In this document: piece after piece, positions 1 to 31,649 of the stretch | How the letters are laid out: each line of letters opens with the position of its first letter | Numbering within the stretch: the first letter of the stretch is position 1 | Virus record (IMG/VR): IMGVR_UViG_3300036716_000446 | Coordinates: 1-31,649 of that record | Direction: 5' to 3' (one strand) | Source: a virus | Length of the DNA stretch: 31,649 nucleotides | The notes under the pieces: model-generated | What the model saw: only the letters and a program-made list of their open reading frames with translations | The model's database searches: none | What the model was told of the DNA's origin: nothing | Program-made: the position numbers and the translations under genes

Positions 1-1238
1 TCATCCAAATGGGTAACAGCCATCCAGTTATGAGTCATCTCATCTCCCGTTCTACTACCACCAACTACCCATTGATCTGGGTCTGGATTATTAGGATTGT
101 CGCTTGTGTTGTCGTACCATTGTTTCATTATTAAAACTGATCCTGCTGGAACCAACGGTGCGGCCGCTGGAGCAAATATATGGCTGTGATGCCAAGTTGC
201 GCTCCAATTTGATACTTGGCTCACTTCTTCTGTACGTCCTGTTGCTGGATGGAAAATCTCCAAACTAGCTGCGTTCATTCTTAAATGTCCGTGTGGTTGC
301 CAACTATCTATTCTTACAGGGTGATCAAAAGATTTAAACCCTTGTGTCATGTAATACCCATTAGGTGGGATAACTATATCAGCCTGATCTCCTAGCCTAT
401 ATAAACTTAAATCCTGTTTATACTTTGGCTCAAAGCCAGGCTCATGGAACCATAGTCCAATTTCAACAACGTTATCCTTAACCATTTCTCCTTGCGCAGT
501 AGCTCCTACTCCGCCTGGGAACATGTGAATATCCCAACGAACTTGTGCATTTGCTGGAAATGTTCTACAGACTCCTTCAGGGACTAACTCTCCCCACTTA
601 CCCATTGCATATTCAGTAAGCATTCCACCTTGTTGTTCGTTATCTAATATTAGATTAGAATTAGCGTGATGGACTACAGCTCTAGCTTCACCTCTTGGTT
701 TGACTTGTACTGCCTTAATACATCTATCCTCTGTGACACCAGAAGGAACAAGATGTTTGCTCCACATATCATTTCCATTGGCTGGAATGTCTACAGGTAC
801 TGATGCAATTACTAAGTTAGGTTCTCCAAAGTCTGGTGCAAAGTTCCATCCATCTAAATCCCTTAATTCAGGTGGTTGTAATATAATATCTTTGTTACCA
901 TACTGAGAGCCAGCTCTTACCCAATTGACTACCATGTCAATATCATTTTGAGATAGTCTCCAATCGCCTTGTAAGTCTTGAACGCCTATACCATGATCGT
1001 ACGCATATGGTGGCATCTCTCTTGTTGATACTTTGAGTTGTATTAAGGGTGCCCAAGGTCTTACTTCATCATAAGACTCAAAACTCATTGGACCTATTCC
1101 ACCTTGACGATGGCATACAACACAATTATTATTAATTATTGATGAAACGTCATCAACGTAGGTTATATCATCAGCATACACTTTGCTGGCAAACACCAAC
1201 AATACTGTAACTGTAATTACAGCTAATAAGGTTCTCAT
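1..1238 (-). CDS. Exported c-type cytochrome fused to a copper type II (PHM-like) monooxygenase domain; partial, runs off the left edge
   Basis: An open frame of 412 codons without a stop runs from ATG at 1238 to the window edge. Residues 1-22 are a signal peptide (hydrophobic core, cleavage after VYA). A single c-type haem site, CVVCH, lies at 39-43, and the later REMPPY segment could supply the axial Met. The rest carries ligand motifs of copper type II ascorbate-dependent monooxygenases (PHM/DBH fold): HH at 190-191, H238 or H265, HGH at 316-318 and Met401 in GDEMTHNW. This matches in order the CuA (H,H,H) and CuB (H,H,M) ligands of PHM. The same cytochrome-plus-monooxygenase arrangement is known to me from environmental bacteria, not from phages. 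A good ribosome site (AGGAAA) lies 12 bases after the RHH stop, so it is the last visible gene of the 45-44 operon. It would act in the periplasm as an electron-fed hydroxylase. The substrate is unknown and the C-terminus is not seen. Confidence 0.8.
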   Translation of the reverse strand, partial: MRTLLAVITVTVLLVFASKVYADDITYVDDVSSIINNNCVVCHRQGGIGPMSFESYDEVRPWAPLIQLKVSTREMPPYAYDHGIGVQDLQGDWRLSQNDIDMVVNWVRAGSQYGNKDIILQPPELRDLDGWNFAPDFGEPNLVIASVPVDIPANGNDMWSKHLVPSGVTEDRCIKAVQVKPRGEARAVVHHANSNLILDNEQQGGMLTEYAMGKWGELVPEGVCRTFPANAQVRWDIHMFPGGVGATAQGEMVKDNVVEIGLWFHEPGFEPKYKQDLSLYRLGDQADIVIPPNGYYMTQGFKSFDHPVRIDSWQPHGHLRMNAASLEIFHPATGRTEEVSQVSNWSATWHHSHIFAPAAAPLVPAGSVLIMKQWYDNTSDNPNNPDPDQWVVGGSRTGDEMTHNWMAVTHLD

Positions 1239-1249
1239 TCTTGTTTCCT

Positions 1250-1423
1250 CTAATTAAAGCCAAAATCTTTCTCTTTAGATTCCCTGTAACTTTCGAGCAA
1301 AAGCTCAGTTATAGAAATTTTACGTTTTTTAGCTTCTGCTTTTAATTCCTCTTTTAACTTCTCAGGAACACGAATGTCTATTCTAGCAGTTGCTTTTCCT
1401 GCTTCATTATAATCTTTTGTCAT
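1250..1423 (-). CDS. Ribbon-helix-helix (Arc/CopG-type) small DNA-binding protein
   Basis: A 57-residue protein. I chose ATG 1423 because it overlaps the stop of gene 44 as ATGA, the coupling seen throughout this window. An upstream in-frame ATG at 1459 would add 12 residues but lies inside gene 44. The segment TARIDIRVPEKLKEELKAEA is the beta strand and first helix of an RHH fold, followed by the turn KRKISITELLLESYRES. RHH proteins bind DNA as dimers through the strand, so this is probably a small transcriptional repressor. In T4 the next gene after 44 is 62, and this gene sits in that place. No partner toxin gene is adjacent, so a toxin-antitoxin role is not supported. The target is unknown. 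Confidence 0.7.
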   Translation of the reverse strand: MTKDYNEAGKATARIDIRVPEKLKEELKAEAKKRKISITELLLESYRESKEKDFGFN

Positions 1424-2358
1424 GCAAATTCCACATTCGCCATTATTTCTGTCAAACATGCAGTAAGGTTAATTTCCTGATCTGCCACAAATGCCGCTTT
1501 ATATTGATAATCGGCTATTAGCAGAACTAACTGTGGAATTGACTTAATCTCAGGTAATAGAGTATCATATATCTGTCTAAATATACCCTGAGGGTCAGTA
1601 TCCACATTGTTGGCTACCCACTGCCTCATCTTCTTCCAATCCTTCTCCCTTAGGCTCTCTATGAGCTGCTTAGCGTTGATTTCTTGGAAGTTACTTAGTA
1701 CACCCTCATCTATTTTTCCTGCTACTGAGTACCTTTGTAGCTCATTTATGACCCTACGATAGTCAGGAAAATACTTCATTAGGAGCTCAGCTAACACCTT
1801 CTCATTGTACTCAATACCTTCATTAGTAAGGATATGTTTCATCCTTTCCATAAACTTAGAGGCTAACACAGGGCGGTCTGAGGGTGCTATTTTGAAGTCC
1901 ACTACAGTCGTTCTACTGTGCAACGGTGTAATAATTCTATTTATATAGTTACATGTAAAGATAAACCTACAATTCGACGAAAACGTCTCTATGAACGCCC
2001 GTAGTGCCGGTTGGACACTCTCTCTGTTCAAATAGTCAGCCTCGTCGAGTATAACTACCTTAGTTTTGCCCTCAAAAGACACTGCTGATGCAAAGCCTCG
2101 TATTTTAGTTCTTAGGGTATCTATCTGTCTACCTTCATCTGAGCCATTAATAACTATATAGTCACAACCAAGTTCTTCGCATAATGCACGCGCGAGGGTG
2201 GTTTTACCAGTTCCTGCTGAACCAGTTAATAGTAAGTTAGGTATTTCCTTTTTAGCAATAAACTGCTGAAATGTAGTTTTTACTTCATCAGGTAAAATAC
2301 AGTCTTCTATGGTATGTGGACGATATTTCTCAACCCACAAAAATTGTTCAGGATTCAT
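1420..2358 (-). CDS. 44: Clamp loader large (ATPase) subunit, T4 gp44-like
   Basis: 312 residues, an AAA+ ATPase of the clamp-loader family. An N-terminal LWVEKYRP motif (residues 7-14), typical of RFC/gp44, is followed by Walker A GSAGTGKTT at 46-54, Walker B VVILDEAD, a sensor region FIFTCNYINRI, and an SRC-like arginine motif as HSR. With gp62 it would load the gp45 clamp onto primed DNA using ATP. It follows 45 in the same operon as in T4, but with a peroxiredoxin and a 60-aa gene between them. No gp62 homologue is recognisable next to it. The start is preceded by a GGAG ribosome site unusually far (15 bases) from the ATG, inside an 18-base sequence that also precedes uvsW. Confidence 0.95.
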   Translation of the reverse strand: MNPEQFLWVEKYRPHTIEDCILPDEVKTTFQQFIAKKEIPNLLLTGSAGTGKTTLARALCEELGCDYIVINGSDEGRQIDTLRTKIRGFASAVSFEGKTKVVILDEADYLNRESVQPALRAFIETFSSNCRFIFTCNYINRIITPLHSRTTVVDFKIAPSDRPVLASKFMERMKHILTNEGIEYNEKVLAELLMKYFPDYRRVINELQRYSVAGKIDEGVLSNFQEINAKQLIESLREKDWKKMRQWVANNVDTDPQGIFRQIYDTLLPEIKSIPQLVLLIADYQYKAAFVADQEINLTACLTEIMANVEFA

Positions 2359-2363
2359 GATTT

Positions 2364-2397
2364 ACTTTTTTTGCTCCAAAATTTCTTTGATTTTTTT
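2364..2397 (-). promoter_or_regulatory. Leader element of gene 44, shared with uvsW
   Basis: Read on the minus strand, this is a run of seven A, nine variable bases, then the 18-mer TTTTGGAGCAAAAAAAGT. The identical 18-mer, also nine bases after a run of seven A, precedes uvsW at 25474-25507. The element contains the GGAG ribosome site and a second A7 tract, so it may be a translational operator, for instance for a RegA-like repressor. That role is inferred. Confidence 0.5.
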
Positions 2398-2412
2398 CCG
2401 CCAGAAAAGGGT

Positions 2413-3033
2413 CTAACCGAATTTCTCCTTAACAGAGGTCGTATCTGAGAAGTTCAACTCTATATTAGTACCGACACTATCATACTCGTCAGACATGATC
2501 GCTACCTCAGATGCTGCTTCTTTTACGGCCTCTAATACATTTTCAGGCCTACTAACATCATAAGGATCGTCTTCAGCATTGTCTTGGAAACCTTCTTCAA
2601 CAAATGACTTGATTATTGTTCCATCAGTTACCACTGCTGCGTATCTCCAGGACCTCATTCCAAAACCTAAGTTATCTTTCCGAACATCCATGCCCATTTT
2701 GATTGTAAACTCACCACTACCATCTGGTATCAATTTAGTATTTACAATGGCCTGTTTATCTCTCCACTCGTCCATAACGAATGTATCATTAACACTAATG
2801 CAATAGATGTCATCTATGCCTTGTTTTCTAAACTCATGATACAGATTTTCAAATCCTGGAAGCTGTTCTCCTGAACAGGTAGGTGTAAAGGCTCCTGGTA
2901 ATCCAAAAACTATTACTGTCTTATCTTTAAAAAGAGTATCTGTTTGTAGTGTGACCCACTTCTCTTCACCCGAAGTCAACATTACTCTTTTATGGAATGT
3001 TGCTTGAGGAATCTCTGCTGGTAAATTACTCAT
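2413..3033 (-). CDS. Peroxiredoxin, Prx5/AHP1 type
   Basis: 206 residues from ATG 3033. This start is chosen because AAGGAC lies 9 bases upstream and the ATG overlaps the end of the preceding gene (GATGAGTAA). The longer frame to 3066 has no ribosome site. The peroxidatic motif PGAFTPTCS places the catalytic cysteine at residue 53. The downstream segments CISVNDTFVMDEW, LIPDGSGEF and GMRSWRYAAVV are typical of the Prx5 group. It would reduce peroxides in the cytoplasm with thiols, and the phage glutaredoxin at 13908-14138 is a possible electron donor. The last 40 residues extend beyond the usual domain of about 160 residues. It sits between clamp genes 45 and 44, so it is expressed with the replisome and may protect replication during oxidative stress. 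Confidence 0.9.
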   Translation of the reverse strand: MSNLPAEIPQATFHKRVMLTSGEEKWVTLQTDTLFKDKTVIVFGLPGAFTPTCSGEQLPGFENLYHEFRKQGIDDIYCISVNDTFVMDEWRDKQAIVNTKLIPDGSGEFTIKMGMDVRKDNLGFGMRSWRYAAVVTDGTIIKSFVEEGFQDNAEDDPYDVSRPENVLEAVKEAASEVAIMSDEYDSVGTNIELNFSDTTSVKEKFG

Positions 3034-3208
3034 CGATTTCGTCCTTATTAAATATATCCAACTCACCCTTCATTACTTTTCTAACAAGTGATATTGCTGG
3101 GTTTGGACGAGTAAAGATGTACTCTATTGTCTCACCAAACTTATTAAACTCAACGATCCATCCGTTGGTGGCTTCTCTTAGAGTTACCTCTAAATTGTCT
3201 TCATTCAT
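3026..3208 (-). CDS. Small conserved-type protein downstream of 45, unknown function
   Basis: 60 residues, acidic ends, no recognised domain. The ribosome site AGGAG overlaps the stop codon of gene 45 and lies 8 bases before the ATG, so translation is coupled to the clamp. Its own end overlaps the peroxiredoxin start by 8 bases. The segment ATNGWIVEFNKFGETIEYIFT looks like beta strands (amphipathic, aromatic). Position and coupling support a real gene, perhaps a replisome accessory protein. No function can be assigned. Confidence 0.75.
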   Translation of the reverse strand: MNEDNLEVTLREATNGWIVEFNKFGETIEYIFTRPNPAISLVRKVMKGELDIFNKDEIDE

Positions 3209-3217
3209 ATAATACTC

Positions 3218-3874
3218 CTATATTTGTGATGAACGTTCTAATGCTAACCAATATTTTAATTCGCCCTTACTACTTTCTAGAAACATAAATTTCTTTTGTG
3301 AAAGTGTAACGCTATAACTTCCAGGGATTACCTTAAAGTTTTCTATTGCTAGTCTAGCATCAAACTCTTTGTCAGTGGTGCCTATTACTTGCCTAAAACT
3401 ATTAGACTTAGGTGTGCTAGGATCACTAACTGTTACTACTACTTCTTTCTTGTCGCCAACAACACTTAGCATAGGAGCTGCTGTAATAGCTGCTGCCTTT
3501 AAAATCATGTCAACGTCATCTTTAGTAAAGTCAAACTGGAAGAAGTTATCTACTTCAATACTTTTATCAGGTGCACTAACTATAATGTTAGGGTCTGCAT
3601 AGTAGTATTCAAAGACAGATGTGCCTTTACTAACTTTTAAACTTTCTTCTTGAAAGTCCACATTAGTATCTTCCATAAGGGTTAGTAGTGAAAGCAAACT
3701 ATTTAAATCATAGATTGCAAACTCTGTTGGAAAAGTATCTGACAATTCAGCTCTTGCAAATATATTTTTGCCTGTGCTAATTGTAGATAATGTATTCCCT
3801 TCACGAACTAGAATGTTCGTGTTTATTGTCGCAAAGTTCTTGAGTATATCAAGGGTTCCTGTGCTTATTTTCAT
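3218..3874 (-). CDS. 45: Sliding clamp, T4 gp45-like
   Basis: 218 residues, close to the 228 of T4 gp45. It starts with MKISTGTLDILKNFATIN and contains FPTEFAIYDLNSLLSLL, both typical of gp45, and ends in an acidic-hydrophobic strand. Three copies form a ring around DNA that tethers the polymerase. In T4 the clamp also links gp55-RNA polymerase to late transcription, and gp55 is present here at 22985-23593. A ribosome site GGAG lies 9 bases before ATG. Its own promoter (3912-3940) overlaps the 3' end of the SGNH-like gene, so the 45-44 operon can be expressed apart from the late cassette upstream. Confidence 0.95.
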   Translation of the reverse strand: MKISTGTLDILKNFATINTNILVREGNTLSTISTGKNIFARAELSDTFPTEFAIYDLNSLLSLLTLMEDTNVDFQEESLKVSKGTSVFEYYYADPNIIVSAPDKSIEVDNFFQFDFTKDDVDMILKAAAITAAPMLSVVGDKKEVVVTVSDPSTPKSNSFRQVIGTTDKEFDARLAIENFKVIPGSYSVTLSQKKFMFLESSKGELKYWLALERSSQI

Positions 3875-3911
3875 AATATATCTCCAAAGATTTATTTTTT
3901 ATTATGCTACT

Positions 3912-3940
3912 ATTATAGACTCTATGTAACCAGCAATCAA
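3912..3940 (-). promoter_or_regulatory. Early/middle promoter of the 45-44 operon
   Basis: The -35 TTGATT (3935-3940) and -10 TATAAT (3912-3917) are 17 bases apart. GGTT occupies spacer positions 4-7, as in five other promoters of this window. The expected start is near 3905, giving a leader of about 30 bases with the ribosome site. Confidence 0.75.
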
Positions 3941-4914
3941 CTGTTAAGAGTACCAAAAGCATCTAATTCGAATTCTACTTTGTCTGCAAGAGCCAAATGT
4001 ACTGACGCACCTGGATGTAAAAGGTCTCTACTTACCTGCTCTACGGTAGCGCCTGGGGGTGGGATCTTATCTTCCATTGGTTTTAATATCATATCACTCA
4101 TTGTATTTAAATCTGTCTCAGGATCGCCTGTTAATGTAATTCCAATCCCAGCCATGAAGTGATGGATAATATGAAGTTCATCATCTACTAGATTAGATGA
4201 GGATTCTTTAGACATATCTTCTAATGTATCTGATGTTCCGTTGATCCATGTGACAGGTATGTTCCAATGCTCAGCAAGCCTAATTATTGTTTTCATCATT
4301 AACATATGATGCCACTTCGCTATACCCATTGATTGATATAAAAAGAGAAGATCTTTTTCATCACCTGATGTATGCCTAGCACGGATTGCTGCTGGAATGT
4401 AATCTATATTCTTTATATTAACCGGTACTCCTGGCACACCTACTGATACGCCTGTTGAATTTTGTGAACCAGCTAATAAGATATGCTTGGGTGGTGTTCT
4501 CCAGAGCTTACTTAACTGTAAAAAATTAAAAGGTATGGCCTCTAATCTGCCACCATAAGTTGATGCGTTATAAAAAGGAATGCCTGTTCTTTCTTCTAAA
4601 ATGTTTTGAAATAGATCTCTCGAATGTAATCCTGGACCAACACCAACACATTCTGTAGAACATAAGATCCATTCATCAGGCAAGTCTGTTATTTCACGAT
4701 CAGATCTGAAACCAAGTGAATCAAATTTGTAAGTAACTGGATCAACGGTATCGTTATCATAATACTTCCACGTTGGTCCGTATTTTTCTTTTGCTTTACT
4801 GAACCATTCAAACGACTCGTGCAACATCCATCTATATTCCTCATTAGGATCTGCTTGATATGATATCAAGCCATGTTTTCCTAGTGTTACTTTATATAAG
4901 GGAACGTTATTCAT
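3937..4914 (-). CDS. SGNH/GDSL-hydrolase-like protein with an altered nucleophile block
   Basis: 325 residues. DSLGFRSD (about 65-72) followed by a hydrophobic strand, then VGVGPG, then YNASTYGGR, follows the order of SGNH acylhydrolases (NSLGFR, GDSxxxGxGV, NxxxxG). The C-terminal RDLLHPGASVH supplies the expected DxxHPG Asp/His pair. The first block reads CSTECVGVGPG where GDSFTFGxGV is usual, so the nucleophile would be Ser or Thr displaced by one position, or activity may be lost. It may cleave or transfer acyl groups, perhaps on surface glycans or acyl thioesters. It overlaps the crotonase by 8 bases and shares its late promoter. The fold is fairly likely; the activity is uncertain. Confidence 0.6.
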   Translation of the reverse strand: MNNVPLYKVTLGKHGLISYQADPNEEYRWMLHESFEWFSKAKEKYGPTWKYYDNDTVDPVTYKFDSLGFRSDREITDLPDEWILCSTECVGVGPGLHSRDLFQNILEERTGIPFYNASTYGGRLEAIPFNFLQLSKLWRTPPKHILLAGSQNSTGVSVGVPGVPVNIKNIDYIPAAIRARHTSGDEKDLLFLYQSMGIAKWHHMLMMKTIIRLAEHWNIPVTWINGTSDTLEDMSKESSSNLVDDELHIIHHFMAGIGITLTGDPETDLNTMSDMILKPMEDKIPPPGATVEQVSRDLLHPGASVHLALADKVEFELDAFGTLNS

Positions 4915-5668
4915 TAATGAACTTTGGTGGACGTTTCTCTAAATATGCAGCAAGGCCTTCATGAAGATCTTTTGATTCAATTTGCATCTCCAGAGCCCAC
5001 TCTGCATAAGATACTGCCTCGTCCATATTAGAATTTACTGTATGCCAAATAGAACCTTTAGTTCCTCGAACAGCTATAGGCCCATTGAAATTAGCAATTT
5101 TATGTGCGTATGCCATTGCTTGTTCATAAACATCACCATCACAAATCTTATTACATAGGCCTACTTTATCTAACCATTCAACATCATAGACTTCGCCCAT
5201 CATAAATTCCATTGTTCTATTATGACCTATCCTTTGTGTCAATTTAACCTGCATTGTTACAGCATTGAATCCTAATTTAGTTTCTGGACAGGCAAATTTA
5301 CTATTTTTATCTGCGAAAACAAAATCGCTTGCTAACAAGACACCAAACCCATCACCAATACAAACTCCTTTTATTGCTGATATAATTGGTTTAGGTGTAA
5401 CCATGTCACCGTCTGTTAGCATATTGCTCATGCCAGATGAAATGTCTCTGAAGCCTGTTTTAACATCGGCTCCTGCACTGAAGTGATCTTTGTCTGTTGT
5501 AATGACGAGAACCCTTGCTTCATCTTCATCTCTGAAATGAACAATGGCGTCATTGTATCCTGGGTAATAGGCCCTGTCTAAGATATTCATTGGACCTACT
5601 CCGTTTATTGTTAAAACGGCGACGTGATCGTCTTTTAATTCGTACGTGATTCTCTCACCAAACTCCAT
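4907..5668 (-). CDS. Enoyl-CoA hydratase/isomerase (crotonase) family protein
   Basis: 253 residues, full length for the family (about 260). The first oxyanion segment is FSAGADVK (63-70) and the second KGVCIGDGFGVLLASD (100-115). PETKLGF at 128-134 carries Glu129 at the usual acid position, and the C-terminal helix ends in EGLAAYLEKRPPKF, the common family ending. Crotonases act on acyl-CoA thioesters by hydration, isomerisation or hydrolysis. The subtype cannot be told, and the second catalytic Glu is not clear. The gene has a good ribosome site (TAGGAG) 17 bases after the preceding gene, and is followed with an 8-base overlap by the SGNH-like gene. A late promoter serves all three, which is odd for fatty-acid metabolism. 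It may be an auxiliary metabolic gene. Confidence 0.88.
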   Translation of the reverse strand: MEFGERITYELKDDHVAVLTINGVGPMNILDRAYYPGYNDAIVHFRDEDEARVLVITTDKDHFSAGADVKTGFRDISSGMSNMLTDGDMVTPKPIISAIKGVCIGDGFGVLLASDFVFADKNSKFACPETKLGFNAVTMQVKLTQRIGHNRTMEFMMGEVYDVEWLDKVGLCNKICDGDVYEQAMAYAHKIANFNGPIAVRGTKGSIWHTVNSNMDEAVSYAEWALEMQIESKDLHEGLAAYLEKRPPKFINE

Positions 5669-5685
5669 AATATAACTCCTAACTA

Positions 5686-6018
5686 TTAAAAACTAGCGAA
5701 AGTTTCTCCTTCACTATCTGTTATCACGCATGTAACGTTTGCTGCTTGGCAAGCCGCTTTGTATGCTGTGTTTGCAGCTGCTTCATCTGGTAGTGCGTTT
5801 AGCTCTGTCAGGATAGCATCGAATGCTGCTTTGTCTGCTGTTGTTCCTTCTACTGTGAGGGTTAACTCATCACCGGACCATGTATATGTTTTCGTAACTC
5901 CTGCTGCATCATATTTATTTCTAACTACAATGTCATGATCAGGATGTGAATCAGAAACCTTAGGTATTTCAACACCTGTATTAGGTCTTGTCAATGTAAC
6001 TGTTCGTGTATATGCCAT
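5686..6018 (-). CDS. Late small protein of unknown function, possibly virion-associated
   Basis: 110 residues without recognised domain. Two halves are visible: a beta-rich N-terminal part (Thr/Val-rich, TYTWSGDELTLTVEG) and an Ala-rich helical part (DKAAFDAILTELNALPDEAAANTAYKAAC). The composition resembles small virion or decoration proteins. A TATAAATA late promoter lies 41 bases upstream and a ribosome site GGAG about 10 bases before ATG, so it is expressed late. It leads the crotonase/SGNH cassette. Confidence 0.75.
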   Translation of the reverse strand: MAYTRTVTLTRPNTGVEIPKVSDSHPDHDIVVRNKYDAAGVTKTYTWSGDELTLTVEGTTADKAAFDAILTELNALPDEAAANTAYKAACQAANVTCVITDSEGETFASF

Positions 6019-6058
6019 TTCTTACTCCAAAATTCTAGTTTATACTGCTTATTACTCT

Positions 6059-6066
6059 TATTTATA
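6059..6066 (-). promoter_or_regulatory. Late promoter (TATAAATA) of the crotonase cassette
   Basis: An exact T4-type late box on the minus strand, directly after the terminator of the cobS/DUF3310 unit. The expected transcript start is about 6053, leaving a leader of about 35 bases before ATG 6018. It would be read by gp55. Confidence 0.8.
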
Positions 6067-6091
6067 AAGAAAAGGCCTGCTAAGCAGGCCT
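6067..6091 (-). terminator. Rho-independent terminator after DUF3310 gene
   Basis: Stem AGGCCTGC / GCAGGCCT (8 bp) with a 3-base loop, followed on the minus strand by TTTTCTTT. It separates the cobS-DUF3310 transcript from the late promoter that begins immediately downstream. Confidence 0.85.
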
Positions 6092-6109
6092 GAATGGTTG
6101 AATAAATAC

Positions 6110-6385
6110 CTAATTGTCATGTACATTTAAGGCAATTATTGCGTAGTGTAGGACCTTAAGTAAGTCTGCTCTGGCATCTTCTGGTGTTCCTTTCTTGCCA
6201 TATCTTTGTGCATACTTTAAGATGTTTCCTATACAAAATCCTATTCCATGTCCTCCATCAATAATAAATTCAGTTGCCTGAAATTTATCTGAGGAGTAAT
6301 GTCCGTTGCCGTATGTTGCGTCGATGTAACGACGGAGCTCGTCTATGAGCTCCCCTTCGTTAAACTTATACTCTGGCTTAGTCAT
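6110..6385 (-). CDS. DUF3310-family small phage protein
   Basis: 91 residues from ATG 6385. This start overlaps the end of the CobS-like gene by 8 bases (GATGACTAA), the usual coupling here; a longer frame to 6442 lies inside cobS. The core FCIGNILKYAQRYGKKGTPEDARADLLKVLHYA matches the DUF3310 pattern (GNxxKYxxRxGxKxxxxxDLxKxxxY), with HY near the start. DUF3310 proteins are common in phages, often near nucleotide-metabolism genes; their biochemical role is not settled. This is the last gene before a terminator. Confidence 0.85.
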   Translation of the reverse strand: MTKPEYKFNEGELIDELRRYIDATYGNGHYSSDKFQATEFIIDGGHGIGFCIGNILKYAQRYGKKGTPEDARADLLKVLHYAIIALNVHDN

Positions 6386-7574
6386 CGTCTTCGATTTCAA
6401 AGTCTTCATGAATCTCCTGTTCCTTTTCAGTATTATCATCAAGTTCTACTGTTGGATCAACCTTGGTGTACAAATCAATGAATGCTTGTTTAGTATCATC
6501 ATCAAATCTGTTGACACATAGTTGAACTGCTTTCTTTTTGTCTCCAAAAACTGCATAAGCGTTAACGATGTGCTCCAATCTACGTGTTGAAATTAGCTCA
6601 TCAATAGCTCCTTCGTAGTAAGTTTTTCTTATTACGTCGGACCAAGTAACTAAGTGAGTTGCAAAACCTTCGTCTACATTGTTCACTCTTTCCATTTTCT
6701 TGATAACTATTTTCTTTTCCGTAGCCATTGTAGGGTACTCCTGCTCCACGGTGATCGCAAACCTTTCTAGGAATGCTTCGTCGAGTATGTTGGCACTTAT
6801 AAATTTGCCATCATCTGATCCTCGACCCTTCGTATTGGCGGTTGCCACTATGTTGAAGCCGGGAGCAGGAGTAACGGTTTCGCCTGTCTTCTTGTTGAAA
6901 TAAGGCTTCCCCTCAAGGATGGCTTGTAAGCACATCAACTTGTTTGAACCCCTATCAATTTCATCAAGAATGAGAACAGCGCCCCGCTTCATCGCGGTGA
7001 GGACGGGCCCTTCTCTATACACAACGTTACCGTCAATTAGAGTATTGCCACCGATCAAATCGTCCTCATCAGTTTCAATACTAACATTTACTCGTATGGC
7101 TTCTCTTTTAAGAGCTGCACATACTTGTTCAGCCATTGTGGTTTTACCATTACCTGATAAGCCACTAATGAATATTGGATAAAACATGTTACCTTGTAAC
7201 ACCTTTTTCAAATCTTTATAAAAACCAAACGGTACGAATGTTTTATCCTTCGCTACAATTAAGTCCTCGACTTCAACTTTAAGTTTAGCTTGGACAAGCT
7301 CTGCTGGGAGCTGTGTTTCAACTACTTCAAGTGGAACTCTAGGAGCTGCCACTGGAGCTGTTTGAACTGCTGCCATACCTGAACCTTGAAACATGGGTGC
7401 TAGATTATAAACACCTCTGTCCACTTTGTAGGTTGGTTTGTTAAGTAGCCAGGCTGGAAAACCAATTCCTAAGCCAGTAGCTATTTCCATAATTTGCTTA
7501 CGGGTAAAAACACCTGTGCCATTATCATTGGCTTCTAGTTCTTCCTGTAATCTTGCTCTATCTTCTTGTTTCAT
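6378..7574 (-). CDS. cobS: CobS/MoxR-like AAA+ ATPase
   Basis: 398 residues. The N-terminal 100 residues hold a small helical domain (KQIMEIATGLGI) and a Pro/Ala linker. The AAA+ core follows: Walker A GLSGNGKTT at 138-146, Walker B GAVLILDEIDRG, sensor 1 NIVATANTKG, and the Arg region EAFLERFAITVE. The C-terminus is strongly acidic (ending EDDD). MoxR/CobS ATPases work with a metal-ion-binding (MIDAS) VWA partner, here the CobT-like gene upstream. In cobaltochelatase the pair inserts cobalt; in phages lacking CobN the pair more likely remodels another complex. The gene has its own early promoter and a GAGG ribosome site. A cobalamin role is not shown. Confidence 0.85.
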   Translation of the reverse strand: MKQEDRARLQEELEANDNGTGVFTRKQIMEIATGLGIGFPAWLLNKPTYKVDRGVYNLAPMFQGSGMAAVQTAPVAAPRVPLEVVETQLPAELVQAKLKVEVEDLIVAKDKTFVPFGFYKDLKKVLQGNMFYPIFISGLSGNGKTTMAEQVCAALKREAIRVNVSIETDEDDLIGGNTLIDGNVVYREGPVLTAMKRGAVLILDEIDRGSNKLMCLQAILEGKPYFNKKTGETVTPAPGFNIVATANTKGRGSDDGKFISANILDEAFLERFAITVEQEYPTMATEKKIVIKKMERVNNVDEGFATHLVTWSDVIRKTYYEGAIDELISTRRLEHIVNAYAVFGDKKKAVQLCVNRFDDDTKQAFIDLYTKVDPTVELDDNTEKEQEIHEDFEIEDDD

Positions 7575-7610
7575 AAATTATTTCCTCACTTAATTTAATT
7601 TATACTGTAT

Positions 7611-7639
7611 ATTATGAACCCTTTTGAACCAAGAGTCAA
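7611..7639 (-). promoter_or_regulatory. Early/middle promoter of cobS
   Basis: TTGACT (7634-7639), 17-base spacer, CATAAT (7611-7616). The spacer begins CTTGGTTC, identical to the cobT promoter over these eight bases, so the two partner genes share a promoter type. Confidence 0.8.
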
Positions 7640-7656
7640 CCTTTTTATTAAAAGAT

Positions 7657-10146
7657 TCATGCTACTAACTCTATGATTTTGTTAAGGAACAGTCTCTGAC
7701 TTGTTTTTCCTTTGTTAAAAGCTCTAAATCCTCTCATCAAATCGCCTTTCTTACTGGATTTTACTTCCAATTCTTGGTTTTTGATTTTAAGATCATCTGC
7801 TCCTTTCATTAGGAACCTTTGATCAAATCCAAATTTGTCTTCAACCATCATAAACTTATCCTTTAAACAACCTTTCCAATCAGTTGAACTCCATTCGTGT
7901 GAAGGCCAGCTGTTTGTATAATGATCTGGATCATTGCTGTCCATCCATTCATTCTTAACGAACTCATTCCAAAAGGCATTTTTCTTACCATCAATAATAT
8001 GGAAGTTTATTAATCTTGATCCTGTGGTTTGTTGGTACCACTCTAACAATGTTGGAGTAGACATTTCGTTTCTTGAGTACCTGCTTACTTTTCCACAATC
8101 AAGAATTATTGTTGCACTACCATCTTTAATTGCAACCTTTTCATCATAAATGCTTCTAGCCCTAGGCTCCATTGGCTCACCTTTATAATCTTTCCTACTT
8201 ACATAACCTAAGCTGTCTGTTGCTCCACCATCTGTTAAAAATATTGTACTTAATATTTCAACGTTATATCTTTTTCTAAATCTTTTTGCCACTTCCTTAC
8301 CAACAATAATTGCTGAGTTAAGAGGTGTGCTACCTAAACTAAAATGTCTGTTTTTAATATAGCCCCAATACTCATTCTCGCTATAGTCATTGTAGTATCT
8401 TCTGTGATCCCAACCACATTTGATAACTGTTAAATACTTCATTGCATTTAAGTATTCATTCTTTGAACATAGTGAGGACAACATGTGGACCAAGCAAAAA
8501 CTGCTGTTGTCAACTATCATTTGTCCGTCTTCAGCAGTCTTAATTGCTTCTCTTTGCTTAGTGTACCAGTGGTTAGCTTTTTCTTCATCACTGTAACGAT
8601 CATTAATTCCGCTTGTACTAAAACCATATACATCAAATGGAATGTTGACCTTCCTACAAAATGCTGCCACTGTCATCATTTGATCTACTGTTCCTGACAT
8701 GTTCTTGTACATACTTCCTGATAAGTCTACGAACATTAGGATGCCATGGTTTTTACCGTTGGGTACTAATAAAGCTCTTTGGAATAAATCTTCTGTTACT
8801 TTATAAGCCCAAAGTTTATCCTCATTCAACTTGCCTGTCTTGGCTTCTGAGGTTTTCTGATAAGCAGTTGCTGCTTTTCTAAGCTCAAATTGTTGTGCCA
8901 TACTATTAATAATTGGAGTCTGTGTTCTGTTCCACGTCTCATAAGACTTAGTAGCTACGTCATACACTTCATTAACAGGTATTGTACGCTCTTGCCAACG
9001 ACCGTCTTTGTCTCTGTAACCTTGTTGTAAGTCAATTGATTCCGCCCAATCATATAATTCGTTCATTGGGACTATAAAATCTTCTGGATTTAAATTTGGT
9101 GCCTTAACATATACAAGAGTGGATGCGTCCTGATCAACTAATTCTTTTTCGTTGGCTCTAAAACTGTTATCACTAAATGATTCTCCAGTTTCCAATGCCT
9201 CTTGAAGCTTATCTAATTTTTCTTTAAGTTCTTTGTCCTTTTTTAATTGTTCAGCTGCTTCTTTTTTAGCATCTTCTTCAGCTTGTCTCTCTTCGGGAGT
9301 CATCGCTAACCATCTTTCGTATTCTTCGTCTCTTTTCTTTTGTTTTTCTTCACGCTCAGCTTCAAGTCTAGCGTCTTCCTCTTCTTCAGTTTCATTTTCA
9401 TACTCATCTGGATCTACTGGAGTACCATAACTATCTGATTCTACTTCATTGATGTCTGGTTTTTCTTCTGTTTGTTCTTGTGATTGCTGGCTTTCACCTT
9501 GTTCCATCTGTTCGCCATCATCATCTTGTTGGAATCTATCAGGCATCATTTGATCAATCATTGATTCAAGTTCGTCTTTTTTCTCTTCCAAGTCTTTCTG
9601 ATTGGCTTCAAACAATTCATTTGCCAAACGTTCAACGTCTTCCCAAGTTTCAGTATTATAAATTCTGTCTACTAAATCTTTTTCCTCATCACTAAATACG
9701 ACACCCATCATGTGGCCTACTTTATAATGTAAGTTCACTCTATCAATTAATGGGAGTTTGTTGATGTCTAAATCTTTTATTCCAAAAAAGTCTCCATCAA
9801 CTAATTCTTTATAGCCTTTGAAAAAGCTACTAACCAATCCAGGATATCTTTCTTTAACCTTACGTTCAATCCTTACATCTTCAACCACGTTAAGGAAGTT
9901 TTTCATAGCCTTGTTATCACATACTGCGTCATGCCATCCTTCTGCAGGTGTTTCATGAGCATGTCCTACTTCATGGCCAATGAATAAGTCATAAAGTGGT
10001 GAAGACATCTTCTTCCAAAGTGGAAGGTATAAAGTCCTAGCTTTAACATCAAATGCCGCAGTTGGCATTTTAGGATCATGTACTATTGAAATGTCTTCTG
10101 TTGCTAAACATTTTGCTAGTATTGATTTGGATTGTATTTGGTTCAA
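7657..10146 (-). CDS. cobT: CobT-like VWA-domain protein with an HEVGH metallopeptidase-like motif
   Basis: 829 residues, TTG start at 10146 after a GAGG ribosome site; no ATG fits. Residues 58-62 are HEVGH, an HExxH zinc site, followed by NVVEDVRIERKVKERYPG, which may give the third ligand. Residues about 170-330 are a long acidic/Gln-rich coiled-coil linker (EEE and KKE runs). The C-terminal third is a von Willebrand A domain with MIDAS motif DLSGSM near 470, and later TDGGATDS. The order resembles CobT, the partner of CobS, which follows directly with its own promoter. Together they probably form a MoxR-VWA type remodelling machine; the HExxH motif suggests proteolysis or metal binding. 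Weak TTG initiation may keep its level below that of CobS. Confidence 0.85.
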   Translation of the reverse strand: MNQIQSKSILAKCLATEDISIVHDPKMPTAAFDVKARTLYLPLWKKMSSPLYDLFIGHEVGHAHETPAEGWHDAVCDNKAMKNFLNVVEDVRIERKVKERYPGLVSSFFKGYKELVDGDFFGIKDLDINKLPLIDRVNLHYKVGHMMGVVFSDEEKDLVDRIYNTETWEDVERLANELFEANQKDLEEKKDELESMIDQMMPDRFQQDDDGEQMEQGESQQSQEQTEEKPDINEVESDSYGTPVDPDEYENETEEEEDARLEAEREEKQKKRDEEYERWLAMTPEERQAEEDAKKEAAEQLKKDKELKEKLDKLQEALETGESFSDNSFRANEKELVDQDASTLVYVKAPNLNPEDFIVPMNELYDWAESIDLQQGYRDKDGRWQERTIPVNEVYDVATKSYETWNRTQTPIINSMAQQFELRKAATAYQKTSEAKTGKLNEDKLWAYKVTEDLFQRALLVPNGKNHGILMFVDLSGSMYKNMSGTVDQMMTVAAFCRKVNIPFDVYGFSTSGINDRYSDEEKANHWYTKQREAIKTAEDGQMIVDNSSFCLVHMLSSLCSKNEYLNAMKYLTVIKCGWDHRRYYNDYSENEYWGYIKNRHFSLGSTPLNSAIIVGKEVAKRFRKRYNVEILSTIFLTDGGATDSLGYVSRKDYKGEPMEPRARSIYDEKVAIKDGSATIILDCGKVSRYSRNEMSTPTLLEWYQQTTGSRLINFHIIDGKKNAFWNEFVKNEWMDSNDPDHYTNSWPSHEWSSTDWKGCLKDKFMMVEDKFGFDQRFLMKGADDLKIKNQELEVKSSKKGDLMRGFRAFNKGKTSQRLFLNKIIELVA

Positions 10147-10180
10147 TTAAAAGTCCTCACTTTTTATTTAATATACATGT

Positions 10181-10209
10181 ATTATGCACTCTTACGAACC
10201 AAGAGTCAA
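10181..10209 (-). promoter_or_regulatory. Early/middle promoter of cobT
   Basis: TTGACT (10204-10209), 17-base spacer, CATAAT (10181-10186), with CTTGGTTC at the start of the spacer as in the cobS promoter. Confidence 0.8.
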
Positions 10210-10219
10210 GCGATATTAC

Positions 10220-10239
10220 AAAAGAGTGATCACTCTTTT
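10220..10239 (-). terminator. 20-bp perfect palindrome, probable terminator of the TonB-receptor operon
   Basis: AAAAGAGTGATCACTCTTTT forms an 8-bp stem with loop GATC and a short U run on either strand. It lies between the receptor stop codon and the cobT -35 box (10 bases away). It may end the receptor transcript or be a repressor operator for cobT. The AT-rich stem makes it a weak terminator. Confidence 0.55.
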
Positions 10240-10255
10240 TGCTAAAATCAAGGAC

Positions 10256-11824
10256 TTACATGCTTAAGTCAAAAGATATGAGGAATTCTCGTCCACCAGC
10301 ACTATATTCTGGCAATATTTCGAACCGTTTGTTGAAAACGTCTCTGACTTGTAACCCTACCCTGTATCTGGGTCCTAAATAGTAACCCAGGGTTAGGTCT
10401 AATGTTGATACATTATCTATAGGACGGCCCGCCCAATCCAATCCTTTATCAAACTCACCTATATATGATAGGCCATAGTCTAATTTTCCAAACATGTTTG
10501 AGTAGGTTAATCTAGTCTTATACTTGGCTGCTTGGATCTTATCTGTATCTGTGTACTTCAACATCATTTTAAAGTTCTGGAATGACTTGGTGAAATTAAT
10601 GCCTTGGGATTTATATTTGCCTGTGTTGATGTATTGATAATCACTGAAATTAAAATCTATTCCATCACTAAAATCATAATGCCAAATTGTAATGTCTTTC
10701 CAACCAACTTCTAGTCCCACTCCTTTCTCAGCATTTAAAAGTGGATTAGGTTTTACTAATGCATCACCATAACGTTCGTATAAATTTGGAATCCTATAAC
10801 TATTTCCTAATGAAACTCTAAAATCTTTTACTTCTATACCTACTCTACCTGTTTGAACATCATCTTCAAAACGATATCCTACTCCAAGTTTATATGGAAT
10901 TACAGAAGATCTTTCTAGTGCCTTCTGTTCTGTGTGCCAATTAAAATAGACTCCTGATCTCCAGGCGTTATATCTTACAGGGATAGGAGATCTAAAGTAG
11001 TAGTCGTAATCTGATTGTTGGGCTGTCACACCTGCTAAGAAATTCTTATATTTGTACTTCGCATCTGCAAATAGTCTAGAACTTTTAGCTCCCCAGCCTG
11101 TATTATGTTGAGCGCTGTTTAAATTATAGCCTACTGTAAGCCAATCATTTCTAATAGATATATCTGTTTTATATCCAGATTGATTACAATCATTATATTC
11201 AATAGGACTAGGTAGACAATCATCATAATCGTAAGAGTAATCTTGAGACACCATAACAACATCGAAGCCAGCATAATTTGCTTTGGTTTTAAGTGTTGTA
11301 TTATCATACCAATCTTCTTCTGTGTTTGTTGTTTTAACAGAGCCTATTGATCCTTTATACCTTGCTATTTGAAACCACTCGTTGCCACCTGTTATGAACT
11401 GTGAGCTATCACTCCCTTTATAAAAGACATGTTTTTCAAATGTATCTTCTATAAGAATTGTTCCTGCCATTGAGGAGCTTCCAAACAATACACCATTAGG
11501 TCCTGTGATTTTCTTATAGTCTTGCCATGTAGGTAAGTCTATTCCGAAATCATACCACCCTGAAGCTGGATCGTTAACGGGTATCCCGTTTCTATATACT
11601 GCTGTATGTTTTGAGTCTGTGCCGTTTAAACCTACTGCTGCAAAGCCCCCTGGGCCGCCAGGAGTATATACTTTTGTTGATTCAACTGCCTCTATTGCTG
11701 AGTTGTCGTGTGCTGGATCTGAATATCCCTCAGAAACCTTTGCTCCTACTACTATTGTTTCTTCTACTTCTGCTAATGCTATAGTAGGAAATAGCACTAA
11801 CAACATTATAATAAACTTCCTCAT
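10256..11824 (-). CDS. TonB-dependent outer-membrane receptor (BtuB-like), compact
   Basis: 522 residues. Residues 1-18 are a signal peptide ending ALA. EETIVVGA at 21-28 is a TonB box. A short plug follows, with YRNGIPVNDP, IDLPTWQDYKKITGPNGVLFGSSSMAGTILI, the family pattern (iDGxpvn, veRIevlrGPxsxlyGsxaxgG). The rest alternates hydrophobic and aromatic residues in strands, with RIPNLYERYG and a BtuB-like last part (DVFNKRFEILPEYSAGGREFLISFDLSM region). The terminal residue is Met rather than Phe. It is about 90 residues shorter than BtuB, with a reduced plug. Such receptors import cobalamin or iron chelates; in a phage it could alter host uptake, or mask or replace a phage receptor. It starts within the stop of the 41-aa exported peptide gene (ATGA). 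Confidence 0.88.
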   Translation of the reverse strand: MRKFIIMLLVLFPTIALAEVEETIVVGAKVSEGYSDPAHDNSAIEAVESTKVYTPGGPGGFAAVGLNGTDSKHTAVYRNGIPVNDPASGWYDFGIDLPTWQDYKKITGPNGVLFGSSSMAGTILIEDTFEKHVFYKGSDSSQFITGGNEWFQIARYKGSIGSVKTTNTEEDWYDNTTLKTKANYAGFDVVMVSQDYSYDYDDCLPSPIEYNDCNQSGYKTDISIRNDWLTVGYNLNSAQHNTGWGAKSSRLFADAKYKYKNFLAGVTAQQSDYDYYFRSPIPVRYNAWRSGVYFNWHTEQKALERSSVIPYKLGVGYRFEDDVQTGRVGIEVKDFRVSLGNSYRIPNLYERYGDALVKPNPLLNAEKGVGLEVGWKDITIWHYDFSDGIDFNFSDYQYINTGKYKSQGINFTKSFQNFKMMLKYTDTDKIQAAKYKTRLTYSNMFGKLDYGLSYIGEFDKGLDWAGRPIDNVSTLDLTLGYYLGPRYRVGLQVRDVFNKRFEILPEYSAGGREFLISFDLSM

Positions 11825-11946
11825 AACGACTCTTTACATATAGCTCCTTCTGCATACCAACATATATCGGCTCCTGCAGACTGTGAGAATGCTACCAAAG
11901 CAATAGCTATTAAGACTATTGCTATCCATTTACTTTTTTTGTTCAC
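11821..11946 (-). CDS. 41-aa exported two-cysteine peptide, GTG start
   Basis: The frame starts with GTG at 11946, 6 bases after AGAGG, and its TGA overlaps the receptor ATG (ATGA). Residues 1-26 are a clear signal peptide (KKSKW, hydrophobic core, AGA before Asp). The mature part would be only about 15 residues, DICWYAEGAICKESL, with two cysteines that could form a disulfide. There is no lipobox. It overlaps the end of the ClpP-like gene by 17 bases. Ribosome site, signal peptide and coupling on both sides argue for a real gene. It may be a receptor partner or a periplasmic inhibitor; the function is unknown. Confidence 0.65.
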   Translation of the reverse strand: MNKKSKWIAIVLIAIALVAFSQSAGADICWYAEGAICKESL

Positions 11947-12547
11947 TCTTGCCTCTTAATAACGTTTTTGGTTTCTTTGATCTTATTTTCTTGGCCACTT
12001 TATTTCTTTTATCTAATCTTTTCTTAACTTCTGTTGGGTCCATCCAAAAGTCTTTCCCATCTATCATGTCATTTATTTCTTGTTTGTCTAAGAATCCTTT
12101 GTAAACTGAATTAAATAAATGTCTAGCCCATTTATCATCTGCAATAACTGAGGCTAATTGTTCGTTTCCTTTGCCCCAGTTACCTGAACTGTAAGTATGG
12201 AACATGAAGTGACTATGTTCTGAGACTTCACATACATCAGCACATAAAAATATTAGAGTAGCTGCTGACATACACATACCTTCTACGGATGCTATAATAG
12301 TTGCTGGGCTATCAGATATTGTTCTCATCAACTGAATAGCTGTAAATATATCTCCTCCATTAGAATTTATATGTATAATGACTGCATCATTCTCAGTTGA
12401 ATTCCTCATCAACTGATTCCAATCTTGATAGTCTTTTGCCTGTGTTATGTCGCCTGATATATAAAAATCAAATATACGAGCAACTGGCTTTTCATAAGCG
12501 TTGCTCGCGTTTGGTGGTGGGGTTTGTATTGGTTTAGATTCGCTCAT
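11930..12547 (-). CDS. ClpP-like serine protease (S14 family)
   Basis: 205 residues. IHINSNGGDIFTAIQLMRTI is the ClpP oxyanion loop; the nucleophile lies in GMCMSAATLI and the catalytic His in HFMFHTYSSG, in the right order and spacing. The C-terminal tail is strongly basic (KKIRSKKPKTLLRGKSEQKK), unlike host ClpP. ClpP-type proteases in phages serve in capsid maturation or in degrading host proteins. The gene is not beside the capsid genes, so a host-directed role is also possible, perhaps with a host Clp ATPase. It overlaps the preceding gene by 14 bases. Confidence 0.88.
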   Translation of the reverse strand: MSESKPIQTPPPNASNAYEKPVARIFDFYISGDITQAKDYQDWNQLMRNSTENDAVIIHINSNGGDIFTAIQLMRTISDSPATIIASVEGMCMSAATLIFLCADVCEVSEHSHFMFHTYSSGNWGKGNEQLASVIADDKWARHLFNSVYKGFLDKQEINDMIDGKDFWMDPTEVKKRLDKRNKVAKKIRSKKPKTLLRGKSEQKK

Positions 12548-12887
12548 AATATCTTGTTATTGCCTTTATCCTTTCAATTTGTTTGTCAATGATTGCCGTT
12601 CTATTTGGCCAATGTATATATTCCTTTTCAGGATTCTTTTGCAAATTGTAAAGTAGAGGAAGTACAAGATCTTCTACATCACGAAGTTTGGTAGCCACAT
12701 CACTTTCGATTAACGATCTATGTTCGTTGACCATACCAGAATTATCTGCATTTAAAATTTTAGCTTCTAGTTGTTGAAGCTTATCCATTATTTTATCTTC
12801 GTCAATGGAAGGAGCAGTTGGTTGTGCAGGTGCCTCGGAAGGTACCTCATCAACGGCGGTAAAACCAAAATCAAATTCGTTTGCCAT
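12534..12887 (-). CDS. Conserved T4-like small protein, unknown function
   Basis: 117 residues. A Pro/Ala-rich N-terminal third (SEAPAQPTAPS) leads to a coiled-coil segment (DEDKIMDKLQQLEAKIL) and a helical C-terminus ending in IHWPNRTAIIDKQIERIKAITRYYERI. This last pattern recalls a small hypothetical protein common in oceanic T4-like phages. A ribosome site AAGGAGA lies about 8 bases before ATG. A CATAAATA box 19 bases upstream suggests late expression for it and the ClpP-like gene. The function is unknown. Confidence 0.8.
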   Translation of the reverse strand: MANEFDFGFTAVDEVPSEAPAQPTAPSIDEDKIMDKLQQLEAKILNADNSGMVNEHRSLIESDVATKLRDVEDLVLPLLYNLQKNPEKEYIHWPNRTAIIDKQIERIKAITRYYERI

Positions 12888-12905
12888 AATTGTCTCCTTT
12901 ATACT

Positions 12906-12913
12906 TATTTATG
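12906..12913 (-). promoter_or_regulatory. Probable late promoter (CATAAATA)
   Basis: One base differs from TATAAATA. It lies just downstream of the deformylase stop and 19 bases before the 117-aa protein's ATG, with AAGGAG between. It could give late expression of the 117-aa protein, ClpP-like protease, 41-aa peptide and TonB receptor. Confidence 0.5.
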
Positions 12914-12923
12914 TAAGAAAAAA

Positions 12924-13565
12924 CTAGGTGTTCTTCCTTTGGTGTTTCTTAACCTTCTTCTGCAAGGCTTTAAGGGCACGTTCTAATTTAACTCTAGTAA
13001 CTCTCATAGTAAAGTTCTGACCTAGCATGTGGTCAAACTCATGTAATATTACACGAGCGGAGACACCTGAATACTCTTCTGCTATCTCTTCTCCTTCTTC
13101 ATCAAAGTATTGTATGGCACAAGAGGTTGGTCTTTTAACCATTAAGTAAAGTCCTGGAAAAGATAGACAGCCTTCTCTAATAGACTCTTGTTCAGGGCCG
13201 ACACCTATTATTTTAGGGTTAATAAAAATCTTTTCAAAGTCTCCTTTGCCGTTTCCTAATACGAAACAAGCAGCATTAATGCCTACTTGATTAGCAGACA
13301 AACCAACACCACCATCGCGGTACATAACCTCGAGTAGTCTTGATTTAATTTCTTTAGGATCTAACCCACCATGTTCATCCATATCTTCAAAACGAAATGG
13401 TGCTGGAACTCTACTTAAGAAAGGATCATTAAACTTTAATAACTCTAACTCATCAGCAGATTTAATTTCCGGAGACTTATATCTCTCGATTCCATTTCCA
13501 TCTAAAAGAATGGGTTCTAATTCATCCTGCATCTTTTCCGAGATGCTTGTAGGTGTCTTTTTCAT
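12924..13565 (-). CDS. def: Peptide deformylase with N- and C-terminal extensions
   Basis: 213 residues against about 165 in bacteria. All three metal-site motifs are present: GVGLSANQVG, EGCLSFPG (Cys ligand) and ILHEFDHMLG (two His ligands and the catalytic Glu). It removes the formyl group from new proteins. The first 45 residues are extra, and the last 25 are basic (KALQKKVKKHQRKN). The start at 13565 lies inside the SET gene, overlapping it by 44 bases. A strong AGGAGAGGAG site is 13 bases upstream. Deformylases occur in several marine T4-like phages, where they may speed processing of fast-made phage proteins. Confidence 0.93.
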   Translation of the reverse strand: MKKTPTSISEKMQDELEPILLDGNGIERYKSPEIKSADELELLKFNDPFLSRVPAPFRFEDMDEHGGLDPKEIKSRLLEVMYRDGGVGLSANQVGINAACFVLGNGKGDFEKIFINPKIIGVGPEQESIREGCLSFPGLYLMVKRPTSCAIQYFDEEGEEIAEEYSGVSARVILHEFDHMLGQNFTMRVTRVKLERALKALQKKVKKHQRKNT

Positions 13566-13908
13566 ATTTAATAAATAACTCCTCTCCTGCTTTTATATTT
13601 TCAGTGGTAAAGAAATGCGCTTTAGGACCTTCGATCTCTGCAAATATATTTGGTGTCTCACTATGATTTATAAATCCTCCTAGTGGAGTACGTTCCCAAT
13701 ATTTATCGCCCCATTTCTCTCCGTCCCAATCGTGCATGACAAACACATGAGATAAACCTAAGTCTGTCCCTTGTTTTATGTCTTCTTTCGCGAACAATCC
13801 TTGTCCATGGACATCACTGTCCCCAATTCGTAAACTCGGTGGTAAAGGCATGTAAGAGTCTTCATCAAACTCCACTGACTTTGACGCAAGTGTTACCATT
13901 TCTTCCAT
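13522..13908 (-). CDS. Small SET-domain protein (putative protein lysine methyltransferase)
   Basis: 128 residues. DVHGQGLFAKEDIKQGTDLG is the N-SET segment (HGxGlfAxxxIxxGt), GGFINHSETPN carries the NHS motif that binds S-adenosylmethionine, and AGEELFIKY is the terminal GEElxxxY motif. These three cover a minimal SET domain with no added domain. It would methylate a lysine in a protein, but the target cannot be told. Its ATG overlaps the glutaredoxin stop by one base (TAATG), and it overlaps the deformylase gene by 44 bases, an unusually long overlap for this window. Confidence 0.85.
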   Translation of the reverse strand: MEEMVTLASKSVEFDEDSYMPLPPSLRIGDSDVHGQGLFAKEDIKQGTDLGLSHVFVMHDWDGEKWGDKYWERTPLGGFINHSETPNIFAEIEGPKAHFFTTENIKAGEELFIKYEKDTYKHLGKDAG

Positions 13909-14138
13909 TATCCTGCTCCTTGTTGCAGTATGTTTTTAAGTTCAACAAACCCACCAATGGGCTTGCCGTCTATGAATACCTGAGGAAATGTTCTTGCCTC
14001 TGGTACCAATTTAAATAATTCTTCTGCTGTGTAGTCTGCATCTAGTAACTTGTATTCATATTCTAAATTCAAACGTTCACATAATGATATAGCGTTCTTA
14101 CAAAAACTACATCTCGGTTTTCCATATATTGTTATCAT
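13908..14138 (-). CDS. Glutaredoxin
   Basis: 76 residues, full length for a small glutaredoxin. The active site CSFC is at residues 10-13. TFPQVFIDGKPIGGFVEL is the usual TVPxVFIxGxxIGG segment with the cis-proline. It reduces disulfides with glutathione and can serve ribonucleotide reductase or the phage peroxiredoxin. It starts inside the stop of gene 46 (ATGA). T4 carries related redoxins (nrdC, nrdH) in its genome. Confidence 0.93.
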   Translation of the reverse strand: MITIYGKPRCSFCKNAISLCERLNLEYEYKLLDADYTAEELFKLVPEARTFPQVFIDGKPIGGFVELKNILQQGAG

Positions 14139-15805
14139 ACTATTATGCTATAATTTTGTTTCTTTTCAAACTTAACTACCGATCTAAATTTATCGAATAG
14201 TTGGTCTCCCTTGTGAGATATTACGAATACATTGGTATCGTTACCAATAGTTTCTAATAGTTGCATAACATATTGGGTTCCATCTGTGTCCAACGAACTA
14301 TCAAACACTTCATCTAATAATAAAATGTTTGTACTAGCGCTGTTTTTCATCTTGGCTATTGTTCTCCAAGTAAATACTAACGCTAAGTCTATTCTTTGTT
14401 TCTCTCCTTCACTAAACGATGCGTAACTAAATTTATCTCTAAACCTGGATTTAATTGTTTCTTTGAACGTCTCATCTAAATCAAACTGAACAAAAAAGTC
14501 CATGGCTGCTAGGTATTTATTAACTAATTTGTTTATGATTGGCAAATAGGCTTTAATTATCTTAGTTTTAATACCAGAATCTTTTAAAAGGGACTGTGCT
14601 ACTTCATAATAGTGTCCTTCCTCTGTCATTTTTATCTTGTCTTGTTGTTTTGACATAGCATCCTTAGCTAAGGTTTTTAATTTTGTTCTCTCCTTAGTTA
14701 TATCACCTACTTTATTTTGTGTGTCAGCAAGTTCTAACTGTAATCGTTGTAATATTCTTTGTTGTGTAATACTTTCGTTATTGTGTTCCATTATCTTTTG
14801 ATCTAATTCAAATACCTTTTCAACCAAGGCTTCTACTTCAACATACTTTTCTTCTAATTCATCTAAAGCTATTTGTAATTCATTAATCTTTTCTTCATCT
14901 CTAGCTGTCATCACTTCCTTGTGATCATGAGCTATCCCTTGCTGACACGTGGGGCATTCGTCATTGTCATGAAAGAAGTTTAAGTCTGTTCTGCAGTTAC
15001 TAATTTGGAGGGTAAATTTTCTTTTGTATTCTTCGAGTCTGCTCTTTTTCTCAAGTACATCACCCATTGCCTTCTTCTCGATTGTTGTGCTCTTCGCAAA
15101 GCCACTCGCCGTCTCGATCGCATCTTCTGCCTCCCTAATTGCTAATGCTATTGTTTCTACTTTAGACTTTTTATCGTCTTCTAATGTCTTTATATATGAT
15201 TCTTGGAGAGTCGCCTTTTGTTTAGCTACATCTACTTGACCTTCTAGTATTCTAATTTGATTTTCTAAAGTCGTTATCTTATTTTTAAGAACTTTATTCA
15301 TGGAAGTAAATATAGTAATATCTAATATGTCTTCTATGATCTCTCGCCTAGCTCCTAAATGTAGTTGCATAAAAGGAGTGAACGATGCACTCCCTAACAT
15401 TACAATCTGTGTGAATGATTTGTAATTTAATTTTAAAATATTCTCTTCTAGATATTTTTGAAAGTCTCTTATGTTGGCATCTTTATCCAACTTAATACCG
15501 TTTACTTCTATCTCAAATACTTTAGGCAATTCACCTCGTCGTATTAAATAGTTTCTTTTACCAATGTCAAAATTAATTTCAACCATTAATTTTTTTCCGT
15601 TGATTGAATTAACTAACTGAGGTTTGGATACGTTTCTGAATGGCTTATTGAATAAGGCAAAGGTTAAAGCATCTAACATTGTAGATTTTCCACTACCATT
15701 CTCACCAACAATTAATGTGCTGGGAGATTTATCAAACTGTATTTCTGTCCATGCGTTGCCTGTAGACAGAAAATTTTTCCATCTTATATTCTTAAATGTT
15801 ATCAT
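14135..15805 (-). CDS. 46: Recombination endonuclease subunit gp46 (SbcC/Rad50-like)
   Basis: 556 residues, same size as T4 gp46 (560). Walker A VGENGSGKSTMLDALTFALF is near residue 35. Two long coiled coils flank a zinc hook CPTCQQG near 287. The ABC signature FSEGEKQRIDLAL and Walker B NILLLDEVFDSSLD are followed by FVISHKGD. With gp47 it resects DNA ends for recombination-dependent replication and host DNA breakdown. The 4-base ATGA overlap with 47 sets equal expression. Confidence 0.96.
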   Translation of the reverse strand: MITFKNIRWKNFLSTGNAWTEIQFDKSPSTLIVGENGSGKSTMLDALTFALFNKPFRNVSKPQLVNSINGKKLMVEINFDIGKRNYLIRRGELPKVFEIEVNGIKLDKDANIRDFQKYLEENILKLNYKSFTQIVMLGSASFTPFMQLHLGARREIIEDILDITIFTSMNKVLKNKITTLENQIRILEGQVDVAKQKATLQESYIKTLEDDKKSKVETIALAIREAEDAIETASGFAKSTTIEKKAMGDVLEKKSRLEEYKRKFTLQISNCRTDLNFFHDNDECPTCQQGIAHDHKEVMTARDEEKINELQIALDELEEKYVEVEALVEKVFELDQKIMEHNNESITQQRILQRLQLELADTQNKVGDITKERTKLKTLAKDAMSKQQDKIKMTEEGHYYEVAQSLLKDSGIKTKIIKAYLPIINKLVNKYLAAMDFFVQFDLDETFKETIKSRFRDKFSYASFSEGEKQRIDLALVFTWRTIAKMKNSASTNILLLDEVFDSSLDTDGTQYVMQLLETIGNDTNVFVISHKGDQLFDKFRSVVKFEKKQNYSIIV

Positions 15806-16863
15806 ATAGTATCTTGAGCCTCTATATAAAGGCTCTGCAACAGATTTTTGATCCTTTGTTTTGATAGATCTGTTTCAACAACGTCAACGTATTCTTTTAA
15901 TAGTGTCATTGTATCTTCTAAGTTTACATCTTCACCTATAGCTTCGTCCTCAAACTCTGAGAAGTCTTCTATAATTTTTAAGTCAATTAAGTTACATTGA
16001 TATAGCTTATCTACAAAATGATCAAACCTTTTGAAGTCTGTCTTCTTACTTACTATTAGCTTAACACTACCACCAGTGACAGTATCGAAATCAAAATTGC
16101 TGATGTCATTAACACCTTCAAAATGGGAGTCGTCGTAATAGATTTTGTGGAAGAGTCTAAATGGGTTATTGTAATATACCAAAGATCTTTTACCCGTGTC
16201 ATAAATAGCGAAGCCTCTGGGGTCGTTGTAGTCAGACCAAGTAATTTCGTAAGGGTTTCCCATATAAGTAACGTTCCCTCGACTATGGCGGTGATGAAAG
16301 TGGCCGCTAACAACAAGGTCAAATTGACTAAAAATACTAGCGTCCATGCCGTGAAGGTTAGGCATTCCAGGAACCAGGAGAAAGCCTGTGAGTTCCAAAT
16401 GCGAGAAGCATGTCGTTGCGTCTGTTGTTTTAATTGTTTCCATTGTGTGTTCATAATTATCTGTGCATATCCATGGTAAGAACAATACCTTTTCCCTATC
16501 AAGTTGTACCTCGGTAGGGTCTTCGTATATTGTTATATTATTGTATTCTCCTAACAATAAACTAGGAGAGTTTACTTCATTTGTATTCTTAAAATAAGTA
16601 TCATGGTTGCCAGGTATCATATGTATTTCAATACCTAAATCACGTGCCTTGTCAAAGAAATACCTTTTACAAGACTGGAGTATATTATAATTAATATATT
16701 TCCGTCTATCAAATACGTCACCTAAATGACATATAGTTTTTATCCCTTGCTCTTCTAAGTGAGGGAAGAAATAATCGTCGTAGAACTTAGCAAAGAAATT
16801 ATCAAAAGATAAATTGTCTGATCTGGCACCAAAGTGGGTGTCTGTAACTAGAGCTACTTTCAT
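15802..16863 (-). CDS. 47: Recombination endonuclease subunit gp47 (SbcD/Mre11-like nuclease)
   Basis: 353 residues. Metallophosphatase motifs are all present: DTHFG (8-12), HLGDVFDRR, IPGNHDTY, SHLELTGF and VSGHFHHRHS. The C-terminal part holds the capping and gp46-binding segments. Forms the nuclease complex with gp46. It follows queD by a 2-base gap, so the recombination nuclease is in the same transcript as the deazaguanine genes. Confidence 0.95.
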   Translation of the reverse strand: MKVALVTDTHFGARSDNLSFDNFFAKFYDDYFFPHLEEQGIKTICHLGDVFDRRKYINYNILQSCKRYFFDKARDLGIEIHMIPGNHDTYFKNTNEVNSPSLLLGEYNNITIYEDPTEVQLDREKVLFLPWICTDNYEHTMETIKTTDATTCFSHLELTGFLLVPGMPNLHGMDASIFSQFDLVVSGHFHHRHSRGNVTYMGNPYEITWSDYNDPRGFAIYDTGKRSLVYYNNPFRLFHKIYYDDSHFEGVNDISNFDFDTVTGGSVKLIVSKKTDFKRFDHFVDKLYQCNLIDLKIIEDFSEFEDEAIGEDVNLEDTMTLLKEYVDVVETDLSKQRIKNLLQSLYIEAQDTI

Positions 16864-16865
16864 AT

Positions 16866-17339
16866 TTAGCCCTCGTATATTGCTGAATTAGCCCCATGTT
16901 CCCTTACTTCACAAGCGACACAATAGCATCGCCCTCCTGTTAATTCTTTTACCAAGTCATTAGCAAAATGGAATGCTTGCTCTGCAAACTTCTCACAGCC
17001 AACACCATTCATAACTACTACTTCTGTTAATCCTTTTTCTTCTAGCTTTAAAAAATCTTGTAATGCAGGATCGTCTTTATCAACTGCATGTTTATGATCA
17101 AAGTTATTTTTTAACCATGCTTTTAAGTCCTTCAAGCCTCCAAAATCCACTACCCAATTCTTATTATCTAAACGATCACAACCAAATTTAAAACTAAACG
17201 ACAAAGCGTAACCATGTAGTAAACTACAATGACTGTGCGTTGCTGCATGTTGTCTAAAAACTGCTGATAAGCCTTCTTCGTGGCCATATGTTTTTGTTGA
17301 ATAGTGTTTATAATCTATATACGGATCTGGTCTGTTCAT
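16866..17339 (-). CDS. queD: 6-carboxytetrahydropterin synthase (QueD), long form
   Basis: 157 residues, T-fold. HSHCSLLHGYALSF (35-48) holds the catalytic Cys38 and zinc His42; the second His of the usual HGH is Tyr44, as I recall for a long-form QueD subgroup. VVDFGGLKDLK and FDHKHAVDKDDP are the substrate-binding and catalytic His segments, and CEVREHGANSAIY contains the terminal Glu. It makes 6-carboxytetrahydropterin from dihydroneopterin triphosphate, the FolE product. It starts inside the glycosyltransferase stop (ATGA) and ends 2 bases before gene 47. Confidence 0.9.
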   Translation of the reverse strand: MNRPDPYIDYKHYSTKTYGHEEGLSAVFRQHAATHSHCSLLHGYALSFSFKFGCDRLDNKNWVVDFGGLKDLKAWLKNNFDHKHAVDKDDPALQDFLKLEEKGLTEVVVMNGVGCEKFAEQAFHFANDLVKELTGGRCYCVACEVREHGANSAIYEG

Positions 17340-18403
17340 ATTAACTCCTGATATAAGTTTGTTGCCGAGAAGTAATGCTTCTCAAGTTTTTCTCTATTAG
17401 TATTTAATGCGCCTTGTATCTCAGGCAAGTTATAATTTTCCATTAAATATTTAATTCTATTTTTTAAACCAAACTTGTTGGCTTGATACTGTTCCCAATT
17501 CTCTGTCCAGTCTGAAGGATATTTAAACACATCATCATACATTTCCATATAGGAAAGTCTGTTTGGAACAAAAGGTATGCCGCCTGTTATCATAATTTCA
17601 TAACAAGATATGCCTAATGTCTCCTGTAAGTTAGCACTGAATACCATCTTTGCTTGTCCTAATAACAAGTGATAGTCTTCTTTCTTTAAATTAAACTCCG
17701 AACAATTCATAAAATCATATTCAGGAAGTGCAACTTCTAAGTCTTTAAATATTTCTAACTGTTTCTCTGGTGCATTTCTGTGTGGAAACAATATTAGATC
17801 TTGTTTCTCTACACCCATTGTATCTCTATCAATGGTTGGTTTTAAATATTCCATTGGCCAGCCTGTTCTAACCATTTTACTTTGTAAATATTCTTGTTGT
17901 GAAGGATCAGGTGCCATAACACTAGCAAACATTCCTATATGGAATTGACTAGCGAAATAATTTTTATCAAACGCATCGAACATTGCTAACTCTGCATACC
18001 TTACCCAAGGTACTGGTCCTATGTTTCTACCTAAGAAATCATTAGCATCATAACTTCCTGCATGCCAAAGTCCATGTGTTGTAACATCATAACCCAATAA
18101 AGATATCATATATTTTAAATTTAAGATACCTGGATGCCAAGCGTCAGCAAATACAAAATGATCTCCATCTTTTATCTTGCCTTCTGCAAAGAATTGTGCT
18201 AAAAGTTTTGTTTGTTCTGACTTGTATATGTTAGTGGTGGCAAAATCTAAAAAAGATCCTGAGGAAACATCAGACTCTATAACAGGTCCTTCTATAACTG
18301 TTATGTCTTGTCCTGTTTGGTCCGCTATTGATTGTGGAAATTCTGTTTTCCATTGTGATGTATATCTTGTCTCGACATACTCAAGATCAATTAAATAAAT
18401 CAT
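17336..18403 (-). CDS. GT-B glycosyltransferase-like protein inside the deazaguanine operon
   Basis: 355 residues from ATG 18403, which overlaps the T-fold gene by 17 bases and begins with the first beta strand MIYLIDLEYV. In-frame ATGs at 18427 and 18436 are alternatives, and 18427 has an AGGA site. The C-terminal half looks like a GT-B (GT4-type) donor domain: LILFPHRNAPEKQLEIF, MVFSANLQETLGISCYEIMITGGIPFVPNRLSYMEMY. The ETLG..CYEI..TGG..FVPN pattern fits nucleotide-sugar binding. The N-terminal half has HFVFADAWHPGI and HGLWHAGSYD. Its position between two T-fold genes, with short overlaps, suggests action on the modified base or nucleotide. A role in surface glycans cannot be excluded. 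Confidence 0.72.
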   Translation of the reverse strand: MIYLIDLEYVETRYTSQWKTEFPQSIADQTGQDITVIEGPVIESDVSSGSFLDFATTNIYKSEQTKLLAQFFAEGKIKDGDHFVFADAWHPGILNLKYMISLLGYDVTTHGLWHAGSYDANDFLGRNIGPVPWVRYAELAMFDAFDKNYFASQFHIGMFASVMAPDPSQQEYLQSKMVRTGWPMEYLKPTIDRDTMGVEKQDLILFPHRNAPEKQLEIFKDLEVALPEYDFMNCSEFNLKKEDYHLLLGQAKMVFSANLQETLGISCYEIMITGGIPFVPNRLSYMEMYDDVFKYPSDWTENWEQYQANKFGLKNRIKYLMENYNLPEIQGALNTNREKLEKHYFSATNLYQELI

Positions 18404-18749
18404 TTTGTACGATTGCCCCGTTTTCATTATCCTCATACACTTCTACTTGAGTAGCTCTATTAGGATAATATTCTTCTATATAATTTATAAGACTTTCAGC
18501 CATCATCTCACATGACTGGTAGTCTAGTTCTAGGAAGCCTGCTTCGTATAAACCTTCTATTTCTCTTTTAAATAAAATGAATTCTACTTCCCTATTGTCG
18601 TGCATAACTTCTAACGTAACATAGAAGTGAAAGATATGTCTGTGTGGATATTGTAAAAACTCTACACCAGGAACATCCTTTGCATCAGGCCATTTGTGTA
18701 TGCCTTCTTTCTGAAAACTAACTTTAATAAACTTTTTTCTAACTGACAT
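18387..18749 (-). CDS. QueD-like small T-fold protein
   Basis: 120 residues. PHRHIFHFYVTLEV (35-48) with His36, His38 and His41 resembles the HxHxxH strand of QueD-type T-fold enzymes. EFILFKREIEGLY takes the place of the DFxxLK segment, and TQVEVYEDNENGAIV resembles the terminal VxExxxxGA strand. No cysteine is near the His cluster, so QueD catalysis itself is unlikely. It may be a QueD partner, a pterin-binding protein, or an enzyme of a different base modification. Its ribosome site AATGGAGA lies about 12 bases before ATG. It overlaps the glycosyltransferase by 17 bases. Confidence 0.65.
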   Translation of the reverse strand: MSVRKKFIKVSFQKEGIHKWPDAKDVPGVEFLQYPHRHIFHFYVTLEVMHDNREVEFILFKREIEGLYEAGFLELDYQSCEMMAESLINYIEEYYPNRATQVEVYEDNENGAIVQNDLFN

Positions 18750-18810
18750 ATAAAATAGTCTCCATTATTATAAAGGTAAACATTACTATAAAAACTAACC
18801 ACTCGTTCAT
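18739..18810 (-). CDS. Possible 23-aa hydrophobic membrane peptide
   Basis: The ATG at 18810 overlaps the dpdA-like stop as ATGA, the same coupling as confirmed genes here. The frame encodes MNEWLVFIVMFTFIIMETIL plus YVS, one membrane-spanning stretch, and ends inside the start of the T-fold gene. It fills what would otherwise be a 57-base gap, rare in this operon. It is too short to be sure. Confidence 0.35.
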   Translation of the reverse strand: MNEWLVFIVMFTFIIMETILYVS

Positions 18811-20075
18811 TCAAACATCTCCTCTAGACTTACTGGCATTTCTTTAGCTACTGCCATGGACTTCATAGCTCCACCTAAATATTGATTTGTTTCCCACGCC
18901 ATATAATCATCTTTATTTTTTACATTATATAGGTTCCTAAACTGTCCATCAAGTTTCATCTTACGAGTAAACTTTAAAAGGGCATCCTTATCTAACAACA
19001 TCTGTTCTAAGTGTTGCATGAAGTTTCTAATAGACATTAGTATAAAAGCTGTCCTCACATACAACCACGTATTCAAGTTGCCGTATTCTTCTTTAGCTTT
19101 CATACTCGGGGTGTTTAATAATTTATGAAATTCGTCTATTTCTACACCCAAATTGATCGTTTCCATACAGTTTTGATACATTTCGCGATACAAATTGGAC
19201 ATCTGTCTATTAAACTTAGTTGTGCCTTGTCCCATGTAGAATAACCCTGTCTCAACCGCCCTGCTGTGTGTAGTAGAGTCATAAGATATCTCTACGTTAT
19301 CATATAAACCGTTCTGACAAAAGACTAAGTAAGGAACAATACGTCTTATTGAACCTACTCCTAATATATGTAAGTGCATCTTATCTCTTGGCCATGTCTT
19401 TGCTACTTCTGATGCTATAAATGATCTTTTAACATCTTCTAGTGGTCCTGTTCCAAGAGCAGCTGCTCCCATTGCCACACCACCAATCCTAGTGTGCCAT
19501 TCACTTGGTATCTCTTCCATTAAACATTCATACCATCTCAAATAAGTCTCTACATCATTACCTTGTAAGATAATATATGGTTCACAGCTGCTACCTTCTT
19601 CTTCAAAAATTTCTAATTGTCTTTTAACATTGCGTCCAGTTTTTCTTGCTAGCTCTTCATAGTTTTCGTGATCAAAGAACCTTTGTTTAACATCGTTCCT
19701 ATCTGAGCGTTCTCCTGTTAGTATAACAGGTATCTCATCAAAGCACATACCAACATTAGCTCCTTTAGCCTGGTTCCTATATACTTTTTCTTTTAATTCG
19801 TCTGTAATTGTCATTCCTTGTGTAACAATTTGTAGTCCACCTGAGTCTGCATGTATGCTATGTGCTGCGTCATGATATGGTTTGAATCTATCACCAAAAG
19901 AATGTTCTGTGTGTGCATTATAAAGTAATGAAAACTTATGACTGAATTGATCTTGTACTAATTTTTTTATTAGCATAGACACAATGCTTGTATTGGTTTC
20001 ATCAAAAGCAATATTAGGATTACTCAAACGCATGTATGAGGTTCCTGATACTACATAATCTAAGGTGTGTTTCAT
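18807..20075 (-). CDS. dpdA: DpdA-like DNA guanine transglycosylase (TGT superfamily)
   Basis: 422 residues. ADSGGLQIVTQG at 76-87 matches the TGT DSGGFQ motif with catalytic Asp77. MCFDEIP (110-116) matches the substrate-binding FDE, GGVAMGAAALG the GGLAVGE-like strand, HILGVGS the HLLGVG, and ISYDSTTH places the nucleophile at Asp266. The CxCxxC zinc motif of tRNA enzymes is not seen. With queD, queE and folE in the same phage operon, DNA rather than tRNA is the likely target: DpdA enzymes swap guanine in DNA for a 7-deazaguanine, blocking restriction. It starts inside the exonuclease stop (ATGA). Confidence 0.82.
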   Translation of the reverse strand: MKHTLDYVVSGTSYMRLSNPNIAFDETNTSIVSMLIKKLVQDQFSHKFSLLYNAHTEHSFGDRFKPYHDAAHSIHADSGGLQIVTQGMTITDELKEKVYRNQAKGANVGMCFDEIPVILTGERSDRNDVKQRFFDHENYEELARKTGRNVKRQLEIFEEEGSSCEPYIILQGNDVETYLRWYECLMEEIPSEWHTRIGGVAMGAAALGTGPLEDVKRSFIASEVAKTWPRDKMHLHILGVGSIRRIVPYLVFCQNGLYDNVEISYDSTTHSRAVETGLFYMGQGTTKFNRQMSNLYREMYQNCMETINLGVEIDEFHKLLNTPSMKAKEEYGNLNTWLYVRTAFILMSIRNFMQHLEQMLLDKDALLKFTRKMKLDGQFRNLYNVKNKDDYMAWETNQYLGGAMKSMAVAKEMPVSLEEMFE

Positions 20076-20602
20076 GTCTTTAAAATTTCTATAAGCATAT
20101 CTGCCTCAGCTTTTGCATCATCTAAAGCATTATGGTTGTTGGCTTTTGGTAAACGTTTATCTAATACATTCATTAAAGTTCTTAGACAATAAATATCCCA
20201 GAACTTCCAAGGGTATTTTTCTCTGGCATCTCTATTAGAATTCCAACCTGATAATGTCATAGCGTTTTCCATTATAACAACATCAAAATTGGCACCCATA
20301 CCCCAAATGTTTCCTTCTTTAAAAAACGTAACGAATTTATCTATTGCTTCATCTAAAGGCAAAGGATCTACTGTTAGTGCCTGTCTTGCTTCCATGTCTT
20401 GTTGAGCCCACCACTCTACTGTTAGTGGATCTATATGTAAGCCTGCCTCTTTACAAGTCTTGGCATCTACATTTACATAAAATTCATCTACTATTTCTAA
20501 ATTCTCAATTGCTACTGCTCCTATTGAAACAATAGCTGCATTAGATCTAGTTGATAATGTTTCTAAATCTAATACTACTTGTCTACTATGCGTGTCCACC
20601 AT
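20072..20602 (-). CDS. DEDDh 3'-5' exonuclease (DexA/Rv2179c-like)
   Basis: 176 residues. VVLDLETLST carries the first Asp and Glu, WGMGANFDVVIM the second Asp, and HNALDDAKAEA the His and final Asp of the DEDDh set. This resembles the single-domain 3'-5' exoribonuclease family that includes T4 DexA relatives. It may trim RNA or single-stranded DNA. AGGAA stands just before ATG; it overlaps folE by 17 bases and dpdA by 4. A role in the modification pathway is only suggested by position. Confidence 0.88.
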   Translation of the reverse strand: MVDTHSRQVVLDLETLSTRSNAAIVSIGAVAIENLEIVDEFYVNVDAKTCKEAGLHIDPLTVEWWAQQDMEARQALTVDPLPLDEAIDKFVTFFKEGNIWGMGANFDVVIMENAMTLSGWNSNRDAREKYPWKFWDIYCLRTLMNVLDKRLPKANNHNALDDAKAEADMLIEILKT

Positions 20603-21269
20603 TCATTTCCTGTAATTTTATATTGTCCATAAACTCTTCTTTTAGTGAAGGGTTCGTCTTTAGTTCACCTTTTAGAACTGTTGTTTGTGTGCTACTATTA
20701 CTAGCTCTAATGCCTCTGTTCTCACAACACCCATGTCTTGCTTTAATATAAACACCTACTGCCTTAGACTTTGTAAGTTTCTCAATTCTATAAGCTATCA
20801 TTTCACAAAGCTCTTCTTGTAAGTGGCCACGTGATGCTAAATGCTGTGCCACTCTAGTATATTTAGACAGTCCAATAACTTCTTCTCCTGGCATACATGC
20901 TACATAACATACACCATTCACTGGTTGGTGATGATGTGAACACATACTTTTTAAATCCATTCTAACTGTAATCAATTGATCATACTTTCCATCATTAGGA
21001 AATGCTGTTATTCTAGGATCGTCGTCATATCTTCCACCCATTATTTCTAGTATATACATTTTTGCTAAACGTCTAGCTGTGTCTATACTGTTAGGATCGT
21101 TGTGCCTGTCTATAATTAATGCATCTAAAACACCTTCGAACTTTTCTGTTAGTTCATCGATTAGATCTGATTTTTCAACTGCACTTATATATTTTGATAT
21201 GTTATCTGCTGCATAGTAACGCTTACCATCTACTTCTAAACGTTGCTTAATCTTATCACTTACACTCAT
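20586..21269 (-). CDS. folE: GTP cyclohydrolase I (FolE)
   Basis: 227 residues from ATG 21269, chosen because GGAG precedes it and it overlaps the upstream TAA by one base (TAATG). Zinc and catalytic motifs: SMCSHHHQPVNG (Cys and His), GLSKYTRVAQHLASRGHLQEEL, and ARHGCCENRGIR (second zinc Cys). Converts GTP to dihydroneopterin triphosphate, the first step to 7-deazaguanine. N-terminal HNDPNSIDTARRLAKMYI matches the family RxGLxxTPxRVAxxY helix loosely. Confidence 0.95.
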   Translation of the reverse strand: MSVSDKIKQRLEVDGKRYYAADNISKYISAVEKSDLIDELTEKFEGVLDALIIDRHNDPNSIDTARRLAKMYILEIMGGRYDDDPRITAFPNDGKYDQLITVRMDLKSMCSHHHQPVNGVCYVACMPGEEVIGLSKYTRVAQHLASRGHLQEELCEMIAYRIEKLTKSKAVGVYIKARHGCCENRGIRASNSSTQTTVLKGELKTNPSLKEEFMDNIKLQEMNGGHA

Positions 21270-21691
21270 TATTTTTTCTCCCAAGGAAATACTATCCATT
21301 GTTTATTATTATAGAGCCTTTCACCTTCAAAGTCAATACCCATGTTACCCTTTTTGGAGTAAAGTACAGCCCATTGACTTTCTGGAAAAATGTTCCTAAT
21401 TGATCCTATTGTTAATCCACTATCACATATATCGTCTACAAATAATATATCGTTTGGATCTTCTGTTGATTTTAATGCAACTGAAAGTGTATCTTTTTTG
21501 TTGCCATCTCTAGTTTGCCATTGTAAAGGTTCAAAAGGAATGTCTAATGCGTGGGATAGAATAACTCCTGGAACAAGACCTCCCCTACTAACACCTACAA
21601 TTTTTTTATAATTTCTTTCACCTATTTGTAGAGCCATAAGAAGACATATATTATACATCTCCTTCCAACCTACATATATATTGTCTGTCAT
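21269..21691 (-). CDS. Purine-type phosphoribosyltransferase
   Basis: 140 residues from ATG 21691, which overlaps the upstream stop as ATGA. VGVSRGGLVPGVILSHAL is the pyrophosphate loop and ILFVDDICDSGLT the PRPP-binding motif (two acidic residues, then DSGxT), as in Gpt/Hpt and related enzymes. It would join a purine base to PRPP. In this operon it could salvage the free guanine that DpdA releases from DNA, giving GMP. Substrate preference cannot be read from the sequence, and a xanthine or hypoxanthine enzyme is also possible. Confidence 0.88.
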   Translation of the reverse strand: MTDNIYVGWKEMYNICLLMALQIGERNYKKIVGVSRGGLVPGVILSHALDIPFEPLQWQTRDGNKKDTLSVALKSTEDPNDILFVDDICDSGLTIGSIRNIFPESQWAVLYSKKGNMGIDFEGERLYNNKQWIVFPWEKK

Positions 21692-21900
21692 TTTGTAAAC
21701 CACATTCTAATAGCGAAAACTCTAACGATTGCAATACATGTAAAACACCCTGTTAATAATATTGATATTGTAAAGGTTGATAATTCTAATACATCTATGA
21801 ACAAGTACAAAAGGCCCACACTTATAGGCCAATTAATTATTAGGCCGGTAAATACTGTAACCAACGATTCTTTAAGTGCTTGCTTCTGTCTTTTGTTCAT
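21688..21900 (-). CDS. Small two-helix membrane protein (DUF7220-like)
   Basis: 70 residues. A basic N-terminus (NKRQKQALKESLV) leads to two hydrophobic helices (about 16-36 and 41-60), then a basic end RVFAIRMWFTK. The pattern KQxxxESLxxxxxGxxIxxP...IVRxxxxRxxF is that of a small phage membrane protein family often annotated as DUF7220. ATGA overlaps with both neighbours. The function is unknown; a holin role is unlikely in an early operon. Confidence 0.75.
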   Translation of the reverse strand: MNKRQKQALKESLVTVFTGLIINWPISVGLLYLFIDVLELSTFTISILLTGCFTCIAIVRVFAIRMWFTK

Positions 21901-22064
21901 AACTTAATTGCTAGAAGTAAAAATATTGCAAGCAATATAATATTAGTAAAAAATATTTCAAAAGCTAATATAGTATGATACCACACCCATCTGCTTTGAT
22001 AAATTTCACTCTCCGTTACTCCTCCTGCTTTTTTATCCATCCAATCTAATAATTTATTCTTCAT
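21897..22064 (-). CDS. 55-aa single-helix membrane protein
   Basis: The ATG follows the queE stop without a gap (TAAATG), and the TGA overlaps the next gene as ATGA. The N-terminal 30 residues are polar (LLDWMDKKAGGVTESEIYQSR) with a WVWYH segment. Residues 32-53 form one hydrophobic helix ending in IKL. It fills the space between queE and the 70-aa membrane protein. It could pair with that protein; the function is unknown. Confidence 0.7.
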   Translation of the reverse strand: MKNKLLDWMDKKAGGVTESEIYQSRWVWYHTILAFEIFFTNIILLAIFLLLAIKL

Positions 22065-22943
22065 TTATGTACCCCATGCGTTGCCAAATAATGTTATATG
22101 TAGTCGAGGGCTAAACTTATACCCTGTCTGCATACAAGCCTCTGCTACATCTTTTTCTGTTAGAGTTTGTTGTTCTAATGTAGCGCCTTCAGGCATACAA
22201 TAAACAGCATCTAACTTAACTCCTGCTTCTGTGTATGCTTCTACAAATTCATCTACTTCTTTGAAGTCTGACATATCTCTCACCACAAATTTGTTATATA
22301 AGTGACTATTTTCTACCTTGTTCATTCCCTCTAATACCTCTGGGACTAGTGCGTCAAACTGTTCTTCGCCTGATAAACTTAACTTAGGAGAAGTGCTCCA
22401 AGTTATATGTAAATCTTTACCTTCATTATTAAAATAGTCTATCAACTGTTGTTGTAAATCTTGTGTCCCATTAGTTTCGTAAGTAACATTCTGTAAACCA
22501 ACTTCTCTACACATATCCAAGAGGGCTGGCCAACACCTTTGCCAACCCAATAGAGGTTCACCACCTGTTATGACTAAATGGATATCGTTCTTCTCATCAA
22601 ACCTACCATTAGGTAATAGTTTAACAATACGATCGAAAACTTCTTCTAATGTTTCTGTTAATTGTAAATGTTTATATTTCATAGCCCAACTGGCAGAACT
22701 ATCACACCCTACCGGTGTAACAGGCAATTCTGCTATGGATTTATATGCTTCGGGATGTGTTTTATCTGCTTTAGGATCTGTAAAGTAAGGCATTTCCTCG
22801 ACAGGAATTATATTATCTCTCTCCTGTCCAAAACCTCTACACTCAAAGTTGCAACCAAAAACTCGTAAGAATATACTAGGAACACCTACGAATCTTCCTT
22901 CACCCTGTACGCTATAAAATACTTCGCTATATCTTATTTTCAT
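22065..22943 (-). CDS. queE: 7-carboxy-7-deazaguanine synthase (QueE), radical SAM
   Basis: 292 residues. SEVFYSVQGEGRFVGVPSIFLRVFGCNFEC gives the QueE start. Cluster cysteines are C31, C35 and C80 (CX3C then 44 residues), followed by DSSASW in place of CDTxxAW. LVITGGEPLL is the SAM-binding GGEP motif, and YETNGT a second QueE motif. Converts 6-carboxytetrahydropterin to 7-carboxy-7-deazaguanine. The 44-residue loop before the third cysteine is much longer than usual. The first gene of the operon, its ATG is 8 bases from the -10 box with no ribosome site, so the mRNA is probably leaderless. Confidence 0.92.
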   Translation of the reverse strand: MKIRYSEVFYSVQGEGRFVGVPSIFLRVFGCNFECRGFGQERDNIIPVEEMPYFTDPKADKTHPEAYKSIAELPVTPVGCDSSASWAMKYKHLQLTETLEEVFDRIVKLLPNGRFDEKNDIHLVITGGEPLLGWQRCWPALLDMCREVGLQNVTYETNGTQDLQQQLIDYFNNEGKDLHITWSTSPKLSLSGEEQFDALVPEVLEGMNKVENSHLYNKFVVRDMSDFKEVDEFVEAYTEAGVKLDAVYCMPEGATLEQQTLTEKDVAEACMQTGYKFSPRLHITLFGNAWGT

Positions 22944-22951
22944 TATGTAAC

Positions 22952-22980
22952 ATTATATGATCTAAATAACCTCGAGTCAA
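22952..22980 (-). promoter_or_regulatory. Early/middle promoter of the queE-dpdA operon
   Basis: TTGACT (22975-22980), 17-base spacer with GGTT at positions 4-7, and TATAAT (22952-22957). It lies in the 41-base gap between gene 55 and queE. The expected transcript start falls within about two bases of the queE ATG. Confidence 0.85.
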
Positions 22981-22984
22981 CTAC

Positions 22985-23593
22985 CTACTTACCCTTTTGG
23001 GCTGCTGCTTTTGCTTCTGCTGCTTCTTTTGCTTTAATTTTCTTGTCTAAATATAGTGGTCTACGTTTAACTTCTTTCTTACCTTCATTAGCCTTATCAG
23101 CTTTCTCATTGTCTGCTTCAAGTTGCTCAATGATGTTTCTCATATAACTAAGGTACTCATTGGAATGGTCTGAACCATCAGCACTTGATTGTAAAATTTG
23201 TTCTATATCTAAGCTCTTAATATATTTAAATTTGGTTTCCATTTGACGTTTCTCTTTTTGGATACGTCTAATAAAAGCGTAGTATGTAATCTGTGTAAAG
23301 TATGCAAAAGGATTTTTAGATTTTGCTGGATCAAAGTTGTCCATATATGTAAGACAGTTTTCAATACCATCTAAAATCATTTCATCTCTAAATGTGTAGT
23401 TTACAAAATTTGATTTGAAGGCCAAGTGGTTTGCTATTTTAACAAAGCACTCTCCTAAGTAATTAGTTACACGTGGTTTTGGTTCACCACATTCTTCTGC
23501 TTCTATTCTTCTCTCTCTATACTCACTTATCTTGACAAGCATTTCTTTGTTGTCTATGTAGTGAGCTGAGTTTGGGTCTCTCCTTTTTGCCAT
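22985..23593 (-). CDS. 55: Late-transcription sigma factor, T4 gp55-like
   Basis: 202 residues (T4 gp55 is 185). FRDEMILDGIENCLTYMDNFDP and NPFAYFTQITYYAFIRRIQKEKRQ match sigma region 2, which recognises the TATAAATA box. The tail is Lys/Ala-rich (KKIKAKEAAEAKAAAQKGK), unlike T4, and the clamp-binding end is not obvious. The TATAAATA boxes in this window are its expected targets. Ribosome site AGGAG, 7 bases before ATG. Confidence 0.93.
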   Translation of the reverse strand: MAKRRDPNSAHYIDNKEMLVKISEYRERRIEAEECGEPKPRVTNYLGECFVKIANHLAFKSNFVNYTFRDEMILDGIENCLTYMDNFDPAKSKNPFAYFTQITYYAFIRRIQKEKRQMETKFKYIKSLDIEQILQSSADGSDHSNEYLSYMRNIIEQLEADNEKADKANEGKKEVKRRPLYLDKKIKAKEAAEAKAAAQKGK

Positions 23594-23602
23594 AATATAC
23601 TC

Positions 23603-24022
23603 CTAATGTATTTGTTTTTTCATTACTGCTTCAGCTAATTCAGTTAGCGTTTCAATGTCTAATTCTTCTGGTAGTTCTTCAAGGTCCATTTCAGGAAGTT
23701 CTTCTATAAAGTCGCCACGCCATTCAGGCCTGCCAAAATATATTGACTTAACCATTCTATGATATCCTGAAATAAAATTTTCTTGTAATGCTGCCACCGT
23801 GATAACGTTCTTCCTATCTATAGAAAAGATTTGTTCTTCTGCCACTGCTACCCATGGTCTTAAATTTATAGATTCTCCTAATACACCTTGTGGTGTGGGC
23901 ATAATTTGAGGTACTAACTCAATAGGGTGTTCTATATTTACTACGTCGTCTCCATAACTAACTTTGCCGACTAGCGTTGAGCCGTCCATCAATTTTACTA
24001 TACTAATTTCTTGTTTAGACAT
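23603..24022 (-). CDS. Sm-like fold small protein, conserved beside uvsW/55
   Basis: 139 residues. The N-terminal ISIVKLMDGSTLVGKVSYGDDVVNIEHPIEL resembles an Sm1 motif (strand, DGxxxxGxV, strand). The C-terminus is very acidic (ELPEMDLEELPEELDIETLTELAEAV). Such proteins are common in T4-like marine phages without a proven role; RNA binding is possible. It overlaps the end of uvsW by 8 bases. Confidence 0.75.
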   Translation of the reverse strand: MSKQEISIVKLMDGSTLVGKVSYGDDVVNIEHPIELVPQIMPTPQGVLGESINLRPWVAVAEEQIFSIDRKNVITVAALQENFISGYHRMVKSIYFGRPEWRGDFIEELPEMDLEELPEELDIETLTELAEAVMKKQIH

Positions 24023-25472
24023 TTATTTTTACCAATTTATAGTTAAACCCCTCTTCGTTATAGAGTTTAATACGTTCTATTAAATGATTCAATGTATAAT
24101 TCTTGTGTGATTTCCACGATAAGTCATCACCAATATCAAACAAGTTACATACAACCTTTTTGTCTCCTTTACGAAGTCCTCTTCCTATTGATTGTAAGTT
24201 TCTTATTCTGCTCTTACTAGGAGAGGCAAAGACAATATTATGTAAGTTCCTTATATTTATACCCGTAGAAAATGTGCCGTACGAAGCAACAATAATAGCA
24301 TTACTTTCTTTTTCTGTTAATGCTCTTATTTCTTCTCTTGTTTCTGTATCTGTTCCACCATGTACAAAGAACACAGAACGATCTTCGCCTTTAAGCATGT
24401 CATATAATACCCTTCCATGCTTTTCTACGAACTGAAATAGTAATAATGTGTTGCCCTCTTGTGCTATCGTTAAGTTTTTAATGATCTCATTTCGCTGAGG
24501 GTTAGTAACAATCCAATCTATTTCCTCTTGATATGTTTTCTTTTTCATATCTTTCTTTTCAGCATCTTTATAATTTAAAGTGCAACATATAATTTTTAAA
24601 TTTGCCAGTTGTTTGTCGTCCATTAATTTTTTAGTTGTAGTAACCTTATGCACAGGTCCAAACGTGCCTTCTAATACTAATTTATGAGTCTTAGTACCGT
24701 CTAGTGTACCCGTAGTCCCGATCCTATAGGGTGTGTTAGTACATTTATTCATTAAACTTGTAAGGGATTTAGCCTTAAATAAATGAGCCTCATCGCCATA
24801 GAATACATCAAAGTCTTTGAACCATGCCTTCGGATACTTGTATATTGATTGCCATGTACTGATAGTTATTGGCCATTCATTAGTCTTATCTTTGCCACCA
24901 TATATTCTATGACAGTTTTCTGAAACCTTCCACGGGTCTGCACTAGCATAGTCCTCAAAGTCACCATACATCTGTTCTACTAATGATGTTGTTGGTACTA
25001 CAATGAGTTGCTTGCGTCCTCTCGCTTGGTGATACCTTACCAGAGAATATATAATGAGAGACTTACCACTAGCAGTGGGAGAAAGAAGTAAAGATCTACC
25101 TTCTCTAATACAATGATCAACTGCGTCCCTTTGATAGTCCCTAATTTGAATTTCTTTGCCATTTGCTTGTAACCTTAATGAGTCTGTTAATAATTTTACA
25201 TCTGTTTGTTCACTAATATCATCTACGTCTACTTCCATTTCGTATTCTAATGTATTAGCAAAGTCCTTTAAGTAAGGCAGTAACCCTACATATAATTCTT
25301 TCGTGTACATACTATATAGTCTAGCTTTACCGTCCCACATTCTATTTCTGTATAGTGGCATGAACTTAGCTCCTGGAACATCAAAAGTAAAGAAGTCACA
25401 TATCTCTTGATCAGTGCTCAAGTCTGTATCTATTTTAAGATATACAGAATCTTTTTGTTTTACTTTTATCAA
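24015..25472 (-). CDS. uvsW: ATP-dependent helicase UvsW
   Basis: 485 residues, TTG start. The N-terminal substrate-binding part (FDVPGAKFMPLYRNRMWDGKARLYS) and RDYQRDAVDHCI (Q-motif-like) are UvsW features. Walker A SPTASGKSL, DEAH box YGDEAHLF, motif III GTTGT, and motif VI QSIGRGLRKGD complete a superfamily 2 helicase. It unwinds R-loops and recombination forks, shifting replication from origins to recombination. The rare start codon and shared leader suggest tight translational control. Confidence 0.95.
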   Translation of the reverse strand: MIKVKQKDSVYLKIDTDLSTDQEICDFFTFDVPGAKFMPLYRNRMWDGKARLYSMYTKELYVGLLPYLKDFANTLEYEMEVDVDDISEQTDVKLLTDSLRLQANGKEIQIRDYQRDAVDHCIREGRSLLLSPTASGKSLIIYSLVRYHQARGRKQLIVVPTTSLVEQMYGDFEDYASADPWKVSENCHRIYGGKDKTNEWPITISTWQSIYKYPKAWFKDFDVFYGDEAHLFKAKSLTSLMNKCTNTPYRIGTTGTLDGTKTHKLVLEGTFGPVHKVTTTKKLMDDKQLANLKIICCTLNYKDAEKKDMKKKTYQEEIDWIVTNPQRNEIIKNLTIAQEGNTLLLFQFVEKHGRVLYDMLKGEDRSVFFVHGGTDTETREEIRALTEKESNAIIVASYGTFSTGINIRNLHNIVFASPSKSRIRNLQSIGRGLRKGDKKVVCNLFDIGDDLSWKSHKNYTLNHLIERIKLYNEEGFNYKLVKINV

Positions 25473-25473
25473 A

Positions 25474-25507
25474 ACTTTTTTTGCTCCAAAAAGGTCGTCA
25501 TTTTTTT
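25474..25507 (-). promoter_or_regulatory. Leader element of uvsW, shared with gene 44
   Basis: A7, nine bases, then the same 18-mer as before gene 44 (25474-25491). Here the element contains a possible 10-codon frame (ATG at 25501, MTTFLEQKKF) whose TGA overlaps the uvsW TTG start, which could couple initiation. Confidence 0.5.
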
Positions 25508-25511
25508 CTCA

Positions 25512-25955
25512 CTATAAAAGGCCGTTAGTAAACTTGGTCCACTCAATAGCGTTTTTGATATCGAAAGAACGGCTATTTAAACTCCTCATAACACCCTCTA
25601 TAAGGGTTATACAAGTGTCTATATACTCGACTTTATCAGTTAGTTTAATAATATCTGGGTCTGTATCTAAGAAGTCATTCATCTGATTATTCAAAGGAGC
25701 GTTACCTAGGTACTGATCCCAGCCAAACTCATTAAGCTCTTGTTGTGTTAATTCCCCTCGATAATACTTCCACTTGATACGTCGTAGGGATAGTAAGTTG
25801 GATTTATTTTTGCGCAACTGTAATTTAAACGTAGACAACATGTTTAAATACTTGGCATGAAGTTCTGGTGTTTTTGTAGACTCAGGACCTAAATTTAAGT
25901 CGTCAATTTTACAATCTTCAACCCACATGTCCTGCAGTTCATTTAATGTAATCAT
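25512..25955 (-). CDS. uvsY: Recombination mediator UvsY
   Basis: 147 residues from ATG 25955 (T4 UvsY has 137). The start matches the T4 beginning (short strand, then ELQDMW); a longer frame to 25997 would lie across its promoter. LRRIKWKYYRGELTQ and the C-terminal MRSLNSRSFDIKNAIEWTKFTNG fit the family (T4 ends SRGFAIKHIQDMRAFEAG). It helps UvsX displace gp32 from single-stranded DNA. The start lies 6 bases after the -10 box, so the mRNA is probably leaderless. Confidence 0.9.
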   Translation of the reverse strand: MITLNELQDMWVEDCKIDDLNLGPESTKTPELHAKYLNMLSTFKLQLRKNKSNLLSLRRIKWKYYRGELTQQELNEFGWDQYLGNAPLNNQMNDFLDTDPDIIKLTDKVEYIDTCITLIEGVMRSLNSRSFDIKNAIEWTKFTNGLL

Positions 25956-25961
25956 AGTATA

Positions 25962-25990
25962 ATTATAGTTGATACCTAACCAAGGATCAA
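25962..25990 (-). promoter_or_regulatory. Early/middle promoter of the uvsY-uvsW-55 operon
   Basis: TTGATC (25985-25990), 17-base spacer starting CTTGGTTA, TATAAT (25962-25967). The predicted start is the A of the uvsY ATG. The -35 lies just downstream of the preceding virion gene. Confidence 0.82.
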
Positions 25991-26006
25991 GTAACAAGAG
26001 TACCGT

Positions 26007-26891
26007 TTAATCGGCTTCGTCAGTGATTGTAATAATAAGATTTTGTTTTACTGTTGTTGTACCGTCTGTAACGCTAACTGTCGTTGTATAACGGTCCTTG
26101 ACTTCATAATTTGGTGCAGTACCGAATGTTAATACTCCAGTTGATGAGACTATACTCATAGAACTTGCATCACCACCTGCTATACTGTAAGTCAATGTAT
26201 TATTCTCAGGATCAGTAGCTACAATGGTACCAATTGCTGTTTGGTTCTCTGCTGCCCAGAAGAACCCTGATGAAGTAATAGTTGGTCCAACATTAGTAGG
26301 TACAAACGAAACAGGCTGTGTTGTTGTTTCAATTATATAATCTCTGTATCTAAACATAGCCACACCAACCATATAGTCTGTTTGGCCTGATGATATTTCA
26401 AAGTCTAACCCTTGTAAACTAACAGGGAAAGCATCTCTAAATATAAATTGAGTTTGTGGATTATTGTTTGAGTCTAATAGAAACAAGCTGGCATCTGATG
26501 AAGTAAATGCTTTGGGTTCAACATCTGGAAACCTATATGTTTGTGTGTCTTTAAATGTTTGGTGTTGTTTGTGATCCTCTGGAAAGCCTAGTCCGATAAG
26601 CCAGTCATATAACTCTTTATAGTTTTTCATGTCCTCTTGAATCAAGAACCGTATCATTAACACACCAAAGTCTAATTTGTCTCCTGCATGTGGTATATCA
26701 ACAAGTGGTGTGGGAAATACTGCCGGTGGTAGATTCATTTCCGGAATGTTTGCTGCTTGACAGAAGTAAGACACGTTAGGAATATTATGTATCTGAAATT
26801 TAAAGGCATTGGGTCGTAAATAATCCAGTTCATTAGGATTATTACTGCTCCAACTTGCCTCCGTTACATTAGCAATATTTGTTGTTGTCAT
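26007..26891 (-). CDS. Virion (tail or baseplate-like) protein with a C-terminal cadherin-like domain
   Basis: 294 residues. The first 200 (LRPNAFKFQIHNIPNVSYFCQAANIPEMNLPP, then FGVLMIRFLIQEDMKNYKELYDWLIGLG) recall structural proteins of marine T4-like phages, possibly tail-tube or baseplate related. The final 90 residues form a cadherin/Ig-type domain: NQTAIGTIVATDPENNTLTYSI, STGVLTF, TTTVSVTDG. Such domains often display sugar or surface binding. The ATG overlaps the 51-aa gene as ATGA. The exact virion part is not certain. Confidence 0.75.
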   Translation of the reverse strand: MTTTNIANVTEASWSSNNPNELDYLRPNAFKFQIHNIPNVSYFCQAANIPEMNLPPAVFPTPLVDIPHAGDKLDFGVLMIRFLIQEDMKNYKELYDWLIGLGFPEDHKQHQTFKDTQTYRFPDVEPKAFTSSDASLFLLDSNNNPQTQFIFRDAFPVSLQGLDFEISSGQTDYMVGVAMFRYRDYIIETTTQPVSFVPTNVGPTITSSGFFWAAENQTAIGTIVATDPENNTLTYSIAGGDASSMSIVSSTGVLTFGTAPNYEVKDRYTTTVSVTDGTTTVKQNLIITITDEAD

Positions 26892-27043
26892 CTACCTTGT
26901 CCTCTGTATTTCTTGTGACTCTTTCTTTTGTTTTTGTTCATTGTACTTGTAGAAATTTTAACTCTTCTTCCACGTCCGCCTTGTCCTTGGCTTGAACACT
27001 TTTTTGTTGGTGTCAACCCTTTAAACTTTCCTATATATGCCAT
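26888..27043 (-). CDS. 51-aa highly basic protein
   Basis: Starts ATG 27043 and ends as ATGA with the virion protein. Of 51 residues 17 are Lys or Arg, with one Cys, and a core CSSQGQGGRGRR and MNKNKRKSHKKYRGQGR at the end. It is likely to bind nucleic acid, for instance in DNA packaging or as a virion core protein. No ribosome site is clear; the ATG follows the IscA stop by 13 bases. I recall similar small basic proteins in oceanic T4-like phages but cannot confirm identity. Confidence 0.7.
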   Translation of the reverse strand: MAYIGKFKGLTPTKKCSSQGQGGRGRRVKISTSTMNKNKRKSHKKYRGQGR

Positions 27044-27056
27044 AATAATTTATAAT

Positions 27057-27380
27057 TTAAAACTGTACCGATACTCCACACCCACACGCTGATGACTGTT
27101 GAGGATTATTAAATTGAAACCCTTCGTTTAATCCGTCCCTCATCCAACTAATAGTAGTACCATCTAAATAATTTTCTGATAAGGAGCATACCCACATCTT
27201 AAATTTTCCAAAATCTATTTCGATATCACTCTCTTCTAGTGGTGCGTCAGCATAATCAAATTCATATTCGAATCCTGCACACCCTCCGCCTATTAAGGCA
27301 AACCGTATGCCTTGTCTTTTATTACTCTCTACCTTTTCGATAGCATGTAGTAAGGCATCATCAGTAAAATCTATATTCAT
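27057..27380 (-). CDS. iscA: A-type Fe-S carrier (IscA/ErpA-like)
   Basis: 107 residues. Cys34 in GGGCAGFEYEF and the pair ACGCG near the C-terminus form the three-cysteine set of A-type carriers. It takes Fe-S clusters from a scaffold and passes them to apo-proteins. It overlaps iscU by 4 bases (ATGA), so both are made together. Possible clients in this phage are QueE (4Fe-4S) and other enzymes. Confidence 0.92.
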   Translation of the reverse strand: MNIDFTDDALLHAIEKVESNKRQGIRFALIGGGCAGFEYEFDYADAPLEESDIEIDFGKFKMWVCSLSENYLDGTTISWMRDGLNEGFQFNNPQQSSACGCGVSVQF

Positions 27381-27805
27381 TCAGGTCCTCTATTATGTTT
27401 ACGATCCGTTTTCTTCTGTTCCCAATGCACAATTGCTTGATTAATGCTAGCCTCTGCTAATACAGAACAATGTAACTTAATAGGCGGTAACTCTAATGCT
27501 TTTGCTATATCTCTATCTTTAATAAGTTTAGCCTCTTCAATCGTCCTACCCTTAAGCATGTCCACAAACAATGTTGAACTCGCTATTGCTGAGCCACAAC
27601 CATAAGTCTTAAATTTCACATCTAAAATTGTATCCGTTTCCGGATCTAATTTGAGATCTAACTTCATGACATCTCCACAAGCTGGTGCTCCTGTCATTCC
27701 AGTGGCAACATCTGGATCATTAGGATCAAATCTGCCTACTGCATGTTTCTCTGGGTTTTTTAATACTGATTCAAATCTTTCTACTACCTGTTTACTGTAC
27801 GCCAT
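27377..27805 (-). CDS. iscU: Fe-S cluster scaffold (IscU/NifU-N-like)
   Basis: 142 residues. GAPACGDVMKL (first Cys with the usual Asp two residues on), TYGCGSAIASS (second Cys), and LPPIKLHCSVLAEASI (third Cys with the LPPxKxHCS chaperone-binding motif) are all intact, so it should be active. No IscS, HscA or ferredoxin is in the window; it probably uses host sulfur donation. It has both an early-type promoter and an overlapping TATAAATA box. Ribosome site GGAGG, 5 bases before ATG. Confidence 0.95.
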   Translation of the reverse strand: MAYSKQVVERFESVLKNPEKHAVGRFDPNDPDVATGMTGAPACGDVMKLDLKLDPETDTILDVKFKTYGCGSAIASSTLFVDMLKGRTIEEAKLIKDRDIAKALELPPIKLHCSVLAEASINQAIVHWEQKKTDRKHNRGPE

Positions 27806-27827
27806 GCGGCCTCCGTTAATGTAATAG

Positions 27828-27835
27828 TATTTATA
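27828..27835 (-). promoter_or_regulatory. Late promoter (TATAAATA) of iscU-iscA and virion genes
   Basis: An exact box on the minus strand, start expected about 27822, with a 16-base leader carrying GGAGG. It overlaps the -10 of the early-type promoter by three bases. Confidence 0.8.
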
Positions 27836-27861
27836 ATACTTTCATTGTAACCAGAAGTAAA
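27833..27861 (-). promoter_or_regulatory. Early/middle promoter of iscU
   Basis: TTTACT (27856-27861), 17-base spacer with GGTT at positions 4-7, TATTAT (27833-27838). It is the weakest of the six similar promoters but keeps all their spacings. Confidence 0.6.
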
Positions 27862-27895
27862 GAAGGTTGAATACCAATTTAATAAATACTGTAAT

Positions 27896-28423
27896 ATGTT
27901 TTACTATAACGATAATAAACTATGTGTTGTTTGCCTTGAAAGGTGTGGCCATACCAGCATGTTTGATTATTTTAACATACCTCCTTGGACCCAACAAAAC
28001 CTTTTTGATTTTGAGACTGATCAACCCTTTTGGGTAAGGGACTTCAAACTGACAAAAACAAAAGAAAAAATTGTTGTTGTGCGGAACCCCTACGATAGAC
28101 TTTTATCTGCAATCAAGAGTTCAAAATATATTTCTCACTTATCACCTTGGCGGAAAACAGATTGGATAAGAAGTCATTCTGTCCACTACCTGTTTAGATT
28201 AACTGATACTAAATTTAATATCATAGACTTTAATAAATTAAAAAACTATATTGGTCAACCCCACCAGGCACTGAAGACAAATTCTGTTGCGTTTGGGCAT
28301 AAAGAAATTTTTAATGAGTTTTGGAGTGAGGAAGAGATGGAACGTGAATTCGTAGCATACAATAAAATAATGGAAGAGAGGACACCTATTACTGTAACTC
28401 ATTGGAAAGACCTTTATAAATAA
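27896..28423 (+). CDS. Sulfotransferase family protein
   Basis: 175 residues on the strand opposite most genes. LERCGHTSMFDYF (14-26) is the PAPS 5'-phosphosulfate loop. VVVRNPYDRLLSAIKS (60-75) is the 3'-phosphate site, with Arg63, Arg68 and Ser71 at the family positions. It would transfer sulfate from PAPS to a sugar or protein. It is shorter than usual (about 250), so the acceptor part is small. No ribosome site stands near the ATG; AGAAGG is 30 bases upstream. It is divergent from iscU. Its stop codon lies within the late promoter for the next gene. Confidence 0.85.
   Translation: MFYYNDNKLCVVCLERCGHTSMFDYFNIPPWTQQNLFDFETDQPFWVRDFKLTKTKEKIVVVRNPYDRLLSAIKSSKYISHLSPWRKTDWIRSHSVHYLFRLTDTKFNIIDFNKLKNYIGQPHQALKTNSVAFGHKEIFNEFWSEEEMEREFVAYNKIMEERTPITVTHWKDLYK
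28415..28422 (+). promoter_or_regulatory. Late promoter (TATAAATA) of the 71-aa gene
   Basis: An exact box at the very end of the sulfotransferase gene, overlapping its stop codon. Start expected near 28428, leader about 40 bases. Confidence 0.75.
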
Positions 28424-28449
28424 TTGTGTCCATTAAGGACATGACACAA
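28424..28449 (+). promoter_or_regulatory. Leader hairpins before the 71-aa gene
   Basis: TTGTGTC and GACACAA (7 bp, 12-base loop) can pair, and inside them TGTCC and GGACA (5-base loop) form an alternative. They fall at the start of the late transcript, ahead of the AGGAG ribosome site. They could stabilise the mRNA, as 5' hairpins do in phage transcripts. Confidence 0.4.
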
Positions 28450-28468
28450 ACACACACAGGAGAATATT

Positions 28469-28684
28469 ATGTCAGATAATAAATCAGGGTTCGAAATCAG
28501 AGCCGACTTACTTTCACAAGCACAAGGTATCCTACAGGATAACCATCAAAGAAAAGTTGATGCAGTTTACATGCACAACGATTCATTTCCTAACGATAAA
28601 AAGCCTATGCCTACAACCAGCATCTCAGCAAGTGATGTTATTGCAGTGGCACAAGAGCTTAACGAATTCGTTAATCAAAAGTAA
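28469..28684 (+). CDS. Small conserved protein beside the capsid gene, unknown function
   Basis: 71 residues, hydrophilic, mostly helical (GFEIRADLLSQAQGILQDNHQRKVDAVY), with a second helix SASDVIAVAQELNEFVNQ. Similar small proteins (GFExRxxLLxxAxxxL) are known to me from oceanic T4-like phages. It has a strong AGGAG ribosome site and its own late promoter. It ends 14 bases before a strong terminator. A virion or assembly role is plausible. Confidence 0.8.
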   Translation: MSDNKSGFEIRADLLSQAQGILQDNHQRKVDAVYMHNDSFPNDKKPMPTTSISASDVIAVAQELNEFVNQK

Positions 28685-28698
28685 ATCTTTTAGATAAA

Positions 28699-28724
28699 AA
28701 AACACCCGCGATCGCGGGTGTTTT
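28699..28724. terminator. Strong bidirectional terminator between the 71-aa gene and gene 23
   Basis: A near-perfect inverted repeat with a GC core CACCCGCG/CGCGGGTG, flanked by A and T runs. It can stop the plus-strand genes and, on the minus strand, the gene 22-23 transcript 31 bases after the stop of 23. Confidence 0.92.
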
Positions 28725-28755
28725 CAGTTTAACCTTATAAAGGTTACGACTTAAT

Positions 28756-30021
28756 TTACATTAAGTTTGTAACTTTTACTGATCTATAATACTGGTTACG
28801 ATCTGCTGTAAATGTGTCAGCATCTGTAGTTCCGTCAGCCTTCATTACAAATGGGTTAGCAATCATGCCATACCTAGTCTTGAAACCAATCTTAGGTTGG
28901 AATGTGCTAGGGTCTATGGCCCTAACCATTTGAAGTGGGACGTATGGACAGTAGAAAAGACCTGCGTCATAAGGGCTAGTGCCTTTATAACCTGCTACAT
29001 AGAACTGACTAGCAGCTCCTGTGTTAGCAGAATATGGATCTATGTAAACTCTGTAACGACCGTTTAGAACTCCGGCAAATGTATTACCTGTGTCATCAAC
29101 GTTTAAATTTGTTGATAATGCTGGAGCATAGTCTAAAACACCAGCCATTGCAAGAGCAGAAGCCACGTCTGAAGAACAGATAATAAAATTACCTTTTCCA
29201 CGTCTTGTGTCTTGTGCAATTACGTTAGCATCGCGTTCAATGTTAAACAATAGACCTTTAAATCTTTCTACAGACCACCTACCGTTACTGTCGACATCTA
29301 AGTCAAAAGTTCCAGCCGTAGCAGTTGAGGCTGAGCCTGTTTTTGCTACTTTGTAAATAGTTCTGATTACCTCACGGTTAATTTCAGCAAGTATTTCCTG
29401 TGAAAGGATGTTACTTAGCTCGGATTCTGCATCTAAACCATGAACAGCTTTTAAATCTTGTGCAAGTTCAACTGTGTATTCTGCTTTCAATGCTCTTGAT
29501 TTAGCAGTAACAGTTGTCTTCTCGATTGAAAACGCCATTTCATTAAGTGTAGTTGAGTCTCCGAAGCCTTCAGCTGTGCTTGTAGATACACCAGCGCCAG
29601 TTGTGTAGGTACCATCTACTGGATTAGCTCCAGCATGTGTTCCTGCACCCGAAAAGTCTGTATCAGCTTCGTTAAATAAAGCCTCTGTACCAGCCATTGT
29701 GGTATAGTGTGACTTCATTGCGAAGATAAGACCTGTTGGGCCTGACATAGGTTGTACGCCACAAACGTCATAAGCCATAAGGTTAGGCAAAGCACGTCTA
29801 ACTAACGATATTAATATCGGATCGTAGTTGTCAACGCCTGCACCTGTTTGGTTTGTGTGTGTAGCCTCGAAAAGAGCTTCCTTCTCCTCACGGAGAGCCT
29901 TCTCCTGATTTTCGAGCACTACTGTCGTAACCGCACGCTTGTAAGGATCCGAGATCTCTTGTAGATCAGGATGCTGCAATACGGGCTGCCACTTTTTCTG
30001 TAGTTCTTCTGAAAGATACAT
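28756..30021 (-). CDS. 23: Major capsid protein, T4 gp23-like
   Basis: 421 residues (T4: 521). YDPILISLVRRALPNLMAYDVCGVQPMSGPTGLIFAMKSHYTT is the highly conserved gp23 core used for phage surveys, followed by FNEADTDFSGAG, MAFSIEKTTVTAKSRALKAEYTVELAQDLKAVHGLDAE. In T4 the N-terminal 65 residues are cut off by the prohead protease; a similar helical prefix is present here. It follows the scaffold gene with its own late promoter and AAGGAG ribosome site. Confidence 0.97.
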   Translation of the reverse strand: MYLSEELQKKWQPVLQHPDLQEISDPYKRAVTTVVLENQEKALREEKEALFEATHTNQTGAGVDNYDPILISLVRRALPNLMAYDVCGVQPMSGPTGLIFAMKSHYTTMAGTEALFNEADTDFSGAGTHAGANPVDGTYTTGAGVSTSTAEGFGDSTTLNEMAFSIEKTTVTAKSRALKAEYTVELAQDLKAVHGLDAESELSNILSQEILAEINREVIRTIYKVAKTGSASTATAGTFDLDVDSNGRWSVERFKGLLFNIERDANVIAQDTRRGKGNFIICSSDVASALAMAGVLDYAPALSTNLNVDDTGNTFAGVLNGRYRVYIDPYSANTGAASQFYVAGYKGTSPYDAGLFYCPYVPLQMVRAIDPSTFQPKIGFKTRYGMIANPFVMKADGTTDADTFTADRNQYYRSVKVTNLM

Positions 30022-30064
30022 CAGTTTCTCCTTGTTTTACGTTTGTTATTTATTATAACCTAAT

Positions 30065-30072
30065 TATTTATA
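30065..30072 (-). promoter_or_regulatory. Late promoter (TATAAATA) of gene 23
   Basis: An exact box on the minus strand. Start expected near 30059, leader about 38 bases with AAGGAG near its end. It sits directly after the stop of 22 and allows much higher capsid than scaffold expression. Confidence 0.85.
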
Positions 30073-30078
30073 ATAATT

Positions 30079-31416
30079 TTAATTTTTAACATCGGAAAAC
30101 TTGACCGCTTGAGAAATACCTTGTACATATTTACTCATCACAGTTCCGTCTTCTAATGTTCCCTGATCAACGCTATCTTCTAGCTTATCGCTATCATCTG
30201 CTTTCGCTTTAGGAAAATAATTTTCCTTGATAACATTTAGTTTAGAAGTGTACATCTCTTCGTTGTCGTAAGTTACGTCAGCGATTAGAGTTGCAAACTT
30301 TTCAACCTCTGTTTCAGCTAGATCGTCAACCACGGAACGGAATACTCTTTCCTTTTGCAGTTGTTCCCTGTCTTCGCTGATTTCAACGGACTTGTTAATC
30401 TCTTCGTCTAACTTAGATTTTAACTCGTCTATTTCTTTTTGTTGAGTTGTTAGTACATCGAATTTTTCTTCAGGAACATCGATGTAATGGTTTTGGAATG
30501 TCTCTTTAAGATCTTTAATAAAGCTCTCAGTGATTTCATTCTTAAGACCATTCTCAACAGCTAGTTCATTCTCTGACATCCATTGCTCAGTTACATAACT
30601 GAGATATTTGTCAATGTTTTCTACTAGCTTTGCTTTAGCTTCTTCGAAAGCCTTATTGGCTTCCTCAACAAGTTCGTCTTCAATAGAATCGATTTGTTGA
30701 TTGACTCGAGCTACAACGACAGTCTCAAATAATGAGGCTGCTTTTGTTTTGAATTCTTCTGAAAGATGCTCTTCGTCGGCAAATAAGTTAGCAATGTCTT
30801 CTTCAAAAAGTGTTTCGGAAGATTCTTCCTCTTCTTCATCAGTTTCTTCAGCGACGACTTCTTCTTCTGCCTCTGCTGTTACTTCTTCTTCCTTTGGTGC
30901 TTCCTCAACAGTATCTTCTTCTGCTACGACTTCATCTTCAGTCTCAATAACTTCTTCTAAAGTTTCTTCGCCTTCGCTACCTTCTTCACTCTCGCCAACA
31001 GGTCCTCTGTTGCCTGCTGAGCTAGGTTGGTTAACTACTGTACGAGCGTCCGTAGTATCTGTGTAGTTAGGTGCTTTACCAGCACCGTCACCTTCTAGTC
31101 CAGGAGCCTTAGATGCTTTATCTGAAGCTGCCTTTCCTACTGGGCTTGTTAATCCACCTTCTGGGTTGCTAGTACCACTAAGGTCTTGCTGCTCAGGATT
31201 AGGATTGGAATTACCTTGTAAAGGATTAGTTTTGTCACCAGCTGTTTTGTCCAACGGACGGTGTGGGTCCGCGGAAGATGTAGGTAAGTTAGCTCTTGAA
31301 CTACCGCCTTGCATAGGTGGTTGTCGATCGCCAGCTTCCTGTTCATCTATAACTGCTACGGTATCGTCTTGCAACTTACCTTCAAGCAGTTCTCTGATTT
31401 TGGATTCTACTCCCAT
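30079..31416 (-). CDS. 22: Prohead core scaffold protein, T4 gp22-like
   Basis: 445 residues, larger than T4 gp22 (269) as in other marine T4-likes. Residues 30-140 are Gly/Pro/Asn-rich and probably disordered. Residues about 145-205 are extremely acidic (Glu/Asp runs). The remainder is long helices and coiled coil (EELVEEANKAFEEAKAKLVENIDKYLSYV, KEIDELKSKLDEEINKSVEI). Position just before 23 and the acidic helical make-up fit a scaffold that is later cut by the protease. Ribosome site AAGGAGA, 9 bases before ATG. Confidence 0.88.
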   Translation of the reverse strand: MGVESKIRELLEGKLQDDTVAVIDEQEAGDRQPPMQGGSSRANLPTSSADPHRPLDKTAGDKTNPLQGNSNPNPEQQDLSGTSNPEGGLTSPVGKAASDKASKAPGLEGDGAGKAPNYTDTTDARTVVNQPSSAGNRGPVGESEEGSEGEETLEEVIETEDEVVAEEDTVEEAPKEEEVTAEAEEEVVAEETDEEEEESSETLFEEDIANLFADEEHLSEEFKTKAASLFETVVVARVNQQIDSIEDELVEEANKAFEEAKAKLVENIDKYLSYVTEQWMSENELAVENGLKNEITESFIKDLKETFQNHYIDVPEEKFDVLTTQQKEIDELKSKLDEEINKSVEISEDREQLQKERVFRSVVDDLAETEVEKFATLIADVTYDNEEMYTSKLNVIKENYFPKAKADDSDKLEDSVDQGTLEDGTVMSKYVQGISQAVKFSDVKN

Positions 31417-31467
31417 TTCTTCTCTCCTTATTTTCGGATTATCTAGTTTTTATATAATCTAATAAAC

Positions 31468-31481
31468 TATTTATATTTATA
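31468..31481 (-). promoter_or_regulatory. Tandem overlapping late promoter boxes of gene 22
   Basis: TATAAATA occurs twice, at 31468-31475 and 31474-31481, offset by 6 bases. Starts are expected near 31462 and 31468, before a leader of about 50 bases. Confidence 0.82.
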
Positions 31482-31491
31482 CAGATTTCTA

Positions 31492-31647
31492 TTAGATTTT
31501 GGACAGTTTTTCTAAGAAATTGTTAAAGACTTGGAGCTTTTCTTCTTCTAAATGTGCTGAATTTGCACCAGAAATAGTGGCTCTAGCCTCTTCAATATCT
31601 TGTTCTGTCCATTTACCATTAACAAAAATCCATTCCTTACCCTCCAT
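31492..31647 (-). CDS. Small protein upstream of 22, start uncertain (window edge)
   Basis: 51 residues if it starts at ATG 31647, hydrophilic and helical (EQDIEEARATISGANSAHLEEEKLQVFNNFLEKLSKI). The ATG is two bases from the window edge, so it may instead be an internal Met of a longer gene. In T4 the prohead protease 21 lies upstream of 22, but no protease motif can be seen in this piece. Confidence 0.6.
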   Translation of the reverse strand: MEGKEWIFVNGKWTEQDIEEARATISGANSAHLEEEKLQVFNNFLEKLSKI

Positions 31648-31649
31648 AA

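Follow-up and report, generated by a model that had tools for sequence, protein, structure and literature searches.

An IMG/VR phage genome carries a gene that we consider probably to be an auxiliary metabolic gene of gammaproteobacterial origin, encoding an exported cytochrome c-type II (PHM/DBH-fold) copper protein that would hydroxylate a small substrate. The gene lies at one end of the window, by which we mean the whole stretch of DNA analyzed here (31,649 nucleotides; record IMGVR_UViG_3300036716_000446, positions 1 to 31,649). The PHM/DBH copper fold is best known from the animal hydroxylases that make hormones and neurotransmitters.

The gene and its phage genome

The open reading frame in the window begins with ATG, runs for 412 codons and is still open at the contig end, where 15 codons are missing (Table 1). 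The complete gene, encoding 427 aa, was recovered from a second IMG/VR contig (L001:5808-7091) that is 99.86% identical to the window over 7045 bp. There the next gene after the cytochrome-copper gene is gene 62, for the A subunit of the clamp loader (PF16790, E = 2.8e-13), which places the insertion between T4 genes 44 and 62. The order in the window is gene 45, peroxiredoxin, gene 44, a small ribbon-helix-helix (RHH) protein and the cytochrome-copper gene, in agreement with a preliminary description, made from the sequence of the window, that had placed the gene downstream of 44. The RHH gene is kept upstream of the cytochrome-copper gene in the window clade, and its 69-aa product is a possible regulator of this neighbor.

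The surrounding genome is that of a marine T4-like phage of bacteria. Its T4 core genes include gp44, gp45, gp23 (phrog_138, E = 1e-160) and the tail tube, and the nearest cultured relatives of its gp23 are those of Methylophilales phage Melnitz (70.5%) and Pelagibacter phage HTVC008M (68.5%). A 76.6-kb contig (holding L003) has a window-like 44/62 arrangement, continues to a gene for DNA polymerase, apparently gene 43, and also encodes capsid, terminase and T4 portal proteins. Assignment of the gene to a phage is borne out by its place between replication genes 44 and 62, by the hallmark phage genes on the 76.6-kb contig, and by its position beside the capsid gene elsewhere.

The artifact that would undermine this assignment is a misjoining of host DNA to phage contigs, which we regard as vanishingly improbable. 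Several viral contigs, like the window, end inside the cytochrome-copper gene, as a misjoin might leave them, but the independent contig L001 reads through the gene into gene 62, which excludes an assembly error of this kind. Moreover, contigs from many samples hold the gene at equal phage positions, it is preceded by a lineage-specific phage late promoter, and the viral copies form essentially one clade.

Table 1. Features of the cytochrome-copper gene and its neighbors in the window (all coordinates are window positions).
Feature	Position	Strand	Basis
Cytochrome c - PHM/DBH-like copper protein gene	3..1238	-	412 of 427 codons present
M401 (EM motif), third CuM/CuB ligand	36..38	-	Invariant in A3
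H316-G-H318, CuM/CuB ligands	285..293	-	At least 90% conserved in A3; aligned with DBH HTH
H238, third CuH/CuA ligand	525..527	-	Invariant in A3; aligned with single His of DBH
C224	567..569	-	Invariant in viral set
H190-H191, CuH/CuA ligands	666..671	-	Invariant in A3; aligned with DBH HH pair
C173	720..722	-	Invariant in viral set
M75-P-P	1008..1016	-	M75, P76, P77 kept in at least 90% of alignment A3
Heme c attachment motif C39-V-V-C-H43	1110..1124	-	Sequence and conservation
Putative Sec signal peptide, residues 1-22 (VYA/DD cleavage)	1173..1238	-	Read by eye from translation; model helix 2-17
Putative ribosome-binding site AGAGGA	1246..1251	-	Sequence reading, 5' of start
Ribbon-helix-helix (CopG/Arc-like) protein of 69 aa, next gene upstream after a gap of 11 nt	1250..1459	-	RHH_1 over cut-off
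T4-like clamp loader gene 44	1420..2358	-	Gp44_lid, E = 1.2e-15
Peroxiredoxin between genes 44 and 45	2413-3066	-	phrog_2281, E = 9e-65; conserved in window clade
T4-like sliding clamp gene 45	3218..3874	-	DNA_PPF, E = 1.5e-7

Other genes of the window, all on the same strand, include one for a 325-aa protein without a Pfam or PHROG match that is kept in the window clade (3937-4914), and an enoyl-CoA hydratase/crotonase gene (4907-5668; PF00378, E = 1e-33) without a PHROG match, whose relatives among the listed phage-record matches are <30% identical. A 522-aa protein (10256-11824) has a signal peptide, a TonB plug (PF07715, E = 1.8e-5) and a barrel resembling the vitamin B12 receptor (TIGR01779, E = 9e-18, below the cut-off); it has six IMG/VR relatives at 78-100% identity, one of them on the 76.6-kb contig with a cytochrome-copper copy, and the phage collection has only two partial matches to it, both from records whose names denote Salmonella genomes. 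QueD-, TGT-, FolE- and QueE-like genes (16866-22943), named by eye from their translations, suggest queuosine/7-deazaguanine metabolism. IscA-like and IscU/SufU-like iron-sulfur genes (27057-27805) were likewise named by eye, and other phage contigs, for example L019 and L032, also have IscA-like genes in the neighborhood of their cytochrome-copper gene. Downstream of gene 62, L001 encodes a radical SAM protein and a 2OG-Fe(II) oxygenase (8165-10100).

Heme and copper sites in a PHM/DBH-like fold

The protein opens with a signal-peptide-like stretch (MRTLLAVITVTVLLVFASKVYA followed by DD; an eye reading of the translation) and continues to a CVVCH heme site, both located where the preliminary description had put them. 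Together with the invariance of CxxCH in the viral set, a conserved Met75 and model helices at residues 27-38, 56-71 and 97-108 identify the N-terminal part as a c-type cytochrome, which the window protein matches in Pfam at a sub-threshold level (E = 0.0067), export being judged by eye. M75 is likely to be the distal heme ligand, as its conservation suggests.

Conservation was assessed among 32 representative viral homologs (<90% identical) and in A3, a 32-sequence alignment whose members extend to bacterial paralogs only about 25% identical and whose mean column identity is 29%. The residues C39, C42, H43, H190, H191, H238, H316, H318 and M401 are invariant in 32/32 viral representatives. 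Far beyond chance, H190, H191, H238 and M401 are also among the only nine invariant columns of A3, where C39, C42, H43, M75, H316 and H318 are conserved in at least 90% of the sequences. The copper ligands proposed in the preliminary description (H190, H191, H316, H318 and M401) are thus all retained, and its choice of H238 or H265 for the remaining position falls to H238, with H265 only 19% conserved across the 32 viral homologs. H306, H350, H351, H353, H403 and H410 are invariant among viruses yet variable in the distant homologs of A3, and for this reason are not counted as ligands. In A3 the H316/H318 pair has been lost from at least one relative in bacteria, L090, so members of the family need not all be monooxygenases. 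C173 and C224 form a possible disulfide pair.

An AlphaFold2 model built from a 58-row alignment (pLDDT 88.3, pTM 0.85) was searched against the PDB with Foldseek, and each of its 31 top matches (ranks 1-31) is a DBH or PHM structure, with E-values of 8e-13 to 2e-9 and TM to PHM of 0.55-0.62, while the next, unrelated proteins start at E = 4e-5. Identity to PHM/DBH is 11-17% (11-15% in the structural alignment to PHM). An earlier AlphaFold model from viral homologs only reached a pLDDT of 65, yet already matched PHM/DBH. No convincing viral structural relative was found in BFVD (best TMq 0.29).

Sequence comparison leads to the same superfamily. The family profile A2 finds human DBH in the PDB (E = 6e-4); in the alignment H190/H191 pairs with the HH of DBH, H238 with its single H and H316-x-H318 with its HxH, which accounts for five of the six ligands. 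PDB searches found nothing with the single window sequence and cytochrome stretches only with profile A3, and the window protein obtains no score with Pfam PF03712 and PF01082. Bacterial homologs from the same genomes as its relatives nevertheless pass the PF03712 (Cu2_monoox_C) cut-off, among them L172, which the window protein matches at E = 7.8e-67, indicating a homolog that lies below the reach of the model. The two-domain PHM fold of the copper type II monooxygenase superfamily is therefore recovered by Foldseek, and the superfamily's ligand pattern (HH...H and HxH...M) is present, five residues by alignment to DBH and the Met by motif and fold. M401 would be the counterpart of PHM Met314, placed by motif and fold only, and the PHM-like fold taken together with the alignment suggests that the six copper ligands would meet in space. 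As a description of fold, the fusion of cytochrome c and copper monooxygenase read from the window agrees with the structure prediction, the match of A2 to DBH and the homologs over the Cu2_monoox_C cut-off.

Distribution among phages and bacterial origin

Relatives of the gene are encoded in 233 IMG/VR stretches, and the locus analyses cover the best 80 of these. Neither cytochrome-copper paralog was matched in 50,697 records of cultured phages. The statement in the preliminary description that no phage example was known needs correcting in that viral relatives are numerous. Among the best 80 loci, T4-like phages carry the gene in two positions, either at genes 44/62, as in the window, or directly after capsid gene 23 (14 loci), before the tail tube where the contig reaches so far; the gp23 proteins of these 14 are 84-90% identical to that of the window. 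The gene also follows an endolysin gene in a lineage of phages with PolA-type DNA polymerase, and occurs on a phage contig of 340 kb that also encodes capsid, portal and terminase proteins. A second full-length cytochrome-copper paralog, ~25% identical, is present in 35 loci, mostly directly downstream, and in the capsid-linked T4-like contigs a distant paralog of this kind usually comes after the gene. On the 340-kb contig (L038), curli-like genes (4959-9367; CsgG-like and repeat-rich exported proteins, judged by eye) adjoin the cytochrome-copper pair on its upstream side.

The T4-type late promoter TATAAATA precedes 12/14 of the capsid-linked copies, 37-46 nt upstream of the start used, against a chance expectation of about 0.01 per upstream region; the starts taken for L067 and L074 are probably wrong. 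No such motif is present in the 90 nt upstream of the window copy. Because related phages have the gene behind this late promoter, the early-type operon of the preliminary description applies to the window lineage only. Among the 80 contigs closest in gp23, 11 have the gene in the capsid-adjacent slot, which marks it as an accessory gene.

In bacterial genomes, 210 stretches encode relatives, and those kept are 63-77% identical and come nearly all from marine Gammaproteobacteria. Each of eight bacterial genomes tested has 14-39 copies of the family. The paralogs of Pseudohongiella-like, OM182 and Pseudomonadales marine gammaproteobacteria share domain order and ligands with the sampled viral copies at 63-73% identity, and the viral copies nest among them. 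The bacterial genes differ in lying in clusters of 1-5 tandem copies, often opposite a divergent redoxin-cytochrome-copper gene, whereas a phage copy is either single or accompanied by one distant partner paralog. A ~318-aa unknown gene is found in many of the bacterial loci. GMC oxidoreductase or gluconate dehydrogenase neighbors, considered as a pathway clue, occur in only 18/72 bacterial loci (7/33 of the long ones) and so are not strong evidence for a pathway.

In a tree of 25 viral representatives and bacterial paralogs, the viral sequences group together inside the gammaproteobacterial paralogs (SH-aLRT 96-99), which fits one old capture from gammaproteobacteria followed by spread among phages. 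One 6.7-kb 'Flavobacteriales' contig falls among the viral sequences, and we take it for viral DNA that was misbinned. L082, a 335-kb contig labeled 'Neomarinimicrobiota', has T4-like replication genes beside its cytochrome-copper gene and looks viral; L081 and L082, from Flavobacteriales and Neomarinimicrobiota MAGs, are probably phage contigs binned into bacterial MAGs. Values of dN/dS among viral copies are 0.08-0.17 in 6/7 pairs, indicating purifying selection, and 0.38 in the pair L014/L024, where a local frameshift is suspected. The gene is host-derived, fixed in phage genomes and under selection, which are attributes expected of an auxiliary gene.

Proposed function and implications

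In the mechanism that we propose, the signal-peptide-like start would direct Sec export, and the host Ccm system would attach to C39/C42 a heme whose axial ligands would be H43 and probably M75. Conservation and the predicted fold suggest that two coppers would be bound, at H190/H191/H238 and at H316/H318/M401. The heme would take the place of ascorbate by handing on to the coppers, one at a time, electrons received from respiratory carriers in the periplasm, and it is the fused cytochrome that suggests a reductant other than ascorbate. The second copper would then activate O2 for the hydroxylation of a substrate that is small and probably not a peptide. Two residues before HxH the window protein has a Gln, as does DBH (Q-x-H-x-H) and in difference from PHM, at what we take to be the position of the substrate-binding Arg240 of PHM. 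Arg240 binds the peptide carboxylate, and with Gln in its place peptide amidation, or a peptidylglycine substrate, appears unlikely. By this activity an infecting phage would sustain or boost a periplasmic oxidation of the host type, early or middle in infection in the window lineage, judging from the position in the replication operon, and late in the capsid-linked lineage, judging from position and promoter. The most likely benefit to the phage is that a host oxidation pathway is sustained, followed by redox balancing and then by envelope effects.

The same fold and metals could belong to a protein that is not a hydroxylase but works in the periplasm in electron transfer, or as a redox sensor or oxidase, and during infection drains or balances the electrons of respiration or removes O2 or peroxide. 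Such a role, which we think unlikely though by no means far-fetched, is consistent with the conservation of the fused heme in at least 90% of A3, with the loss of the second copper site in paralog L090, with the pairing of the family with a redoxin-cytochrome-copper protein in host clusters, and with the peroxiredoxin gene close by in the window, but a pure electron carrier would have no need of the two full copper sites, including the CuM Met, that viral copies keep. It is quite improbable, in our estimate, that the exported protein acts on the envelope or medium of the infected cell rather than on metabolism, serving late in infection in the exclusion of other phages or in release. The late promoter of the capsid-linked copies, the position right after the endolysin gene in one lineage and the apparent export, as read from the sequence, would suit that role, while the 14-39 paralogs in bacteria, outside any phage context, suggest a metabolic family, and in the window clade the place of the gene is the replication operon. 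Hydroxylation of a small substrate by an auxiliary metabolic enzyme remains the reading that we prefer.

The window protein resembles PHM and DBH in the predicted fold of its C-terminal ~300 residues and in its full His3 and His2Met ligand set, and the viral and bacterial proteins differ from them in the c-type cytochrome fused at the N-terminus, so that the PHM/DBH copper fold is here joined to heme, in bacteria and in viruses. Among the genes of host copper enzymes, amoC (ammonia monooxygenase) and nirK (nitrite reductase) are known to have copies in phages (PMC8115048). Like those, the gene described here is a marine phage copy of a host copper/respiratory enzyme; the folds are unrelated, and amoC encodes one membrane subunit whereas the window protein is a complete soluble, self-contained heme-copper protein, predicted to be exported. 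A search of the open-access literature brought up no viral protein of the PHM/DBH type. While amoC and nirK copy well-studied host enzymes, the window gene derives from a large, apparently uncharacterized bacterial family, and the phage copies indicate which of the dozens of host paralogs deserve study first.

Collectively, these data point to a periplasmic O2-dependent oxidation that is important enough in infected cells for several phage types to carry a gene for it. Tentatively, unrelated marine phages may share an exported heme-copper oxygenase module that rewires host periplasmic respiration or chemistry and, as part of the same doubtful but possible scenario, this module would consist of two proteins in many phages and be expressed with virion genes in some. 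If so, copper enzymes that activate O2 outside the cytoplasm would give phages a means of manipulating their hosts.

Follow-up and report, generated by a model that had tools for sequence, protein, structure and literature searches.

A truncated, BtuB-like TonB-dependent receptor carried by uncultured T4-like phages as a putative auxiliary gene for corrinoid import

A complete gene for a TonB-dependent receptor of the BtuB kind lies among the genes of a T4-like phage in IMG/VR record IMGVR_UViG_3300036716_000446; the whole stretch analysed, positions 1 to 31,649 of that record (31,649 nucleotides), is referred to here as the window. From sequence comparison and structural modelling, we consider it most probable (roughly 0.6) that this is a putative auxiliary gene for TonB-driven import of a corrinoid, i.e. 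a B12-type cofactor; B12 is limiting for many marine bacteria. During infection the receptor would be exported and built into the outer membrane of the host, where the cobalamin-type cofactor would bind the plug apices with the aid of a calcium cage in extracellular loops L2 and L3; host TonB-ExbB-ExbD would pull the TonB box and bring the ligand into the periplasm, from where host proteins would handle it, and the phage would thereby have more of a scarce cofactor taken up for enzymes of the host or its own. The features of the receptor and its flanks are these:

10256 to 11824, minus strand: BtuB-like TonB-dependent receptor gene, 522 aa
11771 to 11824, minus strand: signal peptide (residues 1-18), MRKFIIMLLVLFPTIALA, read directly from the sequence; a low-confidence N-terminal stretch in the model
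11741 to 11767, minus strand: TonB box region VEETIVVGA (residues 20-28), with E21, E22 and V25 nearly invariant among 71 representatives of the viral family
11435 to 11740, minus strand: shortened plug domain (residues 29-130), from Pfam PF07715 and the model, ~17 residues fewer than in E. coli BtuB
11540 to 11581, minus strand: plug apex 2 (residues 82-95) with invariant WYDFG, at the position of the substrate-binding apical loop in the BtuB alignment
11300 to 11326, minus strand: extracellular loop L2 with invariant N167-E169-D171-N175; E169 and D171 correspond to BtuB D193 and D195 by alignment
11186 to 11239, minus strand: extracellular loop L3 with invariant Y196, Y200, D201, C203 and C213; Y200 and D201 correspond to BtuB Y229 and D230 by alignment
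10262 to 11431, minus strand: 22-stranded beta-barrel (residues 132-521), from AlphaFold2 secondary structure with strands counted by hand
11821 to 11946, minus strand: 41-codon open reading frame with a GTG start and a signal-peptide-like sequence, its stop overlapping the receptor start (ATGA)
11930 to 12547, minus strand: upstream flank, ClpP-like protease (phrog_1827)
7657 to 10146, minus strand: downstream flank, CobT-like phage protein (phrog_459, 'peptidase') with no Pfam match
6378 to 7574, minus strand: downstream flank, CobS-like AAA+ ATPase (phrog_249)

The receptor frame begins with ATG and contains no internal stop, and downstream of the signal peptide follows EVEETIVVGA, which we read as the TonB box. 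The Pfam Plug family PF07715 matches at 25.6 bits (gathering cut-off 23.9; E 1.8e-5); because this match spans only model positions 32-107 of 107, the plug appears to be genuinely short, and in the alignment with E. coli BtuB the ~17 residues that are lacking belong to the first plug strand/helix segment. C203 and C213 of loop L3 probably form a disulfide loop. The first-pass annotation had described a complete TonB-dependent receptor with signal peptide, TonB box, short plug and intact frame, and each of these elements is confirmed. It had also made the assignment depend on a plug and barrel in the predicted structure, and AlphaFold2, supplied with an 84-sequence alignment, models both: reduced plug elements inside a barrel of 22 strands (hand count from the DSSP line), with a mean pLDDT of 91.5 and a pTM of 0.90. 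With only four sequences the pLDDT was 25 and the model unusable.

A likeness to B12 transporters is evident from the model and from the sequence. E. coli BtuB is the first fold match in the VIA ranking (Z ~37, rmsd 2.2-2.6, 462-488 residues aligned), and B12 transporters, either BtuB or Bacteroides BtuB, fill the top 14 rows; below E. coli BtuB stand the Bacteroides B12 transporters at Z ~33 and the heme receptor ChuA at ~32. A profile of the receptor searched against PDB sequences recovers E. coli BtuB with E 1.9e-26, the next family following at ~1e-3. Of all 18,950 NCBIfam models, only TIGR01779 (9.4e-18) and PRK10641 (2.7e-13), both for B12 receptors, match the window protein. Its scores are far below the curated cut-offs (64.1 bits against 599.7 for TIGR01779, 49.3 against 836 for PRK10641), and for this reason we do not class it as a BtuB member; the bacterial relatives tested likewise fall under the TIGR01779 cut-off, at 291-473 bits. 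These nearest bacterial relatives are BtuBs, ~16-20% identical to the phage receptors; the four that were tested score best with TIGR01779, and a cobalamin riboswitch is present just upstream in 9 of 10 sources tested. No cobalamin riboswitch was found in seven phage sources.

A further point of likeness is a set of loop residues. When phage proteins were aligned with BtuBs and with other receptors, taken from E. coli K-12 and five bacterial genomes, the signature D/E193, D195, Y/F229, D230 proved to be present in 36 of 36 phage proteins and 14 of 14 BtuBs, vs 0 of 31 other receptors. Positions 193, 195 and 230 are reportedly among the five calcium-cage aspartates of BtuB (Chimento et al. 2003), the remaining two presumably being D179 and D241. 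By the BtuB alignment, the D179 position is not conserved in the phage proteins, and at D241 they have N, S or D, varying with the alignment. In BtuB the five-aspartate calcium cage adjoins the site of cobalamin binding, and simulations show cobalamin touching N228, Y229 and D230 (PMC7360065).

The phage receptors are monophyletic (support 100) and sit on a long branch, far from the bacterial copies. The best tree found joins phage receptors and BtuBs in a single clade, its likelihood slightly above that of the free search (p-AU 0.596); the tree allows this grouping without proving it, the placement of the long phage branch not being firm. The hint of cobalamin in the first-pass annotation had been drawn in part from the CobS/CobT-like neighbours: given the NCBIfam matches, the fold and the calcium/cobalamin-loop signature, it is much stronger than was supposed, whereas its CobS/CobT basis has fallen away. 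Both neighbours (phrog_249 and phrog_459) belong to the general gene stock of T4-like phages, and they lend no support since CobN is absent and the receptor has different neighbours in its other genomic contexts. A cobalt chelatase was rejected, with no CobN in 21 related records and no Pfam match for the CobT-like protein.

The pattern of conservation bears on function. Mean identity reaches its family maximum in plug apex 2 (0.76) and is 0.63 in the TonB box; most extracellular loops, which are short, lie at ~0.45-0.60 vs 0.37 for the strands, and periplasmic turns mostly at 0.2-0.4. Such a pattern agrees with selection on ligand binding and TonB coupling. No TonB gene was found in 21 receptor-bearing phage records, and the energy would therefore be supplied by the host. 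Together, the BtuB-type models, the fold, the loop signature, and the conserved TonB box and plug apex make nutrient uptake, one of several roles first suggested for the gene, the leading reading.

A TonB-dependent importer descended from a BtuB-like ancestor could instead have altered its specificity towards another ligand, be it a degraded corrinoid, a siderophore, heme or some other tetrapyrrole. This is rather unlikely, and evidence can be cited on both sides. The invariant WYDFG of plug apex 2 is specific to the family and absent from BtuB, identity to bacterial BtuBs is a mere ~16-20%, ChuA comes next in the fold ranking at Z ~32, and the phage ribonucleotide reductase is of the iron-dependent class I, with Fe-S assembly-like genes recognised by eye in the window at 27057-27805. 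Against another ligand stands the calcium/cobalamin-loop signature, common to BtuB and seen in none of the 31 other receptors; moreover, the window protein matches no non-B12 NCBIfam receptor model, unlike the long variant L175, whose best match is a hemoglobin/lactoferrin model (2.5e-10).

TonB-dependent receptors are also well known as phage receptors, and a phage-encoded copy could serve to keep TonB-dependent phages or colicin-like toxins out, by titrating TonB or by altering the outer membrane through receptor swapping, or act as a decoy in shed vesicles. The strong conservation of the TonB box would suit such a device, which would have to engage host TonB given that no TonB gene was found in the 21 phage records, and FhuA-T5 entries occur among the fold matches. 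We find it improbable: the loops, besides being short, mostly exceed the strands in conservation (~0.45-0.60 vs 0.37), the opposite of what an arms race would lead one to expect; the ligand-facing plug apex, the most conserved part, fits ligand binding instead of a decoy; and TonB titration alone needs no conserved ligand or calcium site. The superinfection block and the decoy, both proposed at the outset, fit less well for the same features of the loops.

The gene belongs to the phage. The window carries a gp23-type major capsid protein, a tail tube, a ClpP-like protease and other T4-like core genes, so that a lytic lifestyle is plausible from gene content; no tRNA genes were found across the window. 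The nearest isolates by gp23 are Melnitz, a phage of OM43 (70.5%), and HTVC008M, a phage of Pelagibacter (68.5%), which point to a marine habitat, and the receptor carriers would form a large group of uncultured, probably marine T4-like phages; a search of deposited phages found no receptor match in Melnitz or HTVC008M. With successively broader query profiles, contig scans of IMG/VR gave 6, 140 and 257 relatives, and an extra scan of viral contigs with the long receptor variant gave 35 loci. We inspected 158 viral loci, among up to 257 contigs with relatives: the receptor frame is complete at 144, the others running off the contig end, and every copy not so interrupted is intact. Lengths after dereplication range from 491 to 676 aa. 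The receptor genes occupy at least four genomic contexts amid T4-like core genes:

L001-L017: context 1, ClpP-like/CobT-like
L018-L027: context 2, membrane protein upstream, gene clusters c32/c20/c18 downstream
L029-L036: context 3, gp32 region (gp32, like some of the other gene names, assigned by eye)
L038-L082: context 4, UvsW helicase region

Pairwise dN/dS is ~0.15-0.24 (Nei-Gojobori, own script), and the receptor is maintained between phage genes by purifying selection. Chance is excluded by the intact, conserved relatives that over 140 further viral contigs carry. Host contamination, a concern raised in the first-pass annotation since receptors of this class are normally bacterial, and one that mislabelled Salmonella btuB contigs in the phage collection might encourage, can be dismissed, as can a chance bacterial gene fragment, given T4-like genes within ~110 bp on both sides, a monophyletic family (support 100) far from bacterial copies, and complete copies in more than 140 independent contigs, including a 161-kb T4-like record (G026) in which a close gp23 and the receptor occur together. 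The family was not found by tblastn in 50,697 deposited phage records, where the matches were the mislabelled Salmonella contigs and distant, very weak ones. Two of the deposited records, AFYI01000005.1 and AGRM01000004.1, are apparently Salmonella chromosome contigs, with btuB adjoining 16S rRNA, and would therefore yield false 'phage btuB' matches. The receptor family also occurs on contigs of 217-340 kb (L179, L180 and L188) and may extend to jumbo phages.

Expression late in infection had been suggested as well, and the promoter regions do not favour it: the T4-type late motif TATAAATA precedes the window gp23 gene (30065-30072), whereas none lies within 300 bp upstream of the receptor gene, and the motif is found in just 4 of 109 distinct regions upstream of receptor genes. 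In L002-L005 and most of L009-L017, a small secreted protein gene lies directly upstream of the receptor; the full-length proteins (147-164 aa, clusters c41/c78) combine a signal peptide with a glycine-zipper-like stretch. In the window the gene is reduced to a remnant of 41 codons with two cysteines (11821-11946, minus strand), the signal peptide of which resembles that of the secreted protein in L002-L005.

Given a putative corrinoid importer, we looked at what the cofactor would serve. The phage ribonucleotide reductases tested are class I and not B12-dependent, which removes the most obvious use a phage would have for the cofactor, and a need for B12 through a class II enzyme is unsupported. 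In L008, L014 and L017 a radical SAM gene starts 12 bp downstream of the receptor, and in the two of these proteins that were scanned the B12-binding domain PF02310 matches below the Pfam cut-off. Radical SAM genes lie beside or near the receptor at these positions:

L008, 5377 to 6840: radical SAM gene
L014, 9557 to 11005: radical SAM gene
L017, 9497 to 10945: radical SAM gene
L031, 14107 to 15837, minus strand: radical SAM gene
L036, 15235 to 16938, minus strand: radical SAM gene

Homologues also occur in records G002, G004, G005 and G026, with two each in G002 and G005. Strong homologues are present in 4 of 21 receptor-bearing vs 0 of 25 receptor-free T4-like records, a contrast with a one-sided probability of ~0.04 by our own arithmetic on related, fragmentary records. 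A general enrichment of PF02310 with the receptor is unconvincing (7 of 20 vs 5 of 26 records, one of the 26 being receptor-bearing); one radical SAM subfamily alone is specific to receptor-bearing records. The link between the receptor and B12-binding radical SAM proteins is suggestive only. That T4-like phages run a corrinoid route of their own, in which a minimised BtuB feeds a phage cobalamin-dependent radical SAM enzyme, is a speculative and unlikely proposal; if true, the route and its enzyme would make vitamin B12 a virus-controlled resource.

Judged by homology and model, the phage protein is best described as a TonB-dependent receptor that resembles BtuB but is truncated and phage-adapted. 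It shares with BtuB of E. coli K-12 and Burkholderiales the fold (Z ~37), the TonB box, the plug apical loops, a C-terminal barrel that aligns to the last strand and the calcium/cobalamin-loop residues 193, 195, 229 and 230. It differs from E. coli BtuB in being phage-encoded, in a precursor of 522 vs 614 aa and in lacking the first plug strand/helix segment, and further in its very short extracellular loops, WYDFG in plug apex 2, the invariant L3 cysteine pair, scores below the curated cut-offs and a cobalamin riboswitch undetected in seven phage sources. The only clear match in the BFVD viral structure library is A0A8D9FQQ5, which comes from an uncultured marine phage and is presumably the Mar_Mega_1 protein. 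It too is a TonB-dependent receptor on a marine phage, but at 805 aa in BFVD, 11% identity and a TM-score of 0.62 it is of SusC type and not of the BtuB-like family. A putative SusC TonB-dependent receptor has been reported in marine megaphage Mar_Mega_1 (PMC9723777). In phage T5, whose Llp with FhuA (PDB 8a60) is among the fold matches, a phage likewise interferes at a TonB-dependent receptor, but there a small lipoprotein, Llp, blocks the host receptor (superinfection exclusion), whereas here the phage encodes the receptor. Cyanophages carry the phosphate-binding protein PstS as an auxiliary metabolic gene, likewise a phage-supplied component of host transport that relieves nutrient limitation; PstS is a periplasmic binding protein, whereas the present protein is an outer-membrane TonB-dependent transporter.

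Our search, which covered open papers, turned up no account of a phage BtuB; an earlier annotation may exist in supplementary tables or subscription papers. Neither btuB nor TonB is named in the main text of a survey of virus-encoded metabolic genes across the global ocean (PMC11360552). Surveys of auxiliary metabolic genes probably miss the family because the window receptor matches no PHROG family and the family was not found in deposited phages or described in the open papers searched. If phages do install a B12-type importer, infection would change the cofactor uptake of cells, and an outer-membrane active transporter would join the known kinds of phage-carried function. A naturally minimised TonB-dependent transporter of ~500 residues with a truncated plug would also help in the study of how the plug and TonB open the channel, an unsettled question.

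Several other genes of the window, all on the minus strand, merit mention. An enoyl-CoA hydratase/crotonase family gene (4907-5668; PF00378, E 1.2e-33) is conserved at related loci. By eye, 16866-17339, 18807-20075, 20586-21299 and 22065-22943 form an apparent 7-deazaguanine DNA-modification set with QueD-, TGT/DpdA-, FolE- and QueE-like members; 13522-13908 encodes a small SET-domain-like protein flanked by peptide-deformylase-like and glutaredoxin-like genes; and the Fe-S cluster assembly-like genes at 27057-27805 are an adjoining pair, IscU/NifU-like and IscA/ErpA-like.
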